Both the position numbers and the translations under genes were made by a program. Shown in pieces: positions 1 to 64,000 of a stretch of 64,000 bases of DNA. Under the pieces are notes generated by a model, which had not been told where the DNA came from, searched no databases, and worked only from the letters and a program-made list of their open reading frames with translations. The stretch's first letter is position 1; every line of letters begins with the position of its first letter. Source of the stretch: Candidatus Peregrinibacteria bacterium (lineage in GTDB: Bacteria; Patescibacteriota; Gracilibacteria; Peribacterales; Peribacteraceae). The stretch covers positions 1-64,000 of the forward strand of contig JAUSFD010000015.1 of the NCBI GenBank assembly GCA_030649955.1, in the 5' to 3' direction.

Positions 1-109
1 TGGTATGTGTATGGCCCTCTCTGTGTTCGAGCAGTCTGCGATCAAGATCACTGGTACTCCCAACATAGTACCGCGATCCTTCGAGGATGTAGACACCGAT
101 TTTCGGCAT
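1..109 (-). CDS. GIY-YIG domain protein, 5' part only
   Basis: From the ATG at 109 an open frame of 36 codons runs off the left edge. It shows GVY at residues 5-7, YYVG at 14-17 and the basic segment LDRRLLEH at 22-29. This is the start of a small single-domain GIY-YIG protein of the YhbQ/UPF0213 kind. Family members are predicted nucleases; the role of the single-domain forms is mostly unknown. The start codon is only two bases after the CCA of tRNA-Lys on the same strand, so it must be transcribed with the tRNA. A second gene of this family lies at 28446-28682, also downstream of a tRNA. The 3' end is outside the window. Confidence 0.75.
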   Translation of the reverse strand, partial: MPKIGVYILEGSRYYVGSTSDLDRRLLEHREGHTHT

Positions 110-111
110 AG

Positions 112-188
112 TGGTGGGTCAGGTGGGATTTGAACCCACGGCCAATTGCTTAAGAGGCAACTGCTCTACCGGGCTGAGCTACTGACCC
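112..188 (-). tRNA. tRNA-Lys (anticodon CTT)
   Basis: A full cloverleaf can be read. The acceptor GGGTCAG (188-182) pairs with CTGACCC (122-116). The anticodon loop CTCTTAA contains CTT, and the T-arm contains GGTTCAAAT. Discriminator A and an encoded CCA end at 112. The upstream flank (189-240) is repeated imperfectly at 364-420 next to a decayed second copy. Confidence 0.95.
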
Positions 189-254
189 GAAACCGTGGAG
201 GACTGTAGCAAATGCACTACGTGTTCTCAATCATTCGCCTTCATGGAAACCGGA

Positions 255-363
255 TTGTGGATGGGAACCCACGGCCAACCCCGCAGCGCTTGCGCGTGCG
301 GGACTGCTCTATCGGGCTGCCTGCCCGGCGAAGCTCGCAAGCGTAGTCGGGAGCTACTGACCC
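255..363 (-). pseudogene. decayed, interrupted tRNA-Lys copy
   Basis: The 5' end GGGTCAGTAGCTC (363-351) is identical to the intact tRNA-Lys. About 31 bases of a hairpin element follow (320-350), then the D-arm remainder resumes near 318. The anticodon arm is replaced by a GC-rich hairpin (279-302). The T-arm (about 262-275) is degenerate and the 3' acceptor strand no longer pairs with GGGTCAG. It arose by tandem duplication of the tRNA plus its upstream flank, and cannot be a working tRNA unless the inserts are removed. Confidence 0.75.
320..350. repeat. TTCG/TACG hairpin element inside the tRNA-Lys copy
   Basis: The 31-base palindrome has outer CCGG/TCGG arms and an inner part where CGAAG faces CGTAG, so four central positions do not pair. 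The same signature occurs at 15107-15139 and 38801-38867. The insertion point is exactly after tRNA bases TAGCTC. Confidence 0.6.
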
Positions 364-451
364 GAAACCGGGGGGAACTGTAGCAAATGCGCTTCGTGTT
401 CTCAATCGTTGGTTCTACAAAACTTACGTGCTCCCGACGCTCAGTACGGAC

Positions 452-479
452 TTGCATTCTATGAGAATGGGCATAGTAT
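452..479 (+). promoter_or_regulatory. sigma70-like promoter for the gene at 503
   Basis: TTGCAT (452-457), a 16-base spacer and TAGTAT (474-479). Transcription would begin near 486, about 17 bases before the chosen ATG. Confidence 0.4.
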
Positions 480-502
480 TCACTGCTATACCCCTCTCTC
501 CC

Positions 503-961
503 ATGGGCACCCTTCAGCCACTCCCGTATCAAATCGTTGCAAAAGCCCCTGAACTGAATAGTGCGATGGCCTCTTTCGATGCCGAAGGGAAAAAATCGCT
601 AGATGAACGAAGATTGCTTAGCCTCATGGGAGGAATCAACACGACCGTGAATCAGATTCGTGAGAATTGTGGTGGTCTTCTTACAGGGGAGCAGAAACCA
701 GAGGATGTCGATCCAGAGGAATTCCTTGATAATTACAACACGGCAACACATGTGAATATCACTGCCTTAAAGGAAGCAGAGGCACTTCTCGCACAGGGCG
801 ATGAACATCTACGTCAGCGATACGGTCCAATGGTACAAGCGGCGAGAGGGGTTATGGATGTACTCAATAGCATGAGGAATCCCCGTGATGCGGCTTTCTA
901 CCCACTGCCTGGGCAGGACAATGAGGATACCGCCGGCTCGCTCTATGGTGGTAAGGAGTGA
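503..961 (+). CDS. hypothetical protein, 152 aa
   Basis: I do not recognise this protein. It looks soluble, has no signal peptide or membrane segment, and is mainly helical by composition, with an acidic stretch around residues 85-100. The frame is open from 428, but the ATG at 503 fits the promoter at 452-479 and excludes a hydrophobic, unlikely N-terminus. The next gene at 1059 has its own promoter, so the two need not be one operon. It lies between the tRNA-Lys island and a TSUP transporter, which says nothing clear about function. Confidence 0.55.
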   Translation: MGTLQPLPYQIVAKAPELNSAMASFDAEGKKSLDERRLLSLMGGINTTVNQIRENCGGLLTGEQKPEDVDPEEFLDNYNTATHVNITALKEAEALLAQGDEHLRQRYGPMVQAARGVMDVLNSMRNPRDAAFYPLPGQDNEDTAGSLYGGKE

Positions 962-1023
962 TAGGAACACGTTGAGTCTGAGGGGAGGAAATTCGGTACC
1001 CCATCCAGCCAATATTCCTGTGT

Positions 1024-1051
1024 TTGACACACTGAAATAAGTTAGTAAAAT
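1024..1051 (+). promoter_or_regulatory. strong promoter, leaderless start for the gene at 1059
   Basis: Consensus TTGACA (1024-1029), a 16-base spacer and TAAAAT (1046-1051). The ATG begins seven bases after the -10, where transcription should start, so the mRNA would have essentially no 5' leader. Confidence 0.7.
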
Positions 1052-1058
1052 AAATGCC

Positions 1059-1316
1059 ATGTCGAGTATTGAAGAAAAAATTGTGGCAGCAGTTAGAGCA
1101 TCAGACGCGCTTCAATTGCCCACGTTATCTGAACGATTTGCACGTGCGCAGGGTGTTGCCATTGGAGTTCTCAAGGCAGAGCCAGAAGCGGCCCTCCGCA
1201 AATTATTCCGTTCAATGGCAGTAACTGTGGGTGATACGCATATCTCCGCTCTGCCCATAGAAGAGGCAATCCAAACCTACGTCGCTACAAATATTACTGA
1301 TGGATGGGGCTGGTAA
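1059..1316 (+). CDS. hypothetical protein, 85 aa
   Basis: Small soluble protein that I do not recognise. It has a helical N-terminal half (residues 1-50) with several Ala, Glu and Arg residues and ends in TDGWGW. No signal peptide or transmembrane segment is visible. Its strong promoter directly abuts the ATG, which supports it as a real expressed gene. It converges with the TSUP transporter, leaving nine bases between the two stop codons. Confidence 0.55.
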   Translation: MSSIEEKIVAAVRASDALQLPTLSERFARAQGVAIGVLKAEPEAALRKLFRSMAVTVGDTHISALPIEEAIQTYVATNITDGWGW

Positions 1317-1325
1317 GTCTTCTCA

Positions 1326-2150
1326 TTACCCGAACACCAACATCGCCACCCCAGCGACGTACGAACCGATGATGATGATCCAGCGCACGAATTTCGTGCC
1401 TCGATGTATGGCGAATCCTGCGCCGAACCATGCACCTATCGAAGCGCAGATGGCAACGGGGATTGCGTAGTGGAGGAGCAGGGAGCCGAAGGCGTAGTGA
1501 GTGAGGACGGCGACGAGATTCCACACGACTGCTTGCACCGTGATCATGCCGACTGTTTTCAGTTCATTGGATCCAATGAGCGTGAAAAAGAGTGCAGCGA
1601 TGAAGTACCCGTTCCCCGCGCCGAATACTCCTTCGTATATTCCGAAGCCCAACATGGATGCGATCAGGAGCATCCTCTTCCATAGTGCGGGATCACGCTG
1701 TTCCGATTTTCTCCGTGCGAAGAGTAACCACGTTGCAACGAGGATGATGATCGTCCCCACGATGAGCTGCAGAGTCCGGTCGCTGATCAGGTGTATGTAC
1801 CGTGCGCCCAGGAAAGCCCCTATCCCTCCAATGAGGAGATACCAGGGGAGATCTTGCGTGTGCACCTGCCGGTTCCTGAGGTAGCGGATCGCACTCGTGC
1901 ACGTCCAGAACGTTGCCTCGAACTTATGGATGGCAATCGCTTGCACGGGGTGCAATCCCAGGAATGTGAGGAGAGGGACTAAAATGAGGCCGGAACCCGA
2001 TCCCGTCATCGCCGTGAAGAAGCAAACAATGGTTGCCGTGAAGGAGGCGATTGCAATCTTGATGATCTCTGAGTCTTCCACTGCGTCATCGTACGTGTTC
2101 TCCAGTTTTTTCCAATAACGATATACACCCTGTTTCAGGATGGGTATCAT
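1326..2150 (-). CDS. TSUP (TauE/SafE) family membrane transporter
   Basis: The 274-residue integral membrane protein has about eight hydrophobic segments in two halves, the TSUP layout. The first half carries the signature TGSGSGLILVPLL (about residues 49-61), the second GVFGAGNGYFIAALFF (about 178-193). The soluble N-terminus of about 30 residues is longer than usual. TSUP proteins export or import small organic sulfur or carboxylic anions (sulfite, sulfoacetate and similar); the substrate cannot be read here. The ATG has a purine-rich stretch (GGAGAGG) upstream, one of few Shine-Dalgarno-like sites in the window. It is divergent from the 2168 gene, with 17 bases between the two starts. Confidence 0.85.
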   Translation of the reverse strand: MIPILKQGVYRYWKKLENTYDDAVEDSEIIKIAIASFTATIVCFFTAMTGSGSGLILVPLLTFLGLHPVQAIAIHKFEATFWTCTSAIRYLRNRQVHTQDLPWYLLIGGIGAFLGARYIHLISDRTLQLIVGTIIILVATWLLFARRKSEQRDPALWKRMLLIASMLGFGIYEGVFGAGNGYFIAALFFTLIGSNELKTVGMITVQAVVWNLVAVLTHYAFGSLLLHYAIPVAICASIGAWFGAGFAIHRGTKFVRWIIIIGSYVAGVAMLVFG

Positions 2151-2167
2151 GCGAGACCACCTCTCCT

Positions 2168-2497
2168 ATGACCCCTCGCGAAGACACACAGCGTGTGGAA
2201 GCTGAGAATGACTCCGAGTTGTACCTCGCAACAGCAATTACCATTGCTCTCGGGGGGGGTGGAATTTCCATACACAATAGAGGACTTCTCCATCGTGCTA
2301 TTGCTGAACTTAGTGGAGGAAGTCTCTCGGCGATGAGGCAGGAATTCCGGGATGATGTCCTTGGAAATGTTCTCCCCGCGCTTGAAGCTCGGCAATTTCC
2401 CCCTTCAGCGCCATTCCATGAGCAGCGGAATGCGCATGTTCGCAATCTTTCGAAGGCTCTGCGTGATGCTGCGGGGAAGCTCGAAAAGAGCTCGTGA
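2168..2497 (+). CDS. hypothetical protein, 109 aa
   Basis: I do not recognise it. There is a short hydrophobic, glycine-rich stretch (about residues 20-35, LATAITIALGGGG) followed by a charged helical region ending in KLEKSS. It is divergent from the TSUP gene. An 88-base gap separates it from the next small gene. Confidence 0.45.
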   Translation: MTPREDTQRVEAENDSELYLATAITIALGGGGISIHNRGLLHRAIAELSGGSLSAMRQEFRDDVLGNVLPALEARQFPPSAPFHEQRNAHVRNLSKALRDAAGKLEKSS

Positions 2498-2585
2498 ATG
2501 ATGTCCATTGAGTAACTCCATTTCAGCACCTCCTTGACCCGCTGTGAATCTCTGGAAGAATTCCCTCCCAATCCCCCCTTTTTCA

Positions 2586-2765
2586 ATGAGTGCAGAGGAG
2601 CAGTTACAGCCGAACGAGAAAACTCCACCCCCGCAGCAGGAGTTGGCGTCTGACCAACCACCTGAGCTCCATGGGGTTCTCCGATACTGGTTGGAGTGCG
2701 TCAACATCAAGGCCAAGGGCGAGCTCCCCGATCCGTTTGCCCGGGAAAAACCCTCCATCTTCTAA
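2586..2765 (+). CDS. small hypothetical protein, 59 aa
   Basis: The protein is proline- and glutamate-rich at its N-terminus, with a possible helix VLRYWLECVNIKAKG (about residues 30-44). A GTG at 2544 could extend it by 14 residues, but the ATG at 2586 gives the more natural hydrophilic start. A strong hairpin follows 13 bases after the stop, which supports a real 3' end. No known family. Confidence 0.4.
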   Translation: MSAEEQLQPNEKTPPPQQELASDQPPELHGVLRYWLECVNIKAKGELPDPFAREKPSIF

Positions 2766-2778
2766 GGCATGCTTGAAG

Positions 2779-2800
2779 AGGGGCGGCTCGCGCCGCCCCT
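2779..2800. terminator. perfect hairpin between convergent genes
   Basis: Nine-base GC-rich stem (AGGGGCGGC with GCCGCCCCT) closing a TCGC loop, placed between the convergent ends of the genes at 2765 and 2825. It has no T-tract on either side, so efficient intrinsic termination is uncertain. Confidence 0.55.
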
Positions 2801-2824
2801 GCATTCCACGAAGGGGAAACTGTA

Positions 2825-3448
2825 CTAGTACACCTGTCCGCGGATCTCACCGTTGGGATAATTCGTCGTGTGGACGTTCACGTAGATCTTGTCGTCCTTG
2901 AGATCCTGGATCTGCTGATTCGTAAGGCCGACCCACTGACCTGCCGCATGATTTCCGACGAAGCCGATGGAGGCGATGACAGGTCCGTTCACGCCCGTTG
3001 CGCCCAGGTGGAAGTGCGCAGCGGTCATGGCACTCGAGAGATTTTGGACGTCTATCTCGTAGTGCAGCGTGTTGCCCTCGAGGTGAAACTTCCCACTGCC
3101 CCAGCCATTGGTGTTCACAGAGGGATTCTCCTGTTGACCGTTCAAGGACGCCTTGAACTTCTCGTCGCGTTCGTCATCGTAGCGATCATCGCGGTCGTCC
3201 TTATCATCACGATCATCGTATTTGGGGAAGTCGAACTTCTTGAACAACTTGTTGAACTTCTTTGTGAACTTCGCAGTAACACGCGCGTGGGTGGAAGAGC
3301 GCCTTCCGCCGTACATGCTGTGCTTGGCACTCGTATCGTTGTTGTCGTAATCGTCGTAGCCCCGTGCCACGGAGGTGAAGGGGATGAGCGACGCCGTGAG
3401 GGCGAGAGCCAGCCCGACACGTGCCGCAAAGGTGGGATGCATGGACAT
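2825..3448 (-). CDS. secreted CHRD domain protein
   Basis: The chosen ATG at 3448 starts a signal peptide (basic start, hydrophobic core LALALTASLIPF, then SVARG). A highly charged Asp/Arg/Lys linker follows (about residues 30-95, with DDRDDKDDRDDRY). The C-terminal about 110 residues match the CHRD fold: FKASLNGQQENP near its start, AHFHLGATGVNGPV in the middle and the family ending NYPNGEIRGQVY. CHRD domains occur in extracellular proteins; their biochemical role in bacteria is unclear. The frame is open up to 3586 but that extension is Cys/Pro-rich and implausible. Confidence 0.8.
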   Translation of the reverse strand: MSMHPTFAARVGLALALTASLIPFTSVARGYDDYDNNDTSAKHSMYGGRRSSTHARVTAKFTKKFNKLFKKFDFPKYDDRDDKDDRDDRYDDERDEKFKASLNGQQENPSVNTNGWGSGKFHLEGNTLHYEIDVQNLSSAMTAAHFHLGATGVNGPVIASIGFVGNHAAGQWVGLTNQQIQDLKDDKIYVNVHTTNYPNGEIRGQVY

Positions 3449-3526
3449 ACAAGAGGATGGGGAAGGGGATAGGAGGAATTCCTCGTCAATACATGTCAGA
3501 CGATCCAGAGAGAGACCTCTTACGGT

Positions 3527-3630
3527 AAGGCAGGAAGGGCAGGAACGGCAGAAAGGGCAACATGCGTGAGAACGAGAAATACTCATCCCCTTCCTGCCCT
3601 CGCTGCCTTTCCTGCCTTTACTGCCCTTCC
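3527..3630. repeat. inverted periodic element A1 (period 9)
   Basis: The left arm repeats a nine-base unit like AAGGCAGGA four times with variations; the right arm (about 3590-3630) is the inverted complement with the same period. It lies between two minus-strand genes. Copies A2, A3 and A4 are at 8273, 16783 and 52058. Confidence 0.8.
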
Positions 3631-3661
3631 TCAGTTCTCCTCCAATTCATCATCTTTCTTA

Positions 3662-4273
3662 TCACTTGGTTCGAATGCTCTCCATACAATGTCGCTGAAT
3701 GGTGCGCCAATCGAATGGGAAGCGGTAGGTCTCGAGTGCTCGGACGACTGCTCCGTAGCAGGTCCACACGTTCGTCGGTTCGTAGATGAAGGCGAATCCA
3801 TTCTCCTGGATGGGGTCGTACTCCTCGAGCGCCTTCGATGCGGGGGCGATGGGCACGACGCCGAAGGTGAGGCAGTGCGTGAGCTCCTTGAGAGACGCCG
3901 GGTCCGCGAGGAAGAGCGAAATGTCGGCTGCGGCGTACATCGCGAGGTGTGCGGCTTCCTCGTCCGGCATGATGTGGATGCGGTGCTTGCGCTCATTCTC
4001 GAGCTTCGTGAAGACCGTCCCGTACGCGGCCGATCCCTTCCCGAGGATGAGGATCTGGAGATCGAGGGCGAGGATACCGGGGAGGACTTCCTCCAGGAGC
4101 TTTCCCCCCAGTGCGTCCGTCATCCCCGCGGGGAGGCAAACCATCGGACGCTTGGGTTCAGCCGGCCATCCGAATTCCTCCTGGAGAGCCGTCTTGTTCT
4201 GGATCTTCTGATCCAGGGTGCTCGCCGTATAGCGGCGAGCGATGGCGTCGGAGGTCGGGAGGTACGTCGACAT
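3662..4273 (-). CDS. glycogen/starch synthase-like C-terminal half (single GT-B lobe)
   Basis: The 203 residues resemble only the C-terminal Rossmann lobe of GlgA-type GT5 enzymes. KIQNKTALQEEFGW opens it, LQILILGKGSAAY is the sugar-nucleotide strand, HIMPDEEAAHLAMYAAADISLF matches the family's AHRIYAGAD region, and FGVVPIAPASKAL matches the G-T-x-P-V strand. The catalytic acceptor lobe and the acidic motif usually found before that strand are missing. There is no sign of a neighbouring N-terminal half, so it is either a free-standing lobe with another function or a retained remnant. The ATG is about 21 bases after a -10 at 4295-4300. Confidence 0.6.
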   Translation of the reverse strand: MSTYLPTSDAIARRYTASTLDQKIQNKTALQEEFGWPAEPKRPMVCLPAGMTDALGGKLLEEVLPGILALDLQILILGKGSAAYGTVFTKLENERKHRIHIMPDEEAAHLAMYAAADISLFLADPASLKELTHCLTFGVVPIAPASKALEEYDPIQENGFAFIYEPTNVWTCYGAVVRALETYRFPFDWRTIQRHCMESIRTK

Positions 4274-4294
4274 GGGGTGTGTATGAATCCTCTT

Positions 4295-4300
4295 ATTCTA
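4295..4300 (-). promoter_or_regulatory. -10 element for the gene ending at 4273
   Basis: On the minus strand this is TAGAAT preceded by TTTTCCGC. The same CCGCTA(G/C)AAT context and a following CACACACCCC stretch recur before the gene at 14254. Confidence 0.5.
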
Positions 4301-4451
4301 GCGGAAAACGCCCTCTCGGGGAAGGCGCCATATCTTGCGGAATGCAGAGAAAGTTTCGGAGTATTCTTCGTGGTTTCCGCTCCGGGATGGGCGATGCCAG
4401 CGGTTGTTCTCTGAGCCGGAAGAGAGCACCCTACAGGAGATCAAACACCTC

Positions 4452-5402
4452 GTGATCATCGACGGCCACCACCTGATGTACCGGGCGTACTACGCCATTC
4501 CCAAGACGCTACGGACCTCCTCGGGGGAGCAGACGAACGCCGTCTTTGGGGTCGCGTCCATGCTCCTGATGCTCCTCAAAGCAGAGGCACCGGATAGCCT
4601 CGTCTTCTGCTTCGATGCCGGGGAGGAGACGTTCCGCCACAAGGAGAACGCTACGTATAAGGAGGGGAGGGCAGAGACCCCGGATGACTTCTACCTCCAG
4701 ATACCCCGCATTCTGGAGCTCATCGATGCGTTCTCGTTCGAACACGTCTCCGATCCGCGCTACGAGGCGGATGATTTCCTCTGCGCGTACGCGCGTGCTG
4801 CGGAGGGCAAAGGCATGCGAGTGACGATTGTCACCGGCGACCGCGATGCATTCCAGCTCGCTTCGCCCAATGTGCGCATCGCGATCCCGCACAAGGGGTA
4901 CCAGCAGCCGGAGTACTTGGGCCCGACGGAGATTCTCACCAAGTATGGGGTGCGACCGGATCAGGTTCCCTCGTACAAGGGACTCATGGGTGACGCATCC
5001 GATAACTTACCGGGGGTGGTGGGTATAGGACCCAAGGGTGCTTCAAAGCTTCTGCAGGAGTTCGATACGCTGCAGGGGATCTACGAGAACATTGAGAAAG
5101 TTCCAGCCAAAGTGCGAGAGAAGCTGGAGCGCGACCGCGAACAAGCGTTCTTCTGCGAGAGGATGGCCACCCTCCTCTGCGACATCGAGCTCCCTGCACC
5201 CCTCGCTTCCCTCGCTCTCAAGGATGTCCCCGCAGCCCGCGCAGAGGACTTCTTCCGTTCCATGGAGTTCACGCTCCTCCTCAAGCGGTTCACTTCTCTT
5301 CTCGATACTCCGTACGGGAAGGAGCACTTCGCGAGAGCGTCGCATTCATCCTCTCAACCGGTGCATTCTTGGGAGAAACCGCAGCTATCTCTGTTCTCCT
5401 GA
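4452..5402 (+). CDS. stand-alone 5'-3' exonuclease (Pol I N-terminal domain type)
   Basis: The 316 residues match the 5'-nuclease domain of DNA polymerase I. Seen are IIDGHHLMYRAYYA at the start, DAGEETFRHKENATYKEGR, the acidic site YEADDFLCAYA, TGDRDAFQL, and the helix-hairpin-helix region SDNLPGVVGIGPKGASKLL. No polymerase domain follows before the stop. Such enzymes remove RNA primers and flaps. The GTG at 4452 is preferred because homologues begin with this strand; AGGAG lies 12 bases upstream. The frame is open to an ATG at 4335, but that extension has no family similarity. Confidence 0.85.
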   Translation: MIIDGHHLMYRAYYAIPKTLRTSSGEQTNAVFGVASMLLMLLKAEAPDSLVFCFDAGEETFRHKENATYKEGRAETPDDFYLQIPRILELIDAFSFEHVSDPRYEADDFLCAYARAAEGKGMRVTIVTGDRDAFQLASPNVRIAIPHKGYQQPEYLGPTEILTKYGVRPDQVPSYKGLMGDASDNLPGVVGIGPKGASKLLQEFDTLQGIYENIEKVPAKVREKLERDREQAFFCERMATLLCDIELPAPLASLALKDVPAARAEDFFRSMEFTLLLKRFTSLLDTPYGKEHFARASHSSSQPVHSWEKPQLSLFS

Positions 5403-5763
5403 GGGTTGGTCCACAGAGTTTGACCTGTGCATCATTGATAGGGGTGATCAGCTTACAGCTCATTGTCCGAGCATTTATGCGGGACGTAACTCTGTCTTGT
5501 GCCTTACAGAATGAGCACAATTCGTACTCACTCCATTTTCCCATGAATTTTCATTGAGTACATTTTTTGGAGAAGCACGGTGTGGAGGGCAAAGATCCGG
5601 GTAGTTTTTTTGTTCGCTAGGGAGGAGCGTGTACACGAAAGATATTCATGATCCTCTTGCATGGCTGATTCACGCACGTTTAGACTGACGTACGATCCTT
5701 TTCGCGTTCGAAACGCACGCCGAAGAAGGCTCTTCCCCGCCTTTTTTCCCCTGATACCCTCCC
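5403..5763. other. 361-base intergenic region upstream of ftsA
   Basis: No convincing gene is seen. A possible promoter is TTGCAT (5657-5662), 17 bases, TTAGAC (5680-5685). A short palindrome GCGTTCGAAACGC lies near 5706-5718, then a weak hairpin before a T6 run just upstream of ftsA, which could be a leader attenuator. AT-rich patches with T-runs occur near 5565 and 5605. Confidence 0.35.
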
Positions 5764-6999
5764 ATGCCAAAGGAACGCGTCATAGCAAGCCTCGATATTG
5801 GAAGTGCAAAAATCCGGACGGTGATCGCCGTCGCCGATGCCGGACAGGGTGACCACCGCGTCCCCAATATCATCGGTGTCGGGATCTCCCCCTCGCTCGG
5901 CATGCGCAAGGGGCACGTCATCGATGTCGAAGAACTGATACACAATATTATATCCTCCCTCGAGGATGCCGAGCGCATGGCGGGTGTCCCCGTGAACCAC
6001 GTGTACGTGGGGATGAGCGGCTCGCATCTCGAAGCCTTCAATAGCAGGGGAGTGATCGCCATCTCCGGCGCGGAGATCACGGTGGAGGACGTCGCGCGCG
6101 TCCTCGACGCGGCACAGGCGGTGAGCATCCCCCAGAACCGGCGCATTCTCCATATCGAGCCCAAGTCCTACGCCGTCGATGAGCAGCGCGGCATCAAGAA
6201 CCCCGTGGGCATGACGGGTATCCGCCTGGAGGTGGAGGCGCTCATCATCACCGGGCACATCCAGCACGTGAAGAACGTGGAGAAGTGCATCGACCAGGCA
6301 GGGGTCGACATCGACGCGCTCGTTCCGGCGAGCATCGCGGCGGCGGAGGCGACCCTCACGCGGAGACAGAAGGAGCTGGGAGTCGTCGTCATCGACATTG
6401 GCGCGGGATGCACCGGCATCTCCGTCTTCGAGGAGGGGACGATCCTCCACTCGGTGAGTCTCCCGGTCGCCGGCGAGAGCGTGACCAACGACATCGCGAT
6501 TGGGCTGCGCACCTCTGTGGATACCGCCGAGAAGATCAAGATTGAGTACGGCTCTGTGCTCCCGGCAGAGATGAGCGAGCGCGAGATGATCGACCTCTCC
6601 TCTGTGAGTAAGGTGGACACGCAGAACGTCAGCAAGCGCTACATGGCGGAGATCATGCAGGCCCGTTACTACGAGATCTTCTCGCTCGTGAAGGCAGAGC
6701 TCCAGCGCATCGGGCGCAGCGGCATGCTGCCTGCAGGTGCCCTGCTCACGGGTGGCGCGGTGAAGGTTCCCGGTGTCCTCGATCTCGCTCGCGACGTCCT
6801 GGGTCTTCCTGTGCAGATGGGCTTCCCCGTCGATATCGGGGGCGTCATCGAGAAAGTCGACGATCCTGCGTACGCCACCGCGCTTGGCACCCTCGTGTGG
6901 GGGATGCGCGAAGACGAGCACATGACGCGCTCGGGGAACTTCCAGATGAAGCGCGCCGTCCAGCACGTCACCTCCTGGTTCAAGAGTCTCATTCCCTGA
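5764..6999 (+). CDS. ftsA: cell division protein FtsA
   Basis: The 411-residue actin-fold ATPase anchors FtsZ to the membrane. Evidence includes the N-terminal phosphate loop ASLDIGSAKIRTVIA, MSGSHLEAFNSRGVIAI of the family-specific subdomain, the second phosphate loop VVIDIGAGCTGISVF (about residues 207-221), the adenosine motif LLTGGAVKVPGV, and a C-terminal basic amphipathic helix ending VQHVTSWFKSLIP for membrane binding. Length is typical. There is no Shine-Dalgarno site; the ATG follows a pyrimidine-rich ACCCTCCC. ftsZ follows after 30 bases, the usual operon. Confidence 0.96.
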   Translation: MPKERVIASLDIGSAKIRTVIAVADAGQGDHRVPNIIGVGISPSLGMRKGHVIDVEELIHNIISSLEDAERMAGVPVNHVYVGMSGSHLEAFNSRGVIAISGAEITVEDVARVLDAAQAVSIPQNRRILHIEPKSYAVDEQRGIKNPVGMTGIRLEVEALIITGHIQHVKNVEKCIDQAGVDIDALVPASIAAAEATLTRRQKELGVVVIDIGAGCTGISVFEEGTILHSVSLPVAGESVTNDIAIGLRTSVDTAEKIKIEYGSVLPAEMSEREMIDLSSVSKVDTQNVSKRYMAEIMQARYYEIFSLVKAELQRIGRSGMLPAGALLTGGAVKVPGVLDLARDVLGLPVQMGFPVDIGGVIEKVDDPAYATALGTLVWGMREDEHMTRSGNFQMKRAVQHVTSWFKSLIP

Positions 7000-7029
7000 T
7001 TCTCCTCCCGCTTCCTTCCCATCTTTCCC

Positions 7030-8274
7030 ATGTCCGACACATTCCGTTCTCTCTTCTCCGGCTCCCGCGGTTCCGGAGCGTCACCCCAGCGTGACGATGC
7101 CACCGCATCCTCTCCCTCCTCCCGCGAGGTGCGTCCGGATATGCCGCCCGGTGCGGTGATCCGCGTGCTCGGCGTAGGCGGCGGCGGTGGTAACGCCGTC
7201 GAGCGGATGATCGAGGGGAAGGTCATGGGCGTCGAGTTCATCGTCGTGAATACCGACGTGCAGGCGCTCTATCACAACGCCGCACCCAAGAAGATCACGC
7301 TCGGCCGCGGCACAACCCGCGGGCTGGGTGCCGGTGCGAATCCCGATATCGGGAAGAAGGCTGCGGAGGAATCCCTCGAGGAGATCAAGGCATCCCTCGA
7401 AGGGACGGATATGCTCTTCATTACCGCGGGTCTGGGTGGAGGTACCGGCAGCGGCGCCAGCGGCATCATCGCGGAGTGCGCGCGCTCCATGGGCATCCTC
7501 ACCGTCGCCGTCGTCACGAAGCCCTTCAGCTTCGAGGGCTTCAAGCGCCGCAAACAGGCGGAGGAGGCACTGGAGATGCTCAAGGGGAAAGTCGATACGC
7601 TCATCATTATCCCAAACGACAAGATCCTCTCCCTTATCGACAAGACGACCCCCCTCACGGAGGCCTTCCAGGTGGTCGACGAGGTCCTCAAGCACGCGAT
7701 CGAAGGAATTTCGAACCTCATCACAGAGCACGGGCTCGTCAACGTCGACTTCGCCGACGTGAAGGCGATCATGCAGGACGCCGGCACGGCGCTCATGGGC
7801 ATCGGCTACGGGACGGGGGACAGTAGGGCATCCGAGGCCGCACGTGCAGCTATTGATAGCCCACTCCTCGAGACCAGCATCAACGGCGCCCAGGGTATCC
7901 TCTTCAACATCACGGGTGGCAATGATCTCTCGATGTTCGAGGTGGATGAAGCCGCACGGATCATCACGGAGGCCGCTGCACCGGAGGCGAACATCATCTT
8001 CGGCGCAGTGATCAACGAGGCGTACACCGGCCAGGTGAAGTGCACGGTCATCGCGACGGGCTTCGACGAGAAGGACCTGCCCACCGTTCAGGCAATGGGC
8101 ACGCCCGCGCAGCGCTTGCTCAAGGGCGCCCTCGCACGCCCAGGAGCCACTTCCGAGAAGACGGATTCCCGCACCCAATTCAGCCAGGATGGCTCCATCA
8201 AGTCCACGTCCATCGATTTGGATGAGCAGGAGCTGGAGGTGCCCGCCTTCATGAGGAAGCCGCTCAGTAAATAA
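7030..8274 (+). CDS. ftsZ: cell division GTPase FtsZ
   Basis: The 414-residue tubulin-like GTPase forms the division ring. It shows the GTP loop GLGGGTGSGASG (about residues 134-145), an early glycine-rich motif VLGVGGGGGNAVERM, the T7 synergy loop NVDFADVKAIM, and a short conserved tail VPAFMRKPLSK that should bind FtsA. The leader before the ATG is pyrimidine-rich (TCTTTCCC) with no Shine-Dalgarno site. It is the second gene of the ftsAZ pair; element A2 begins at its stop codon. Confidence 0.97.
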   Translation: MSDTFRSLFSGSRGSGASPQRDDATASSPSSREVRPDMPPGAVIRVLGVGGGGGNAVERMIEGKVMGVEFIVVNTDVQALYHNAAPKKITLGRGTTRGLGAGANPDIGKKAAEESLEEIKASLEGTDMLFITAGLGGGTGSGASGIIAECARSMGILTVAVVTKPFSFEGFKRRKQAEEALEMLKGKVDTLIIIPNDKILSLIDKTTPLTEAFQVVDEVLKHAIEGISNLITEHGLVNVDFADVKAIMQDAGTALMGIGYGTGDSRASEAARAAIDSPLLETSINGAQGILFNITGGNDLSMFEVDEAARIITEAAAPEANIIFGAVINEAYTGQVKCTVIATGFDEKDLPTVQAMGTPAQRLLKGALARPGATSEKTDSRTQFSQDGSIKSTSIDLDEQELEVPAFMRKPLSK

Positions 8275-8360
8275 GGCAGGAATGGCAGGAAAGGCAGGTA
8301 GGGCAGGAAAGAGAAAGAACCTTCCTGCCTTTTCTGCCCTCACTGCCCTTTCTGCCTTTA
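8273..8360. repeat. inverted periodic element A2 (period 9)
   Basis: The left arm units are AAGGCAGGA, ATGGCAGGA, AAGGCAGGT, AGGGCAGGA; the right arm is inverted with the same period. It fills the gap between the convergent ends of ftsZ and dut and overlaps both gene ends. Confidence 0.85.
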
Positions 8361-8795
8361 TCCGTGGGTCCCCGTACTCCCAAACCCCCCTCGCGATTCT
8401 TTCCCGTGCGAGGTTACCTCCTCCCATTCCGCCCGGTCGGTACGGACGAAGAGGCCCTGGGCGATGCGCTCGCCGCGCTCCACGGTGACAGGCGCATCCG
8501 AGGTATTCTGCACCTGCACGAAGATCTCGTCCGTTGTTCCGTGGTAATCCTGGTCGATGACGCCCAGCGAGTGCGGGCACACGAGGGATTTGCGACGGGG
8601 GAGCGAACTCCGTGGGAGGATGAGGAGGGCGTAGCCCTCCGGCACCGCGACAATCACATTCCCCGGCACGAGGCCGATCGCGTGCGGTGGGATGACCGTG
8701 GTTTCGCGCGTGAGCAAATCGAAGCCCACTGCTCCCGCAGTGGCGTACTGCGGAAGAGGGAGAGTAGCGTCGACGCGTTGAATGCGCACCTGCAT
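8358..8795 (-). CDS. dut: dUTP diphosphatase
   Basis: The 145-residue trimeric dUTPase hydrolyses dUTP to dUMP, keeping uracil out of DNA and feeding dTMP synthesis. All five motifs are present in order: AGAVGFDL, PRSSLP, GVIDQDYHG, RGERIAQGLF and the C-terminal arm GGFGSTGTHG. Length is typical. It converges with ftsZ and lies 53 bases downstream of the large gene that starts at 13765. Confidence 0.95.
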   Translation of the reverse strand: MQVRIQRVDATLPLPQYATAGAVGFDLLTRETTVIPPHAIGLVPGNVIVAVPEGYALLILPRSSLPRRKSLVCPHSLGVIDQDYHGTTDEIFVQVQNTSDAPVTVERGERIAQGLFVRTDRAEWEEVTSHGKESRGGFGSTGTHG

Positions 8796-8848
8796 GCATC
8801 AAGGATGCTCGTCACGCGCGAAGAGTGCAACTCAGTGTGCTGCCCTTT

Positions 8849-11800
8849 CTACTTGATGGGCGATCGTGCTTGCGCTGCGTTGAATACGTCTTTGTACTCG
8901 AGTTTCTTCGCGCCCTCGAAGTCGAATTTCTCCGTGTGCGCCTTCAGCACCTCACGGAGTTTGTCCCTGCCGGGTTTCGTCTTGAGTACTGTTGTGAGGT
9001 CTCTCACGAATTGCTCCGTCTGCCTAAAGACTTTCTTCGATAGATCCGGATCGTTCTTCCTGAAGGGTTCCCCTGGAACGTAGTTCTGCACTGTTACACC
9101 CTCAGTGAGATGGATGGCACTGCCGAGCTTATCCTGGGCGAAGAGATCCCCGAGGAATTCCGTCATATTGTGACGGTACTTGTTCGCAGGGAGATGACCT
9201 CCGGAGGGACAGACCGTGCTCAACTGGTACTCCGTCATCGAGGGGCGGTTGGTGAAATCGGAACCATTTTCCGTGAGGATGTTATCCATGTGAATGTACG
9301 ACGTGAGCATTTGGGCGAGCTGCACAGCATCGGTTTCCGTGAAGCGTTCAATGCCCTCTTCATCGAGCGTCAGGAGGTGCCCGAGGATCTGGAGACGGGA
9401 ATTGAATCCCACGTACGCGTTCTTCCAGCCTTCTGTGGTCACTTTCTGACGGCTCCCGGAGATGACGTTGGCCAGGTTGCCGATGTCCTTGAAGTCGAGC
9501 TGCGTGATCATGAAGGGGATGTCCTCGTGGTCGATGCCCTCCGCAAAGCGGTCCTTGGCTTTGTTCACACGTTTCTGCACTTCCTCGTTTCGCGCGACCT
9601 CCAGGTGGAGCCAGAGCGTGGTCTTGATGCCAGGTTTGAACTCCATCCCCGGTCCTTTCTCCTGCAAGCTCTTCCCGAGGCGCTCCACTTCTGCAAAGGA
9701 GTTGTTCTTCTGGTAGAAGTAGTCGATGAACGGGAACTTCATGAGGATTCCTCCTTTCTCTCCTGCGAGAACACGGAGGCGGTCGATGGAGAGGAGGCCG
9801 TGACGAACACCTTGGACTATGTAGTAGAACTTTTCCTCCATGGACATCTTCCCATTGCGGATCGCGTACTCGATCAACTCCTCGTAGCGGTGCGCCTTCA
9901 CATCGACGGGAATTTCCCTGTGGATTCCGTTCTTCCTGTCGTGCTCCCACTCCGTGTGGAGCCTGAGCTGCATCTCCAAATCGCTGGCCATGCCCCCTTG
10001 GATGTTGCTCAACTGGTCAGCAGTATCCGTGAACTCCTTCTTCCCACTACTGATCTTCGAGTCGTTGTGGCTGCGCCACTGGTAGTAGAGCTCCTTGTCC
10101 TCCCAGATCTCCGTGATCATCTTGCGGAGCCACGTATCGCGTAGCACATCATCGTACTTGCACGCGTCGTAGGGCATCTGGAACCTAGAGAGCTCACTCA
10201 ATTTCTCCCACAGTCCCAAGTCGTTCCACTCGAGCTCGCCGCGCTTGGAGAGGAGGCTCAGGATACCGCGGATCTGGTCCTTGTTGTTCGAACCGGGGAT
10301 CATCTCAAGGACGCTGTGGCTATCGTCGTTTTCCAGGGCCTTCTCCCACTTCTCCACAGCCTCAAGTTCTGCACCAGAGTAGCGGCGTTTGTGGTACTGC
10401 TTGAGGCCGTAGAGGTAGTTCCCCATGAGGGGGATGTTCTTCCCCACGGTGAGGGCATCCGTGAGCACCCCTCCCACTTCACCGAGGAGACGGTCCTGAC
10501 GGCGTTTGTAGATCGATTGCACGTCCTCCCATGTGTTCTTCCACAGCTGCGCGAAGTCGAGGAGGCTCATCGGTTTCATGCCTTCGAAAAGCGACCAGAA
10601 ATCACCCGCCATGCTCTTCTGCTCCTTGCTCGTGTCGCGCTTCGCATTGCGGAATTCCCCGATGACCTTCGTTACTTTGGTCACGTTCTTCGCAAGTGCC
10701 ACGATCGCTTTCTTGTAGCCAGGATCCTGCTCCGGCGGGAGGACATTCTGTCCGTGGTAATCCTTCGTGAAGTCCGCACCGGGGGGCGTTTCCCTCCTGA
10801 TGAAGATGTAGTTGAGGATGTCGTAATCCTTCTGCGCGACGTCGTAGTGGGGTAGGACGAAGTGGGCCTGCTGCTTGTAGCCGTCCATGAACGCTTTCAT
10901 CGTCTCGAGACCTCCCTGGATATTGAGGAGCTCCTGTTTCGCGTTGATCGCTTCCGTAGAGCTTGTAGAGGTATCCTCATCCTTTCCTTCCTTTTGCTTA
11001 TCGTCACTGTCACCATTCTTGTGAGGATGATGCGAGAGGGCAAGCTTTAAGTCGAAGGCATTCTTGCCTGCATCACCGAGATTCTCGAAGAACGGCTTCG
11101 CCACCTTGTCCACTTCCTCCTGCCCCTGCTGCTCGCGCCGGTCGAGCCGGTCGAAGAGGAGCTGCTCCTCGCGACGGAAGGGACCGTAGAGCCCCCCCCT
11201 CTTGTACGTGTCGTAGCGGTTGATGAACTCGTCCCGCAGGGCATCGCGAATCATTTCGTTGTAGACATTTGTAACGAGTTCCGGATGCCCTTTGCACCGG
11301 CGCTCCGCCTCCTTACGAATGGCATCGCGCTGCTGGTCTATCCCGTAGACGGACTCGAGTTCTGCGAGGAGCGTGTCGGAAGCATCTTCCCCCTCTGCGA
11401 GCTGTTCGAAGGCGAACGGCCACTGTTCCCCAAGGAGAATCTGCGGGAGGACACGTGACCGGCGCTTGAGGACATCGAGGATCGCGTGCCCGCGCTCGTG
11501 CTCGTAGGTGAGCCTCCCCTGGTCTGACCCCCGCAAATTCGCGCGGATGTGGATGGTTCCCGTCGCGTAGTCGTAGTACCCCTCCCGCCCCTGCATCACC
11601 GCTTCAGCCGTTTCCCACTGCACCTTCTCCTGCCACGGCCCCTCGAGGGGAGGGAAGTTCTGGAGCTGCTTCGCAGCCCTGCGCATGTCGATGATCGCCT
11701 GCTCCGCCTCCAGGAGGTACGCGCGCGCGACGGTGATGCTCGGCACAGGTGGGGGAGTGTTGGGATTCAATGCCAAGCGCGCATCGCTGAGCCGGCCCAC

Positions 11801-13765
11801 GATCCACGACGCACGTTTTTGAATGGCATCATCGACGCGGAGGAGTTGCGTCACGGAGTGCTTCAACGAGGGGGAGAACTCCCCCCCAGGCAGCAGGGCA
11901 GCGGTCGCTTCCGTGAGGTAGACGTCATTGTGATCGCACCGTTGGAGGATCTCCTCCTTCTCCGCACCCTCACGCGACAGATTCTTCTGCAGACGCTCGC
12001 GCTCGATGAGGGACTCCGTGTCCGTGTCCGCGAGGGACGTGAGCATCTTCGAGATCATCTCGCGCTTCTCGCGCGTGAACTCCGTCGCGAGGATCGCCTT
12101 CCCCTGCTCGCGCACCTTCGCGAGCGATTCCTCCGATCCATCGATTGCCGCGTACGCCTGGAACTCTGACGAGAGCCCGTCGAGAATCGTCCAGGGGTCT
12201 GCATCCTGGCCCAGGTATTTTCGGAGGAGTGCGGTAGCGCCATCGCCGTACGCGTTCTTGAGCGCGTTCACCTTCGCAATCTTCCGGACGGTTTCCCACG
12301 CCCACTGCTCCGCTTTCCGCTGATCCTCGCGTGCCTCCTCCACAATGCGATCCAGTGCTGTTCCACCGTTGCGAGCAATTGTCTCGTCCTCCAGTGTCTG
12401 GAGGCACTCGGTGTCGAACTCGAGTGTACTGAGGGTGACATCGGATTGTGCGACTTTCGCTCTATCCTCCGTGGCGTGCTCGAGCACCGTGTTCGCCCGC
12501 TGCCTGCGGCTCTCGAACACATCGAAGAGTGCAGAGCAGGAGTAGCCGTGCTTCGTAAGTGCGGCTCGATTGGTACCTTCATCTGTGGAACCTCGCGGGA
12601 TCCCGAGGTCACGGTACGCTGTAGCGAGCAGTTGCACATCGTGCTTCAGCACCGCTTCCGCGCGGTGCTTGAGCTGCGCACGGAGTAAGCTCTCGAGCTT
12701 CCGCTTCCGGTCCGTGAGCGTATCGAGGTAGCTCTTGTGCTTCGTTGACGGATCCTTCGCTTCGACATCACTCTGTGCGAGTCCGAAGTTCCCCTCGCGC
12801 TTGGCGATCTGGAGAGCGTCCATGATGTAGTTGAGCATCTCGTCGTGCTTCGCTGGATCGGTGATGATCGTATCGAGCTTGAGGGCACGGGAGATCGCCC
12901 ACCGATCAACGAGGTTCACCTTGAGCGCACGCTTCACCTCAACACCTTCACTCTCATTGAGGTGTGTGAGATCGAGTGTATCGAGGTTCAAGTCTCCCTC
13001 CATGAACAGGAGGGCGAGGTTCCTGTTCCCACGCATCTGCGTGCGGAACTCCTCCCACGCCGTCTTCCGGCCGCGGAGTTTGTTCACGAATTTCGCTGCG
13101 AGGTTTGGCTTCTCCGCCCCCAGGAGACCCTGCGCTTTCCGTTCGAGACGTTGCACGAGGTTCTCGTACTCGTCCTGGCGCTGCGTAACACTCCGGAGCA
13201 GCGTGAGTGTGTGATCGGGTGTCTGCAGGTAGCGTTCGAGGTACTTGGCTCGCTCCTCCTTCAGGCGTCCCGTGATTTTCTCTGCGAGTTCGGGATTGTC
13301 ATCACCAGCAAGTTTTGTAATGAGATCGCGAATGGAGAGTGATTGCGCGTACGACCGTCTTTCCGGATTGAAGACCTTGAGCGCGGCTTTCTTCTTGTCG
13401 CTCTCCGGAGGGAGTGCCTCGATCTCCGCATCGGACTTCTGGAATGATTCTGCGACGAGGGTCTTCCCGCCCAGTTCCCGTGCGATAACCCGTGCGCGTG
13501 TCCGCGCATCGAAGCCGACAGCTTCGGCGATCTCCTCGGAGTCGATCACGAGCGCGAGGTCCTGGAGGATTGCCGATGGGATGACGGGTCCCATTTCCTC
13601 ACGCGCGCGTGCAATCCCGCTCTGCACAGGTGAAGGGAACTTCAGACTGCCACCCTCTGCGCTCTCCTGTCCGTCATCACGACTCTTGGCAAACGGAAGC
13701 TCCCGCTGCTCCCGGGTGGGAGAGTGGTGGGAGGCAATGCGCGCAACGTGGAAGCGGCGCAGCAT
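8849..13765 (-). CDS. very large protein (1638 aa) with an HExxH motif
   Basis: I do not recognise a full-length family. No signal peptide or transmembrane segment is visible and the protein is highly charged and helical, so it is probably cytoplasmic unless exported by another route. At residues 756-760 it has HERGH in a hydrophobic context (LTYEHERGHAILDVL), the HExxH zinc-site pattern of metallopeptidases; glutamate-rich helices follow about 20-100 residues later and could supply a third ligand. A Lys/Asp/Ser-rich low-complexity linker occurs near residues 915-945. The TAG of the upstream membrane-protein gene directly abuts this ATG (TAGATG), implying coupled translation. Confidence 0.7.
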   Translation of the reverse strand: MLRRFHVARIASHHSPTREQRELPFAKSRDDGQESAEGGSLKFPSPVQSGIARAREEMGPVIPSAILQDLALVIDSEEIAEAVGFDARTRARVIARELGGKTLVAESFQKSDAEIEALPPESDKKKAALKVFNPERRSYAQSLSIRDLITKLAGDDNPELAEKITGRLKEERAKYLERYLQTPDHTLTLLRSVTQRQDEYENLVQRLERKAQGLLGAEKPNLAAKFVNKLRGRKTAWEEFRTQMRGNRNLALLFMEGDLNLDTLDLTHLNESEGVEVKRALKVNLVDRWAISRALKLDTIITDPAKHDEMLNYIMDALQIAKREGNFGLAQSDVEAKDPSTKHKSYLDTLTDRKRKLESLLRAQLKHRAEAVLKHDVQLLATAYRDLGIPRGSTDEGTNRAALTKHGYSCSALFDVFESRRQRANTVLEHATEDRAKVAQSDVTLSTLEFDTECLQTLEDETIARNGGTALDRIVEEAREDQRKAEQWAWETVRKIAKVNALKNAYGDGATALLRKYLGQDADPWTILDGLSSEFQAYAAIDGSEESLAKVREQGKAILATEFTREKREMISKMLTSLADTDTESLIERERLQKNLSREGAEKEEILQRCDHNDVYLTEATAALLPGGEFSPSLKHSVTQLLRVDDAIQKRASWIVGRLSDARLALNPNTPPPVPSITVARAYLLEAEQAIIDMRRAAKQLQNFPPLEGPWQEKVQWETAEAVMQGREGYYDYATGTIHIRANLRGSDQGRLTYEHERGHAILDVLKRRSRVLPQILLGEQWPFAFEQLAEGEDASDTLLAELESVYGIDQQRDAIRKEAERRCKGHPELVTNVYNEMIRDALRDEFINRYDTYKRGGLYGPFRREEQLLFDRLDRREQQGQEEVDKVAKPFFENLGDAGKNAFDLKLALSHHPHKNGDSDDKQKEGKDEDTSTSSTEAINAKQELLNIQGGLETMKAFMDGYKQQAHFVLPHYDVAQKDYDILNYIFIRRETPPGADFTKDYHGQNVLPPEQDPGYKKAIVALAKNVTKVTKVIGEFRNAKRDTSKEQKSMAGDFWSLFEGMKPMSLLDFAQLWKNTWEDVQSIYKRRQDRLLGEVGGVLTDALTVGKNIPLMGNYLYGLKQYHKRRYSGAELEAVEKWEKALENDDSHSVLEMIPGSNNKDQIRGILSLLSKRGELEWNDLGLWEKLSELSRFQMPYDACKYDDVLRDTWLRKMITEIWEDKELYYQWRSHNDSKISSGKKEFTDTADQLSNIQGGMASDLEMQLRLHTEWEHDRKNGIHREIPVDVKAHRYEELIEYAIRNGKMSMEEKFYYIVQGVRHGLLSIDRLRVLAGEKGGILMKFPFIDYFYQKNNSFAEVERLGKSLQEKGPGMEFKPGIKTTLWLHLEVARNEEVQKRVNKAKDRFAEGIDHEDIPFMITQLDFKDIGNLANVISGSRQKVTTEGWKNAYVGFNSRLQILGHLLTLDEEGIERFTETDAVQLAQMLTSYIHMDNILTENGSDFTNRPSMTEYQLSTVCPSGGHLPANKYRHNMTEFLGDLFAQDKLGSAIHLTEGVTVQNYVPGEPFRKNDPDLSKKVFRQTEQFVRDLTTVLKTKPGRDKLREVLKAHTEKFDFEGAKKLEYKDVFNAAQARSPIK

Positions 13766-14254
13766 CTATAGTTTACAGATACGAATAATAGTGTCAAGTA
13801 CTCTCTCCTTCTGCCCCAGACGCTCCGGTAAATAGTGCCGCAGGATCGTGCGGACGAGTTCGGGTTCCAAACGATGATCGAGTTGCATCACTCCCTCTCG
13901 GTGCAGAGCGTGCGACCGCTTGATGATGTGGAGTTCGTTTCCCGCAGGGGTCGAGAGGACCCAGAAATCGCTGCAGTGCGTCCACTCCGTGAAGGTGCTG
14001 TCGATTAGGTAGCCGTTCGCGTAGATGCTGATGGTCTTCGGCTGCGGCACGTGCCTGTGCATGAGCGCGTAGAACACCGCGGCGAGCACCAGCACCACGA
14101 GGAAACTCCACTCCCCAGCGAAAATCCCGAATCCAATGCAACCGATGACGAAGATCCCCGCGAGCGTGTACCACAGCTTCGTGCGTGCGTAGACCGGGCG
14201 GCTGAATGCCGTCCAACTGAGGACGCTCTCTGGGTGTGGGGTGTGTGTGTCCAA
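13766..14254 (-). CDS. two-TM membrane protein, 162 aa
   Basis: Two adjacent hydrophobic segments (LAGIFVIGCIGFGIF and FLVVLVLAAVFYAL, about residues 30-65) are followed by a beta-rich cytoplasmic-type domain of about 95 residues. I do not recognise a named family. The frame is open to 14359, but that part overlaps the promoter; the TTG at 14254 starts nine bases after the -10 (14264-14269) and fits a leaderless start. It directly precedes and is coupled to the giant HExxH gene, so the two may act together, for example a membrane partner for the large protein; this is inference. Confidence 0.6.
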   Translation of the reverse strand: MDTHTPHPESVLSWTAFSRPVYARTKLWYTLAGIFVIGCIGFGIFAGEWSFLVVLVLAAVFYALMHRHVPQPKTISIYANGYLIDSTFTEWTHCSDFWVLSTPAGNELHIIKRSHALHREGVMQLDHRLEPELVRTILRHYLPERLGQKERVLDTIIRICKL

Positions 14255-14263
14255 AATCCTTCT

Positions 14264-14269
14264 ATTGTA
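14264..14269 (-). promoter_or_regulatory. -10 element for the two-gene unit 14254-8849
   Basis: Minus-strand TACAAT in the context TTTTCCGCTACAATAG, closely matching the element before 4273. It ends nine bases before the TTG at 14254. Confidence 0.5.
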
Positions 14270-14531
14270 GCGGAAAACTCGCATTCCTACACGCGGGGGA
14301 TCTTGCGTGATATTGGAGAACAGTATCCGGTGATTGATGCCGATTTTTCGCTCTAGCAAGCGGCATTCCTAACCCCTATTCCTCGGCTGCCCCCCCGAGT
14401 GGGTGAGGTGATTTTCTCATCAGCAAGCCGAGTATGAGAGGTCCATTGGCACTTCCTTGACCGAAGCGCAGCACGCCGTAGACTTCAGCATCCTCACACG
14501 AGGAATTCTATTTCTCTTCCGTCAAGTTCCC

Positions 14532-14699
14532 ATGACACCCGAAGGAAAGACTTCGCTGGAGACTGCTCGCACTCACCCGGAAACCTATCCTGGTCCCATT
14601 GTGCAGGCGTCGAGGGAGTTTCACGATACGCAGTGGTTGCTCTTCACGATGGGGCTGATTCCGAATCTCGACACACTCCGTGATAGGGACGAGGATTGA
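14532..14699 (+). CDS. small hypothetical protein, 55 aa
   Basis: Short soluble frame, MTPEGKTSLETARTHPE at its start, ending in RDRDED. No family recognised. The frame is open from 14457, but the ATG at 14532 gives a more likely N-terminus. It overlaps the Nudix-like remnant in another frame, which raises doubt that both are real. Confidence 0.3.
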   Translation: MTPEGKTSLETARTHPETYPGPIVQASREFHDTQWLLFTMGLIPNLDTLRDRDED

Positions 14700-14850
14700 G
14701 CGGACGAGGAGGGAGTGGCCATTGATTTTGTCTGATGAACATGATGCATATATGTGGGTTGATCCGCATGAGATTCGCAATACTTCAACCGTGATTCCCT
14801 TCGCAGGAAATATCACGAAAGAAGTCATTGCAGGATTAGCGAAAAAATAG
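14680..14850 (+). pseudogene. Nudix hydrolase-like C-terminal remnant
   Basis: A 56-codon frame from GTG 14680 contains LILSDEHDAYMWVDPHEI followed by a hydrophobic-helical tail. This resembles the end of Nudix hydrolases (SDEH..YxWV..xEL). The Nudix box and catalytic half are absent, and the frame closes with TGA at 14656-14658. It is probably the tail of a destroyed gene in the tRNA-Val island. Confidence 0.4.
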
Positions 14851-15093
14851 GACGTGAAGGAATTGATCTTGTGAGCTGTGCTGTAGGAGGTGAGGAGGAC
14901 TGATCGGGGGAGTGAAGAATTGGCATGAGCATGGAGAATGGCAAAGGTTATCGAGGATTGGCATTTCTCCTGCAATTTCAATACCTTTTGCTCATAAAAG
15001 TTTGCGACGTATCCCCTTGGACTGCCTCACGTTCATTGGTACTCTTTCACAGCTCCCTGATGGTCTTTCGACATGCACTGTTCAATACTCTTC
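14851..15093. other. non-coding stretch before the tRNA-Val fragment
   Basis: No convincing gene seen. The short frames here lack family features. The region is more AT-rich than most of the window and looks like debris between the Nudix remnant and the tRNA fragment. Confidence 0.4.
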
Positions 15094-15106
15094 GGGCAAT
15101 TAGCTC
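15094..15106 (+). repeat. 5' fragment of tRNA-Val
   Basis: Thirteen bases GGGCAATTAGCTC are identical to the first 13 bases of the intact tRNA-Val 112 bases downstream. The match stops exactly after AGCTC, where a hairpin element begins. The same break point is seen in the tRNA-Lys copy. Confidence 0.7.
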
Positions 15107-15170
15107 CCTCCTTCGCCCTGTGCGCGGGGCTACGGAGGGCAGGCAGCTGGCGCCAGCTTCGCTTGCCATC
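15107..15170. repeat. TTCG/TACG hairpin element after the tRNA-Val fragment
   Basis: CCTCC pairs with GGAGG around an inner GCCC/GGGGC stem in which TTCG faces TACG (15107-15139). A perfect 14-base palindrome AGCTGGCGCCAGCT follows at 15145-15158. It is related to the elements at 320-350 and 38801-38867. Confidence 0.6.
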
Positions 15171-15205
15171 CTCGATCCTTCTACGTTCACAGCATCAACC
15201 TCTCC

Positions 15206-15282
15206 GGGCAATTAGCTCAGCTGGCTAGAGCGCCACATTGACATTGTGGAGGTCACTGGTTCAAGTCCAGTATTGCCCACCA
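15206..15282 (+). tRNA. tRNA-Val (anticodon GAC)
   Basis: The acceptor GGGCAAT (15206-15212) pairs with ATTGCCC (15272-15278). The anticodon stem CCACA/TGTGG encloses loop TTGACAT, anticodon GAC. T-arm GGTTCAAGTCC, discriminator A and encoded CCA to 15282. Confidence 0.95.
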
Positions 15283-15312
15283 TTCGACTATATCATCGAT
15301 TCATGATATAAT
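15283..15312 (+). promoter_or_regulatory. promoter of the acetyltransferase gene
   Basis: TTCGAC (15283-15288), an 18-base spacer and consensus TATAAT (15307-15312), ending seven bases before the GTG start, so the mRNA is predicted leaderless. Confidence 0.6.
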
Positions 15313-15319
15313 ATTCTGA

Positions 15320-15919
15320 GTGCATAACATTCAATTTCTCTCGGGCGAAGAGGCATCCGAAGCCCTTAATCGTGAAGAGGGTAAATACACTCTTGCACTG
15401 ACACATAATCTTGTTGGTGGATTCGCAGATGATTATCGACGAGTAACGGACAATTCGCCAGATGCAGAAATTGATTGGCAACCATGTGTGGAACATTGCC
15501 TCAAAAGTGTTGAAAATCTTAAAAGAGAGGGAAACATTTTTGTTGTATTACAGGATGGTAAGCCAGTGGGTATGCAAGGATACAAGTATGCAGGACAAGA
15601 TCCAACAACAGGACAAGGAGTATATGAGCTAGCACATGGCTCTATCTTGGAAGAGGCAGAAGGTCGAGGATACCTAAAAAAACTTGTATCTTTGACTCTG
15701 CAGAACATTCGAGAAAAACATGGCTGTGTTCATGTGATATTTGGTTCTTCAAATAAGAATTTTGCAGAAAAATTAGCCTCTCGTTTTCACTTTGAACCAA
15801 TGTCTTTGGAACGACTCTATCAAATTGATCACTCCAAAATGGATGTATCTGAGTACACACAAGAAATAGAAACAAAAAGGAAGAATGGGATTACGTTCTA
15901 TCTGCTACCCGGAAAATAA
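15320..15919 (+). CDS. GNAT-like N-acetyltransferase
   Basis: The 199-residue protein has GNAT features: a central strand NIFVVLQDGKPVGMQGYKY, then YELAHGSILEEAEGRGYLKKLV, matching the acetyl-CoA loop region (R-G-x-G-x-L type), and a late segment ASRFHFEPMSLERLY. The substrate is unknown. Codon usage is clearly more AT-rich than the neighbours, and it sits immediately 3' of tRNA-Val, so recent transfer is likely. The GTG start is set by the TATAAT seven bases upstream. Confidence 0.65.
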   Translation: MHNIQFLSGEEASEALNREEGKYTLALTHNLVGGFADDYRRVTDNSPDAEIDWQPCVEHCLKSVENLKREGNIFVVLQDGKPVGMQGYKYAGQDPTTGQGVYELAHGSILEEAEGRGYLKKLVSLTLQNIREKHGCVHVIFGSSNKNFAEKLASRFHFEPMSLERLYQIDHSKMDVSEYTQEIETKRKNGITFYLLPGK

Positions 15920-16126
15920 AGAACGCCTACCACGCAACATCGCGAAGGGAAATTTTGCGATTCACGAGGCTGCTCAACTTTGCTATGCCCCTCACGTGCG
16001 GTGATGTCTGTGGTTTTTCTCGCGTTCTCCCTCCTTGTAGAACGGCATTCTTCTCTTCCATATGCAAGAAAGTCGGAGGGGATGTGCAGCATTCTTCGGT
16101 GTTCTAGCGGAAGGAGATTTCCTCAT

Positions 16127-16783
16127 GTGAAGATGGGGCCTATGTGGTCAGCTGTGCTCGACTTCGTCTTCCCGCGCTCTCCCCTGAAAGGGACAGAGGG
16201 GAAGCTCACTACGCTGGAGGAACTCACGCGCGAGCGCACGGATCCCGTTCTCCTCGAGGAGAGAGAACTGCGGGCACTCGGTCTCACCTCGGTTGATCGC
16301 ATCGTCGCGGCGGCGGAATACGGGAAGTCACCTCTCCTCAAGCAGACTATCCATCGATTCAAGTACATGAAGGTGCGATCGCTCCACATGCCACTCGCGG
16401 AGGTGTTGCTCACAGCGCTCCCACTCCTCGTACTAAACGATGACACCGTGCTCTGCGCGGTGCCGCTCCATTGGACGCGGAAGTTCTCTCGCGGATTCAA
16501 TCAGTCGGCGTTGCTCGCGCGCGTGGTAGGGGAGCGGGCGAGTATCCCTGTAGCGGATCTCCTGAAGCGCACGCGCCCGACGGGTCAGCAGATGAAGCGT
16601 GGGAGGGTTGCCCGTTTCTCGGCTATGACAAGCGCTTTTCGATGCACTGTATCTCCGGTCCCCGCGCACGTCATCCTCGTAGATGACCTCTCGACGACGG
16701 GAGCGACGCTCGATGCATGCGCGAAGGCGCTGAAGAGTGCTGGAGTGGAGAGGGTGGAGGGGTTGGTGGTGGCACATGGATGA
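16127..16783 (+). CDS. ComF-like phosphoribosyltransferase
   Basis: The 218-residue protein has the family's HRFKYMKVRSLHMPLAE region, RGFNQSALLARVV, and the PRPP-binding motif VILVDDLSTTGATLDACAKAL near the end. ComF proteins are linked to DNA uptake and replication restart in other bacteria; the reaction is not known. The usual N-terminal zinc-finger cysteines are absent. AAGGAG at 16111-16116 lies ten bases before the GTG at 16127, one of the few good Shine-Dalgarno sites here; ATG 16133 is an alternative. Confidence 0.8.
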   Translation: MKMGPMWSAVLDFVFPRSPLKGTEGKLTTLEELTRERTDPVLLEERELRALGLTSVDRIVAAAEYGKSPLLKQTIHRFKYMKVRSLHMPLAEVLLTALPLLVLNDDTVLCAVPLHWTRKFSRGFNQSALLARVVGERASIPVADLLKRTRPTGQQMKRGRVARFSAMTSAFRCTVSPVPAHVILVDDLSTTGATLDACAKALKSAGVERVEGLVVAHG

Positions 16784-16866
16784 AAGGCAGTCAGGGCAGC
16801 GAGGGCAGGGAAGGCAGCAGATGATCAGCGGTTGCCTTCATTGCCCTTCCTGCCTTTGCTGCCCTC
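16783..16866. repeat. inverted periodic element A3 (period 9)
   Basis: Left-arm units AAAGGCAGT, CAGGGCAGC, GAGGGCAGG, GAAGGCAGC; the right arm is inverted with the same spacing. It overlaps the comF stop codon region and precedes rseP. Confidence 0.8.
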
Positions 16867-17005
16867 TCTCCATCCGAGTCCATCGCATTCGGAATACCTC
16901 ACTGGCGATGTGCATTGCTACTGGTCACTCCTTCTTGTATCACTGCAACACGAGATACTGTGGAAAACTTTTCTGTTTTCCACGGGGACGTTAGGATCGC
17001 AGTCC

Positions 17006-18118
17006 ATGACGGTGCTCCTCTCCGCTCTCGCCTTCTTCATTCTGCTCACGGTGCTCGTGCTCATCCATGAGTGGGGGCACTTCATCGCGGCCCGGAAGAG
17101 CGGGGTGACTGTTGAGGAATTTGGCTTTGGTCTGCCACCGAGAGTGAAGACGCTCTTCTGGAAAGGAGGCACGCGTTTCTCCCTCAACTGGATTCCCTTC
17201 GGGGGATTTGTGCGCTTGCAAGGGGAGAACGCGGACACAGAGGCGCGCCGTACAGCACCCGGGAGTTTCGGGCGCGCGAGCATCCCCGCAAGGATTGTCA
17301 TCCTCACGGCGGGAGTGGCGATGAACTTCCTCTTTGCCATCCTCGTCTTCACGCTGGGATTCTCCGTGGGGCGATGGACGCCCACATACCTCTCGATCGA
17401 GGAGATGCAGGCTGCGGCGGATCGCGGCGAGATCCAGATGCAGTTGAGCGTGCTCATCGATGACGTTATCAGCGGTGGGGGAGCGGCCCAGGTGGGCGTG
17501 CCTCCCACGAGTATCCTGACGGCGATCGACGGGCAGCCGGTGCGCACTCCCGCAGATGTTCCGCCGCTCCAGGCGGGGAAGAAGACCGCGAAGTACACCG
17601 TGCTGACGGGGGAGAACTTCGCGGAGGAGAAGACCATCGACGTTCCGCTCGTGGAGGGGAAGTCCGGGGTGTCGCTGCGCTCCTTCCCGCGGGATCTCCA
17701 GTCGCCGCAGCGCTCCTTCCTCACGGCCATCGGGCTGTCGCTGCGCGAGGCGAAGGTGATGACGGAGCAGACGGTCATCGGGATGGCGAAGCTCTTCACG
17801 TCACTCGCACGGACAGGGCGCGTGCCAGAGGGGATCACGGGCATCGTCGGCATCGCACAGCTCACGCACGCGTCGGTGCAGGAGGGATTCATGACGTACC
17901 TCCGCTTAGCTGCACTCCTGAGCTTGAGCCTCGCTGTCCTCAACATCCTGCCGCTCCCGGCACTCGATGGCGGGCGCCTCCTCTTCGTCCTGTTCGAACT
18001 GGTGCGCAGACGCCCCGCCAATAGGCGATTCGAGCTCATGACGAACGCGATCGGCTTCGCGTTTCTCGTGCTCTTGATCCTCCTCATCACGTACCACGAC
18101 ATCCTGCGCCTCTTCTAA
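17006..18118 (+). CDS. rseP: RseP-type site-2 membrane metalloprotease
   Basis: The 370-residue intramembrane zinc protease (M50) has HEWGH at residues 21-25 in the first membrane segment and LPALDGG near residue 315 in a later one, giving the zinc ligands. The GFGLPPRVKTLFWKGGTRFSLN segment and a central PDZ-type region (about residues 120-230) match RseP/MmpA. It cleaves membrane-bound regulators or leftover signal peptides. Translation is taken from ATG 17006, preceded by TAGGA; an open upstream frame to 16832 runs through element A3. dnaA starts 64 bases downstream. Confidence 0.93.
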   Translation: MTVLLSALAFFILLTVLVLIHEWGHFIAARKSGVTVEEFGFGLPPRVKTLFWKGGTRFSLNWIPFGGFVRLQGENADTEARRTAPGSFGRASIPARIVILTAGVAMNFLFAILVFTLGFSVGRWTPTYLSIEEMQAAADRGEIQMQLSVLIDDVISGGGAAQVGVPPTSILTAIDGQPVRTPADVPPLQAGKKTAKYTVLTGENFAEEKTIDVPLVEGKSGVSLRSFPRDLQSPQRSFLTAIGLSLREAKVMTEQTVIGMAKLFTSLARTGRVPEGITGIVGIAQLTHASVQEGFMTYLRLAALLSLSLAVLNILPLPALDGGRLLFVLFELVRRRPANRRFELMTNAIGFAFLVLLILLITYHDILRLF

Positions 18119-18182
18119 CGGTGCAGTGTCCTCCTTGGTGGAACGCGCTTTCCGCGTCCACGCAGTTCCCTTCCCATCCCCA

Positions 18183-19637
18183 ATGACTGTCGTCTCTGCT
18201 GCGCCGGCTCGCTCCCTCACGGAGGCGGAGTGCAGGGATCTGTGGCTCGAGGTCCTCAAGCGCATGCAGGAAAAACTCCAGCGGAGTCAGTTCATCACGT
18301 GGTTCAAGGACACGACGATCCTCGGATTCGAGGAGGGGACGCTCGTCGTGGGGTTGCCGCTCCCGATGTCCCTCAACTGGCACCTGGAGCACTACCGCAG
18401 CATGACGCTGGAGATCGCGCAGGAACTCGCGGTGGACGTCCGCCAGGTCGTGTACAAGGTCGATGGGGGGCTCAAGGACAACCGGCAGCGGACGGTGAAC
18501 ATCCTCGAGCACTTCCCGGAGCCGAAGCGCAGGAAGCTCCCGGGGAAGCAGGAGGTGAAGCTCGCGGAGGGGCTCATCAGCAAGATCCTGAGCCCGCGCT
18601 ACACGCTTGAGAACTTCATCGTGGGATCCGGGAACCGGCTCGCACATGCTGCGTGCCAGGCGGTCGCTGCGCAGCCGGGCGGCAAGTACAATCCGCTTTT
18701 CCTCTACGGGGACGTTGGACTGGGGAAGACCCACCTCCTCCAGGCGACGGGCAACGGGATCCTCAAGCAAATGCCGAAAGCGACTGTCGTCTACACGACG
18801 ACGGAGGACTTCACGAACCAGGTGATCGAGGCGATCCAGCACCAGAAGATGGAGCAGTTCCGGCGCCGATACCGTCCGGTGGATGTCCTCATCATCGACG
18901 ACGTGCAGTTCCTCGCGAACAAGGAGCGCACGCAGGAGGAGTTCTTCCACACCTTCAATGCGCTCTACGAGGAGCGGAAGCAAATCATCATCTCCGCGGA
19001 CCGGCCGCCGAAGGAGCTCCAGCTGGAGGATCGCTTGGTCTCGCGCTTCGAGCGCGGCATGATCGCGGATGTGAGCTCGCCAGACTACGAGACGCGCCTC
19101 GCGATCCTCGTGGAGAAAGCTGCGGAGTACCAGATCTTCATCGATATGGTCGTGCTGCAGTTCATCGCGGAGCACGTGACTACGAACGTACGCGAGCTTG
19201 AGGGGATCCTCATGCAGGCGGTCGCTCAGTACGAGCTGGAGCAGCGCATGCCCACGGTGAAGAGCATCTCGGAGATCATGCGCAAGCTCAGCAAGGACCC
19301 GTACGCGGAGCCCGAGCAGGTCGGCTTCGATCTCCCTCCCAAGCGTGCTGTCACCTTTCAGGATGTCGTGGAGTCCGTGAGCCGCTACTACTCCGTCTCT
19401 GTGCAGGACATGATCGGGGCATCGCGCGTGCGCGAGATCCTCATGCCGCGCCAGATCGTCATGTACCTGGGGAAGCGCTACCTGCGCATCAGCTACGTGC
19501 GCCTGGGCGAGCTCTTCAGTAACCGTGACCACACGACGGTGATGAACGCGGTTGGGAAGATCGAGGCGAAACTGCAGAACGATCCACAGCTGCTGAGGGA
19601 AGTGCGGGCTCTCGAGCAGGAGTTGGCGCTGGCGTGA
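18183..19637 (+). CDS. dnaA: chromosomal replication initiator DnaA
   Basis: The 484-residue AAA+ initiator has domain I near residues 12-90 (LWLEVLKRMQEKL, SQFITWFKDT), Walker A GDVGLGKTHLLQ (about 176-187), Walker B VLIIDDVQFLANKE, and domain IV DNA-binding helices with LGELFSNRDHTTVMNAV. ATG 18183 is chosen because domain I starts soon after; the frame is open from 18126. The leader lacks a Shine-Dalgarno site. There is no dnaN next to it and no clear TTATCCACA boxes, so the origin is probably elsewhere. Confidence 0.96.
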   Translation: MTVVSAAPARSLTEAECRDLWLEVLKRMQEKLQRSQFITWFKDTTILGFEEGTLVVGLPLPMSLNWHLEHYRSMTLEIAQELAVDVRQVVYKVDGGLKDNRQRTVNILEHFPEPKRRKLPGKQEVKLAEGLISKILSPRYTLENFIVGSGNRLAHAACQAVAAQPGGKYNPLFLYGDVGLGKTHLLQATGNGILKQMPKATVVYTTTEDFTNQVIEAIQHQKMEQFRRRYRPVDVLIIDDVQFLANKERTQEEFFHTFNALYEERKQIIISADRPPKELQLEDRLVSRFERGMIADVSSPDYETRLAILVEKAAEYQIFIDMVVLQFIAEHVTTNVRELEGILMQAVAQYELEQRMPTVKSISEIMRKLSKDPYAEPEQVGFDLPPKRAVTFQDVVESVSRYYSVSVQDMIGASRVREILMPRQIVMYLGKRYLRISYVRLGELFSNRDHTTVMNAVGKIEAKLQNDPQLLREVRALEQELALA

Positions 19638-19639
19638 GG

Positions 19640-19790
19640 GAGTGCCCTCATCCCCAACCCTTCTCCCGGATGCGGGAGAAGGGAGCACTATTCAAGAACA
19701 ACAAACAGTTCCCTCTCCCGAGTCCGGGAGAGGGCGAGGGCTCGCCCGTCCGGAGCTCCAGAGAGCGAAGGCGGGTGAGGGCAGGTGTCT
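19640..19790. repeat. palindromic GC-rich repeat between dnaA and thrS
   Basis: Two strong hairpins at 19658-19683 (CCCTTCTCCCG with its complement) and 19711-19734 (CCCTCTCCCG with its complement) are nested between outer TGCCCTCA and GTGAGGGCA arms. They could terminate dnaA transcription. The sequence style differs from the periodic elements elsewhere in the window. Confidence 0.6.
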
Positions 19791-19824
19791 GGTATCCTCC
19801 CACCCTTTCCGCTAGCCTAACCGC

Positions 19825-22143
19825 ATGAACGCGTCCCTTGATACCTACTCCAAACTGATTGAACTTCTCGATCAGAACGGCGCACAGTACAGGCTGATTG
19901 ATCATCCACCGGAAGGGCGGACGGAGATTGTGAGTAGAATGCGTGGAAACAAGGTGTCTCAGGCAGCTAATTGCATTGTTGTCATGGTGAAAATTGGCAA
20001 GAAGACGACAAAGTTCATCCTGGCAGTCTATCCTGCGGACAAAAAGCTAGATCTCGAAGCTGTGAAAGAACTCTTCAAGGGAACCTATGTGTCCTTTGCA
20101 AGCAAGGATATTGCCGAGCGACTTGCACGAAGTGTGCTCGGTACAGTGCTTCCGTTCTCTTTGCATGACGATTTGGAGCTCATTGTTGATCCTTTGCTTC
20201 TAGAGAATGAGGAGATTTTCTTTAATGCAGCTCGGTTAGATCGATCTATGGCATTGAAGAAAGACGATTACGTCAGGATTGCGCAGCCGCGACTGGAGAA
20301 CATTGTTCAGTCATCGAAGCCGACAGTGAAGGCCAAGGCCGAACCGAAGGTCGACGACCTCTACAAGCTTCGACACTCACTCGCCCACGCGCTGGCGCAG
20401 GCTGTGTTGAAGCTGTGGCCGGGGACGAAGATCACCATTGGGCCGCCCATCGACTACGGGTGCTACTACGACTTCCTCTTCGCGAAGCCGATTTCCGAGG
20501 AGGATTTCCCGGCGATCGAGCGGGAGATGCGCAAGATCATCAATCAGGGTCAGACGTTCCGATCCGAATCGTTGAAGGTCGCTGATGCGAAGAAGTTCTG
20601 GAAGGAGCGTGAGCAGCCGTTCAAGGTCGAGCTCATCGAGGACTTGGCGAAGAACGAGAAGGTGAAGGAGGTGACGCACTACGCGAACATCGGGCCCAAG
20701 GGTGAGGAGACGTTCGTGGATCTCTGCCGCGGTGGACACGTTTCGAGCATGAAGGAGATCCCCGCGGATGCCTTCAAGATCATGAGCCTCGCTGGGGCGT
20801 ACTGGAGAGGGGATGAGAAGCGTGAGCAGCTCACGCGGCTCTACGTTGCGGCATTCCCTTCGAAGAAGGAGCTCGAGGAACATCTGAAGATGATCGAGGA
20901 AGCGAAGCGAAGAGATCATCGCAAGCTAGGGAAGGAGCTCGATCTCTTCACCTTCAGCGAGGACGTGGGGCCGGGACTCCCGCTCTGGACGCCCAAGGGC
21001 ACGATCATCGCGGATGAGATCGAGAACCTGGCGAAGGAAATGGAGAGCGCAGGCGGGTACCTGCGTGTCCGCACGCCGCACATCGCGAAGGGTGCGCTCT
21101 ACGAGAAGACGGGGCACCTCGCTCACTACAAGCAGTCGATGTTCCCGCCCATGAAGATCAAAGGTGAGGAGGGAGAGTACTACCTGAAGCCGATGAACTG
21201 CCCGCACCACCACCAAATTTACGCATGCCAACCGCGCAGCTACCGCGATCTCCCCATCCGCCTCGCCGAGTATGGTCACTGTTACCGCTACGAGGACAGC
21301 GGTGCGCTCTTCGGCCTCATGCGCGTGCGCTCGCTCACGATGAACGATGCCCACATCTACTGCACAGAGGAGCAGTTCCAGGACGAGTTCAACGCGGTCA
21401 TCGATCTCTACATCAAGTACTTCGCCCTCTTCAACATCGACCGCTACGTCATGCGTCTGTCGCTCCATGACCCGAAGGAACTAGGGAAGAAGTATGTGGA
21501 TGCCCCGGAGCTGTGGGTGCGCACGGAGGAGATGGTGCGCGTGGCGATGAAGAAGAAGGGAGTGAACTTCGTGGAAGTTCCCAATGAGGCGGCGTTCTAC
21601 GGGCCGAAGATTGATGTGCAAATCTGGAGCGCCATCGGACGCGAGTTCACCCTCGCCACGAACCAAGTCGACTTCGATGTCCCGGGAAAGCTCGGGCTCT
21701 CGTACACGGCGAGTGATGGGAGTGCCAAGGTACCGCTCTGCATCCACCGCGCTCCACTCTCCACGCACGAGCGCCTGATCGGATTCTTGATCGAGCACTT
21801 CGCCGGGCATTTCCCGCTCTGGCTCGCTCCGATTCAAGTTGCGATGGTCCCCGTTGCAGAAGCGCATGCCGCAGAGGCGAAGAAGCGTGAGGCGGAACTC
21901 AAGAAGGCCGGCATCCGTACTCTCTGGCTCGATCCAACCGAGTCCCTGGGGAAGCGCATCCGCTACGGCGAGTCGCAGAAGATTCCCTACCTCCTCGTCA
22001 TCGGTGACCGCGAAGTCGCAGAAGCCTCTGTCGCGGTGCGAAATGTGGGTACGAAGGCTCAAGTCACTGTGCCCTTCGCGGAATTCCTCACAAAGACAGT
22101 GGAAGATATCCGAGTGAGACGGTTGGCAGCGTCCGTCGGATAA
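19825..22143 (+). CDS. thrS: threonyl-tRNA synthetase with N-terminal YbaK-like domain
   Basis: This 772-residue fusion has a YbaK/aaRS-associated-type domain at about residues 1-160: YRLIDHPPEGRTEIVSR, KFILAVYPADKKLDL, NEEIFFNAARLDRSMAL. It occupies the place of the usual TGS domain. The editing domain follows, with HSLAH (184-188) and CRGGH (301-305). The class II core has MNCPHHH (C459), RYEDSGALFGLMRVR and DAH (H510); the anticodon-binding domain ends the protein. YbaK proteins deacylate mischarged tRNAs; at the position usually held by their lysine (QAAKxIV) I read N (QAANCIV), so activity is uncertain. TAGCCT ends six bases before the ATG. Confidence 0.9.
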   Translation: MNASLDTYSKLIELLDQNGAQYRLIDHPPEGRTEIVSRMRGNKVSQAANCIVVMVKIGKKTTKFILAVYPADKKLDLEAVKELFKGTYVSFASKDIAERLARSVLGTVLPFSLHDDLELIVDPLLLENEEIFFNAARLDRSMALKKDDYVRIAQPRLENIVQSSKPTVKAKAEPKVDDLYKLRHSLAHALAQAVLKLWPGTKITIGPPIDYGCYYDFLFAKPISEEDFPAIEREMRKIINQGQTFRSESLKVADAKKFWKEREQPFKVELIEDLAKNEKVKEVTHYANIGPKGEETFVDLCRGGHVSSMKEIPADAFKIMSLAGAYWRGDEKREQLTRLYVAAFPSKKELEEHLKMIEEAKRRDHRKLGKELDLFTFSEDVGPGLPLWTPKGTIIADEIENLAKEMESAGGYLRVRTPHIAKGALYEKTGHLAHYKQSMFPPMKIKGEEGEYYLKPMNCPHHHQIYACQPRSYRDLPIRLAEYGHCYRYEDSGALFGLMRVRSLTMNDAHIYCTEEQFQDEFNAVIDLYIKYFALFNIDRYVMRLSLHDPKELGKKYVDAPELWVRTEEMVRVAMKKKGVNFVEVPNEAAFYGPKIDVQIWSAIGREFTLATNQVDFDVPGKLGLSYTASDGSAKVPLCIHRAPLSTHERLIGFLIEHFAGHFPLWLAPIQVAMVPVAEAHAAEAKKREAELKKAGIRTLWLDPTESLGKRIRYGESQKIPYLLVIGDREVAEASVAVRNVGTKAQVTVPFAEFLTKTVEDIRVRRLAASVG

Positions 22144-22256
22144 ATTGTTCTATTGCTATATTGTCATATTGTTCGCAGGCGATTCGCTGAGGTGTTTGTG
22201 GGCAATCGAGAGCCAGATGCTTGCAGCAATAGAGCAATAGAACAATATGACAATTT
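22143..22256. repeat. inverted periodic element E (period 8)
   Basis: The left arm reads ATTGTTCT, ATTGCTAT, ATTGTCAT, ATTGTTCG; the right arm reads AGCAATAG, AGCAATAG, AACAATAT, GACAATTT. It starts at the thrS stop codon and ends just before the lgt promoter. Confidence 0.8.
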
Positions 22257-22282
22257 TCATGGTGCTCTGGTAGCCTACTGCC

Positions 22283-23206
22283 ATGTTTGAAGCGTTTGAA
22301 GTGGGCCCATTTTTGATCTGGACGCGACTCGTGTTCATGCTGCTGGGGATTTGGCTCTCTGTGGAGTTCTTCCTGCGCCTCGCACGGAGTGCGAACCTCT
22401 CCCTCAGCGACTTCCAGGAGCATCCCTGGCGCTACACTCTCACGTTCGCGCTCGCGGGGCGCCTGTTCGCCATCCTCGCGGAGTACCGCGTGTATTTGAA
22501 GGATCCTCTGCAAATGATTTTCATCACTGATGGGAGATTCAGCTTCCTTGGGGGGGCGATAGGGATCGGGACCGTGCTCTTCTTCGCGACGAAGAACCAG
22601 CGCTCCACGTTTCTCCAGTGGCTCGATGTGCTGCTCCCGGCCGCGTGCTTTGGTCTCTTCTTCGGGTGGCTGGGGTCCTTCTTCTCCGGGCAGGCGTACG
22701 GGAATCCCACGGACATGTTCTGGGGGGTGAGCTACGAACTCATGAGTGTCCGGTACACCGTTCCCATCCACCCCGTGCAGCTCTACTACGCGCTCTTCTA
22801 CTTCTTCCTCACGTTCCTCCTCCTCGTCATCCGCAAGAAGGCGAAACGCGTGGGGGCAGAGACGCTCTGCGGTATCTTCTTCGCCTCGCTGGCTACCTTC
22901 ATCTTCGAGTCCTTTCGCGGGGACTTCGGCATTCCCGTGTTCGCCACCCGCATGGACTTCGTACTCATGATCATCCTCTTCCTGAGTTTGGGGATCTTCG
23001 CCGCCGTGGAGCTCAAAGTCTCTGAACGGGCGATGCTGGTGTACCAGGCGACACTCCTCCTCGTCTTCACGGTCTACGTCTTCCTCCGGCCACACCTTCC
23101 CTTCGCGACGTTCCAGCTGCGCTTCAGCCAGCTCCTCGCCATCCTCGCCATCCTGGCGACGACAGTCTACGTCGTTATCCATCGCAGGAAGTATCCTCAT
23201 CTCTGA
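22283..23206 (+). CDS. divergent Lgt-family membrane protein
   Basis: The 307-residue protein with about seven to eight membrane segments resembles prolipoprotein diacylglyceryl transferase, which attaches diacylglycerol to lipobox cysteines. Recognisable are FALAGRLFAILAEY, RFSFLGGAIGIG, FGWLGSFFSGQAYGNPT, the HPVQLYYALFYF signature and ESFRGDFG. However, the position of E. coli H103 in the SFHGG motif is L here, and the GRxxNF motif (R143, N146) reads GWLGSF, so key residues are missing. It may be a different transferase or a non-enzymatic relative. TAGCCT ends six bases before the ATG. Confidence 0.7.
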   Translation: MFEAFEVGPFLIWTRLVFMLLGIWLSVEFFLRLARSANLSLSDFQEHPWRYTLTFALAGRLFAILAEYRVYLKDPLQMIFITDGRFSFLGGAIGIGTVLFFATKNQRSTFLQWLDVLLPAACFGLFFGWLGSFFSGQAYGNPTDMFWGVSYELMSVRYTVPIHPVQLYYALFYFFLTFLLLVIRKKAKRVGAETLCGIFFASLATFIFESFRGDFGIPVFATRMDFVLMIILFLSLGIFAAVELKVSERAMLVYQATLLLVFTVYVFLRPHLPFATFQLRFSQLLAILAILATTVYVVIHRRKYPHL

Positions 23207-23211
23207 GGAGA

Positions 23212-23330
23212 AAATTCCAATCTTCAACATTCAAGTGTCAAGAAATGATCAAAGCATTCAAGGAGAGGAAGTTTTCCTCTTTTTGATTTGGGACTTTCTT
23301 GGAAGTTGTGAGTTGAATGTTGAAACTTTT
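23212..23330. repeat. inverted periodic element F (period 7)
   Basis: Left-arm units ATTCCAA, TCTTCAA, CATTCAA, GTGTCAA; right-arm units TTGGAAG, TTGTGAG, TTGAATG, TTGAAAC. It lies between the lgt-like gene and the next promoter. Confidence 0.75.
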
Positions 23331-23383
23331 CCTCTGTTCCCATTGTGGACTCCCATCTCTCTCACCCGCTATAGTGCTCCCGT

Positions 23384-23800
23384 ATGTCCTCCCTCCAAGC
23401 CTTCCTCGCCTCCACCGTCACGCTCGTTTCCGATGACCCGTGGCTGAGGACAGTGCAGCTTTCGCTCCTGGGGCTCGGCTCCGTGCTCGTCTTCCTCGTG
23501 TTCTACGCAACGAAGGATATCCTGCTTCGCACGCGGTCCTTCCCGTACCAGTGCGGTTCCATTCTGCTCGTTGCTGCCCTCCCCATGGTGGGGTTCCTCC
23601 TCTACCTCCTCATTCGCCCGGCGCGCACCATCAAAGAACGCGAACTCGAGACGATGCTCCGCCGCCTCCTTGCCGAGGCGAAGAAGGACGACGTCCTGGA
23701 GAAGAAGAAACACCAGAATCCGTCGCAGGGCAGGAAGGAAGCAGAGAAAGGGGCTTCCTCCAAGGAGTCGCCTGCGCTAGCATCCACTGCCCGCAAATGA
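23384..23800 (+). CDS. two-TM membrane protein, 138 aa
   Basis: Two hydrophobic segments (LSLLGLGSVLVFLVFY and SILLVAALPMVGFLLYLLI, about residues 26-78) are followed by a charged Lys/Glu/Ser-rich cytoplasmic tail. No named family recognised. TATAGT (23370-23375) ends eight bases before the ATG, suggesting a leaderless mRNA. It is the first of three closely spaced genes ending with corA. Confidence 0.65.
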   Translation: MSSLQAFLASTVTLVSDDPWLRTVQLSLLGLGSVLVFLVFYATKDILLRTRSFPYQCGSILLVAALPMVGFLLYLLIRPARTIKERELETMLRRLLAEAKKDDVLEKKKHQNPSQGRKEAEKGASSKESPALASTARK

Positions 23801-23812
23801 CCCCCACTCCCC

Positions 23813-24217
23813 ATGGATCTCCTCACGTACCTCTTCTGGCCCAATCCCGGGAACACCTCGTACGATAATCCGAAGGTGATGGCCCTCATCGCTGCTGGTG
23901 CCGGATTCGTGGTGCTGGGTCTCCTCGTGAAGCTCTGGCGGAGGAAGATGACGAATACCGTGACGAAGAAGCTCACGCGCTCCTGGGCGGGTGCCGCGTT
24001 CTGGTTCGGCGCAATCGCACTCCTGCTCGTCGTGTCACGCGCGGAGCAGATCCAGTTCCTCTCTATGCGCATCCTCTGGTTCGTGTGGGCACTCGCACTC
24101 CTCCTGTACGGCATCTTCCAGTGGAAGAACTTCCGCATGCGGCACTACCAGGTGCTCCCCCGCGAGACGAGCTACGATCCTCGTGAAAAATACTTGCCCG
24201 GCAAAGGCAAACGGTAG
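23813..24217 (+). CDS. three-TM membrane protein, 134 aa
   Basis: Three hydrophobic segments (about residues 24-42, 60-75 and 88-103) end in a basic C-terminus (RMRHYQVLPRE, GKGKR). I do not recognise a named family. The ATG is 12 bases after the preceding stop and follows CCCCACTCCCC, without a Shine-Dalgarno site. Likely cotranscribed with its two neighbours. Confidence 0.6.
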   Translation: MDLLTYLFWPNPGNTSYDNPKVMALIAAGAGFVVLGLLVKLWRRKMTNTVTKKLTRSWAGAAFWFGAIALLLVVSRAEQIQFLSMRILWFVWALALLLYGIFQWKNFRMRHYQVLPRETSYDPREKYLPGKGKR

Positions 24218-24243
24218 TATCCGGTCTCCCTCCGCTCTCCCGC

Positions 24244-25155
24244 ATGCGGTCCTTCACGCACCAGCAGTTCACGTGGCTCGATTACCCCAAACCCGAGGAG
24301 CGGGAGCTTCGCGTCCTCCAGCAGAAGTACAACTTCCACGACCTCGACATCGAGGACTGCTTGAGCGAGCACGAGCGGCCGAAGATCGAGGAGTACGACA
24401 ACTACCTCTTCCTCGTCTTCCATATCCCGTACCTCGCAAAGGGCACGGACCGGATTCGCAAGGTGGAGGTGAATATCTTCCTGGGTCAGGACTACATCAT
24501 CACCGTCCACTCGGACGAGATTCCAGTGATCGACGAGCTCGGGAAGCAAGTGACGGATTCGCAGAGCAGACTCGATGAACTGTTCCGTCAGGGGACGGGG
24601 TTTTTCCTCTACGAGCTTGTCGAGGAGCTCTTCGACGACGGCTTCCCCATCCTCGATAGGATCCGCAAGAAACTCCGGTCGCTGGAGACGGAACTCTTCG
24701 ACAGTGATGCAGAAGTGGACATCCTGCGCGAGATCATGTCCCTCAAGCACAACATCATCACGATGCGCAGTATCCTCCTCCCACAGCGATCCCTCATCGC
24801 GATGCTCGAGCACAAGCACAGCAAGTTCATCAGCGAAGAACTCGGGATCTACTTCGGCGACGTGCTGGACGCCATCGAGCGCCAGTGGTCCCTGCTCGAG
24901 ACGGCGAAGGAACTCTGCGAAGCGCTGGAGGACACCTACGAGTCCATTCTCCGCCACAAGTCCAATACGGTCATCGTCCTGCTCACGATCTTCTCCGTGA
25001 CGATGCTGCCGCTCACGTTCATCACGAACTTGTACGGAATGAATGTGCCGCTCCCGCTCCAGGAGCATCCGATGAGCTTCTTCCTGCTGCTCGGACTCAT
25101 GGCGACGATCCTGGTGGGGACCATCGGGTACTTCGTCTGGAAGAAGTGGCTGTAG
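24244..25155 (+). CDS. corA: CorA-family divalent cation channel
   Basis: The 303-residue protein has the CorA plan: a large acidic N-terminal cytoplasmic domain, a long helix, and two C-terminal membrane segments with the selectivity motif YGMN (about residues 263-266) at the end of the first. FHDLDIEDCLSEHERPKIEEYDNYLFLVFHIP is the typical start region. It mediates Mg2+ (or Co2+/Ni2+) uptake as a pentamer. It is the last gene of a run starting at 23384, 26 bases after its neighbour. Confidence 0.93.
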   Translation: MRSFTHQQFTWLDYPKPEERELRVLQQKYNFHDLDIEDCLSEHERPKIEEYDNYLFLVFHIPYLAKGTDRIRKVEVNIFLGQDYIITVHSDEIPVIDELGKQVTDSQSRLDELFRQGTGFFLYELVEELFDDGFPILDRIRKKLRSLETELFDSDAEVDILREIMSLKHNIITMRSILLPQRSLIAMLEHKHSKFISEELGIYFGDVLDAIERQWSLLETAKELCEALEDTYESILRHKSNTVIVLLTIFSVTMLPLTFITNLYGMNVPLPLQEHPMSFFLLLGLMATILVGTIGYFVWKKWL

Positions 25156-25307
25156 ACGAAGAAAGAAAACTGTGATGTCGCTCTCTCTTCTGCAATCACG
25201 CTGATGCGTCAAACTTCCGTCCATCGCGCGTTTTGCAATGTGATTCGAGCACATTCTGCGGAGTCTTCCATGGGCACAAAAAATGATCAACACTGGGGCC
25301 TCCAAAA

Positions 25308-25336
25308 TTGACACACTGCGAGCGCTCACGGAGAAT
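25308..25336 (+). promoter_or_regulatory. promoter of the 25349 gene
   Basis: Consensus TTGACA (25308-25313), a 17-base spacer and GAGAAT (25331-25336). It ends 12 bases before the ATG at 25349 and argues against the upstream start at 25283. Confidence 0.55.
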
Positions 25337-25348
25337 TTCCGTTCCACT

Positions 25349-26215
25349 ATGCCCTACAAGCACTTCGCAGAGACGGTCCTCATTCTCATCCTCGCCCTCC
25401 TCATCATGGCGACGGGGGTGGTCATCGACACGCTGCCGCTCCTCCCAGAGGGGACAGTACCCTGGGGGATCACCATAGCCATTGCCGTGCTCTACCCGTT
25501 GCTGCTCTACCCGTCTTTCCGCCGGAATCGTGCGGATTACTCCTTCCGCTTGCTGCACTTCATCCCCGCAGTGCTCCTGCTGATCTGGTTCCTGATCCAG
25601 CTCATCGCCATCCGCGCGCCGCAGTTCCTCAATGTCCACCACTGGTACACGTGGGGGTGGACCGGGGGAGCGGTGATCATCGCATTCTTCCTCCTCGCGG
25701 TCTTCTGCCTGCAGGTGATTCGCCGACGCGTACCGCGGATCCTCTTCCTCCTCCTCCTCCTCATCCCGTTCACGGTTTCCGGGGTGATGAGCGAGCGCAG
25801 TTACGATTGGGATAGTGCACTCTCGGCGCAACTCTGGCGGGGAACGTGGTGGGATGTCGTGAGCACTGGCACGTTCGTTGCTCAGGTGCCGACGAATACC
25901 CGTACTGGCTCCGGTGATGCCCAGTTCCCGCATTCGGCTGATCCGGAGGAAGAGGCGTGGCGCGAGAAGCTCCGGCAAGTGGAGGAGAAGAAGAAAGTCG
26001 CAGGGAAGGTGAATGTGAAGGACCAGGTGGCGCAGAAGTCCGTCGCTGGTTCCTCGGGCGTGGCGACGGCGACGGGAACGGGAAAGGAACTCAAAGAGGC
26101 GAAGACCGCACCCGTGCGCCTCCCGAAGTCCGGACCTGTCCTGAGCACGTTCGCCCTCGCATTCATCGCCGCGTACTGCTGCGTCGTCCATCGACGTGCA
26201 GTGTTGCGCGGGTAG
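25349..26215 (+). CDS. membrane protein with C-terminal LPKSG-type sorting tail
   Basis: The 288-residue protein has four hydrophobic segments in its first 150 residues, then a soluble part with a Lys/Glu coiled stretch (EEEAWREKLRQVEEKKK) and a Gly/Ala/Thr linker. The end reads LPKSGP, a hydrophobic segment STFALAFIAAYCCVV and basic HRRAVLRG, the order of a sortase signal (LPxTG, hydrophobic, positive). No family recognised for the rest, and no sortase gene lies in this window. The promoter at 25308 supports the ATG used. Confidence 0.6.
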   Translation: MPYKHFAETVLILILALLIMATGVVIDTLPLLPEGTVPWGITIAIAVLYPLLLYPSFRRNRADYSFRLLHFIPAVLLLIWFLIQLIAIRAPQFLNVHHWYTWGWTGGAVIIAFFLLAVFCLQVIRRRVPRILFLLLLLIPFTVSGVMSERSYDWDSALSAQLWRGTWWDVVSTGTFVAQVPTNTRTGSGDAQFPHSADPEEEAWREKLRQVEEKKKVAGKVNVKDQVAQKSVAGSSGVATATGTGKELKEAKTAPVRLPKSGPVLSTFALAFIAAYCCVVHRRAVLRG

Positions 26216-26258
26216 GGGGAACTTCCATCGGATGCATGGGAGCAGCTATCATGCGCGC

Positions 26259-27530
26259 ATGCCGACACTCCAGAAGTTGAACGCACGCCAGATCATCGAC
26301 TCTCGCGGGAACCCCACGATCGAAGTGGATGCCACCCTCTCCGATAGCTCCTTCGGGAGAGCTTCCATTCCCTCTGGTGTCTCTGCCGGTGTACACGAAG
26401 CGCTGGAGCTGCGCGATGGCGATGCTGCCGTCTTTGGTGGTAAATCTGTCTTCAAGGCCGTCGCGAATGTGAACGATACGATCGCGAAGGCGATGCAGCA
26501 GAAGGACATTGCGGATCAGCGATCCTTCGATCAGGCGCTCCTCGCGCTGGATGGCACGCCCAATAAGGCAAAGCTGGGTGCCAATGCGATCCTGGGAGTT
26601 TCCATGGCTGTCTGCCGTGCCCGTGCGATGAGCGAAAAGAGGTCACTGTGGCAATCCCTCGCCGACCAGTACGGTATCAAAAATCCGGTGTGCCTCCCCG
26701 TTCCGCAGATGGTCCTCGTGGAGGGCGGTGTCCATTCGGATGCCGGGCTCTCCTTCCAGGAGTTCATGGTTATTCCCGATGGATTCTCGCGCTTCTCCGA
26801 TGCGATCCGCGCGGGCGCGGAGATCTTCATGCACTTGAAGAAAATCCTCCACAAGGCCGGCCACAGCACCGCCGTGGGGGATGAGGGTGCCTGTGCGCCG
26901 CACCTGAAGACGGCGGATGAAGTGCTCACCATCCTCGCCTCGGCGATTCACGCTGCGGGCTACGATGGCAAGGTCCGTTTCGCCCTCGATGCTGCCGCCT
27001 CGGAATTCTGCAAGGACGGTGCCTACACCGTGGATGGGAAGACCCTCTCCTCCGGTGAGCTCGTTGCGTACTACAAGAATCTCTGCGCGAAGTTCCCTAT
27101 TCTTAGTATTGAGGACAGTCACAGCGAGGACGATTGGGATGGATTCGCTCAGTTGAAGAAGGCGACGAAAGGTGAGCTCCAGCTCGTCGGTGATGATCTC
27201 CTCGTCACGAATACGAAACGGATTCAAACGGCGATCGAGAAGGATGCCGTGAATGCTGTCCTTATTAAAGTGAACCAGATCGGGAGTGTGACGGAGACGG
27301 TCGATGCCGTCTTCCTCACCCAGAAGCAGGGCTGGAACGCTATTGTGAGTCACCGGGGAGGGGATACCGAGGACACCTTCATCTCGCACCTCGCTGTTGC
27401 CCTGGGTACAGGGCAGATCAAAACTGGCTCTCTCAGCAGAGGGGAGAGGACCGCCAAGTACAACGAACTTTTGAGGATTGAAGAGGAGCTTGGCGGGAAG
27501 GCGAAGTACGTTTCGCCGTTCAAGAGTTGA
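26259..27530 (+). CDS. eno: enolase
   Basis: The 423-residue glycolytic enzyme converts 2-phosphoglycerate to phosphoenolpyruvate. It shows SRGNPTIEVD at the start, the acid-base region VGDEGACAP, SIEDSHSEDDWDGF, VGDDLLVTN, the lysine motif LIKVNQIGSVTE, and SHRGGDTEDTFISHLAVALG. The family usually reads SHRSGETED, so GGD is a mild variant. TATCAT (26247-26252) ends six bases before ATG 26259; the upstream frame to 26196 contains the promoter and is unlikely to be translated. Confidence 0.96.
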   Translation: MPTLQKLNARQIIDSRGNPTIEVDATLSDSSFGRASIPSGVSAGVHEALELRDGDAAVFGGKSVFKAVANVNDTIAKAMQQKDIADQRSFDQALLALDGTPNKAKLGANAILGVSMAVCRARAMSEKRSLWQSLADQYGIKNPVCLPVPQMVLVEGGVHSDAGLSFQEFMVIPDGFSRFSDAIRAGAEIFMHLKKILHKAGHSTAVGDEGACAPHLKTADEVLTILASAIHAAGYDGKVRFALDAAASEFCKDGAYTVDGKTLSSGELVAYYKNLCAKFPILSIEDSHSEDDWDGFAQLKKATKGELQLVGDDLLVTNTKRIQTAIEKDAVNAVLIKVNQIGSVTETVDAVFLTQKQGWNAIVSHRGGDTEDTFISHLAVALGTGQIKTGSLSRGERTAKYNELLRIEEELGGKAKYVSPFKS

Positions 27531-27533
27531 GGT

Positions 27534-27797
27534 TCATTTTCGTGTCCTGTGCTTTCGCATCCATGCGCGTTTGAGTGCAGGGAGCGAGAAGGTCGACAGC
27601 ACGTACCCTCCAGTCGGAATCAGTCCGTGCAGCAGGGGACTGGCGCTCTCGATGCTCCATAGGAATATGACGGCGATCGCGTAGGTGAGGACGGCAATCG
27701 AGAAGCGACGCGTGAAACTCACTTCCCATGCTTTGTCGGCTTCGACGCGGAGGTTTCGCTCTAGAATGGCCTGTAGCTGCTCCTCAAGAGAAACCAT
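27534..27797 (-). CDS. two-TM membrane protein, 87 aa
   Basis: It has a helical N-terminus with LEEQLQAILERNLRVEADKAWEVSFTRR, then two hydrophobic segments (SIAVLTYAIAVIFLW and a second around GYVLSTFSL), and a basic tail. This layout is shared by a group of small uncharacterised membrane proteins I recall from CPR bacteria and archaea. It converges with eno, with three bases between stops. Confidence 0.65.
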   Translation of the reverse strand: MVSLEEQLQAILERNLRVEADKAWEVSFTRRFSIAVLTYAIAVIFLWSIESASPLLHGLIPTGGYVLSTFSLPALKRAWMRKHRTRK

Positions 27798-27846
27798 TGG
27801 AGAAGGTTACTCAATACTTTTCATGGTTTTTGCCGTACACAGAGCG

Positions 27847-27852
27847 TATCAT
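27847..27852 (+). promoter_or_regulatory. -10 element of hicBA
   Basis: TATCAT ends seven bases before the hicB ATG, the same hexamer and spacing as before eno. No good -35 is visible, which may point to activator or repressor control. Confidence 0.45.
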
Positions 27853-27859
27853 ACATACC

Positions 27860-28114
27860 ATGAAGAAGACCTCTCCAAAGCGCAAAGCACATTCAGCAGT
27901 ACGACTCCCGCTCATTGTGGAGAAAGATGAGACAGGGTTCTACGTTATTGAATGTCCCATCCTCCCGGGCTGTTACACGCAAGGCAAGACACTCGATGAG
28001 GCTCTGCGCAATATTCAAGAGGTGATTCACCTGGTGAGTGAGGAGAAGAGCAGCCGAGACATTCTGGAGAATTACGCGCCACGGGAAATCAGTTTCCACA
28101 CGATCACCATCTAA
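27860..28114 (+). CDS. hicB: HicB-family antitoxin
   Basis: The 84-residue protein has the partial RNase-H-like HicB fold: VRLPLIVEKDETGFYVIECPILPGCYTQGKTLDEALRN followed by an amphipathic helix, close to the family consensus (YxxxxPDLPGCxTxGxTxEEAxxN). HicB neutralises HicA and usually represses its operon. No C-terminal DNA-binding domain is evident. The frame is open from 27728, but ATG 27860 is set by the -10. hicA follows after five bases. Confidence 0.85.
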   Translation: MKKTSPKRKAHSAVRLPLIVEKDETGFYVIECPILPGCYTQGKTLDEALRNIQEVIHLVSEEKSSRDILENYAPREISFHTITI

Positions 28115-28119
28115 ATTCT

Positions 28120-28344
28120 GTGCTGAAGCTGCCCGCTATTTCCGGGCGCAATGCAGTCAAGCGTTTTGAACGACATGGCTACCGTGCAGTGCGTCAGCGT
28201 GGAAGCCATATCCGCTTGATCCACTCCTCCAATCCATCCTGTAAACCGTTGACCATTCCTGATCATGCCGAACTGGGGAGGGGACTCCTTCGAAAACTTC
28301 TACGAGATGCACAGCTCACTCTCGATGAATTTCTGGAGTTGTGA
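28120..28344 (+). CDS. hicA: HicA-family mRNA interferase toxin
   Basis: The 74-residue HicA is a double-stranded-RNA-binding-like fold that cleaves mRNA. It has SGRNAVKRFERHGYRAVRQRGSH with the catalytic-type histidine at residue 30, then TIPDHAELGRGLLRKLLRDAQLTLDEFLEL. The GTG start lies five bases after the hicB stop. The antitoxin-first order is the less common arrangement for this family. A fragment of tRNA-Pro begins 12 bases after the stop. Confidence 0.88.
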   Translation: MLKLPAISGRNAVKRFERHGYRAVRQRGSHIRLIHSSNPSCKPLTIPDHAELGRGLLRKLLRDAQLTLDEFLEL

Positions 28345-28355
28345 GTGAAGAGTAT

Positions 28356-28368
28356 TGGTCGGGACGAC
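28356..28368 (-). repeat. tRNA-Pro 3'-end copy 1
   Basis: The 13 bases (plus-strand TGGTCGGGACGAC) are identical and in the same orientation as the 3' end of tRNA-Pro at 28886-28898. Together they bracket about 520 bases that contain a GIY-YIG gene, as attachment-site duplicates would. Confidence 0.5.
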
Positions 28369-28397
28369 CCGCATTCGCCTCTGTCTCTGAGAGACTA

Positions 28398-28408
28398 GTC
28401 GGGACGAC
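28398..28408 (-). repeat. tRNA-Pro 3'-end copy 2
   Basis: Eleven bases GTCGGGACGAC repeat the same tRNA-Pro end 42 bases after the first copy. Both are followed by CCGC plus a TTCG- or TACG-containing sequence, so they may also belong to the hairpin element family. Confidence 0.4.
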
Positions 28409-28445
28409 CCCGCTACGCCCAAGCTGGCCCGGTTTCCTTTGCTCG

Positions 28446-28682
28446 TCAAATGAGCCTCTTATTTCGAAATGCGAACCCGGAGGAACTTTTCAGATATTTT
28501 TCGAAGGCAAACGCTTTCTTACTATCGTTAAATGCCGCATAGAACAGGAGTTCCTTGGGGCGAACTCGAGAAGTGGTTGGAACCGAATGGTGCTTATGAT
28601 GAATAAGTCGCTTTGAAAGATCCCGAGTACACCCAACGTAATGCTGTTCATTCTCAAGTTCGAGTATATAGACGTACTGCAT
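28446..28682 (-). CDS. single-domain GIY-YIG protein
   Basis: The 78-residue protein is of the YhbQ/UPF0213 type. It has VYILELENEQHYVGCT as the GIY-YIG motif, DLSKRLIHHKHHS as the basic second helix, ELLFYAAFNDSKKAFAFEKYLK with the conserved glutamate, and a short SGFAFRNKRLI end. Such proteins are predicted nucleases with unclear targets. ATG 28682 is chosen; the 20-residue upstream extension is unlike the family. Base composition is AT-richer than the surroundings. It lies 203 bases downstream of tRNA-Pro on the same strand. Confidence 0.8.
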   Translation of the reverse strand: MQYVYILELENEQHYVGCTRDLSKRLIHHKHHSVPTTSRVRPKELLFYAAFNDSKKAFAFEKYLKSSSGFAFRNKRLI

Positions 28683-28885
28683 AGCAGATGAATATATCAC
28701 TATTGTCTCGACACAATAGTGACATGCAACAAACAGCCCCACTTCGCTCTGCGAGTCGAAAAGAGTGCTCGGAGTCTGGTTACGTGTTTCTCCGTCTCAA
28801 GCAGAGCTTCGCGGGGCATACTTCGCATGTTCATTTACAAAGAAGTGTGGCTAGCCACGCGAAGCTCGCCGCAGCGAGCGAAGTG

Positions 28886-28962
28886 TGGTCGGGACGACAG
28901 GACTTGAACCTGCGACCTCTTGCACCCCATGCAAGCGCTCTAGCCAACTGAGCTACGTCCCG
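28886..28962 (-). tRNA. tRNA-Pro (anticodon GGG)
   Basis: The acceptor CGGGACG (28962-28956) pairs with CGTCCCG (28896-28890). The anticodon stem CTTGC/GCAAG holds loop ATGGGGT, anticodon GGG. T-arm GGTTCAAGTCC, discriminator A and encoded CCA ending at 28886. Confidence 0.94.
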
Positions 28963-29182
28963 GGAAGTAGCGATGCGTGCATCGTACCTGGTTCTCATAG
29001 TGAAACAAACGACGATGAATCCAGGGTGGTGGATTGTGAGTCATGAAGAGGTCACTTTCATGATTCAAGATTCTAGCTCCATGATTCAATTGGACCTGGT
29101 GAGCACTTGAAACAAGCCAGACTCTATGCTTCGATGTCCCCTTTTATGACTCCTTCCCTGTATCCCGGCCGCCGCATGGGTG
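28963..29182. other. intergenic region between tRNA-Pro and the DHH gene
   Basis: No gene seen. CATGATTCAA occurs twice (about 29059 and 29081) with a related inverted copy nearby, perhaps a worn periodic element. Confidence 0.3.
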
Positions 29183-29211
29183 TTGCAAAGTAATCGAAAG
29201 TATGTTATAAT
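29183..29211 (+). promoter_or_regulatory. near-consensus sigma70 promoter of the DHH gene
   Basis: TTGCAA (29183-29188), a 17-base spacer and perfect TATAAT (29206-29211). Transcription should start near 29218, leaving a leader of about 14 bases without a Shine-Dalgarno site. Confidence 0.8.
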
Positions 29212-29231
29212 GATATGTTCAACCTGATTCC

Positions 29232-30650
29232 ATGACCCTCTCTTCCCAGGACATCTCCGCAGCCACGCAGGCGATCCTGCAGCATCAGAAGCTGCTGATC
29301 GTCCCGCATGCGAACGTCGACCCGGATGGTCTGAGCAGCGCGCTTGCTTGCTTCCAGCTCTTCCAGGCGATCGGGAAGGACGTCACGGTCATCTGCCCGG
29401 ATACACCGCCGGAGTCGCTCAAGTTCCTCCCGGGGTTCGAGAAGTTAGAGAACGAGGTGGCGGAGAGTGAGAACTTCATCATCACGGTGAACCTGGAGGA
29501 TGGGGTGGAGGTCGACAAGATGCGCTACACCGTGGAGGACCAGCGCGTGAACATCATCGTGGTGCCGAAGAAAGGTCGCATTCGCCCTCGCAACATCACG
29601 TTCGGCGAAGGGGACAAGCGCTACGACCTGATTGTCGTCGTCGATACGGCGGACCTGGCACTCCTGGGATCCCTCTACACCCAGCATGTGGACCTGTTCT
29701 CCGATCTCCCAATCCTCAATGTCGATCACCACATCAGCAACGTGCGCTACGGGCAGATGCAGCTCATCGATGCGACGGCGGCGAGTGCGACGGAGGTTCT
29801 GTTCCAGTGGTTCATGCACGTGCCGGACTGGCGGACGCGCATCACCCCGGACATCGCGACGCTGCTCCTCACGGGACTCATCACGGATACGCGCAGTTTC
29901 CAGAATCCCAATACAACGCCGCGTTCCCTCGAGGTTGCCGCAGAGCTCCTCGAGAAGGGTGCACGGCAGCAGGAGATCATCCAGCACATTTATAAAACCA
30001 AGCCACTCTCAACGCTCAAGATCTGGGGGAGGGCTTTAAACCGCATCCAGATGGATACCGAGGTAGGCATCGTGTGGTCTACCATCAGTAAGGAGGACCT
30101 GCAGGAGATGGATGCGAAGAGTAAGGAAACGCACGGGATCCTCGACGAACTCATCTCGACGATTCCGAATGCGGATGTGCACGTGCTCTTCACGGAGATG
30201 GAGGACGGTGGACTCAAGGCGAGCCTGCGCTCCTCTGCTGCTATCGACGCGAGCAAACTCGCGGCGGAGACGTACGACGGCGGTGGCCACGCGCGCGCGG
30301 CCGGGTTACGCGTGCGCAACTACAGCAACTTCCAGCTCCAAGTGCTCGAGTGCGTGCAGAAGCTCAAAGAGGGAATGCAGAACCAACGGAGACAGAGCGA
30401 GGGGATGACACAGCCAGTCGCTGCGGTCCCTGCCGCCCCCCGACCTGCGGATGAGGAGGTGGTGTCCGTCGTCCGTGCCGAGGAGGTGAAAATTGCACCA
30501 CAGGAAGAGCGTGTGTCACCACCGCGCGAGAGTCGTCGGAGGAAGGATCCCAAATCTCCAGCTGAGCGTGTGGATCGAGAGGGGATGGAACCCGGCAGTC
30601 AGCGCGAGGAGCGAGATATCGTGCGGGATTTAACAGGAGAACAGACGTAG
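29232..30650 (+). CDS. DHH/DHHA1 phosphoesterase, NrnA-like
   Basis: The 472-residue protein has the DHH fold: HANVDPDGLSSALACF (motif I), VVVDTADLALLG (motif II), NVDHHISN (motif III, about residues 160-167), LTGLITDT (motif IV), and the DHHA1 substrate motif DGGGHARAAG. Relatives degrade nanoRNA, pAp or cyclic dinucleotides with Mn2+; which one is not evident. About 100 C-terminal residues are Pro/Glu/Arg-rich and probably disordered, an unusual addition. infB follows 180 bases downstream with its own promoter. Confidence 0.88.
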   Translation: MTLSSQDISAATQAILQHQKLLIVPHANVDPDGLSSALACFQLFQAIGKDVTVICPDTPPESLKFLPGFEKLENEVAESENFIITVNLEDGVEVDKMRYTVEDQRVNIIVVPKKGRIRPRNITFGEGDKRYDLIVVVDTADLALLGSLYTQHVDLFSDLPILNVDHHISNVRYGQMQLIDATAASATEVLFQWFMHVPDWRTRITPDIATLLLTGLITDTRSFQNPNTTPRSLEVAAELLEKGARQQEIIQHIYKTKPLSTLKIWGRALNRIQMDTEVGIVWSTISKEDLQEMDAKSKETHGILDELISTIPNADVHVLFTEMEDGGLKASLRSSAAIDASKLAAETYDGGGHARAAGLRVRNYSNFQLQVLECVQKLKEGMQNQRRQSEGMTQPVAAVPAAPRPADEEVVSVVRAEEVKIAPQEERVSPPRESRRRKDPKSPAERVDREGMEPGSQREERDIVRDLTGEQT

Positions 30651-30669
30651 AAGAGAGAATGGGAAATGA

Positions 30670-30758
30670 GCGCAGTAGATTCGTAGCGCAGTAGGGCGCA
30701 AGCGACTCCCTGAACGAGTGCTTTCTTTCGTTCTACCGTCCTACCAACCTACTGCGCT
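30670..30758. repeat. inverted periodic element I (period 8)
   Basis: The left arm has units GCGCAGTA, GATTCGTA, GCGCAGTA, GGGCGC; the right arm has GTTCTACC, GTCCTACC, AACCTACT, GCGC. It lies between the DHH gene and infB. Confidence 0.75.
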
Positions 30759-30800
30759 AACAAGCTCCTCTCTCCGCTTGGTTCGCAGCGCACGCTCTGG

Positions 30801-30806
30801 TACGCT
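30801..30806 (+). promoter_or_regulatory. possible -10 of infB
   Basis: TACGCT with a roughly 17-base leader that is pyrimidine-rich before the ATG. No good -35; moderate support only. Confidence 0.3.
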
Positions 30807-30829
30807 GTTCGCGGCTTTTCCTCTATCCC

Positions 30830-33121
30830 ATGCGCCTCGTCCAAGTCGCGAAAGTCCTCGGCATGACCGGGCAACAGCTCCGTAAGGAGCTGAGTGGCGT
30901 GAATTTCGGCGTCAAACCCACGGATCGCGAGATCCCGGACAACCTGGCGAAGGGCATTATCCGCTTCTACGCGGCGAAACTGGGATTGAAGATCGACCTG
31001 GAGGCGGTCACGGCGATGGACGATGACGGGGAGGAGGAGGGTGAGGAGCAAGGAGGCGCGGAGGCACCTGCTACTCCAACAACTCAGGAGGCAGAGGCGG
31101 CGACACCCGCTCCCGCTGTTTCGGAGCGCGCAGCTCCCGCGCAGAGCGAGTCCCTCAATGTGTTGCGTAAGCTCTCCCTCGAGGGCGTTCCCAAGGAGGC
31201 GATCGTGCGCCAGGAGCAGCAGGATCAGAAGAAGGCACTCACCAAGGCCGAGCGAGAGGAGCGCTCTCGCGAGCAGCGTGCGGCACAGGTGTTGCAGAAG
31301 GGACCACAGCACACGCAGCAGGAGCAAATCAAGAAGAAGGAGGGTGTCGTCCTCCTGCCGGAGCTGATCTCTGTGAAGGAGCTCGCGGAGAAGACGGGTA
31401 TACAGGTTCCTCTCATCATCCAGACACTCATGAAGAATGGGGTCATGGCAACGATCACGCAATCCATCGACTTCGACACCGCAATGATCGTCGCAACGGA
31501 ACTCGGGGTGACTGTAGATCGTGAGCAGCGCTCTGCGAACGTCGAGGATCTCTTGATGCGCAATCTCTCGGAACTCCTTAAGGATGAACCGGAGAAACTC
31601 CTGCCCCGTCCGCCGGTCGTGGTGGTGATGGGGCACGTCGACCACGGGAAGACAGCGCTCCTGGATGCCATCCGCCAGACGGACGTCGTCTCTGGCGAAG
31701 CGGGGGGCATCACGCAGCATATCGGGGCGTACCAGGTTGAACACCCTTCGACGAGCTCAGGGCAAGCGACGGAGATGCGGAAGATCACCTTCCTCGACAC
31801 ACCGGGACATGAGGCGTTCACCGCCATGCGAGCGCGTGGCGCCCAGGTTACGGACATCGCGATCATCCTCGTCTCTGCGGAGGAGGGGGTGAAGGCGACG
31901 ACCGTGGAGGCCATTCACCACGCGAAGGAGGCAGAAGTGCCGATCATCGCGGTCATCAGTAAGATCGACAAGGAGCGCGCGGACCCGGAACGTGTGAAAG
32001 GAGAGCTGGCTGCAGCAGGACTGCAACCGGAGGCGTGGGGAGGTTCCGTTCCCGTGGTGCTCTGCTCCGCAGTAACAAAGAAGGGGATCCCCGAGTTGCT
32101 CGACCACATCCTCCTCATCGCGGACATAAATGAACTCAAGGCGAACCCGAACCGCCCAGCCGTGGCGACCGTGATCGAGAGTCACCTGGATACTTCACTG
32201 GGGCCCCTCGCGACGGTGATCGTGAACACGGGGACGTTGAAAATGGGAGAGATCCTCGTTTGCGCCAGCAGTATGGGGCGCGTGAAGGCGATGATCGATG
32301 CGCATGGGGTGCGCCTCACGGAAGTGGGCCCCTCTGGCCCAGTGCGGGTCTCTGGCCTCGATGCCGTCACCCAAGTGGGCGATATCCTCCAGGTCGTCGC
32401 TTCAGAGAAAGAGGCTCGGGTACTCGCGACGGCGCTGCGGGCGGGGCAGGAGCAGCGCAAGAAGCATAGCTTCGCGGACCTCGTGAGCCGCCTCTCTGAA
32501 GGGAGGATCAAGCAGCTCAAGGTTGTCCTGAAGGCTGATGCGCAGGGATCTCTCGAAGCGATCCAGGAAGCACTCCGGCAGAAGTCCGAGGGCATGAAGG
32601 TGGGGGTGAAGGTCATCCACGCCGCTGTAGGTGCAGTCTCGGAATCCGATGTCATGATGACCGCCGCGAGCGAGGGAATGGTGCTCGCGTTCCATGCACC
32701 GGTGTCCCCTGACGTGCAGCGCACGGCGGATCGAGAGGGGGTAAAAGTGCGCCAGTACACCGTGCTCTACGATTTACTTGAGGAAGTCACGCGGTTACTC
32801 GAGGGCCTGGTTGAGCCGGAAGAGGAGGAGAGCATCCTAGGTCATCTAGAAGTACGCGGGGTCTTCCTCTCGAAGAAGAGCGAGCAGATCATCGGCGGCA
32901 AAGTGATGGATGGGATGATCAAGCGTGTATCCTTCCGCCTGCAGCGCGGTGGCGCAGAGATCGGTACCGGACGTATCACATCCCTCAAGCACGTCGATAA
33001 GGATATCAAGGAGGCGAAGGAGGGGAGCGAGTGCGGCATGCGCGTGGAGTCCTCTGTCCCCATCGAAGTGGGCGATACGCTGGAGGCGTATGTCCGGGAA
33101 CTCAAGAGAAAAGGAGAATGA
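30830..33121 (+). CDS. infB: translation initiation factor IF-2
   Basis: The 763-residue GTPase recruits initiator tRNA to the 30S subunit. A short N-terminal IF2N module ([16 protein letters not shown]) and a disordered acidic/Ala linker precede the second IF2N, then G1 [12 protein letters not shown] (about 268-279), [11 protein letters not shown]3 DTPGHEAF, G4 SKID, G5 SAVTKKG, and domains II to IV. Between GAYQVE and [10 protein letters not shown] it has an in-frame insertion HPSTSSGQA (residues 305-313) encoded by a palindromic repeat. Length is typical of CPR-size IF-2. There is no Shine-Dalgarno site. Confidence 0.96.
31744..31764. repeat. palindromic repeat inserted in frame in infB
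   Basis: CCCTTCGACGAGCTCAGGG is an imperfect inverted repeat (CCCT with AGGG, TCGA core). It reads PSTSSGQ in the infB frame and CPELVEG on the other strand. I recall this repeat type scattered in many metagenome-derived genomes; that recollection is unchecked. Confidence 0.7.
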
Positions 33122-33151
33122 GGGTGACGGATGTTTACCCTCGATGTACAT

Positions 33152-33224
33152 CGTTTATTGGTTTACTCGTTTATTCGAAATGCAATAATGCGAATAAACG
33201 AATCAACGAGTAAACGAATAAACG
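33152..33224. repeat. inverted periodic element D1 (period 8)
   Basis: Left-arm units CGTTTATT, GGTTTACT, CGTTTATT; right-arm units AATAAACG, AATCAACG, AGTAAACG, AATAAACG. It separates the convergent ends of infB and the 33227 gene. D2 is at 53506. Confidence 0.85.
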
Positions 33225-33226
33225 GG

Positions 33227-34474
33227 TCATGTGGCCATGCCCTGCGCCGGCCCCCCCATCTGCGGAGGATTCCGCTGATCGAAGAACTGCGCCTGCGCGA
33301 TGATGGGCCGGGGGCTGCCCTGGGCAACGAGGTACGAGGCAACTTCGCGTGACTCCGTCGTGTCCTGGGTTCTGAGTGTCTGAACGAAATCCGCGAACTT
33401 CTCCCCGTAGACGTTCCCCGCCACACCGCCCTTGATCATCGCCTCGAGCGTGTTGATTACCTGAGGGGATGCACTGCTCCCCGCGAGCTCCTCCGCGAGT
33501 GCGCGCGGATCCTCCACCGGTTTCTTGTTCGCAATCTGTTTGAGTGCCTTCGTGAGGGCCGGGGGGAGGCTGGGTCGCATGATCGTCTCCGCCACCTGCT
33601 TCCACCCTTCTCCTTGGATGCCATTGTCGGAGAGGAACTGCCAGAAGGACGGGTTCATGACGGGGGCGATCTTCTTGGCGACCTGCTGGCTCTTCGAGTC
33701 CAGAATCACACCGGGGTAGCCCAGGAGGTACGCCCCCAGACCCCATGCGACAGCAGCTTTCGGCGGTCTGCCGGAGAGGACGCTCAGTGCCCCGAAGAGG
33801 AGAGCCACCCCGCCTGCGACAACTGCTCCGACTGTTCGCGTATGGGCACCGAAGTCCTGCAAGCGCGTACGCGTGCCCGGAGGTGAGCCGCGCTCCGGTG
33901 GAAGGTAGTTCATGGCCCACGTCACGGGGTCACACAGGTTCGCGTACTCCTCAAGAGTCGCTCGGAGTTCAACGAGCACTTTCTGAGCTCCCGGGTCGTT
34001 CGCTGCGGACATCCGCCATCCTTCAATTTGTTGGCTGATCGTGTACCACACCAGTCGCGTGTCGATGCACCACCCTTTCGTGCCGGTCACCGGCTTCAAA
34101 AAGGGAGCGTTCAGAAGGGTGAGCCCTGATGGGCCTCCGTGACGCATTCCCTTGATGATCGTGAGCGCCTCCTGCTTGAATCCCACGGAGCTCTGCATGG
34201 AGTCGAGAGCCTCCACAATGTTGTCGAGCTTAGAAGTAACCATCGAGAGAGCATGGTTGATGCGAAGAGGGGACTCGTCGAAGTAGCATTTGTGCAGATC
34301 GCGAACTTCCTTCCGCTCGAGCTCGCTCACCTGCTCCGCACGCATGCCCGCTAAGAGCTGCAGGCTCTCGTAGAGTCTCCGCACATTCACACGTTGCCTT
34401 TGACTTTCTCCCGTCTCCTGTGGGCGCTCAGGCTCTTGCGGTAATTGCCTTTGCTGGATGTTGTCGATGGTCAT
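33227..34474 (-). CDS. hypothetical two-TM protein downstream of the VirB6-like gene
   Basis: The 415-residue protein has a long helical N-terminal part, two hydrophobic segments near residues 215-255 (VGAVVAGGVALLFGALSVL and AVAWGLGAYLLGYPGVIL) and a soluble C-terminus ending in a Pro/Gly/Met-rich tail. I do not recognise a family. It begins 15 bases after the stop of the VirB6-like gene, so the two form an operon and probably act in the same membrane machine. Element D1 ends at its stop codon. Confidence 0.6.
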   Translation of the reverse strand: MTIDNIQQRQLPQEPERPQETGESQRQRVNVRRLYESLQLLAGMRAEQVSELERKEVRDLHKCYFDESPLRINHALSMVTSKLDNIVEALDSMQSSVGFKQEALTIIKGMRHGGPSGLTLLNAPFLKPVTGTKGWCIDTRLVWYTISQQIEGWRMSAANDPGAQKVLVELRATLEEYANLCDPVTWAMNYLPPERGSPPGTRTRLQDFGAHTRTVGAVVAGGVALLFGALSVLSGRPPKAAVAWGLGAYLLGYPGVILDSKSQQVAKKIAPVMNPSFWQFLSDNGIQGEGWKQVAETIMRPSLPPALTKALKQIANKKPVEDPRALAEELAGSSASPQVINTLEAMIKGGVAGNVYGEKFADFVQTLRTQDTTESREVASYLVAQGSPRPIIAQAQFFDQRNPPQMGGPAQGMAT

Positions 34475-34489
34475 GATGCAAGAGAGGGA

Positions 34490-36286
34490 TCACCCAGTGT
34501 AGTTTCGCGCGAAATTCATGAGGGCGTTGCGCTTATCTGCCGCAATACCTGCCTCCTGCGTGATGGCGTCCATGATCACGTGATTCGGTACAGACTTGAG
34601 GGACGCATCAGCTGCTTTCGCATCTCTCAGGATTGTCTTCCCTACACCCTCAACGTCCGCCGCCGTAGCCGCGTTGACGTTCTTTGCCCGGTTTACCAGC
34701 TGTGCCTTGACTGGGCCGATTGCATTGAGCTTGTTCTGAACCTCTGGCACTGAATGGTCCTTTTCACCTCTGATGAGTTTCATTGCGGAATCGGGGTTGT
34801 ACTTGAGGGCACTCATGATGTCTGAACCTTCTTTCATCAACCCACCAAGGCTCTTACTCGGTTTCCCTCCCACACCGGGGATGATCGGCACGGCAAGCGG
34901 TAGCCTCATCGCCGCACCGCCGATCTGCGTCCCCAAGCCCTTGATCCTCCCCGTGATCTTCGAGGTGAGCTCGTCCTTCTCCAAGATCTGGAACGTGAGT
35001 ACCCACATCACCCCCAGGGAGACCATGAGCCAGATCATTTGCCAGAGGTTTGAGATACCGCTCAGGAGGGGAATCGGGTTGTCTCGGAGTGCGGGAGGGG
35101 GAGCGAGGTTGCTCCCTACGTTTATCATAATGAAGCCGATGGACATGGGGATGGCGACGAATGTGGGGAGGAAGACCGCTGAGAGGAACTTGTTCCAGAT
35201 CATCTTCTTCGTATCGAACATCTTCTCCCCGATCGCGTCCCCGATGACCATGCTGATGACCGCGAATGGCATGAAGGCCATGGTGATCCACAGCACGGGG
35301 ATGCGGACGATGAATGCGACGAAGATGGCAATCATCGGGAAGAGGAGGGCGATGTTGATCACGAGCACGATGACCATCTTCATGAGGAACACCAGGTAGA
35401 CGCGGATTTCACTCGGCTTCAGGGCTGCCCCTGGAGCTGCACCGGTCGGGGGAGGGGGTCGGCCAATCTGCGCGAGCGTCTGGAGCCGCGCATGGTTGAC
35501 GATGAGGCCGTTGATCACCTTGCTGTGCGTCTTCACGTTGGCCACAGTTGCACCACTGAAAGACATGGACTGCACGCAGACCAGATCGGGCAGGGGGCAC
35601 GTCCATCCATTGGTCCTCGTTGTAGCTCCCGTCGTGTCTTTCTCAATAGCATCGAAGAACAGCACATTCGTCACGATCTTGCAGGGTACTTTCCCAAGTC
35701 CATCGGGGGCAGGTACCTCACACTTCACGTCCATGTAGTCTGGCAGCTGGAATGCTGTGTAGGCCGTGATCTGCCCAACGTCGAAGATCACGCGGGGGAT
35801 GAACCACGAGAAGTTCACGAGGATCACTGCTAGGACGAACTTCGGCCCCATCGAGCTGAGCGTCTCCTTCGCCTTGTCCGGTCGGATGATCATGTAGAGC
35901 GCCCCGATGATGAGGAGGATCGCGAAGAAGACGTTCACGAGGTCGCGGGCCACCTGCCAGATGTGGTGCAGCATGTCGAGGAGCGGTGTATCCACGAATG
36001 CCCCTCCCGTGGGAGCCCCCTGCACGTCGAAGATGAAGTTGGGATCCAGGGTAATGTCGATGAAGCGGAAGATCAGCCACATGATCACGTTGGATGCGGT
36101 GATGAACGTCGCTGTGTAGTCCGCGAACTGGGTGATGGTTGCAGACACGTGGTCTGTGCCTGAATTGGGTCCCTGCGCATGAGCGGTGACAGACCCAGCG
36201 ATTGCGTCCCATCCTCCCATCGAGAGCACGAGAGCAATGAGGATGGTGAGGCATACTCTCCTCTGGATGTTGGTGTGTGAGGTCAT
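34490..36286 (-). CDS. VirB6/TrbL-like polytopic membrane protein
   Basis: The 598-residue protein has an N-terminal signal-like segment (CLTILIALVLSMGGW), then about seven hydrophobic segments, with a loop region around residues 190-280 and a long soluble C-terminus from about 440. Segments such as VFFAILLIIGALYMII and FVLAVILVNFSWFIPRVIFDVGQI match the layout of type IV secretion or conjugation channel proteins of the VirB6/TrbL group as I know them from CPR genomes. No VirB4 ATPase or other component lies nearby, so this assignment is tentative. ATG 36286 lies seven bases after the -10. Confidence 0.55.
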   Translation of the reverse strand: MTSHTNIQRRVCLTILIALVLSMGGWDAIAGSVTAHAQGPNSGTDHVSATITQFADYTATFITASNVIMWLIFRFIDITLDPNFIFDVQGAPTGGAFVDTPLLDMLHHIWQVARDLVNVFFAILLIIGALYMIIRPDKAKETLSSMGPKFVLAVILVNFSWFIPRVIFDVGQITAYTAFQLPDYMDVKCEVPAPDGLGKVPCKIVTNVLFFDAIEKDTTGATTRTNGWTCPLPDLVCVQSMSFSGATVANVKTHSKVINGLIVNHARLQTLAQIGRPPPPTGAAPGAALKPSEIRVYLVFLMKMVIVLVINIALLFPMIAIFVAFIVRIPVLWITMAFMPFAVISMVIGDAIGEKMFDTKKMIWNKFLSAVFLPTFVAIPMSIGFIMINVGSNLAPPPALRDNPIPLLSGISNLWQMIWLMVSLGVMWVLTFQILEKDELTSKITGRIKGLGTQIGGAAMRLPLAVPIIPGVGGKPSKSLGGLMKEGSDIMSALKYNPDSAMKLIRGEKDHSVPEVQNKLNAIGPVKAQLVNRAKNVNAATAADVEGVGKTILRDAKAADASLKSVPNHVIMDAITQEAGIAADKRNALMNFARNYTG

Positions 36287-36293
36287 TCCTAGT

Positions 36294-36299
36294 ATTCTA
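36294..36299 (-). promoter_or_regulatory. -10 element of the VirB6-like operon
   Basis: Minus-strand TAGAAT in the context ACGCTAGAATACTAGGA. It ends seven bases before the ATG, again predicting a leaderless start. Confidence 0.5.
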
Positions 36300-36322
36300 G
36301 CGTATTTTCCGTTTTCGGACAA

Positions 36323-36531
36323 TTCTCGGAAGTGGAGAACGCAGCTTCTACCCTATGTCTCTCCTGCAACGGAGGAAACCAAGAAAGTACGTTATACCAT
36401 AAAATGGAATTTTAGTGAGTAGAAGTTGTGAACAAAGGCATATTTGAAGTGAAGGGAAACATGCTAGATTTTGCTTAAAACAAGCCAAAAAATAAGAACA
36501 AGTATTTAGTACTAACGGTTGAGTACCTTTC
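36323..36531. other. AT-rich intergenic region, divergent promoters
   Basis: About 210 bases between two divergent genes, clearly more AT-rich than the rest of the window. No gene seen. It probably holds upstream control sites for both. Confidence 0.4.
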
Positions 36532-36560
36532 TTGCACTTAACTGACAATCATGAGTAATG
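36532..36560 (+). promoter_or_regulatory. promoter of the winged-helix regulator
   Basis: TTGCAC (36532-36537), a 17-base spacer and GTAATG (36555-36560), ending nine bases before the ATG at 36570. Confidence 0.4.
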
Positions 36561-36569
36561 TTTGTGAAC

Positions 36570-37157
36570 ATGTCGTCCGTGGTCCTCAAAGCACTGTTCA
36601 GCTCGCAGACGCGCGTCAAGTTGCTATCGACGTTCCTCCTCCACCCGGAGCAGGAGTTCTTCATCCGGGAACTCACCCGTTTGCTCGGGGAGCAGATCAA
36701 CAGCATCCGCCGAGAACTCGAAAATCTACGCAGGGTGGGGCTGGTGAAGGCACGGCACAAGAATCGGAAGAAGTACTATCGCGTGGACACCGAGTTCAGT
36801 CTCTACGCAGACCTGAAGAGCATGTTCACGAAGGAGATCCAGACGGAGAACCCCGTGGTCGCGAGCCTGCGCAAGCTCCCGCACATCGAGCTCCTGCTCC
36901 TCGCGGGAGCCTTCACAGGGACGGAGAGCAAGGTGGACCTCCTCATCGTCGGGAATGTGAAGAAGGAGATTATCGAGACGCTGCTCGCGCAGGATGCCGC
37001 GTTCCGCAACGCCAAGTACTCGATTTTCCAGCAGCCGGATTTCCTCTACCGCCTGAGTCTCAGAGACCGCTTCATCCTCGAGATCCTCAACGATCCCCGG
37101 CATATCATCGTCCAGAACAACCTTCAGGCGCAGATTGCAGAAGCATTGGGAAAGTGA
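36570..37157 (+). CDS. winged-helix DNA-binding regulator
   Basis: The 195-residue protein has an ArsR-like winged helix at about residues 1-80: LKALFSSQTRVKLLSTFL, EFFIRELTRLLGEQINSIRRELENLRRVGLVKARHKNRKKYYRV, where the recognition helix and wing are clear. The rest (about 85-195) has a nucleotidyltransferase-like look (LLLLAGAFTGTESKVDLLIVG), but the usual catalytic aspartate pair is not obvious. It may sense a small ligand. ATG 36570 is preferred to 36558 because of the promoter spacing. Confidence 0.75.
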   Translation: MSSVVLKALFSSQTRVKLLSTFLLHPEQEFFIRELTRLLGEQINSIRRELENLRRVGLVKARHKNRKKYYRVDTEFSLYADLKSMFTKEIQTENPVVASLRKLPHIELLLLAGAFTGTESKVDLLIVGNVKKEIIETLLAQDAAFRNAKYSIFQQPDFLYRLSLRDRFILEILNDPRHIIVQNNLQAQIAEALGK

Positions 37158-37160
37158 CGA

Positions 37161-37270
37161 AGGGAACAGGGAGCCGAATATCAGGGAATAGGGGGGATCA
37201 GATAGAAGGGGACCGGGATGAAAAGAGGCCTTAGATATGCCCTGTTCCCAGTTCCCAGTTCCCCGTTCCC
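37161..37270. repeat. inverted periodic element C1 (period 7)
   Basis: The right arm has units CTGTTCC, CAGTTCC, CAGTTCC, CCGTTCC; the left arm (AGGGAACAGGGAGCC and further degenerate units) is inverted. It lies between the regulator and rplS. C2 is at 50463. Confidence 0.7.
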
Positions 37271-37324
37271 AAAGGGAAATCGCCCTTTACATAGTGCGCA
37301 ATTTTGCCTACTCTCTCCCAGCTC

Positions 37325-37765
37325 ATGGCAGTTGGTGTACGTGACCTCAGCGGCAAGAAGAAACCTAGACCGGACGTGAAGCCGGGCTACACCGTGCGCG
37401 TCCACGAGCGCATCAAGGAGGGGGAAAAGGAGCGCACGCAGGTGTTCGAGGGGCTCGTCATCGGGGTCCACCGTGGCCACAGTGATACAGACGTTACCTT
37501 CACCGTGCGCAGAATTGCCTCTGGGGTTGGGGTGGAGCGCGTCTTCCCCATGGAGTCTCCCTTGATCGAGAAGATCGACGTGAAGAAGGTGGCGAAGGTC
37601 CGCCGTGCGAAGCTCTCGTTCCTCCGCGGGAGAGAGGGGAAGAGCGCCCGCTTGAGCGAGCGGTTTACCAATGCGGATGAATTCGCAATCGCCGTGAGTG
37701 CGCCAGAAACTCCTGCGCAAGCTCCTGTGGCTGCAGAGGCAGCGGCAGCAGAGAAGAGCGTATAG
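37325..37765 (+). CDS. rplS: ribosomal protein bL19
   Basis: The 146-residue protein of the large subunit near the 30S interface shows [57 protein letters not shown] and [20 protein letters not shown]. It has about 30 extra C-terminal residues that are Ala/Pro-rich. ATG 37325 fits the family N-terminus and lies ten bases after TACTCT (37309-37314). Its stop codon overlaps the -10 of the next gene. Confidence 0.95.
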
Positions 37766-37766
37766 T
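37761..37766 (+). promoter_or_regulatory. -10 of the csaB-like gene, overlapping the rplS stop
   Basis: TATAGT includes the TAG stop of rplS and ends six bases before the next ATG. The downstream gene may therefore be expressed independently of rplS. Confidence 0.45.
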
Positions 37767-37772
37767 CCGTCC

Positions 37773-38735
37773 ATGCGCTACCTGCTCGCAGGGAACTACG
37801 GGGTAGGCAATCTGGGAGATGAAGCTCTCAAGGACTATTTCCTCAAACGATTTCCGGATGTGGAGTGGATTCCCCTCAGCGCTACTCCGGGATCAGGGGA
37901 GAAGCCTTTTCTTCCGAGTGGGCTGCGCTCCCTCTTCGGCTTTGGCTGGCTCTTAACACTCCGTTCCCTCCGCGGGAGTGACGGCTTGGTATTTGGCGGC
38001 GGAAGCCTCTTCACCGATGTGGAATCTGTACGGGCGTGCTTCACATGGTGGTGTCATGCCCGTATCTGCACTCTCCTCAGGAAGCCCTACTTCCTGGCGT
38101 TCCAGGGAATTGGACCATTCAGAACGAGAGTAGGGGAGTGGTTTGCCCGCTGGGCAATCCGGCATGCGGCACTCGTTTCTGTGAGGGATAATCCATCGGC
38201 AAAGCGATGTGAGGAATGGGGATTGAACAAAGAGATTATACAATCATTCGATCCGGTTTTTTCTCTTCTCTCAGAAGGAAAACAGGTGGGGAGTACAAGA
38301 AAAATACTCATTGTTATCCCTCGAAATAACACCGCTGCAAGTCTCCTCCAATCACTCACTGCACTCGTCCATCGAGGGTGGGAGGAGGTGCACATTGTTC
38401 TCATGCAGGGGGAGGAGAGCATCGGTATGACTCTCAAGGAGTACTTCAGCAATTGGGGGGTACCAGTCCATATGAAGTCTGTCGTCTCCCTCTCCGATCT
38501 TCACAGAGAAGTCGCAGTGGGAAGTTTCGTCCTCACCGAACGGTATCACGGGGGGATTGCTGCTCTTGCTCTCGGGATTCCCTTCGAGGCGATCCCCCAG
38601 GCTCCGGGTGATAAGCTCGATAGCCTTTCGAAGCTGAGTGTGAGCCCAGATAGTATCGCAGAGCTCGCCATTGCCATTGCCAGAGGGGAGGAGGAACTGC
38701 GAAAAGCTCTGAAGAAAGCGAGTCCATCGCGGTAA
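37773..38735 (+). CDS. CsaB-like polysaccharide pyruvyl transferase
   Basis: The 320-residue protein matches the pyruvyl transferase family: LLAGNYGVGNLGDEALKDYF at the N-terminus, LVFGGGSLFTD, FLAFQGIGPFRTRVGEWFARWAIRHAALVSVRDNPSAKRCEEWG, and the late VLTERYHGGIAALALGIPFEAIP. CsaB adds a ketal-linked pyruvate from PEP to a wall polysaccharide, the ligand of SLH domains; two SLH proteins occur in this window, so the same role is plausible. ATG 37773 follows a TATAGT by six bases. Confidence 0.8.
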   Translation: MRYLLAGNYGVGNLGDEALKDYFLKRFPDVEWIPLSATPGSGEKPFLPSGLRSLFGFGWLLTLRSLRGSDGLVFGGGSLFTDVESVRACFTWWCHARICTLLRKPYFLAFQGIGPFRTRVGEWFARWAIRHAALVSVRDNPSAKRCEEWGLNKEIIQSFDPVFSLLSEGKQVGSTRKILIVIPRNNTAASLLQSLTALVHRGWEEVHIVLMQGEESIGMTLKEYFSNWGVPVHMKSVVSLSDLHREVAVGSFVLTERYHGGIAALALGIPFEAIPQAPGDKLDSLSKLSVSPDSIAELAIAIARGEEELRKALKKASPSR

Positions 38736-38800
38736 AACCCGTCGCCAGGACTGCGGCAACACGGTAAGATTCTGGCGTGGATATCAGAAACTTCTGCACC

Positions 38801-38867
38801 CGACTTCGCTCCTGCTACGCCGGGCAAGCCCAACTTCGCCCCGTGCACGGGGCTACGCTGGGCGAGT
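38801..38867. repeat. TTCG/TACG hairpin element before lepA
   Basis: Two units in tandem, CTTCGCTCCTGCTACG and then GCCCAACTTCG around a GCCCC/GGGGC stem to CTACGCTGGGC. The second forms a strong hairpin with TTCG facing TACG, as in the elements beside tRNA-Val and in the tRNA-Lys copy. Confidence 0.6.
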
Positions 38868-38883
38868 CATCTACTTCTGACCA

Positions 38884-40701
38884 ATGAACATTCGAAATTT
38901 CTGCATCATCGCACATATAGACCACGGCAAGTCGACCCTCGCGGACCGCCTGATTGAGGCCACGGGCACGCTCCAGAAGCGCGAGATGAAGGAGCAGATG
39001 CTCGACATGATGGATCTGGAGCGGGAGCGGGGGATCACGATCAAGCTCCAACCGGTGCGCATGCACTATCGTGATCATGAGGTAAACCTCATCGATACCC
39101 CGGGGCATACAGATTTTCGCTATGAGGTCAGTAGATCGCTCGCCGCGTGCGAAGGGGCGATCCTCCTTGTCGATGCCTCTCAGGGGATTCAAGCGCAAAC
39201 GCTCGCCGTGCTCTACATGGCGGTCGAGGCGAACCTCAAGATTGTTCCGGTCCTGAATAAGATCGATCTCCCCGCAGCGGACCCGGAGCGCGTGAGCTTG
39301 GAGGTAATGCGGCTTCTCGGATGTGAGAAGGAAGAGATTCTCCGCATCTCCGCCAAGGAGGGGCGGGGAATCACGGAGGTCCTGGATGCCGTGATCGAGA
39401 GATTGCCTCCTCCCCGGGTGACCTCGGCAGCGCTCGGCACATCCCGTGCTCTCATCTTCGATGCGGTGATGGATGCGTACCGGGGCGCCGTCGCGTACGT
39501 CCGCATCGTCGAGGGATCGTTCAGGAAAGGAGAGGTCGTGCACCTGCTGGGGACGAAGACGCCCTTCGAGGTGCAGGATGTCGGCTTCTTCGCCCCGAAG
39601 TACGTGTCGGATGATGTGCTGACGGAAGGGCAGATTGGGTACCTCGTGACGGGACTCAAGGATGTGCGTCAGGTGCGCGTTGGCGACACCATCTCTGCGA
39701 AGGGTGATGCTCTGCAATTGCCTGGCTACAAGCAGGTGCAGCCAATGGTCTTCGCTGGATTGTATCCGAGTGAAGCCGATGAGCTCCCGCAGCTTCGGGA
39801 TGCCCTGGAGAAGCTCTCCCTCAATGATGCTGCACTCCGGGTGGAATCGGAGAGGAATGCAGCACTGGGAAATGGCTTCCGCTGCGGCTTCCTCGGGCTC
39901 CTGCACTTGGACATCATTCAGGAGCGCCTCGAGCGCGAGTACCAGTGCACTCTCGTTGTCACGGCCCCGAGTGTGCTCTACGAGATTAAACTCAATGCGA
40001 AGAACCCCGCTGCGATCGTTCGCAGTAGCCTCCTCAAAGTGGACGAGCCAGATACCGCAGCGATCTCCAATCCTGCGGATGTCCCCGATCCTACGTACAT
40101 CGAGGAGATCCGCGAGCCGTGGGTAGCGCTCGAGATTGTCTGTCGAAAGGAGGATGTGGGAGCCGCAATGACGCTCGTGCAGGAGCGGCGGGGTATCTAC
40201 CAGTCACTCGAGTACCTCGACGCCGATCGCGCACTCCTCCACTTCGAGGTCCCTCTCCAGGGGATCGTCCTCGATTTCTTCGACCAGCTCAAGTCCGCTA
40301 CTTCGGGGTACGCCTCTATGAGTTACGAGCCGCTCGGCTACCGCAAGGGCGACCTGGTGAAGCTCGATATCCTCCTCCTCGGGGAGAATTCCGAGGCACT
40401 CAGCACAATCGTGCACCGCTCTGAGGCGCACCACGTTGGCAGCGTCGTCTGCAAGCAGCTCAAGGAAACGATCCCGAAGGCGCAGTTCCCTATCTCCATC
40501 CAAGCAGCCATTGGAGGGAAGATCGTCGCGCGCGAGACACTTCCGGCCTATCGCAAGGATGTCACGGGCTACCTCTACGGTGGCGATGTCTCCCGGAAGA
40601 AGAAGCTGCTCGAGAAGCAGAAACGCGGCAAGAAGCGCATGAAGCAGATGGGGAGAGTCACGCTGACGCAGGATGCGTTCCTCTCTGTTCTCAAGCGCTG
40701 A
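38884..40701 (+). CDS. lepA: elongation factor 4 (LepA)
   Basis: The 605-residue ribosome back-translocase GTPase has G1 AHIDHGKSTLADRL (about 11-24), DTPGHTDFRYEV, NKIDLPAADPERV, SAKEGRG, and the LepA-specific C-terminal domain with PISIQAAIGGKIVARETLPAYRKDVTGYLYGGDVSRKKKLLEKQKRGKKRMK. Length and order are typical. No Shine-Dalgarno site is visible. thpR follows after four bases. Confidence 0.97.
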   Translation: MNIRNFCIIAHIDHGKSTLADRLIEATGTLQKREMKEQMLDMMDLERERGITIKLQPVRMHYRDHEVNLIDTPGHTDFRYEVSRSLAACEGAILLVDASQGIQAQTLAVLYMAVEANLKIVPVLNKIDLPAADPERVSLEVMRLLGCEKEEILRISAKEGRGITEVLDAVIERLPPPRVTSAALGTSRALIFDAVMDAYRGAVAYVRIVEGSFRKGEVVHLLGTKTPFEVQDVGFFAPKYVSDDVLTEGQIGYLVTGLKDVRQVRVGDTISAKGDALQLPGYKQVQPMVFAGLYPSEADELPQLRDALEKLSLNDAALRVESERNAALGNGFRCGFLGLLHLDIIQERLEREYQCTLVVTAPSVLYEIKLNAKNPAAIVRSSLLKVDEPDTAAISNPADVPDPTYIEEIREPWVALEIVCRKEDVGAAMTLVQERRGIYQSLEYLDADRALLHFEVPLQGIVLDFFDQLKSATSGYASMSYEPLGYRKGDLVKLDILLLGENSEALSTIVHRSEAHHVGSVVCKQLKETIPKAQFPISIQAAIGGKIVARETLPAYRKDVTGYLYGGDVSRKKKLLEKQKRGKKRMKQMGRVTLTQDAFLSVLKR

Positions 40702-40705
40702 GAAT

Positions 40706-41260
40706 ATGGAGCCGCTCGTCTTCCCGCTGCGCAGTTGCTTCGTGGCGGTGCCGCTCACCGGTGATGCTCTCGCACACTTCCTGAGTGTCCAGGATGCGCT
40801 CAAACCCTGGAGTGAGATTCTCCGCTTCCAGAAGCGAGAAACTCCACACCTCACCCTCCAGTTCTGGAAGGAGATACTGGAGATCGAGTACACCCAACTC
40901 CTGAAGCAAGTGCCGACAATTGCTGGGAAAGCTGAGCCGTTCACGCTCCGCATTGCCGGTGTCGATGCCTTCCGCTCCCGTGGGCTCGCGAATGTCCTCT
41001 TCCTCGATGTCCCCTTCAGTGAACCGCTCGCACGTCTGAAGAAACTCTGCCCCTGGCCGAGCATTGGTCCCTTTCACCCACACGTGACGATCGCTCGCAT
41101 CCGTCATCCGCAGCGATTCGTAACAGAGGAGAAGCGCATCATGAAGGCGATTGTGAATACTTCATTCACGATGGAAGTCGACCAGCTCACACTCTACGCG
41201 ACGGTCGGTGAGCAGAACCAAACGCCGCTCCTGACCTTTCCGCTTGGAGGCGTCAGCTGA
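40706..41260 (+). CDS. thpR: RNA 2',3'-cyclic phosphodiesterase (2H family)
   Basis: The 184-residue 2H-phosphoesterase has the two HxT motifs PHLTLQF (H48) and PHVTIAR (H126) and the start RSCFVAVPLTGDALAHF. ThpR/LigT opens 2',3'-cyclic phosphates on RNA ends and in vitro ligates tRNA halves. ATG 40706 is four bases after the lepA stop, suggesting cotranscription; the upstream extension to 40673 overlaps lepA. It converges with a 26-residue membrane peptide gene, overlapping by eight bases. Confidence 0.9.
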   Translation: MEPLVFPLRSCFVAVPLTGDALAHFLSVQDALKPWSEILRFQKRETPHLTLQFWKEILEIEYTQLLKQVPTIAGKAEPFTLRIAGVDAFRSRGLANVLFLDVPFSEPLARLKKLCPWPSIGPFHPHVTIARIRHPQRFVTEEKRIMKAIVNTSFTMEVDQLTLYATVGEQNQTPLLTFPLGGVS

Positions 41261-41333
41261 AGATGAAGTAGAGGAGACCCCACCCGCCGCCGAAGACCAT
41301 GGCGATGAGGATGGCAATGAAGAGCTTGCGCAT
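41253..41333 (-). CDS. 26-residue single-TM peptide
   Basis: MRKLFIAILIAMVFGGGW then GLLYFIFS: a basic start, one hydrophobic segment and a Gly-rich turn. I recall similarly short peptides in CPR genomes but cannot confirm this. It could be a small membrane regulator or a chance frame; its 3' end overlaps thpR by eight bases. Confidence 0.4.
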   Translation of the reverse strand: MRKLFIAILIAMVFGGGWGLLYFIFS

Positions 41334-41399
41334 ACGAAGAGAGGGGAATGCTGATGTATATGACGGGAGAGCGAGCAAGGGATGACGCCATCTGTATTG

Positions 41400-41546
41400 A
41401 CAATGAAAAGTTCCAATTCCCAAATCCCAAGTTCCAAACAAATTCCAATGAAAAAATTCCAATGTTTCATACCTTGAGATTTCCGTGTGTTTGGAATTTG
41501 GAGCTTCTTTGGGATTTGGGTTTTGGGTTTTTGGATTTTCCCCAAA
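41400..41546. repeat. inverted periodic element H (period 7)
   Basis: Left-arm units AGTTCCA, ATTCCCA, AATCCCA, AGTTCCA and more; right-arm units TTTGGAA, TTTGGAG, then GGGATTT, GGGTTTT, GGGTTTT. This is the longest element (about 147 bases) and ends at the 3' end of the 41553 gene. Confidence 0.8.
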
Positions 41547-41552
41547 AAATCT

Positions 41553-42248
41553 TCATGCGTCCTCGTCCTCACTTTTGGGGAGTTGCTTCTTCACCACCAT
41601 GTGGAGGAACGGCTCGAGGACTGTTTGGAGAATGCTCGCGGTGAACGGCTGGAGGCTCTCGAAGGGGACATCCTTCGCACCACCCTCCTTCGACTGGAAG
41701 AACTCGAGGAGGACGAACGTCGTGAGCTGCAGGACTGTGCCGTCGATGTTGCGCTCGTCGACCATGAGCTTCTCCAGGATCTGCTGCGCCTCCAGCGAGA
41801 GCACCATCTGCATGCGCGTGATCCACTCGATGAGTTTGCGATTCGCCTGTGCATTGATGTCTCCGCCTGCGGAGAGTTCGATGGAGTTGTCCATCGCCTC
41901 TGCCTCCGTCTTCCCCGTCGTTTCCTTCAGGTATTCCTGCACGACGTTGAGGCACTCATCGTTGATGAGCGAGAGGATCGCGAGGATGAAGATCGATGGA
42001 CAGTCGCGCGCGACTAAGCGCGAGATCAGGACGAAGAGGTGCGTGTACCGCTCGTCATTGAGGAACTGGATGATCGTGCGCGCGACTCTCGTATCGCGCT
42101 TCTTCGATCGCTTCTCCTCCCGCTGAATCGCCTGGATCGCCGCAGCCGCAGCCGCGAACCTCTGCTTCGCCTCCTCACTCAGCTGCTCTGGTGCACTACT
42201 TCCCCCCTCGCCAGGAGCCCCGATGTCGATACCGCCAGTCTCAGACAT
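41553..42248 (-). CDS. hypothetical protein, 231 aa
   Basis: A soluble, helical protein with an Ala/Gln/Glu-rich N-terminal region (about residues 20-55) and a long helical body; no signal peptide. Its central part has FVLISRLVARDCPSIFILAILSLINDE, moderately hydrophobic. No family recognised. TACTCT (42255-42260) ends six bases before the ATG, and a palindrome covers the -35 region, so expression may be repressor-controlled. Confidence 0.6.
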   Translation of the reverse strand: MSETGGIDIGAPGEGGSSAPEQLSEEAKQRFAAAAAAIQAIQREEKRSKKRDTRVARTIIQFLNDERYTHLFVLISRLVARDCPSIFILAILSLINDECLNVVQEYLKETTGKTEAEAMDNSIELSAGGDINAQANRKLIEWITRMQMVLSLEAQQILEKLMVDERNIDGTVLQLTTFVLLEFFQSKEGGAKDVPFESLQPFTASILQTVLEPFLHMVVKKQLPKSEDEDA

Positions 42249-42264
42249 GGTGCAAGAGTATCAG

Positions 42265-42298
42265 AGTCCAAGGAGAGGTGAAATTTCACCTTTGGACT
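42265..42298. promoter_or_regulatory. nested palindrome, candidate operator
   Basis: A perfect 14-base palindrome GGTGAAATTTCACC (42277-42290) is flanked by AGTCCAA (42265-42271) and TTGGACT (42292-42298). It overlaps the presumed -35 (TTCACC, 16 bases from TACTCT) of the 42248 gene. Confidence 0.5.
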
Positions 42299-42368
42299 CG
42301 CCTTGAAAAAAGATCGTGGTTTACCATGAGCGAGCCCCGAGCGGAGTGACGAGAGAAGAAAATGAATC

Positions 42369-42431
42369 TGCCCTGTACCAGATGCGTCCTGGGAGGAAAT
42401 TCGGCAAGACCAAAGCATCGGTACAGGGCAT
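42369..42431. repeat. palindrome with GCCCTGTACC arms
   Basis: GCCCTGTACC plus GATGC is repeated inverted as GCATC plus GGTACAGGGC about 35 bases later. It is the first of two successive palindromes before tRNA-fMet. Confidence 0.65.
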
Positions 42432-42462
42432 GTCCCAGAACGTCCTCGGCCATAATGGCTTG

Positions 42463-42523
42463 CCATGTACCGAACGCCGTCAAACACAAACAGGCACCTG
42501 AGTGCCTGCGGCGTTCTGGTACA

Positions 42524-42526
<3 letters not shown>
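42463..42526. repeat. palindrome reaching into the 3' end of tRNA-fMet
   Basis: CCATGTACC and AACGCCG pair with CGGCGTT and GGTACATGG around an inner CAGGCAC/GTGCCTG hairpin. Its last bases are the encoded CCA of tRNA-fMet. It probably serves as transcription terminator or 3' processing signal for the tRNA. Confidence 0.6.
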
Positions 42527-42601
<75 letters not shown>

Positions 42602-42668
42602 CGTAGGCCTATTCTGCACGAAAAATTCAGCACTTGCAAGGAAGGAGCTTTTCCGTAGAATACCGGGG

Positions 42669-42956
42669 ATGGCACATAAGAAAGCCGGAGGCTCTACAGA
42701 GAACGGGCGCGATAGCGTTGCGAAGCGTCGTGGCGTAAAGCGCTTCGGCGGACAGGTCGTGTCTGCGGGAGACATTCTCATCCGCCAGAAGGGATACTGG
42801 TTCCGTCCTGGAAAGAACACGCACGTAGGCAAGGACTGGACCATCCACGCGAGCGTCGCTGGCAAGGTCGCCTTCTCCGAGCGTCGCTTCACGAAGTTCA
42901 GCGGACGCCGCGAGCGCGCTACGGTCGTGCATGTAGAGGCGGTGAAGGCTTCATAG
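42669..42956 (+). CDS. rpmA: ribosomal protein bL27
   Basis: The 95-residue protein near the peptidyl-transferase centre begins [16 protein letters not shown] directly, without the cleavable Firmicutes-type extension. [19 protein letters not shown] and [17 protein letters not shown] follow. ATG 42669 is fixed by this start; TAGAAT (42656-42661) ends seven bases before it. The 3' end overlaps the convergent ftsB-like gene by six bases. No rplU is adjacent. Confidence 0.96.
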
Positions 42957-43397
42957 GGATCGCTTCAGCTCATCGATCTTCTTCCGTTCGAAGAGGTAGA
43001 GTTTCCAGTGATCGATGACGGGAGTTGCCCGGAGGTACTCCTCGAAGGCAGCTTCCTGCTCCTGGGAAATGGTCGGTTCGTCGACGGAGTCCTCAAAGCG
43101 AGGGTTCGTCTCCTCTGTGATGATGAGGATTTTCTCACCGGGGCGGAGCTTGCCAAAGTTCTCTTTCGCGTACTTGTCCTTGTACTGCGCGGAACGGTAG
43201 TACGAAAGATCCTGCTGCGCGAAGACATTCCTCTCCCGCAGTTTGTCGTTCTGGAGGCGGAGGTTCGCGAGCGTCCCCTCGAAGAGGACGTTTCGATAGA
43301 ATGAGAGCGCGAGGCCGAAGGCCATGAACCCCACGACCGTGAGCCCCACGACGATCGTGAGCTGCTTACTGAGGGGTTCTAAGTCGCGGTAGGACAT
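42951..43397 (-). CDS. FtsB/DivIC-like septum formation protein
   Basis: The 148-residue protein has one membrane segment ([21 protein letters not shown], about residues 13-33) followed by a coiled coil ([15 protein letters not shown]) and a region with [17 protein letters not shown], the signature of FtsB/DivIC septum proteins (E-x-A-R-x-x-L-x-x-x-x-P-G-E). A C-terminal acidic part of about 50 residues is extra. In the divisome FtsB bridges FtsL and FtsQ. ATG 43397 is the natural start. Confidence 0.8.
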
Positions 43398-43401
43398 GTA
43401 G

Positions 43402-43487
43402 AAGGGAATGGAGAATGATGAATGGAGAATGTACAATGACTTCCATTCCCATTCTCCATTGTACATTCTCCTTTCTCCATTCTTCCA
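43402..43487. repeat. inverted periodic element G (period 7)
   Basis: Left-arm units GGAGAAT, GATGAAT, GGAGAAT, GTACAAT; right-arm units ATTCCC, ATTCTCC, ATTGTAC, ATTCTCC, TTTCTCC. It fills the gap between divergent ftsB-like and murC and reaches the murC start codon. Confidence 0.85.
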
Positions 43488-44765
43488 TTGACCGTTTTCT
43501 GCAGTGGCATCGGCGGTATTGGCCTGAGCGCATATGGAGCGCTCATGCGCAGCAAAGGGCACAGCGTCTCCGGTAGTGACCGCAGTGCGAGTGTCGTGAC
43601 GGACGATCTCGTCGCGCAGGGCATCCCTGTTTCCTTCCTTCAGGATGGGAGTGCCATTCCCAAGGATTGCGACGTGCTCGTGTACTCTGAGGCAGTTCCC
43701 GAGTCTTCGCCCGAGCGCACGCTCGCGCGTGAGCGGGGAATTCGGCAGTTGAGCTACCCACAAGCACTCGGGGAACTCTCCCGGGGGTACGACGTGATCG
43801 CGGTTGCAGGAACGCACGGGAAATCCTCAACGACAGCCATGGCAGCGCGCCTCCTCCTCACCATGGGAAAGGATCCCACAGTCGTCGTCGGGACGAGGAC
43901 GCACGAGCTCAGCGAGAGAAACTGGCGCGCGGGGGAGAGTTCGCTCTTCCTCCTGGAGGCGTGTGAGTACCGCCGCTCGTTCCTTGCGTACGATCCGCGG
44001 ATCGTCCTCCTCACGACGTGCGATGGGGATCACTTCGACTATTTCACATCACAGGAGGACTACGAACAGGCATTCCTCGAGTTCCTCTCGCGCCTCCCAC
44101 AGGACGGCATCGTTATTACTCATGGGAGCGACCCCCGCGTGTGTAGTGTCGTTGAGCGCAGCGGACGGAAGCTCATCGATGCGGATCACTTCCCCCTCAT
44201 CTCTCTGGGCACACCTGGCCTACACATGCGCCAGAACGCACAGCTCGTCCTCGCACTCGCTGCTCAGCTCGGCCTCCCCCCTGCAGATGCGCAGGAGGCG
44301 ATCGCGGGGTACAGCGGATCGTGGAGGCGAATGGAGGAGAAGGGGACGAATCGCGAGGGGGTCACCGTGATCGATGACTACGCCCATCACCCTGCGGAGA
44401 TCCGGGCAACGCTCAGTGGGATCAAAGAAGCCTACCCTGGTCGGAGGATCGTCTGCGCCTTCCAACCGCACACGCATGATCGAACGCTCAAGCTCTATAC
44501 GGAGTTCCTCCCCGCATTCCGCGACGCAGATCTCGTCATCGTGCCGGATGTCTATGCTGCACGCAGTGAACGTGACGGGGCGCAGGTGAACGTCGCATCA
44601 TTCGCTGCCGATATCGCGAAGGGCAGCGGCATCGAGGCTGTGGATGGGGAGAGCCTCGAGAAGACGGAGCACCGCCTGCGGACGGACATCCTCAAGCGAG
44701 GCGATGTCCTCGTCTGCATGGGGGCGGGGGATATCACGAACCTGGCCGGGAGGATGGTGAGGTAG
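43488..44765 (+). CDS. murC: UDP-N-acetylmuramate-L-alanine ligase
   Basis: The 425-residue Mur ligase adds L-Ala to UDP-MurNAc. It shows the N-terminal UDP-binding FCSGIGGIGLSAYGALM, the P-loop GTHGKSSTT (about residues 108-116), a central EACEYRRSFL, and the C-terminal DDYAHHPAEIRATL and AFQPHTHDRT. TTG 43488 is the only start that keeps the glycine-rich first strand; element G ends just before it, leaving no Shine-Dalgarno site. Confidence 0.94.
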   Translation: MTVFCSGIGGIGLSAYGALMRSKGHSVSGSDRSASVVTDDLVAQGIPVSFLQDGSAIPKDCDVLVYSEAVPESSPERTLARERGIRQLSYPQALGELSRGYDVIAVAGTHGKSSTTAMAARLLLTMGKDPTVVVGTRTHELSERNWRAGESSLFLLEACEYRRSFLAYDPRIVLLTTCDGDHFDYFTSQEDYEQAFLEFLSRLPQDGIVITHGSDPRVCSVVERSGRKLIDADHFPLISLGTPGLHMRQNAQLVLALAAQLGLPPADAQEAIAGYSGSWRRMEEKGTNREGVTVIDDYAHHPAEIRATLSGIKEAYPGRRIVCAFQPHTHDRTLKLYTEFLPAFRDADLVIVPDVYAARSERDGAQVNVASFAADIAKGSGIEAVDGESLEKTEHRLRTDILKRGDVLVCMGAGDITNLAGRMVR

Positions 44766-44790
44766 GTCTGTGGGATACCGAAGAGATCAT

Positions 44791-44895
44791 GGATAGTGGA
44801 CAGTGGAAAGTGGACAATCCACATTCAGGGAGCTCTGCATTGAGAGCAATCTCTGATGCTGGACTGTCCATTGTCCGTTATCCACTGTCCACTTC
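44791..44895. repeat. inverted periodic element B1 (period 7)
   Basis: Left arm GGATA, GTGGACA, GTGGAAA, GTGGACA, ATCC; right arm ACTGTCC, ATTGTCC, GTTATCC, ACTGTCC. It lies between convergent murC and the SLH gene. B2 and B3 are at 48773 and 52788. Confidence 0.85.
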
Positions 44896-44910
44896 TCCAG
44901 GGAGTCTGCG

Positions 44911-46191
44911 CTATTCTGCCTCATGCCTATACGTATCCATCGCTGCGTTGATGATCTTTGCGACTTCTGCACGGTTCACGGGGGCGCTGGGGCCAAAGGT
45001 GCCGAGGGCGACACCGTGATCGTCCGTGAAGCCGGAGACGATGCCATCGTTTGCTGCAGTCTCGATCGCAGCAGCGTATGGAGTGCGACCCGTGACGTCG
45101 GTGAAGAGTGCTCCCGTTGGCCATTCGAGTGGAACGTTGAATGCCTGGAGGAGTGTGATCAGAATCTCACCGCGCAGCGCTGGGCGGTTGAGATCGAGGG
45201 AAGGATCGGTGTAGAGCACCCAGTCGCGTTGCTCCGCAGAGGCGATGAAGGGGGCGACCCACTCACCGCGCGCGAGCAGGTTATCCGGTTGACGGGAAAC
45301 CTCCGTCTCATCGATCCCTGCGACGCGATGTGCGATCTTCGCGAGCTCTGCGATGGTCACCGGATTCTCCGGGCCAAAGCGCCCGGTGGGCTGGCCACGA
45401 TCGTCCGTGTACCCTGTGACAATCCCCACTTTTGCGACCGCGAAGACGTACGGTGCGAACCATGCGGACTGCGGGACATCGGAGAAGACGATCGTCTCGC
45501 CATCGACGGTAATGGGCACAAAATCCTCCTGCTCCTCCTGTTCCTCCTCATCCCCCGTGATGAGCGTTGAGCAGATGAGCTCGATGTGAAAGGTGACTCT
45601 TCCGTCGTTCACGAGATGCTGCGAGCGCGCCGGGGGCTTGGGACAGCCCTCAGGTAGGTACTCGACGCTGTAGAGACCGATGGGGGAACGGGGATAGTTC
45701 CCCGGAGTCTTCGCAAATTCCTCGAAGTCGTTCGGGCCCCGCAGGCGGTAGGGGATTCCCGCGGGTGTACTTGTGACAGAGACGTTCCCGAACTTCGCAA
45801 GCTTGTAGGAAACCTTGAAGCGGAAGTTGTCCCCTGCAGCGACGGTGAAGCTCACCTGCGGCCGCTCGACTGTGGCGAAGAGCGCATCGCCCTTGTAGTG
45901 CTCGATCGTTGCCGCGCCGCCCTCGGGAGGCTCGACGAAGAGCGTGTAGAGACCCGGTGGCGCATCGCTGAGCGTGTACGTCTTCGCGCTCAGTTTCGTG
46001 ATGGATTGGTCCGGTTTGTGGAGCGTCCAGTTCCCGTAGTGTCCCATGAAGGCATCCTGCTCGAAGAGGACGGATGCTGGACCGCTCACAGTCGTAGTGC
46101 CCGTCTGGGCGACGGCAGTGAGGGAGAGAGAGCTCGCAACAGCGAGGACAGCGGGCAGGGCGATCGCTCTGCGGAGGAAGGTGGAGGTCAT
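44911..46191 (-). CDS. secreted SLH-domain surface protein
   Basis: The 426-residue protein has a signal peptide (LRRAIALPAVLAVASSLSLTAVAQ), beta-rich domains to about residue 215 with four cysteine-poor repeats, an acidic linker (GDEEEQEEQED), then about three SLH modules. These include FSDVPQSAWFAPYVFAVAKVGIVTGY and FTDVTGRTPYAAAIETAANDGIVSGF, ending NRAEVAKIINAAM. SLH domains bind pyruvylated wall polysaccharide. CAGAAT (46199-46204) ends seven bases before the ATG. Confidence 0.9.
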   Translation of the reverse strand: MTSTFLRRAIALPAVLAVASSLSLTAVAQTGTTTVSGPASVLFEQDAFMGHYGNWTLHKPDQSITKLSAKTYTLSDAPPGLYTLFVEPPEGGAATIEHYKGDALFATVERPQVSFTVAAGDNFRFKVSYKLAKFGNVSVTSTPAGIPYRLRGPNDFEEFAKTPGNYPRSPIGLYSVEYLPEGCPKPPARSQHLVNDGRVTFHIELICSTLITGDEEEQEEQEDFVPITVDGETIVFSDVPQSAWFAPYVFAVAKVGIVTGYTDDRGQPTGRFGPENPVTIAELAKIAHRVAGIDETEVSRQPDNLLARGEWVAPFIASAEQRDWVLYTDPSLDLNRPALRGEILITLLQAFNVPLEWPTGALFTDVTGRTPYAAAIETAANDGIVSGFTDDHGVALGTFGPSAPVNRAEVAKIINAAMDTYRHEAE

Positions 46192-46249
46192 GCTCTGGAT
46201 TCTGTCGGGTTTCCGGGGTCACTGCAAGCACGACGATGGGTATTCGCGC

Positions 46250-48736
46250 TTACCGGCTCCCAGGGTCAAGTGCAGTGGTGAGGCCGGATTCCCAGAGCGT
46301 AATGAGAGGCGACAGTGTTTCCTTGAGGAGGGGAGTCACCCCATTCTTCACATGGAGCATTGGTGTATTCGTCACGGAACCGATGACGGCGGTCGCAACA
46401 CCGCGCCGTTCCGCTCTTTCGCGAATCTGCGGAGCGTCTGCAGGGGAGACCCCGAGGATGAATCCGGGTGCCTGAGAGAAGAGTAGACGATCGGCGGGGA
46501 GGGAGGATTCTAGTGTTGCGAGGTCGATGTCGATGCCGAGGGCACCGCCGATCTTGCGCTGCGGGAGGAGCATCTCGAAGAGAGCGAGCAGGAGCCCGCC
46601 ATCGCTGATGTCATGGGATGCACGGACGATGCCCATGCCGATCGCCTCCGTCACGAGGGCAATCTGCTTGCTGACCTGATTGAAGTCTGGCTGGGGGAGT
46701 GCGTTCCCGAGCAGGGCATCGGCCGGAAGTCCACTCATCTGTTCGAGGACCTCGTAGTACGCAGATCCACCACAGGCATCGTCCCGTCCTCCAATGAGGA
46801 GGAGGACAGAGCCCGCTTCCTTCACCTGCATCGTCACTGCACGGTGGGCATCCCTCATCATCCCGATGCAGCAGACGATCGCGGAGGGAGGGATGGCTCT
46901 GCCATCCGGGGTTGCGTTGTAGAGGCTCACGTTCCCGGAGATCACGGGGACACATTCGCCTTCGACGGTGACCCCCTTCGCTGCATCAGCGATGCCCCGG
47001 ACACCTTCCTCCAGAGCACGCAGCTGCTCCGGAACTTCAGGATTGCCGTAGTTGAGGCAGTCGGTGAGGGCGCGGGGCGAACCGCCGACTGCTGCGACGT
47101 TGCACATCGATTCCACGGCAGCATTCACCCCCTGCCAGTACGCAGAGATGCGTCCGTAGCGGGGGTTCCCGTCCGCAGCGAACACCGCTCCGCGCGTGCG
47201 ATCCTCTGGGCTAAGCGTCCATCCGGGGTGCTTCACCGTATGCTGATACCCCTCCAGATCCTGGAGCGGCACGATCACCGTGGCATCCGCTTCGCCCGCT
47301 TCCACAACGGTGTTCCCGATGACGGTCTTGTCGTAGTGGCGCACGAAGGGTGCCTTGCTCGCATGGTTGGGGTGGTGGAGCATCGTGCGGAAAACTTCGG
47401 CGAGGGTGAATGTGTGAGACCCGGCGACCGTCACCTTGCCGTTTGCGAACTGCACGTCTGGCTCACTCCTCGTGACCGGCGCATCCGCAGTCGGACGCTG
47501 GTACTGCAGCCCAGAGGTGATGTCCTTCGCGGAGGCGGAGCATACGACAGTCCCGTGATGTGTGAGGCGGTAGACCCCATCTGTCGTCACTTTCCCGATG
47601 ACGCTCGCGCGTGCGTTCTCCGCGATCGATGGCAGATCCCACTCCTCATTGTAATGCTTGAGGACTCGCTCCGTGAGATCCGGGTGGATGATCCAGCAGA
47701 AGCGCTCCTGCGTCTCTGCACAGGCGATGACTTCTGGAGGGAGATCGGGGAGCGAGACGTGCACGCGCTCGAGTGCGATGTCCGCGCCCAGGCCGCGTTC
47801 CGCCACCTGCTCGACGGACGAGCAGACGACACCGCCCGCACCCAGGTCCTTGAAGCTCACCTTCGAGAGGAGCTTCTCCGCTGCGAGCCAGTCGAAGAGC
47901 GCGTATGTGGAGGCGAGCAAGTGGCGCTCCAGGAAGGGGTTGGGCTCCTGCACAGCACCGGCGTTCTCCTCGCGCTCGCTCTCCTCCATGGATGCACTTG
48001 CGAAGGACGCACCGCCAAAGCCACTCCGATCCGTTGGCTTGCCCACGATGATGATGTCGTACCCGATCTCGCCAGCCTCCTCGGGAACGTAGCTGTGGAT
48101 GATCTCATCTTCGCGCACGATGCCGATGGCGATCGCGTTCACAAGACAGTTGCTGTTGTACCCTGCATCGAAGACCGTGTCTCCACCCAGGTTGGGGATG
48201 CCGAGCGGATTCCCGTACCCCGCAATCCCCCGTGCTACTTCCTTCGCGATGGCGCGCGTCTCCTCCGTCTGTAGATCCCCCAGTCGTAGCATGTCCATGC
48301 ACCCGACGACGCGGGCACCCATGCACACGACGTCGCGGACTGTCCCACCCACTCCGGTCGCTGCCCCCTCGAAGGGGACAACCTGCGAGGGGTGGTTGTG
48401 CGATTCGTGGCTCACGACGATGCCCCACCGCTCCCCCACGGGACCATCGGTGAGGGCGACGATGCCGCTATCTTCCTTGGGTCCCAGGATGACGTGCTTT
48501 CCGGTCGTGGGGAACGCGCGGAGGAATCTGCGGGACGACTTGTAGCTGCAGTGCTCCGATCCCTGGATCCCCCAGATCACCGCCTCCACGAGTGTCGGTG
48601 GGCGCTTGAGCATCTTCTCGACTGCGCGCGCTTCCTCGACGGTCAGCCCGATGCGGTGCTCGCTCAAGCTGCTTCGTACCTCTTCATCCGTCATCGAGGA
48701 GAAGGGGAGTGTCGTTGCAGCAGTCTGCGTCTTCAT
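46250..48736 (-). CDS. purL: phosphoribosylformylglycinamidine synthase II
   Basis: The 828-residue PurL-type enzyme makes FGAM from FGAR with ATP and ammonia in purine synthesis. It shows SYKSSRRFLRAFPT, GPKEDSGIVALTDG, SHESHNHPSQVVPFEGAATGVGGTVRDVV, and AYWQGVNAAVESMCNVAAVGGSPRALTDCLNYGNPEVP in the second half. It is somewhat longer than usual small PurL. No purQ, purS or other pur gene is in the window. CATAAT (48743-48748) ends six bases before ATG 48736; the open extension to 48913 runs through element B2. Confidence 0.94.
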   Translation of the reverse strand: MKTQTAATTLPFSSMTDEEVRSSLSEHRIGLTVEEARAVEKMLKRPPTLVEAVIWGIQGSEHCSYKSSRRFLRAFPTTGKHVILGPKEDSGIVALTDGPVGERWGIVVSHESHNHPSQVVPFEGAATGVGGTVRDVVCMGARVVGCMDMLRLGDLQTEETRAIAKEVARGIAGYGNPLGIPNLGGDTVFDAGYNSNCLVNAIAIGIVREDEIIHSYVPEEAGEIGYDIIIVGKPTDRSGFGGASFASASMEESEREENAGAVQEPNPFLERHLLASTYALFDWLAAEKLLSKVSFKDLGAGGVVCSSVEQVAERGLGADIALERVHVSLPDLPPEVIACAETQERFCWIIHPDLTERVLKHYNEEWDLPSIAENARASVIGKVTTDGVYRLTHHGTVVCSASAKDITSGLQYQRPTADAPVTRSEPDVQFANGKVTVAGSHTFTLAEVFRTMLHHPNHASKAPFVRHYDKTVIGNTVVEAGEADATVIVPLQDLEGYQHTVKHPGWTLSPEDRTRGAVFAADGNPRYGRISAYWQGVNAAVESMCNVAAVGGSPRALTDCLNYGNPEVPEQLRALEEGVRGIADAAKGVTVEGECVPVISGNVSLYNATPDGRAIPPSAIVCCIGMMRDAHRAVTMQVKEAGSVLLLIGGRDDACGGSAYYEVLEQMSGLPADALLGNALPQPDFNQVSKQIALVTEAIGMGIVRASHDISDGGLLLALFEMLLPQRKIGGALGIDIDLATLESSLPADRLLFSQAPGFILGVSPADAPQIRERAERRGVATAVIGSVTNTPMLHVKNGVTPLLKETLSPLITLWESGLTTALDPGSR

Positions 48737-48772
48737 GGAGGGATTATGGGGGGTCTGAGTCGAAAATGACAA

Positions 48773-48846
48773 TGGAGCAGTGGACAACGGACAGTGGACA
48801 ATGAAAAATGAGGGGTTATTGTCCACTGTCAACTGTCCACTATCCG
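48773..48846. repeat. inverted periodic element B2 (period 7)
   Basis: The left arm has GTGGACA, ACGGACA, GTGGACA, ATG; the right arm has ATTGTCC, ACTGTCA, ACTGTCC, ACTATCC. It fills the divergent gap between purL and murJ. Confidence 0.85.
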
Positions 48847-48880
48847 TTTGCCATGCGTAATCGGTACACTCGCACTGCCC

Positions 48881-50197
48881 ATGCGCAGTTTCACGACCCA
48901 GTTCGGTCAGCACCGCATCCTCGGGGGGGCAGCGGTCCTCGCAGCCACGCAGTTCGGCGCGTCACTGGTGGGATTGCTGCGGGACCGCACGCTCACGCGC
49001 GTGTTCCCAGGGCTCGACACGGTCGATGTGTACATCGCTTCCTTCCGACCCAGCGATCTCCTCTTCCAAATCACGATCATGGCCGGGCTGAGCACAGTGC
49101 TCGTTCCGCTCCTCGCGCGGTACCGAGCGTCCGATGATGCGAAGGGGATGTCCTCACTCTTAAGCTCAGTGATGGCGATCGGCTCCCTGGTCTTTGGCCT
49201 CCTCGCCCTCCTCCTCGCTCTCTCGTTCCGCACGATTGCCCCTCACCTGGTCCAGTTCACAGGGGATTCCCTGGAGCTCTACATCACATTCGGTCGCATC
49301 GCCCTGCTCACAAATTTCCTGTTCGTCATGGGGAATGCTCTGGGTCAGTACCTCATCACGGTGCAGCGGTACTGGATCTACGGTCTCACCCCCATCTTCT
49401 ACACGCTCGGCACCATTGGGGGGACGCTCTTCCTCACCCCGATGTATGGGCAGATGGGCCCGATGCTCGGCACTCTCATCGGTGCATTCCTCTACGTCCT
49501 CATCCGCATCGTTGGATCGATCCATGCCGGCTTCCGTCCCATGCCCCTCCTGTGGCATCAGGACATCCTCACCCTGGGATGGCTCATGCTGCCACGCATG
49601 TTCGCTCTCGGCGCCCTGCAGTTAGAGCTCCTCCTCTTCGATACTGCCGCCTCCGGACTCCCCGATGGCGCGGTGACGATCAACGCGTACTCTCGAAACT
49701 TCCAGTCCGTTGTTGTAGGGGTCGTGGGCATCGCCCTCGCACAGTCAGCGTTCTCCCTCCTGAGCCAAGCAGCGGCGCGCAGCGAACGGCAGCGATTCAT
49801 CACCTACATGCGCAAGGGGCTCGTCCTGCTCCTGCTCCTCACGATTCCGGGGACCCTTGCCCTCATCCTCGCAGCGCCCCTCGCGGCTCGTCTCGTACAC
49901 CTCACACACGTCGTCACCGTCTTCACCACCTGCCTCACGCTCTACGCCATCAGCATTCCCTTCGAGAGTGTGAATCACCTTCTCCTGCGTGCGTACTACG
50001 CACTCCATCGCACCACTATCCCTGCAGTCTTTAGCGTCCTCAATGGGCTCAGTGCGATCGCCATCGCCTGGTTCCTCGTCCCACGCTACGGCGTCTACGC
50101 TCTCGCGCTGGGATTCACCGCGGGGCAGCTGGTGCAGTGTGCTGGCTTGAGTCTCCTGTTGCCGTCGCGCCTCAAGCGCCTCCGGGCTCCTGGATAA
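48881..50197 (+). CDS. murJ: lipid II flippase MurJ-like
   Basis: The 438-residue MOP-superfamily protein has about 13-14 membrane segments. GGAAVLAATQFGASLVGLLRDRTLTRVFPG matches the MurJ start, and FRPSDLLFQITIMAGLSTVLVPLL the second helix region. It flips lipid II across the membrane. TACACT (48865-48870) ends ten bases before the ATG. The 3' end overlaps the convergent acylphosphatase gene by 26 bases. Confidence 0.85.
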   Translation: MRSFTTQFGQHRILGGAAVLAATQFGASLVGLLRDRTLTRVFPGLDTVDVYIASFRPSDLLFQITIMAGLSTVLVPLLARYRASDDAKGMSSLLSSVMAIGSLVFGLLALLLALSFRTIAPHLVQFTGDSLELYITFGRIALLTNFLFVMGNALGQYLITVQRYWIYGLTPIFYTLGTIGGTLFLTPMYGQMGPMLGTLIGAFLYVLIRIVGSIHAGFRPMPLLWHQDILTLGWLMLPRMFALGALQLELLLFDTAASGLPDGAVTINAYSRNFQSVVVGVVGIALAQSAFSLLSQAAARSERQRFITYMRKGLVLLLLLTIPGTLALILAAPLAARLVHLTHVVTVFTTCLTLYAISIPFESVNHLLLRAYYALHRTTIPAVFSVLNGLSAIAIAWFLVPRYGVYALALGFTAGQLVQCAGLSLLLPSRLKRLRAPG

Positions 50198-50456
50198 TCT
50201 CGAATGTCGGGAAGTCTTCTTCCACAGCTCGTGAAGCAATGACGCTCTTCACTTCTGCGCTAGGAGGGCCTTTTCTGCACCACTGGTCCAATTCCTGAAG
50301 AGCAGCTTCCTCTCCTTCTGCGTGAATTTCCACAGAACCATCCGGAAGATTCTTCACCCATCCGCACAGACCTAATGTGAGCGCTTGCTCCTGCGTGCGT
50401 GCACGGTAGAAGACTCCCTGCACTTTTCCGGTGATGCGGAGCGTGAGAGCAGGCAT
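50172..50456 (-). CDS. acyP: acylphosphatase
   Basis: The 94-residue protein hydrolyses acyl phosphates such as acetyl phosphate. The catalytic arginine R18 is in VQGVFYRART, and N36 in GWVKNLPDGSVEIHAEG. Length and fold are typical, with a short GGA tail. It overlaps the end of murJ on the opposite strand. Confidence 0.93.
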   Translation of the reverse strand: MPALTLRITGKVQGVFYRARTQEQALTLGLCGWVKNLPDGSVEIHAEGEEAALQELDQWCRKGPPSAEVKSVIASRAVEEDFPTFEIIQEPGGA

Positions 50457-50462
50457 GAGACG

Positions 50463-50531
50463 AGGGAACAGGGATCAGAATAACAGGGAGCTGGAGGCAC
50501 TGATACTCGGTGCCCTGTTCCCGGTTCCCGG
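50463..50531. repeat. inverted periodic element C2 (period 7)
   Basis: GGGAACAGGGA on the left and CCTGTTCCCGGTTCCCGG on the right, related to C1 at 37161. It lies between nusG and acyP. Confidence 0.65.
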
Positions 50532-50535
50532 AACA

Positions 50536-51081
50536 TTACTTCTTCTTCACCTGCGTGAAATCGAGCTCCACCGGTGTCTCGCGATCGAAGATGAGCACGA
50601 GGACCGTGAGCTTGCCTTTGTTCACATCAACGCTGTCCACGGAGCCCTCGTAGTTCTTGAAGGGGCCATCGATGATGACGACCAAGTCGCCGATCTGGAA
50701 GTCGCTCTTGAACTTCGCCTCCTGCTCGCCGACTCTGCGCTCGATGACGCCGTACTCCTCGGGCGTAACGGGGACCGGGATGTTCCCAGAGCCGACGAAG
50801 CCCGTGACGTTTGGGGTGTTGCGGACGACGTACCAGCTCTCGTCTGTGACGACCATGTCCACGAGGACGTAGCCGGGGAAGAGCTTACGCTCCTCCTCCA
50901 CGGGCTCGCCCTTCTTGAAGACGAGTTGCTTCTCCTTGGGCACTTGCACGCTGAAGATGTAGTCCTGCATGCCCAGGCTTTCGATACGCTGCTCGAGCGC
51001 CTGCTTCACAGAGTCTTCGTACCCGGAGTAGGTGTGGAGGACGTACCAGTTCCTCCCTGCGCGGGGATCCTGCTTGCCCAT
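50536..51081 (-). CDS. nusG: transcription factor NusG
   Basis: The 181-residue protein has the NGN domain NWYVLHTYSGYEDSVKQALEQRIESLGMQDYIFSVQVP, KLFPGYVLVDM and WYVVRNTPNVTGFVG, and the C-terminal KOW domain QIGDLVVIIDGPFKNYEGSVDSVDVNKGKLTVLV. NusG couples transcription to elongation control and translation. It starts six bases after the secE stop. Confidence 0.97.
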   Translation of the reverse strand: MGKQDPRAGRNWYVLHTYSGYEDSVKQALEQRIESLGMQDYIFSVQVPKEKQLVFKKGEPVEEERKLFPGYVLVDMVVTDESWYVVRNTPNVTGFVGSGNIPVPVTPEEYGVIERRVGEQEAKFKSDFQIGDLVVIIDGPFKNYEGSVDSVDVNKGKLTVLVLIFDRETPVELDFTQVKKK

Positions 51082-51087
51082 GGATGT

Positions 51088-51273
51088 TTAGATGAAGGAG
51101 AGGAGAGATTGCACAGCGAGGCCCAGGCCGTAATCGACGGCACCGAAGAATGCAGAGCTCACTGCGGTGAAGCCGAGCACGATGATCGAGAGGCGCACCG
51201 CCTGCTGGCGTGTGGGCCAGCGGACGTGGTGGAGCTCGTCGATGGATTCGCGGACGTAAGTGGTGAGAGACAT
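51088..51273 (-). CDS. secE: preprotein translocase subunit SecE
   Basis: The 61-residue single-span SecE has VRESIDELHHVRWPTRQQAVRLSIIVLG, the conserved WPTR motif, followed by one membrane segment. It stabilises SecY. The order lepB, secE, nusG holds on the minus strand, with its own promoter and a leader hairpin upstream. Confidence 0.94.
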   Translation of the reverse strand: MSLTTYVRESIDELHHVRWPTRQQAVRLSIIVLGFTAVSSAFFGAVDYGLGLAVQSLLSFI

Positions 51274-51285
51274 AGGGTGCTTCTG

Positions 51286-51315
51286 AAAAAAGCCCTCTCG
51301 GGCATTCTCACTATA
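51286..51315 (-). promoter_or_regulatory. secE-nusG promoter and leader hairpin with T-tract
   Basis: Minus-strand TATAGT (51315-51310) should start transcription near 51303, exactly where GCCC-GAGA-GGGC begins; six T follow (51291-51286). This looks like a small terminator in the leader, or the lepB terminator, about 13 bases before the secE ATG. Confidence 0.4.
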
Positions 51316-51378
51316 AGCGGGAGTGCGGCTGAATGCAAGAGCATTCCGTTCGTGGAAGGGGCTCCGCAGAGCTGTTTC

Positions 51379-52005
51379 CTAGAGGCCGTAGACCGGAGGC
51401 TCCAGTGCGTGGATCTTCGTGATGGGCAGTGCGATGAACCACACCCGTCCCTTGATGCTCTTGCTTGCGACGTAGGGGGAGGGAACGGCGTTATCCGCGG
51501 TGAAACTGCGGGAGTCCAGGCTGCCCTGCCGGTTGTCGCCAAGGAGGAAGAAGTGACCTTCGGGAACTTTGTACTGCACGGTGGAGGTGTCGCCGCTCCC
51601 TGGGGGATGACGGTACGTTTTCCCCTCGTTGCGGTCGTTCAGATACGTCTCTTCCGTGAGTTTGCGCTCCTCACCCTCGCCTGACTCCTTCAGGTACACG
51701 AACCCCTCGCGGATGATCACCTCGTCGCCGGGGAGCCCAATCACGCGCTTGACGTAGTACTTGCCCGGATCGTTGGGCGGCCGGAACACGACGACATCCC
51801 CGCGCCCTGGATTGCCAAGTAAGTAGGCGAGCTTATTGATAATGATGTACTGCTTATCCTCGAGTGTGTCGACCATGGAGTTGCCCTCCACCTGGAAGGG
51901 GGAGACCAGGAAGGTACGAATGCCGGCGACGATTGCCACGATGACGACGATATTGAAGACGACATCGAGCAAATGGAACCAGAGTCCCTGACGCTGTGAC
52001 TTCAT
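51379..52005 (-). CDS. lepB: type I signal peptidase
   Basis: The 208-residue membrane serine protease removes signal peptides. It has one N-terminal membrane segment (LLDVVFNIVVIVAIVAGIRTF), the catalytic serine S43 in GNSMVDTL, the lysine K86 in YYVKRVIGLPGD, and GHFFLLGDNR with SLDSR. ATG 52005 gives the proper N-terminus; TACACT (52013-52018) ends seven bases before it. The open extension to 52167 crosses element A4. secE follows 105 bases downstream. Confidence 0.95.
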   Translation of the reverse strand: MKSQRQGLWFHLLDVVFNIVVIVAIVAGIRTFLVSPFQVEGNSMVDTLEDKQYIIINKLAYLLGNPGRGDVVVFRPPNDPGKYYVKRVIGLPGDEVIIREGFVYLKESGEGEERKLTEETYLNDRNEGKTYRHPPGSGDTSTVQYKVPEGHFFLLGDNRQGSLDSRSFTADNAVPSPYVASKSIKGRVWFIALPITKIHALEPPVYGL

Positions 52006-52057
52006 CCCTGCAAGTGTACGAGTGGGAATGAGGGTTGTACAGGAAGAAGACTGATAA

Positions 52058-52145
52058 GAAGGGCAGGAAGGGCAGTGAGGGCAGGAACGGCAGGAAGCTC
52101 CATTGCAGTTTGCCTTACCTGCCCCTCCTGCCTTCTCTGCCTTTT
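52058..52145. repeat. inverted periodic element A4 (period 9)
   Basis: Left-arm units AAGGGCAGG, AAGGGCAGT, GAGGGCAGG, AACGGCAGG; inverted right arm. It fills the divergent gap between lepB and the PH-like gene. Confidence 0.85.
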
Positions 52146-52193
52146 CTCCCCCCTCTCGATACATCACCCACCTCCGCTGTACACTGGTGTCAT

Positions 52194-52787
52194 ATGCTCG
52201 ACGCCTTCCTCTTCGGGAAGCACCTCGATGACGATGAGACGATCACGCTTCTCGTGCACAAGCACTGGCTCGTCGGTGTGCGGTTCCTTGTGTGGCCTAC
52301 GATTTCGTTCTTCCTCTCATGGGTCGTGCTCTTCTACGCACCGACAAAACTCGTCTTCTACATCGTCACGCTGTGGAGCATCGGCTCGCTCGTGTGGTGG
52401 ATTCGCAACTTCTTCGACTACTACCTGGATGTGTGGATCATCACCGACCACGGAGTCATAGACCTCGATTGGCACGGCTGGTTCCATCGCACCTCGACCC
52501 GCGTCCTCTACAGCGACGTGCAGGGCGTGAGCTACGAGATCCAAGGTTTCGTGGGAACGGTGCTGCGGTACGGAGCGGTGAGTGTGGAGAAAATTTCCAC
52601 GGGCATGGCGATCACCCTCAGTCACGTCCAACAGCCAAGGGCTGTAGAGTCCCTCATCCTCCGGAACATGGAGACGTACCTCCACTCGAAGAATCTCAAG
52701 GATGCACGACACGTCCAAGAGTTGCTCGCGGGATTCGTCGCAGAGCGAATGCAGATGAACGAACTCACCGAGGATGAAGTCGAGTAG
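52194..52787 (+). CDS. membrane protein with PH-like domain
   Basis: The 197-residue protein has two membrane segments (about residues 28-65), then a YdbS-like bPH2 stretch: DVWIITDHGVIDLDWHGWFHRTSTRVLYSDVQGVSYEIQG, matching the pattern where the protein describes its own membrane-linked beta domain. The C-terminus is helical and acidic. The role is unknown. TACACT (52180-52185) ends eight bases before the ATG. Confidence 0.75.
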   Translation: MLDAFLFGKHLDDDETITLLVHKHWLVGVRFLVWPTISFFLSWVVLFYAPTKLVFYIVTLWSIGSLVWWIRNFFDYYLDVWIITDHGVIDLDWHGWFHRTSTRVLYSDVQGVSYEIQGFVGTVLRYGAVSVEKISTGMAITLSHVQQPRAVESLILRNMETYLHSKNLKDARHVQELLAGFVAERMQMNELTEDEVE

Positions 52788-52900
52788 TGGATAATGGATA
52801 GTGGACAGTGGACAATTCAGCAGGAAATACCGTGCGGGCTATTGCATGCAATCGATTCGCCATTGTCCATTATCCACTGTCCACTATCCACTGTCCATTT
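52788..52900. repeat. inverted periodic element B3 (period 7)
   Basis: Left-arm units GTGGATA, ATGGATA, GTGGACA, GTGGACA; right-arm units ATTGTCC, ATTATCC, ACTGTCC, ACTATCC, ACTGTCC. It lies between the PH-like gene and pth. Confidence 0.9.
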
Positions 52901-52937
52901 CTCCATTCGTTGGCAGATGATTTGGTACACTCTGCGC

Positions 52938-53489
52938 ATGAAGCCCTCCCTGATCATCGTCGGCCTCGGGAATCCCGGTGCATCGTACGAGCGCACGCGG
53001 CACAATGCAGGATTCCGCGCACTCGATGCCCTCAGCAACGCGTTTGGAGTGGGGGAGTGGCAGGAGAAGCAGAAGTTCCTGAGTACTGCGCAGGAGGGGC
53101 GGATCGTCACGGTGCCGATCCTCCTCGTGAAGCCGCAGACGTACATGAACTCCTCTGGGGAGGCGGTGCAGAAGCTCATCGCCTTCTACAAGCTCGATCC
53201 CGCACAGCTGCTCGTCGTCTCCGATGATGTTGATCTCCCCCTCGGCACGATTCGCCTGCGGAAGAAAGGAGGGCCGGGGACACACAATGGACTCAAGTCC
53301 ATTGTGGAGCGGCTGGGGGAGGGGTTCCCCCGCGTCCGCCTGGGGCTCGGCACTGCTGCCGCGGGCTCGGACCTCGCCGCGTGGGTGCTGAGCGTCCCGC
53401 CACCGGAGGAGGAGAAGGTGTTGCAGAGCGCGATTGAGACGCTGCCGGAACTTGTGAAGAAGTTTGTGCTGGAGGGGGCGGAGCAGTAA
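52938..53489 (+). CDS. pth: peptidyl-tRNA hydrolase
   Basis: The 183-residue enzyme releases peptides from stalled peptidyl-tRNA. It has IIVGLGNPGASYERTRHNAGF with catalytic H22, KPQTYMNSSGEAV, VVSDDVDLPLGTIRLRKKGGPGTHNGLKSI and a C-terminal helix. TACACT (52926-52931) ends six bases before ATG 52938, which agrees with the family start; the open extension to 52794 crosses element B3. Confidence 0.96.
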   Translation: MKPSLIIVGLGNPGASYERTRHNAGFRALDALSNAFGVGEWQEKQKFLSTAQEGRIVTVPILLVKPQTYMNSSGEAVQKLIAFYKLDPAQLLVVSDDVDLPLGTIRLRKKGGPGTHNGLKSIVERLGEGFPRVRLGLGTAAAGSDLAAWVLSVPPPEEEKVLQSAIETLPELVKKFVLEGAEQ

Positions 53490-53505
53490 TTCTCGCACCA
53501 GAGAA

Positions 53506-53586
53506 GTTTATTCGTTGATTGGTTTACTCGTGTATTCGAGTGCTCATCCATTCGAATAAACGAATCAACGAGTAAACGAATAAACG
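53506..53586. repeat. inverted periodic element D2 (period 8)
   Basis: Left-arm units AGTTTATT, CGTTGATT, GGTTTACT, CGTGTATT; right-arm units AATAAACG, AATCAACG, AGTAAACG, AATAAACG. Its right arm is identical to that of D1 at 33152. It lies between pth and the large DUF11 gene. Confidence 0.9.
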
Positions 53587-53638
53587 TACAACGCAAAGAG
53601 GCGAGCTCGCGCACGCCTCTTCACGGTGATTAGTCAGC

Positions 53639-56600
53639 TTACAGGAAGTACCTGTTGCCGAGCACTCCTCCGCCGACGATGCCGGCCGTGAAGATCACGG
53701 TCCAGACGATCGCAGCCACCGCGCCGCCGCCGCTCTCACTGGATCCACCACTCCACGGTGTCAGGAAGGAGCGGGCCTCGCGCAGCGAGGAGGCGAAGTC
53801 GCGGCCTCCCGTTTGCGGGAGCTGATCGATGATGCGGAGCTCGTGCGTATCGGAGTCGCTGTCGTCGCGTGTCTCCACGCGGACGGTGTTGCGGACCGTG
53901 TCGCCGTGGCTCAGGGACGTGCTCACGCGGGCGCGGTACTGGAGCGTCCTCGACTGGCGTGCACCCAGCGTGCCAATGTCCCAGCGGACGCTGTCGTCGG
54001 AGATGTCGCCGTCATCGCGGGCGTCGATGATCTCGAGATCGTCCTCGTTGAAGGTGTCCTCCACCTCGACGTCCTCTAGAGCGGTGTCGCCGGAGTTGCG
54101 AATGGTGATCGTGTACAGCACCTCGTCGCCAGGCTGCGCTTCTGTGCGTGCGCTCTTCTCGACGGAGATCCTCCCTTCCTCATCATCTTCCTCCTCTACG
54201 ACGTCCGTGCGATCCGTCGCTGTCCTGCTGGCAACCTGTGCCACGTTCGTCAGGATGTCGCCGTCGTCTGCATCCTCATCCACCTCGACTTCGACCGTGA
54301 GGTTGATGGTCTGATTTGCGGGGACCGTGAGACCGCTCCAGCTTATCGTGCGGCCGTTCCTGTTGCCGTTCGTTCCGATGTTGATGACCTCTACCTGATC
54401 CGGGAGCGTATCCGTGACCACGACGTTGCGTGCTTCCGTCGATGTCGTGTTGCGGACGGAGATCGTGTAGATCAAGCGCTCGCCGGGCTCCACCTCGGTG
54501 CGGCCGTCCGTTTTGCTGATCTCCAGGTCAGTCGTGCTCAGGCTCGTCTGCCGGTTCTTGAAGGTGATGCCGACGCAGGTGCCCTGTGTGACTTGGACGA
54601 CGCCGTTGCTGGGTGTGACGGAGAGCTGCGACCAGCCCGAGGGGATAGTCTCCGTGACCGTGTGTGTGCCGACGGACACGTTGTCGAAGCGTGCGCGGCC
54701 CTGGTAATCGTTCACGACGGTGCGCTGGCCGTCCAGAGAGAAGGTGAACTGCGTGACCGAGGAGATGACGGCCCCGTTCACGTCGAACGTCTCCTTGAGT
54801 ATCTCGATACATCCGTTTTGATCGGACTGGCAGGTAATCGTCGTCGTGACCGTCTGGCTCGTGTTATTCGAGCTGTTCGTCTCCGATGTCGCTGTGGCGA
54901 CGCTCGCCTGGTTCGTCACCGTTGCCTGCGAGCAGGTCGTCTGCGTCGGGACGGAGAAGACGAGGTTCAGGGTCTTCGACTGGCCACTGGTGAGGGAACC
55001 GATGTTGCACGTGACGTTATTGCCGTTCAGGTAACACGAGGGGTCTGAGGAGCTGGAGTTGTACGTGAGACCTGCGGGGATGGGGTCTGTGATGACCACG
55101 TTCTGCGCCGTAGCCGGGCCGCTGCTGTTCACCGTGAGCGTGTACGTGAGCGTCGATCCGCGCGTCACCGTGCTCGCACCCGTCTTCGTGATCGTCACGT
55201 CCGTCGTGTTGGACGTTTGGCAGAGGATCGTCGTTGATACCGTCTGGCTCGTGTTGTTGGACGTGCTCGACTCCGTTGTCGACGTGCTGACGGTGGCCGT
55301 GTTCTGCACTGTCGTCTGGCTGCAGTTATTCTGCGTTGGGACGTTGAAGACAAGGAGGAGGGTCTTCACCTGATCATCGGCGAGGGTGCCCACGTTGCAG
55401 GTGATGTTGCTCCCGTTCTGGTAGCAGGAGGCATCGGATGCGCCTGCGTTGTACGTGAGTCCGCTCGGAATCGCATCGGTGACGATGACGTTCGTCGCGC
55501 TCGCCGGGCCTTCGTTCTTCACCGCGAGGGTGTACGTGAGGGTCCCGCCTCGGGTCACGGTGCTCGCTCCTGTCTTCGTGATCGTCACATCGGCAACAGT
55601 CGGGGTCGGGCAGTTGATGCTCGTTGTCACCGTCTGGCTCGTGTTGTTCCCGGCGTTCGTCTCGCCCGTCTGGCTCGTGACAGTCGCGTGGTTGTTCACC
55701 GCGACGGATGCGCAGTTGTCCTGGTTCGGGACGTTGAAGACGAGGGAGAGGGTCTTCACCTGTCCGTTCGTCATCGTGCCAAGGTTGCAGACCACGTTGT
55801 TCCCCTGAAGCGTGCAGCTCGCATCAGATTGTGCGGAGTTGTACGTGAGGCCGCCACCGGGGATTGCGTCATTCACTGACACGTTCTGTGCAGATGCAGG
55901 ACCATTATTGGTCACCGTGAGTGTGTAGGTGATCGTGCCGCCGCGCGTGATTGCGCTGGGACCGGTCTTCGTGATCGCGAGGTCCGTCGTCGTTGGTGTG
56001 GGGCAGGTGATGGTCGTCGTGACCGTCTGGCTCGTGTTGTTGCCCTGTGACGGATCCGATGTGCTCGTCGTCACCGTTGCCGTGTTCTGCACGGTCGTCT
56101 GGGAGCAGTTCGTCTGCGCTGCCGTGTTGAAGGCGATGGTGAGGGACTTCGACTGACCGCTCGTGAGCGCTCCGATGTTGCATGTGATGTTGCTGCCGTT
56201 TAAGTAGCAGGAGGCATCCGAGGAGCCGGAGTTGTACGTGAGGCCGCTGGGGATAGCGTCTGTGACGACGACGTTCTGTGCAGTCGCCGGGCCGCTGTTC
56301 GTGACGTTCACGGTGTAGGAGATCGTCCCCCCGCGTACGACGGATGCAGGACCCGCCTTCGTGACGGAGATATCCGCAGTCGTGGGTGTGGGGCAGTGCA
56401 CCGTCGTGGAGACCGTACTCACGTTGTTGTTGAGGTTTGCATCGGGCTGCGGTCCACCGAACGCGATTGTTGCCTTGTTCTGCACAGTTGTCTGCGTGCA
56501 CTGGGCAATCGTGGGGACCTCGAAGACGACAGTGGATACGGAGACCTGGCCAGGCTGCATCGTCCCGACTTCACAAACGACAATGCCATTGATCAGTACG

Positions 56601-58033
56601 CATCCTGCTGTGGATTCCCCAGGGAGGAACGTGAATCCTGCTGGGAATTCATCATGGAAGTACACTTGAGGATGCGAGGTGTTTCCCGTGTTCCTCAGGG
56701 TGATAGTGTAGGTCACCTTTCCGCCTCTCGTCACACTCGCTCCACCAGACTTCACGATGGTGAGATCGGGGATGGGACACTGCACGCTCGTCTCCACAGT
56801 CGTGGAGGTGTTGTTGTTCGGGTTCGGATCGCTGACCTCGCCCTGGGGGAGCATGACGATCGCCGTGTTGCGGAAGACGGTTGGCGAGCAGCTGTCCACC
56901 TGAGGGACATTGAAGACGATTACGAAGGACTTCGACTGCCCGGAGGTGAGGTTGAAGTTCATGCACTTCACCTTGTCGCCAACCTGGATGCAGTCGGGGC
57001 TCGATTGTGCGGAGTTGAAGGTGAGGCCAGTGGGAATCGTGTCCGCGATGACGACGTTATTCGCCGTTGCCGGGCCTGCATTGGTTGCTTTCACCGTGTA
57101 CGTGATCGTCCCGCCGCGCGTTGCCGTGCTGGGGCCGGTCTTCGTGACGGAGAGATCAGCGGTGGTCGGGGTGGGACAGTTGATCTGCGTCACCACGTTC
57201 ACGCTCTGGTTGTTCCCCTGCACGTTGTCCGTCGAGGTCGTGGTGACAGACGCGCGGTTCTGGACCGTCGTCGCGGAGCAGGAATTCCCCTGTGTGGGAA
57301 CCGTGAACACGAGGACGAAGTTCCTCGTCTGGTTCGCTGGCATGGAGCCGAAGTTGCAGACGATGTTGCTTCCCTGTTGTGTACAGGCTGCATCCGAAGC
57401 TCCGGAGTTGTACGTGAGGCCAGAGGGGATGGGGTCCGTGACGACGACGTTCGCTGCCGTTCCCGGCCCTTTGTTATGCACACTCAGCTGGTAGGTGATC
57501 GTACCGGGGCGTGTCACATTCCCTGGCCCGGTCTTCAGGATCTCCAGATCGGCATTCACGACGCAGGTCACGACTGTCCGGAAAGAGTTCGTCCACGTGA
57601 GCTGCTGGCCGTTTGCCCCCTGGATATCCACGAGCCCGATGATCTCCGATCCGCAGGATGCAGTGGTCTTCACCTTGAACCTGAGCTTCACTACCTCAGT
57701 CTGCCCAGGACCGAGAGCGAAGAAGGAGCAGTAGGAGATGCCCGCGATCGAGCAGTTGTACTTATCGCTTCCGAGGAAGGTCGTCTGTGAGAAGAGCCCT
57801 GCACTTCCGCCTGTGTGGAAGGCGAGGCGGATCTGCGTCACCGGGGATGTTGCATTGTTCGTGACGGAGACGGTGTACTCGATCTCTTCACCCGGAGCTG
57901 CTGTGGCGGGGCCACTCAATGTCGCCGTGATTGCGGCGTGTGCGCTGGCTGTAGGGAGCACAATGTAAGCGCACGCAATGGCGAAGAGCGACGTGCAGAA
58001 CCGGAGAGTATGGGAGCGCAGGACACGACGCAT
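53639..58033 (-). CDS. large DUF11-repeat surface protein with LPQTGG tail
   Basis: The 1464-residue protein has a signal peptide (RFCTSLFAIACAYIVLPTASAHA), then about ten DUF11-type beta-sandwich repeats of 125 residues (signature KTGPSxxTRGGTITYTL), a prealbumin-like domain (CIEILKETFDVNGAVISS to VGITFKNRQ), two more divergent DUF11 units and a sorting-type end: LPQTGG, a Ser/Gly linker, hydrophobic AAIVWTVIFTAGIVGGGVL and basic GNRYFL. It is therefore probably exported and anchored, perhaps as a fibre or adhesin. The repeats are similar at DNA level. Confidence 0.9.
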   Translation of the reverse strand: MRRVLRSHTLRFCTSLFAIACAYIVLPTASAHAAITATLSGPATAAPGEEIEYTVSVTNNATSPVTQIRLAFHTGGSAGLFSQTTFLGSDKYNCSIAGISYCSFFALGPGQTEVVKLRFKVKTTASCGSEIIGLVDIQGANGQQLTWTNSFRTVVTCVVNADLEILKTGPGNVTRPGTITYQLSVHNKGPGTAANVVVTDPIPSGLTYNSGASDAACTQQGSNIVCNFGSMPANQTRNFVLVFTVPTQGNSCSATTVQNRASVTTTSTDNVQGNNQSVNVVTQINCPTPTTADLSVTKTGPSTATRGGTITYTVKATNAGPATANNVVIADTIPTGLTFNSAQSSPDCIQVGDKVKCMNFNLTSGQSKSFVIVFNVPQVDSCSPTVFRNTAIVMLPQGEVSDPNPNNNTSTTVETSVQCPIPDLTIVKSGGASVTRGGKVTYTITLRNTGNTSHPQVYFHDEFPAGFTFLPGESTAGCVLINGIVVCEVGTMQPGQVSVSTVVFEVPTIAQCTQTTVQNKATIAFGGPQPDANLNNNVSTVSTTVHCPTPTTADISVTKAGPASVVRGGTISYTVNVTNSGPATAQNVVVTDAIPSGLTYNSGSSDASCYLNGSNITCNIGALTSGQSKSLTIAFNTAAQTNCSQTTVQNTATVTTSTSDPSQGNNTSQTVTTTITCPTPTTTDLAITKTGPSAITRGGTITYTLTVTNNGPASAQNVSVNDAIPGGGLTYNSAQSDASCTLQGNNVVCNLGTMTNGQVKTLSLVFNVPNQDNCASVAVNNHATVTSQTGETNAGNNTSQTVTTSINCPTPTVADVTITKTGASTVTRGGTLTYTLAVKNEGPASATNVIVTDAIPSGLTYNAGASDASCYQNGSNITCNVGTLADDQVKTLLLVFNVPTQNNCSQTTVQNTATVSTSTTESSTSNNTSQTVSTTILCQTSNTTDVTITKTGASTVTRGSTLTYTLTVNSSGPATAQNVVITDPIPAGLTYNSSSSDPSCYLNGNNVTCNIGSLTSGQSKTLNLVFSVPTQTTCSQATVTNQASVATATSETNSSNNTSQTVTTTITCQSDQNGCIEILKETFDVNGAVISSVTQFTFSLDGQRTVVNDYQGRARFDNVSVGTHTVTETIPSGWSQLSVTPSNGVVQVTQGTCVGITFKNRQTSLSTTDLEISKTDGRTEVEPGERLIYTISVRNTTSTEARNVVVTDTLPDQVEVINIGTNGNRNGRTISWSGLTVPANQTINLTVEVEVDEDADDGDILTNVAQVASRTATDRTDVVEEEDDEEGRISVEKSARTEAQPGDEVLYTITIRNSGDTALEDVEVEDTFNEDDLEIIDARDDGDISDDSVRWDIGTLGARQSRTLQYRARVSTSLSHGDTVRNTVRVETRDDSDSDTHELRIIDQLPQTGGRDFASSLREARSFLTPWSGGSSESGGGAVAAIVWTVIFTAGIVGGGVLGNRYFL

Positions 58034-58100
58034 ACGGAAGGGGGGAGATGGACAAAAGGGATGTATTATCCACTAAAAATAGCCTTTGTCAATAATTCAG

Positions 58101-58128
58101 TGGACAAGGCTCAGAAAGCGGCTACAAT
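58101..58128 (+). promoter_or_regulatory. promoter of the His-rich membrane protein gene
   Basis: TGGACA (58101-58106), a 16-base spacer and TACAAT (58123-58128), ending eight bases before the TTG at 58137. This fixes a start well inside the open frame that begins at 58086. Confidence 0.55.
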
Positions 58129-58136
58129 GCCCTCCT

Positions 58137-58883
58137 TTGCACATCCTTCCCTACGTCATCCTTGGCCTGCTGGTGCCATCTGCAGCCTACGCAGATAGCC
58201 TCCGTATCCCGTCGTACGTCTTCACGGACTGGCGGTACTGGGTCTACCTGGCCCTCTACGTCCTCCTCACGGCGAAAGTCGTTCGGTGGGCGCTCCGGGG
58301 GAGGATCATTCGGGACAGGCTCGCAGCGGTACCCCTCGAGGACGTGAGCTGGGGGGCGGTGATCATCTTCGGGAACGCCATCGTCTACCAGATCTTCCAC
58401 CACTACGAGCACCTCACCCAGATCTACCAGTTCTGGTACTTGGGTCTCCCTCCGAAGATTTCGAAGGGCGTGCTCTTCTTCTTCGACGTCGAGTGGAACC
58501 ACTTCATCTTCGATGCCGGGTACTTCCTCATGCTCTTCGCCGCATCCGCCCTGCTCCTGCGGAAGTGGTGGCAGGCGGGTCATCACGTTGATCGCATCGG
58601 CGGCACCTTCATCGCGGGCACGCTCCTCGTCCAGGGCTGGCACGCCATCGAGCACACCTTCCGCATCACGAAGCACGTGACGATCGGCTGCGAGCCGTGC
58701 CCCGGCATTGCGGATACGCTCCTGGGCATCCGCCTGATCCCCCTGCACTTCTGGTTCAATGTCTTCGCGCTCACGTTACCGCTCCTCGTCTTCGTCTGGT
58801 TCTCCATGCACCGGAAGATCTGGTACGCGATCCGTGGTCCTGCGAACCCGCCACAGGCTCCGATGAGTATGCGATTGTCGTGA
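58137..58883 (+). CDS. histidine-rich polytopic membrane protein
   Basis: The 248-residue protein has a signal-like first segment and about five further membrane segments. Histidines cluster on predicted helices: IFHHYEHLTQIYQF, WNHFIFDAGYF, QAGHHVD and WHAIEHTFRI, plus a loop with CEPCPG. The spacing could bind metal or heme, but I do not recognise a family. It is divergent from the DUF11 gene and starts leaderless with TTG. Confidence 0.6.
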   Translation: MHILPYVILGLLVPSAAYADSLRIPSYVFTDWRYWVYLALYVLLTAKVVRWALRGRIIRDRLAAVPLEDVSWGAVIIFGNAIVYQIFHHYEHLTQIYQFWYLGLPPKISKGVLFFFDVEWNHFIFDAGYFLMLFAASALLLRKWWQAGHHVDRIGGTFIAGTLLVQGWHAIEHTFRITKHVTIGCEPCPGIADTLLGIRLIPLHFWFNVFALTLPLLVFVWFSMHRKIWYAIRGPANPPQAPMSMRLS

Positions 58884-58920
58884 GGTCTCTGATGATTACA
58901 GGTGCACTGGGAAGTTATGG

Positions 58921-58950
58921 GTTTCTAGTTTCTGGTTTTTGGTTTACGCC
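58921..58950. repeat. periodic arm J-left (period 7)
   Basis: Units GTTTCTA, GTTTCTG, GTTTTTG, GTTTACG. The inverted partner is 540 bases away at 59490-59522, with a gene between them, so this element differs from the compact ones. Confidence 0.6.
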
Positions 58951-59007
58951 TGCATATTCCTCAGCCAATAAAACCAGAAGCGGAACTCGCTATGGGACGC
59001 ATCCTCC

Positions 59008-59403
59008 TCAGTTGTAACTTGGGGTTACTCCTGGCAGGAAGTCCTTCCCACTCATTTTCTTCGATGCCGCTCCCTGAGCCTTTACAATATCCTCAAGTTC
59101 TTTAACGAGAGATTTGAGCTGGTATTCGCCCAATGCAAGCGCTTTGATGTCTGGTTTGTGCGGACCCTTCTCTGCCCGTGCTCTCTGTTCTCCAAGCTCG
59201 CGTAACTGTGTCTTGAGCATCTCCAATTGTGTTCTGGCGAAGCGTGGATTGTTCTTTGCCTCCTTGAGCACAACTTGCCGCATCTCGTCGAATTTCACGG
59301 CAATGTTGTTGACGCGTTTGGTGGCTTCTTCGCGGACGTCGCGCTTGTTGCTTGGCAGCTTTTCAAGCTTGTCCTCAGGCGAAGGTGGCGGACTCTCAGG
59401 CAT
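59008..59403 (-). CDS. coiled-coil hypothetical protein between J arms
   Basis: A 131-residue soluble protein with a Pro/Glu-rich start and a long charged helix (VNNIAVKFDEMRQVVLKEAKN and QLEMLKTQLRELGEQRARAEKG) that should form a coiled coil. No family recognised. Its AT content is higher than nearby genes. The inverted J arms flank the gene on both sides. Confidence 0.55.
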   Translation of the reverse strand: MPESPPPSPEDKLEKLPSNKRDVREEATKRVNNIAVKFDEMRQVVLKEAKNNPRFARTQLEMLKTQLRELGEQRARAEKGPHKPDIKALALGEYQLKSLVKELEDIVKAQGAASKKMSGKDFLPGVTPSYN

Positions 59404-59489
59404 GGCAACATGATTGCAGTACGACGACGTGAAAACAAGACTGCCGTCTTATGCCTTACGCTCGATTCTGTGTACACCTGAAAAATCCC

Positions 59490-59522
59490 CAACCAAAAAC
59501 CAGTAACCAAAAACCAGCAACT
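59490..59522. repeat. periodic arm J-right (period 7)
   Basis: Units CCAACCA, AAAACCA, GTAACCA, AAAACCA, GCAACTA, the inverted partner of J-left. Confidence 0.6.
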
Positions 59523-59534
59523 ACCGTTGGATGC

Positions 59535-60047
59535 TCAGCTCGCAGCATCCATCGGCACGAGCGTCGCGGTGTTCCCCTCGAGGGTGGCGATGAACGATGC
59601 GGCGATGGGTTCCTCCTCGTGCGTGTACATGGCGTACGACGGGCTCTGGAGGGCGACGGTGATCACGTGCTCTCCATCGGTCAAGTTCGGGAGGTGGAAC
59701 CACGGGGTGTACATCCTCGCCACCTGGCGGCCGTCCACGTAGAGGTACCCGTACCCCTCCATGGGGCTTGGAGCGGCCTCTGCATCGTTGAGGAAGCGGA
59801 AGCCTGGGGTATCAACAACGAGGTTCCAGCCCTGCGTGGGGTCGCGGTAGAGGCGCATCCCGATGGTCGGTTCCGTCTGGTCTGCTGTGAGTTCCTGTTG
59901 CTGCTGGAAGCCAAGGCCAAGCCGCAGCGTATCGCGGACCTCCGCACGGGTGTACGGCCCACGCCCGTTGAACAGGAAGAATGCGCCGACTGCCAGGATG
60001 GCGGTGAAGGCGATGTCGTAGGCGATGGGTCTGGAGCTGTCCTGCAT
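59535..60047 (-). CDS. membrane-anchored extracytoplasmic protein, 170 aa
   Basis: One N-terminal membrane segment (IAFTAILAVGAFFLF, about residues 12-26) is followed by an extracytoplasmic domain with a beta-rich core: YGYLYVDGRQVARMYTPWFHLPNLTDGEHVITVAL, a small beta-sandwich pattern seen in accessory surface proteins. No named family. It lies between the two DUF11 giants and may serve the same surface layer. Confidence 0.55.
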   Translation of the reverse strand: MQDSSRPIAYDIAFTAILAVGAFFLFNGRGPYTRAEVRDTLRLGLGFQQQQELTADQTEPTIGMRLYRDPTQGWNLVVDTPGFRFLNDAEAAPSPMEGYGYLYVDGRQVARMYTPWFHLPNLTDGEHVITVALQSPSYAMYTHEEEPIAASFIATLEGNTATLVPMDAAS

Positions 60048-60129
60048 ACGTCTATCTTTTAAACTAAATACAGCAATATGTCAATGTCCGTTTTCCCCGC
60101 AGGAGAATGAGCAAATGGACACAGCTCTG

Positions 60130-63100
60130 TCAGCGATCCCTCAGTACTCGGTAGATGGCGACTGCCACTTCTCCGCGGGTCAGGTACTCGTGGGGCTCCA
60201 GCTCGTCGTCATCGAGATCCGGGAAGAGGTCGTACTCTTCTACAGCACCGGCGTAGCGGTCGAACCAGTCTTCGCTGTCGACGTCGTCGTAGTCATGATC
60301 GAGGTCCTCTTCCAGGTCGAACGTCCGCACGATCATCTTCAGGAACTCCGCACGGGTCACCCTGCGCTCGGGGCGGAAGGAGCCATCGGGGTAGCCGGAG
60401 ATGATGCCGCGGCGCTCCGCGTCCACGACGTACTTCACGTACCACTCGCCGTCCTCGACGTCCCAGAACCGATCGTTGTTGCTGCGCTTCTTCACAGAGC
60501 CGTAGCGTGCGAGGAGGAGGAACTTCGCGGCTTCCGCACGGTTCACGTCGTCGTCGGGGCGGAAGTCCCCGTCGTTGCCCTCGATGATGTCGCGTGCAGC
60601 CAGGAAGTTCGCAGCGCGTCCCTCGAGCGTCGAGGAATCGACGTCGTCGAACGCATCGGAGTACTCATCTCCGTCACTGGAGTAGGCACTCGAGTAGCTG
60701 AAGCTACTGGAGGAGGAAGAGAACGAGGAGAAGTACCCGTCCAGGTTCTGCTTGTTCTTGAAGGTCACGGTGACGCAGGTTCCGGAGAGGACGGTGATCG
60801 TGCCACCCACGGGGGTCACGGAGACCTGGTTCCACGTCGGAGGCACGTACTCGGTCACGGTGTGCAGACCCACGGGGACCTCGAGGAACGTCGCGCGTCC
60901 TAGCGTGTTGTTCCACGCCTGCCTCGTCCCATCGAGCGTGAACTGGAACTGCGGGACGGGGAGCAGGGGGTAGCCACGCGTGTCGAACGTTTCCTTCACC
61001 ACCTCGATGCAACCGAGGCTGATGGAGCTCACGGAGCTCGAGGAACTGACGCTGCTCGATGAGCTCGAGGAGCTCACTGAGGAAGAGCTTGAAGAGGAGC
61101 TCACTGGTGGGCAAGTGACGACGGTGGAGACCGTGCTCTGGTTATTCGCGCTCACCGGATCGACGGTCGTCGTTACGACGATGGCGGTGTTCGGCACGGT
61201 GACCGGGATGCAGGCATCCTGTTGTGGGATCAAGAATGCGAGTGTGAGCGTGTACACCTGACCGCTGCCGAGCGTTCCCAGCGTGCAGCGGATGACGCTG
61301 CCATCCTTGATGCAGGAGTCGTCGGAGAGAGCGGCGTTGAACGTGAAGCCTCCGGGGATGGGATCAGTGACGATGACGTTCTTCGCCGATCCTGGCCCGT
61401 TATTGATGATGGTGAGGGTGTAGACGATCGTCGATCCGCGTAGGATCGAGGAGACGCCACTCTTCACGATGGCGACATCGGCGTTCTCCGGTGGCGGGCA
61501 GAGGATTGCCGTCTCCACGAGGGAGCTGACATTGTTGCTCTGGATGGGATCCTGCGTCGATGACGAAATCGTCGCCCGGTTCGCCGCCACTGCGGGGATG
61601 CACGGATCCTGCTTCGGTGTTGCGAAGGTGAGGATCAGAGTCCTCGTCTGGCCGCTCTGGAGTGTCCCGAGCGCACATACGATGTTCCCGCCCTGCTTCG
61701 TGCAGGAGTTGTCGGAGAGGTTCCCGAGGTACGTAAGCCCCGTGGGGATCGGATCGGTGACGACGACGTTCGTCGCTGCACCCGGCCCGTTGTTCACAAT
61801 GGAGAGCGTGTAGGTGACGGTATTCCCGCGGGTCACCGTCGCCGGGCCCTCCTTCACGATGGAGACGTCCGTTGTCACGGGAGGGGGGCAGAGGAGCTGT
61901 GTCGTCACCGTGCTCGTGTTATTGGAGGCACTGCTCTCTGGTGTCGTTGTGCTGACCGTCGCCCTGTTCTGCACCGATCCCGTTACGCACGGATCGGGGA
62001 GAGTTGTCGTGAAGGTCAGGACGAGGGTCTCCGACGATCCGCTCGGCATCGTGCCGAGGGTGCAGGAGACGGATCCGCCCTGGAGTGTGCAGCGGTTGTC
62101 CGAGGCAGCAGAATTGAAGGTGAGACCTGCCGGGACGGGATCGGTGACGACGACGTTCGCCGCAGCGGCTGGCCCTGTACTCGTCACGGTGAGGGTGTAC
62201 ACGACCGGGTTCCCGCGCGTGACACTCGAAGGGCCAGTCTTCACGACGCTCACGTCACCCTTGTCCGGCTGAGGGCAGAGGACCTGCGTTGTGACTTCAC
62301 TCCCGTTGTTCGTATCGTTCGTCTCGTCTGTGGACGTAGCCACCGTCGCACGATTGATCACCGTGCGCGGGAGGCAGAGTGTCTGAATCGGGATGTCCAC
62401 TCGCACGGTGAACGTCTTCGTCTCACCTGCTGCGAGCGTCCCGAGTTCGCAGGCGAGGACATCGTTCTGGACTGTGCAGTGCGCACCATCATTCGAGGAG
62501 ACTCCCAAGAAGGTTGTCCCGGCCGGGAGGGGATCCGTGACCTCTACCCCTTCGGCTTGGCCAGGCCCTGCATTCGTCACGGCGATGGTGTAGGAGAGGA
62601 CGCCACCGCGGGAGATGCTCACGGGTCCGGTCTTCACGACACTCACATCCGCCTTCAGGCGGACCTTGCGGTTCTTGAAGATTACGACGGCGCAGTCCTT
62701 GCCGGTCTCCACGGAGAGTTTTCCGTTCGATGGCGTCACGACAACCTGCTCCCACCCGAGGAGAGGGGACTCCGTCACCCGGTGGTCTCCTGCGGAGACG
62801 TTCTCGAAGCGCGCGTGACCGCTCAGCTTCATCTCCACCGTTTTGTTCCCATCGAGGGTGAACGTGAAGGGCGGCACGTCGTCCGGGAGGGGCACGCCAT
62901 TCACATCAAATATCTCCTTCACCACTTCGACGCATCCCAGCTGCGGCGGGCACAGCACGGTGACGTTGTGCGCACTCGTGTTGTTGCCTTCGTTGAGATC
63001 GGGGACTGGGCTCGAGATTGTGGCTTTGTTCACCAGTGTCTCCGGTACGCACTGCTGTCCCTGGTTCCGGGGAACCGTGAAGGAGAGCGTGATCGTGACC

Positions 63101-64000
63101 GAATGACCTGCATTGAGCGAGAGGCCACCGCACATGACTTTCCCGAGTCCTGTCACTTCATTGCACCCGGGTGTCGATGCCTGAGGATTGTACTGGAGCC
63201 CTGCGGGGAAGAAGTCGATGACCGTGACGTTGGGTGCGTTCGCCGGTCCGAGGTTCTTCGCCGTGAGCGTGTAGGTGAAGGTATCCCCCCTCTGCACCGT
63301 TGCTGGCCCCTTCTTCACGATCTTGAGGTCGGCCTGGGGAGCGGAGGAAGATGATCTGCTGCGCGAGCTGCTGGAGGAGGACTGTACATCGCAATTGATA
63401 TGGAGAATTTCGACGGCATCAATGTCCGGGCCCTCGTTGGTGTAGTTTTGGATGATATTGTTATTTTGAATCTTCACGTACCGCGCTTCGCTCAAGCCAG
63501 CAGTTGCCAAATCGAAACTCAATGATGTTCGTTCATTCGAAACGGCAAGTGTCGGACTTCGCTGCCCCAGACTGAAGAAATGCACGCCGTCATTGCTGAC
63601 GAGCACTGTGAAAGTCTCGTACATCTCTCCGGTACGGAAATCGGAGAGGTGGATCGTGAGATCGTTTCCCTGTCCATTAACGATGCGTACATTGTCTGCA
63701 AAGCCAACGGTCACAAAGCCCGGTTGGTTGCCATCATTATCAAAGTCCGCTATCCCTACGACTTCATTCGGGCTTTGTCCTCCCGTCGTGAGGAAAGAAT
63801 CAGGCGGTCCTAGTACATCACTGGGGTTGTCGGATTCGTTCTGCGGGGACTGTTCAATGATGCGTGACGCGAAGGGGGCCTGGGGAATATTCGGACACTG
63901 CTGCACCTGCTGTGGCAAACAAATTGCAGCAATATGACCGTGGTCGCCACCGTCACCCACTCCGTCGATGCGCTGCCCAGGCGTGACTGGCTGACCTCGG
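60130..64000 (-). CDS. large DUF11 and SLH surface protein, N-terminus outside the window
   Basis: About 1290 residues are visible. The visible N-terminal part has a discoidin-like stretch (NPSDVLGPPDSF, VLVSNDGVHFFSLG, YVKIQNNN), then five DUF11 repeats (KTGP or KxGPxxVTRG signature) and two prealbumin-like domains (CVEVVKEIFDVNG, CIEVVKETFDTRG), with Ser-rich spacers. The C-terminus carries three SLH modules, including FWDVEDGEWYVKYVVDAERRGIISGY and FRPERRVTRAEFLKMI. The frame is open at the window edge, so the start and signal peptide lie outside. The SLH part would tether it to the wall polysaccharide. Confidence 0.9.
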   Translation of the reverse strand, partial: RGQPVTPGQRIDGVGDGGDHGHIAAICLPQQVQQCPNIPQAPFASRIIEQSPQNESDNPSDVLGPPDSFLTTGGQSPNEVVGIADFDNDGNQPGFVTVGFADNVRIVNGQGNDLTIHLSDFRTGEMYETFTVLVSNDGVHFFSLGQRSPTLAVSNERTSLSFDLATAGLSEARYVKIQNNNIIQNYTNEGPDIDAVEILHINCDVQSSSSSSRSRSSSSAPQADLKIVKKGPATVQRGDTFTYTLTAKNLGPANAPNVTVIDFFPAGLQYNPQASTPGCNEVTGLGKVMCGGLSLNAGHSVTITLSFTVPRNQGQQCVPETLVNKATISSPVPDLNEGNNTSAHNVTVLCPPQLGCVEVVKEIFDVNGVPLPDDVPPFTFTLDGNKTVEMKLSGHARFENVSAGDHRVTESPLLGWEQVVVTPSNGKLSVETGKDCAVVIFKNRKVRLKADVSVVKTGPVSISRGGVLSYTIAVTNAGPGQAEGVEVTDPLPAGTTFLGVSSNDGAHCTVQNDVLACELGTLAAGETKTFTVRVDIPIQTLCLPRTVINRATVATSTDETNDTNNGSEVTTQVLCPQPDKGDVSVVKTGPSSVTRGNPVVYTLTVTSTGPAAAANVVVTDPVPAGLTFNSAASDNRCTLQGGSVSCTLGTMPSGSSETLVLTFTTTLPDPCVTGSVQNRATVSTTTPESSASNNTSTVTTQLLCPPPVTTDVSIVKEGPATVTRGNTVTYTLSIVNNGPGAATNVVVTDPIPTGLTYLGNLSDNSCTKQGGNIVCALGTLQSGQTRTLILTFATPKQDPCIPAVAANRATISSSTQDPIQSNNVSSLVETAILCPPPENADVAIVKSGVSSILRGSTIVYTLTIINNGPGSAKNVIVTDPIPGGFTFNAALSDDSCIKDGSVIRCTLGTLGSGQVYTLTLAFLIPQQDACIPVTVPNTAIVVTTTVDPVSANNQSTVSTVVTCPPVSSSSSSSSVSSSSSSSSVSSSSSVSSISLGCIEVVKETFDTRGYPLLPVPQFQFTLDGTRQAWNNTLGRATFLEVPVGLHTVTEYVPPTWNQVSVTPVGGTITVLSGTCVTVTFKNKQNLDGYFSSFSSSSSSFSYSSAYSSDGDEYSDAFDDVDSSTLEGRAANFLAARDIIEGNDGDFRPDDDVNRAEAAKFLLLARYGSVKKRSNNDRFWDVEDGEWYVKYVVDAERRGIISGYPDGSFRPERRVTRAEFLKMIVRTFDLEEDLDHDYDDVDSEDWFDRYAGAVEEYDLFPDLDDDELEPHEYLTRGEVAVAIYRVLRDR

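Follow-up and report, generated by a model that had tools for sequence, protein, structure and literature searches.

Hairpin-split partial copies of tRNA genes upstream of intact tRNA genes in Peribacteria

Insertions are normally rare in essential single-copy genes. Rickettsia palindromic elements are bacterial palindromes that are inserted in genes; they measure about 100-150 bp and lie mostly in-frame in ORFs. The REP/BIME sequences with RAYT are short dispersed imperfect intergenic palindromes with covarying stems and nesting, and the hairpins described in this work resemble them in these traits. The mitochondrial repetitive or double hairpin elements and GC clusters are short mobile-looking hairpins that also occur in structural RNA genes (PMC2800124). 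Partial tRNA copies are a usual trace of phage or ICE integration (PMC9897764). In phage T6, SegB amplifies a tRNA-Tyr segment, and the authors propose microhomology between the 5' region of the tRNA and the 3' region of segB (PMC13096335).

The locus described here belongs to a tRNA-Lys gene near the start of the window, which is the whole stretch of 64,000 nucleotides that was analysed. It is read as a hairpin-loaded partial tRNA duplicate that lies between a promoter and the working tRNA gene. Non-coding short hairpins occupy one nucleotide position in many tRNA genes of the lineage, but a working copy is never lost. This calls for an insertion mechanism that regenerates its target, or else for a class of tRNA leaders; either would be new, and it would operate in a large uncultured lineage with small genomes. 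No report of hairpin-split tRNA copies before working tRNAs was found in open-licence papers, and the genome paper on Peribacteria gives 46 tRNA genes without describing such copies. The ftsZ relatives place the source of the window in Ca. Peribacteria (Patescibacteria).

The tRNA-Lys and tRNA-Val loci of the window

The features of both loci are shown in Table 1. The whole element at 257-410 (minus strand) is a duplicate of the promoter and tRNA-Lys(CTT). The order on that strand is promoter, copy with two hairpins, spacer, second promoter, intact tRNA-Lys(CTT), and GIY-YIG ORF, which begins 2 nt behind the intact tRNA. The preliminary description had claimed a tRNA-Lys duplicate that keeps the first 13 bases of the tRNA and is split by a hairpin after AGCTC, and this duplicate is present on the minus strand. 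It had also claimed more tRNA after the first hairpin, a GC-rich hairpin replacing the anticodon arm, and a duplicated upstream flank. The first is seen as nt 14-28, the second lies exactly at the place of the anticodon stem-loop, and the third is the 90% identity between 176-235 and 351-410, where both flank copies hold a TTGAGA-17-TACAGT promoter in the consensus scan. The claimed TTCG/TACG palindrome of 31 bases is a hairpin at that place with a length of 32 nt instead. The 3' acceptor strand and CCA are absent from the copy, and the loss of the acceptor strand is a feature that the description did not contain. The folded copy alone is not more stable than shuffled sequence.

A second case is found at tRNA-Val(GAC), where the same junction is used. 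The preliminary description had made its reading depend on the junction being found in other tRNA fragments, and the reading stands because AGCTC-hairpin-CAG recurs in the window (15102) and across the family. A tRNA intron (self-splicing group I or other) was rejected, as the Rfam scan of the window returned only four tRNAs and the intact tRNAs are uninterrupted. No intrinsic terminator was found in a scan of 1-800, and hairpin A is followed by CAGG/CAAG and not by T-runs.

Table 1. Features of the tRNA-Lys(CTT) and tRNA-Val(GAC) loci, in positions of the window.
Feature	Position	Strand	Basis or remark
Start of GIY-YIG nuclease ORF, cut by contig start	1..109	-	PF01541 match (C4:5-97); translation
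Intact tRNA-Lys(CTT), presumably working	112..188	-	ARAGORN and Rfam RF00005, 74.6 bits
Promoter copy 2 (TTGAGA-17-TACAGT), for intact tRNA-Lys	202..230	-	Consensus scan; flank duplicated
T-arm remnant of tRNA-Lys copy (TTGGCCGTGGGTTCCCATCC...), acceptor 3' strand gone	257..278	-	Alignment
GC hairpin, type B, at anticodon stem-loop place of tRNA-Lys copy	279..303	-	
nt 14-28 of tRNA-Lys copy (AGCCCGATAGAGCAG)	304..318	-	
Hairpin A, 32 nt, between tRNA nt 13 and 14	319..350	-	Boundary ambiguous by 1 nt; covariance model match 320-351, 40.4 bits, copy is a training-set member
nt 1-13 of tRNA-Lys copy (GGGTCAGTAGCTC)	351..363	-	
Duplicated upstream flank including promoter copy 1 (hexamers 405-377)	364..410	-	
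Copy of tRNA-Val(GAC) nt 1-13 (GGGCAATTAGCTC)	15094..15106	+	
Hairpin A, same junction, tRNA-Val copy	15106..15143	+	55.3 bits; in training set
tRNA-Val D-loop resuming (CAGCTGG)	15144..15150	+	
Intact tRNA-Val(GAC)	15206..15282	+	

The window also contains other repeats. Paired arrays of a 9-nt unit (AAGGCAGG-like, then its complement) are located at 3524-3631, 8270-8362, 16781-16869, and 52048-52156, where they form long imperfect inverted repeats between genes. Two similar palindromic arrays of 8-nt units (AATAAACG/AATCAACG) beside their complement (TTTATTCG) are located at 33151-33232 and 53504-53594. Tandem coding repeats of about 390 bp with 60-80% identity span 54828-63255.

Prevalence of the copies and families of hairpins

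All 46 tRNA genes of the genome were gathered with their flanks, and an upstream copy was recorded where the gene's own 5' 13-mer was found with at least 12 of 13 matches at most 350 nt upstream. Such copies precede 17 of the 46 tRNA genes, compared with 0.05 on average and never more than 1 when the 5' ends were permuted, and therefore the tRNA-Lys copy is not due to chance. The number becomes about 23 of 46 when diverged copies (10-11 matches, then a hairpin) are included. Nearly all of these copies have a hairpin in the D-arm. This extends the preliminary description, as a third to half of the genome's tRNAs are affected and several unrelated hairpins are found at the same place.

The complete, single-contig genome G028 has three upstream copies at the cut-off of at least 12/13 and about 10 by eye, and genome G051 from another family has none. 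A tRNA-blind sample was obtained from loci fetched for encoding FtsZ (1.19 Mb). Upstream copies are present at 17 of the 58 Peribacteria tRNA contexts in this sample and at none of the 11 from other Peregrinibacteria. The window begins at a contig end within the GIY-YIG repeat, as might be expected of an assembly artefact or contamination; against this, the same architecture is found in many independently assembled Peribacteria genomes including G028, and we assign the artefact a negligible probability.

The pattern AGCT[C/T]-hairpin-CAGGCAG has about 35 genuine matches among 36 genomes of the family and no genuine-looking match in 23 genomes from other families of the class. The AGCT of these matches is nearly always nt 9-12 of a tRNA 5' fragment, which lies 60-230 nt before an intact tRNA with identical 5' sequence. 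The D-arm junction (nt 12/13-14) is used in tRNAs Lys, Val, Ile, Met, Trp, Thr, Arg, Asn, Asp, Pro, Gly, Gln, Leu, and Cys and is shared over dozens of genera, and the set of leader-bearing tRNAs varies from genus to genus. The copy upstream of tRNA-Tyr (L173, G000:C25) has two hairpins, the first of which is in reverse orientation.

Integrative elements that use tRNA attachment sites could leave partial tRNA copies behind as remnants, in line with the known traces of such integration. However, the copies found here are 5' parts that lie 32-214 nt from the intact gene at 17-23 of the 46 tRNAs, and no integrase or cargo is present between copy and gene. We consider this origin very improbable.

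The alignment of hairpin A was built from 31 junction hairpins that share a two-part stem with an internal TTC/TAC loop. In this alignment, 93.9% of pair cells are paired, seven pairs exhibit double changes, and the covariation score is 0.371 compared with 0.151 for shuffled and at most 0.082 for slid alignments. The covariance model (R1) has matches in 38 of 40 family genomes, with 0-85 per genome at E<=0.01. It has 22 matches in the tRNA-blind sample and none of them is in non-Peribacteria loci; 12 lie inside a tRNA 5' fragment, a fraction that is perhaps biased upward as the model was trained on tRNA-linked copies, and one lies directly behind a tRNA 3' end. Hairpin A is also found away from tRNAs. 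It is a dispersed, lineage-specific repeat that is strongly biased to the tRNA D-arm junction.

About a third of the leaders have hairpins other than type A at or near the D-arm junction, and therefore a single mobile family is insufficient as an explanation. The type GCCTAGCC...GTAATAAA is found in Lys, Met, and Trp leaders and the type CCCTTCGAC...GCTCAGGG in Leu leaders, and several further hairpins in the same tRNA region are unique. The GC hairpin B is dispersed (an exact copy of the window's hairpin B is located at G000:C15:24534) and stands for anticodon arms in L028 and L052-L055. Hairpins in both the D-loop and the anticodon loop, as in the tRNA-Lys copy of the window, are present in L336, L353, and L088 from other genera.

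Variants of hairpin A (CCACACTTCGCTCGC...GCGTGGC) begin at the CCA of intact tRNAs Pro, Lys, and Ile, at 28854-28888 (minus strand, Pro) in the window, at L362:6140-6177, and at L138:755-792 (Ile). The tRNA 3' end is a second hot spot for these variants. Away from tRNAs, hairpin B lies within another palindrome at G000:C30:71322 (L109), between CACCATGAGCGA and GTCGAATGGTG, as an insertion at the hairpin apex.

Boundaries of the copies and the predicted leaders

Copy and gene were compared in 53 leaders without flank duplication, a set preselected for a match of at least 12/13. The identity is about 1.0 at nt 1-12 and 0.75 at nt 13. It is close to background from nt 14 onward and, on the upstream side, from -3, and there is a slight excess at -1 and -2. 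Clear duplication of the flank is seen in 8 of 61 leaders, including the tRNA-Lys of the window. Simple tandem duplication followed by neutral decay was rejected for most loci, as identity is about 100% at nt 1-12 but only at background level in the flanks. Without such preselection, the copies listed for this genome still match at about 12/13 on average. Simple tandem duplication fits the tRNA-Lys of the window, where it includes flank and promoter. Some copies continue past the hairpin with the D-loop of the same tRNA, and most of the linkers do not repeat the old flank. A plain target-site duplication of nt 1-13 is weakened as an explanation, as the D-loop of the same tRNA often resumes past the hairpin.

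Two comparisons bear on insertion. In genome G020, a hairpin of the tRNA-Lys(TTT) leader has the loop CCCTACGGG, and this loop is occupied by a complete hairpin A in the related tRNA-Lys(CTT) leader. The tRNA-Lys(CTT) loci L378 and L372, both near ftsZ, share a promoter stretch that adjoins the tRNA in L378 and the copy in L372, so that in L372 only, the promoter is separated from the gene by the copy, the hairpin, and a linker of 42 nt. The nested hairpin A and this empty/filled site indicate insertion. No uninterrupted full-length tandem tRNA copy is found among 271 contexts and the working tRNA survives directly downstream; for both reasons insertion and duplication appear to be coupled.

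Target-specific insertion of short hairpin elements into the loops of tRNA genes, together with a coupled local duplication by which the working gene is spared, is the explanation to which we give about an even chance. Palindromic DNA elements of about 30-45 nt from a Peribacteria-specific family would move as DNA and enter the loop-encoding parts of tRNA genes. Most would do so where D-stem and D-loop meet (nt 12/13-14), and some in the anticodon loop or behind CCA. Each insertion would go together with a local duplication; the front part of the gene, now interrupted, would stay by the old promoter, and an intact tRNA would persist or be re-established downstream, in most cases at a distance of 75-215 nt. 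In the case of the window's tRNA-Lys, the duplication would have taken the promoter too, a second GC hairpin would have taken the place of the anticodon arm, and the 3' strand of the acceptor stem would have been lost. The lack of a simple target-site duplication argues against insertion, and so do the failure to find a mobilising enzyme and the hairpins of other types in about a third of the leaders.

The preliminary description had held that the tRNA-Lys locus is more than decay and had proposed target-specific insertion, or else recombination by way of tRNA-derived elements. In substance, this interpretation is supported. The target specificity is reflected in the use of one D-arm position in 14 tRNA types, in the 12 of 22 tRNA-blind matches, and in the nested and empty/filled comparisons.

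A TANNNT -10 element is located 12-23 nt before the copy in 61% of leaders, compared with 63% before leaderless tRNAs and 41% before the working tRNA at leader-bearing loci. A promoter lies before the copy, and thus the copies are predicted pre-tRNA leaders; the copy is probably transcribed as part of the leader. The leader length is mostly 75-145 nt. Selection for such a leader is a serious rival to insertion. The copy would then be a functional RNA element: as a transcribed 5' leader with hairpins, it would imitate the 5' half of the tRNA and control how the downstream tRNA folds, how it is processed or how much of it is present, for example through competition for its 3' acceptor strand. 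The position between promoter and tRNA and the leader length are consistent with this, as are the minimum-energy folds of several leaders, in which the copy is paired with the 3' acceptor strand. However, the few mismatches viewed by eye often disrupt this pairing, and a dedicated partner of the copy inside its own leader is not supported (mean rank 0.52 against the 5' ends of other tRNAs).

The tRNA-Val(GAC) leaders near ftsZ align in four genera. The copy, a D-arm hairpin that varies, and a small CGCCAC..TGGCGC hairpin are common to all four, whereas the flank and the linker tail are saturated, and a set of tRNA-Lys leaders behaves similarly. Such conservation amid saturated surroundings favours selection, which counts against the insertion account, or conversion from the neighbouring gene. 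On the other side, the leader-bearing tRNAs differ between genera and the same hairpins are also present away from tRNAs, and the RNA element is on balance doubtful. A tRNA-mimic leader that combines both origins is likewise only a tentative proposal: a hairpin-stabilised copy of the 5' half would head a third to half of tRNA transcripts in some Peribacteria genomes, made by hairpins homing on D-arms and kept for tRNA folding, processing or supply.

Candidate enzymes and comparison with known systems

No enzyme that mobilises the hairpins was found. RAYT was rejected as a general cause: of the 36 family genomes, 13 have no match to Y1_Tnp, among them G028 with its leaders, and hairpin A lies near only 3 of 30 Y1 loci. 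GTAG/GTGG is absent from the stem foot of the aligned hairpin A copies, whose outer stem starts with Y-C-C, and the GTA/GAA motif of the alignment lies within the stem, on the opposite strand.

At some loci, a GIY-YIG nuclease encoded beside a tRNA gene is a candidate for the enzyme. Small GIY-YIG ORFs have a same-strand tRNA at most 250 nt upstream at 11 of 28 sampled loci, and in L052-L055 a tRNA is followed by a GIY-YIG ORF and then by the 3' part of a tRNA, with hairpin B as its anticodon arm. In L054, this 3' part lies between two GIY-YIG ORFs, an arrangement reminiscent of the SegB-driven segmental amplification in phage T6 (PMC13096335). A free-standing SegB-like nuclease could thus have cut tRNA DNA, with recombination duplicating the segment and the spare copies decaying and collecting hairpins. 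The ORF directly behind the window's tRNA-Lys fits this, and SegB-like amplification may explain that locus. However, for most of this genome's leader-bearing tRNAs no GIY-YIG start is seen in the examined 3' flank, and the precise hairpin insertion and the sharp +1 boundary are left unexplained; GIY-YIG-driven segmental duplication is in our view improbable. Another small GIY-YIG ORF behind a tRNA is located at 28476-28679 (minus strand) of the window.

The arrangement suggests mobile hairpins homing on tRNA genes, as in the insertion account that we prefer, or a new kind of tRNA leader, and the D-arm junction provides an exact handle for finding it elsewhere. Compared with tRNA-targeting integrative elements (attL/attR), which also place partial tRNA copies by the intact tRNA, the fragments here are 5' and not 3', no integrase is present, and the spacing is about 0.1 kb. 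Compared with REP/BIME and RAYT, the target is tRNA loops, Y1_Tnp is undetected in 13 of 36 genomes, and the stem foot lacks GTAG. The Peribacteria hairpins are shorter than Rickettsia palindromic elements (30-45 nt) and are tRNA-directed. The SegB and tRNA-adjacent GIY-YIG homing nucleases share with the tRNA-Lys of the window and with L052-L055 the nuclease gene by a tRNA and the duplication of a tRNA segment (PMC13096335), whereas the present case is on a bacterial chromosome, most leaders have no adjacent nuclease start, and the hairpins are an addition. The Peribacteria hairpins are inserted in genes and spacers as the mitochondrial elements are, a likeness in behaviour for which they are not classed among those elements; they differ in being bacterial and in lying at D-arm position 13/14 of a spare copy before the working gene.
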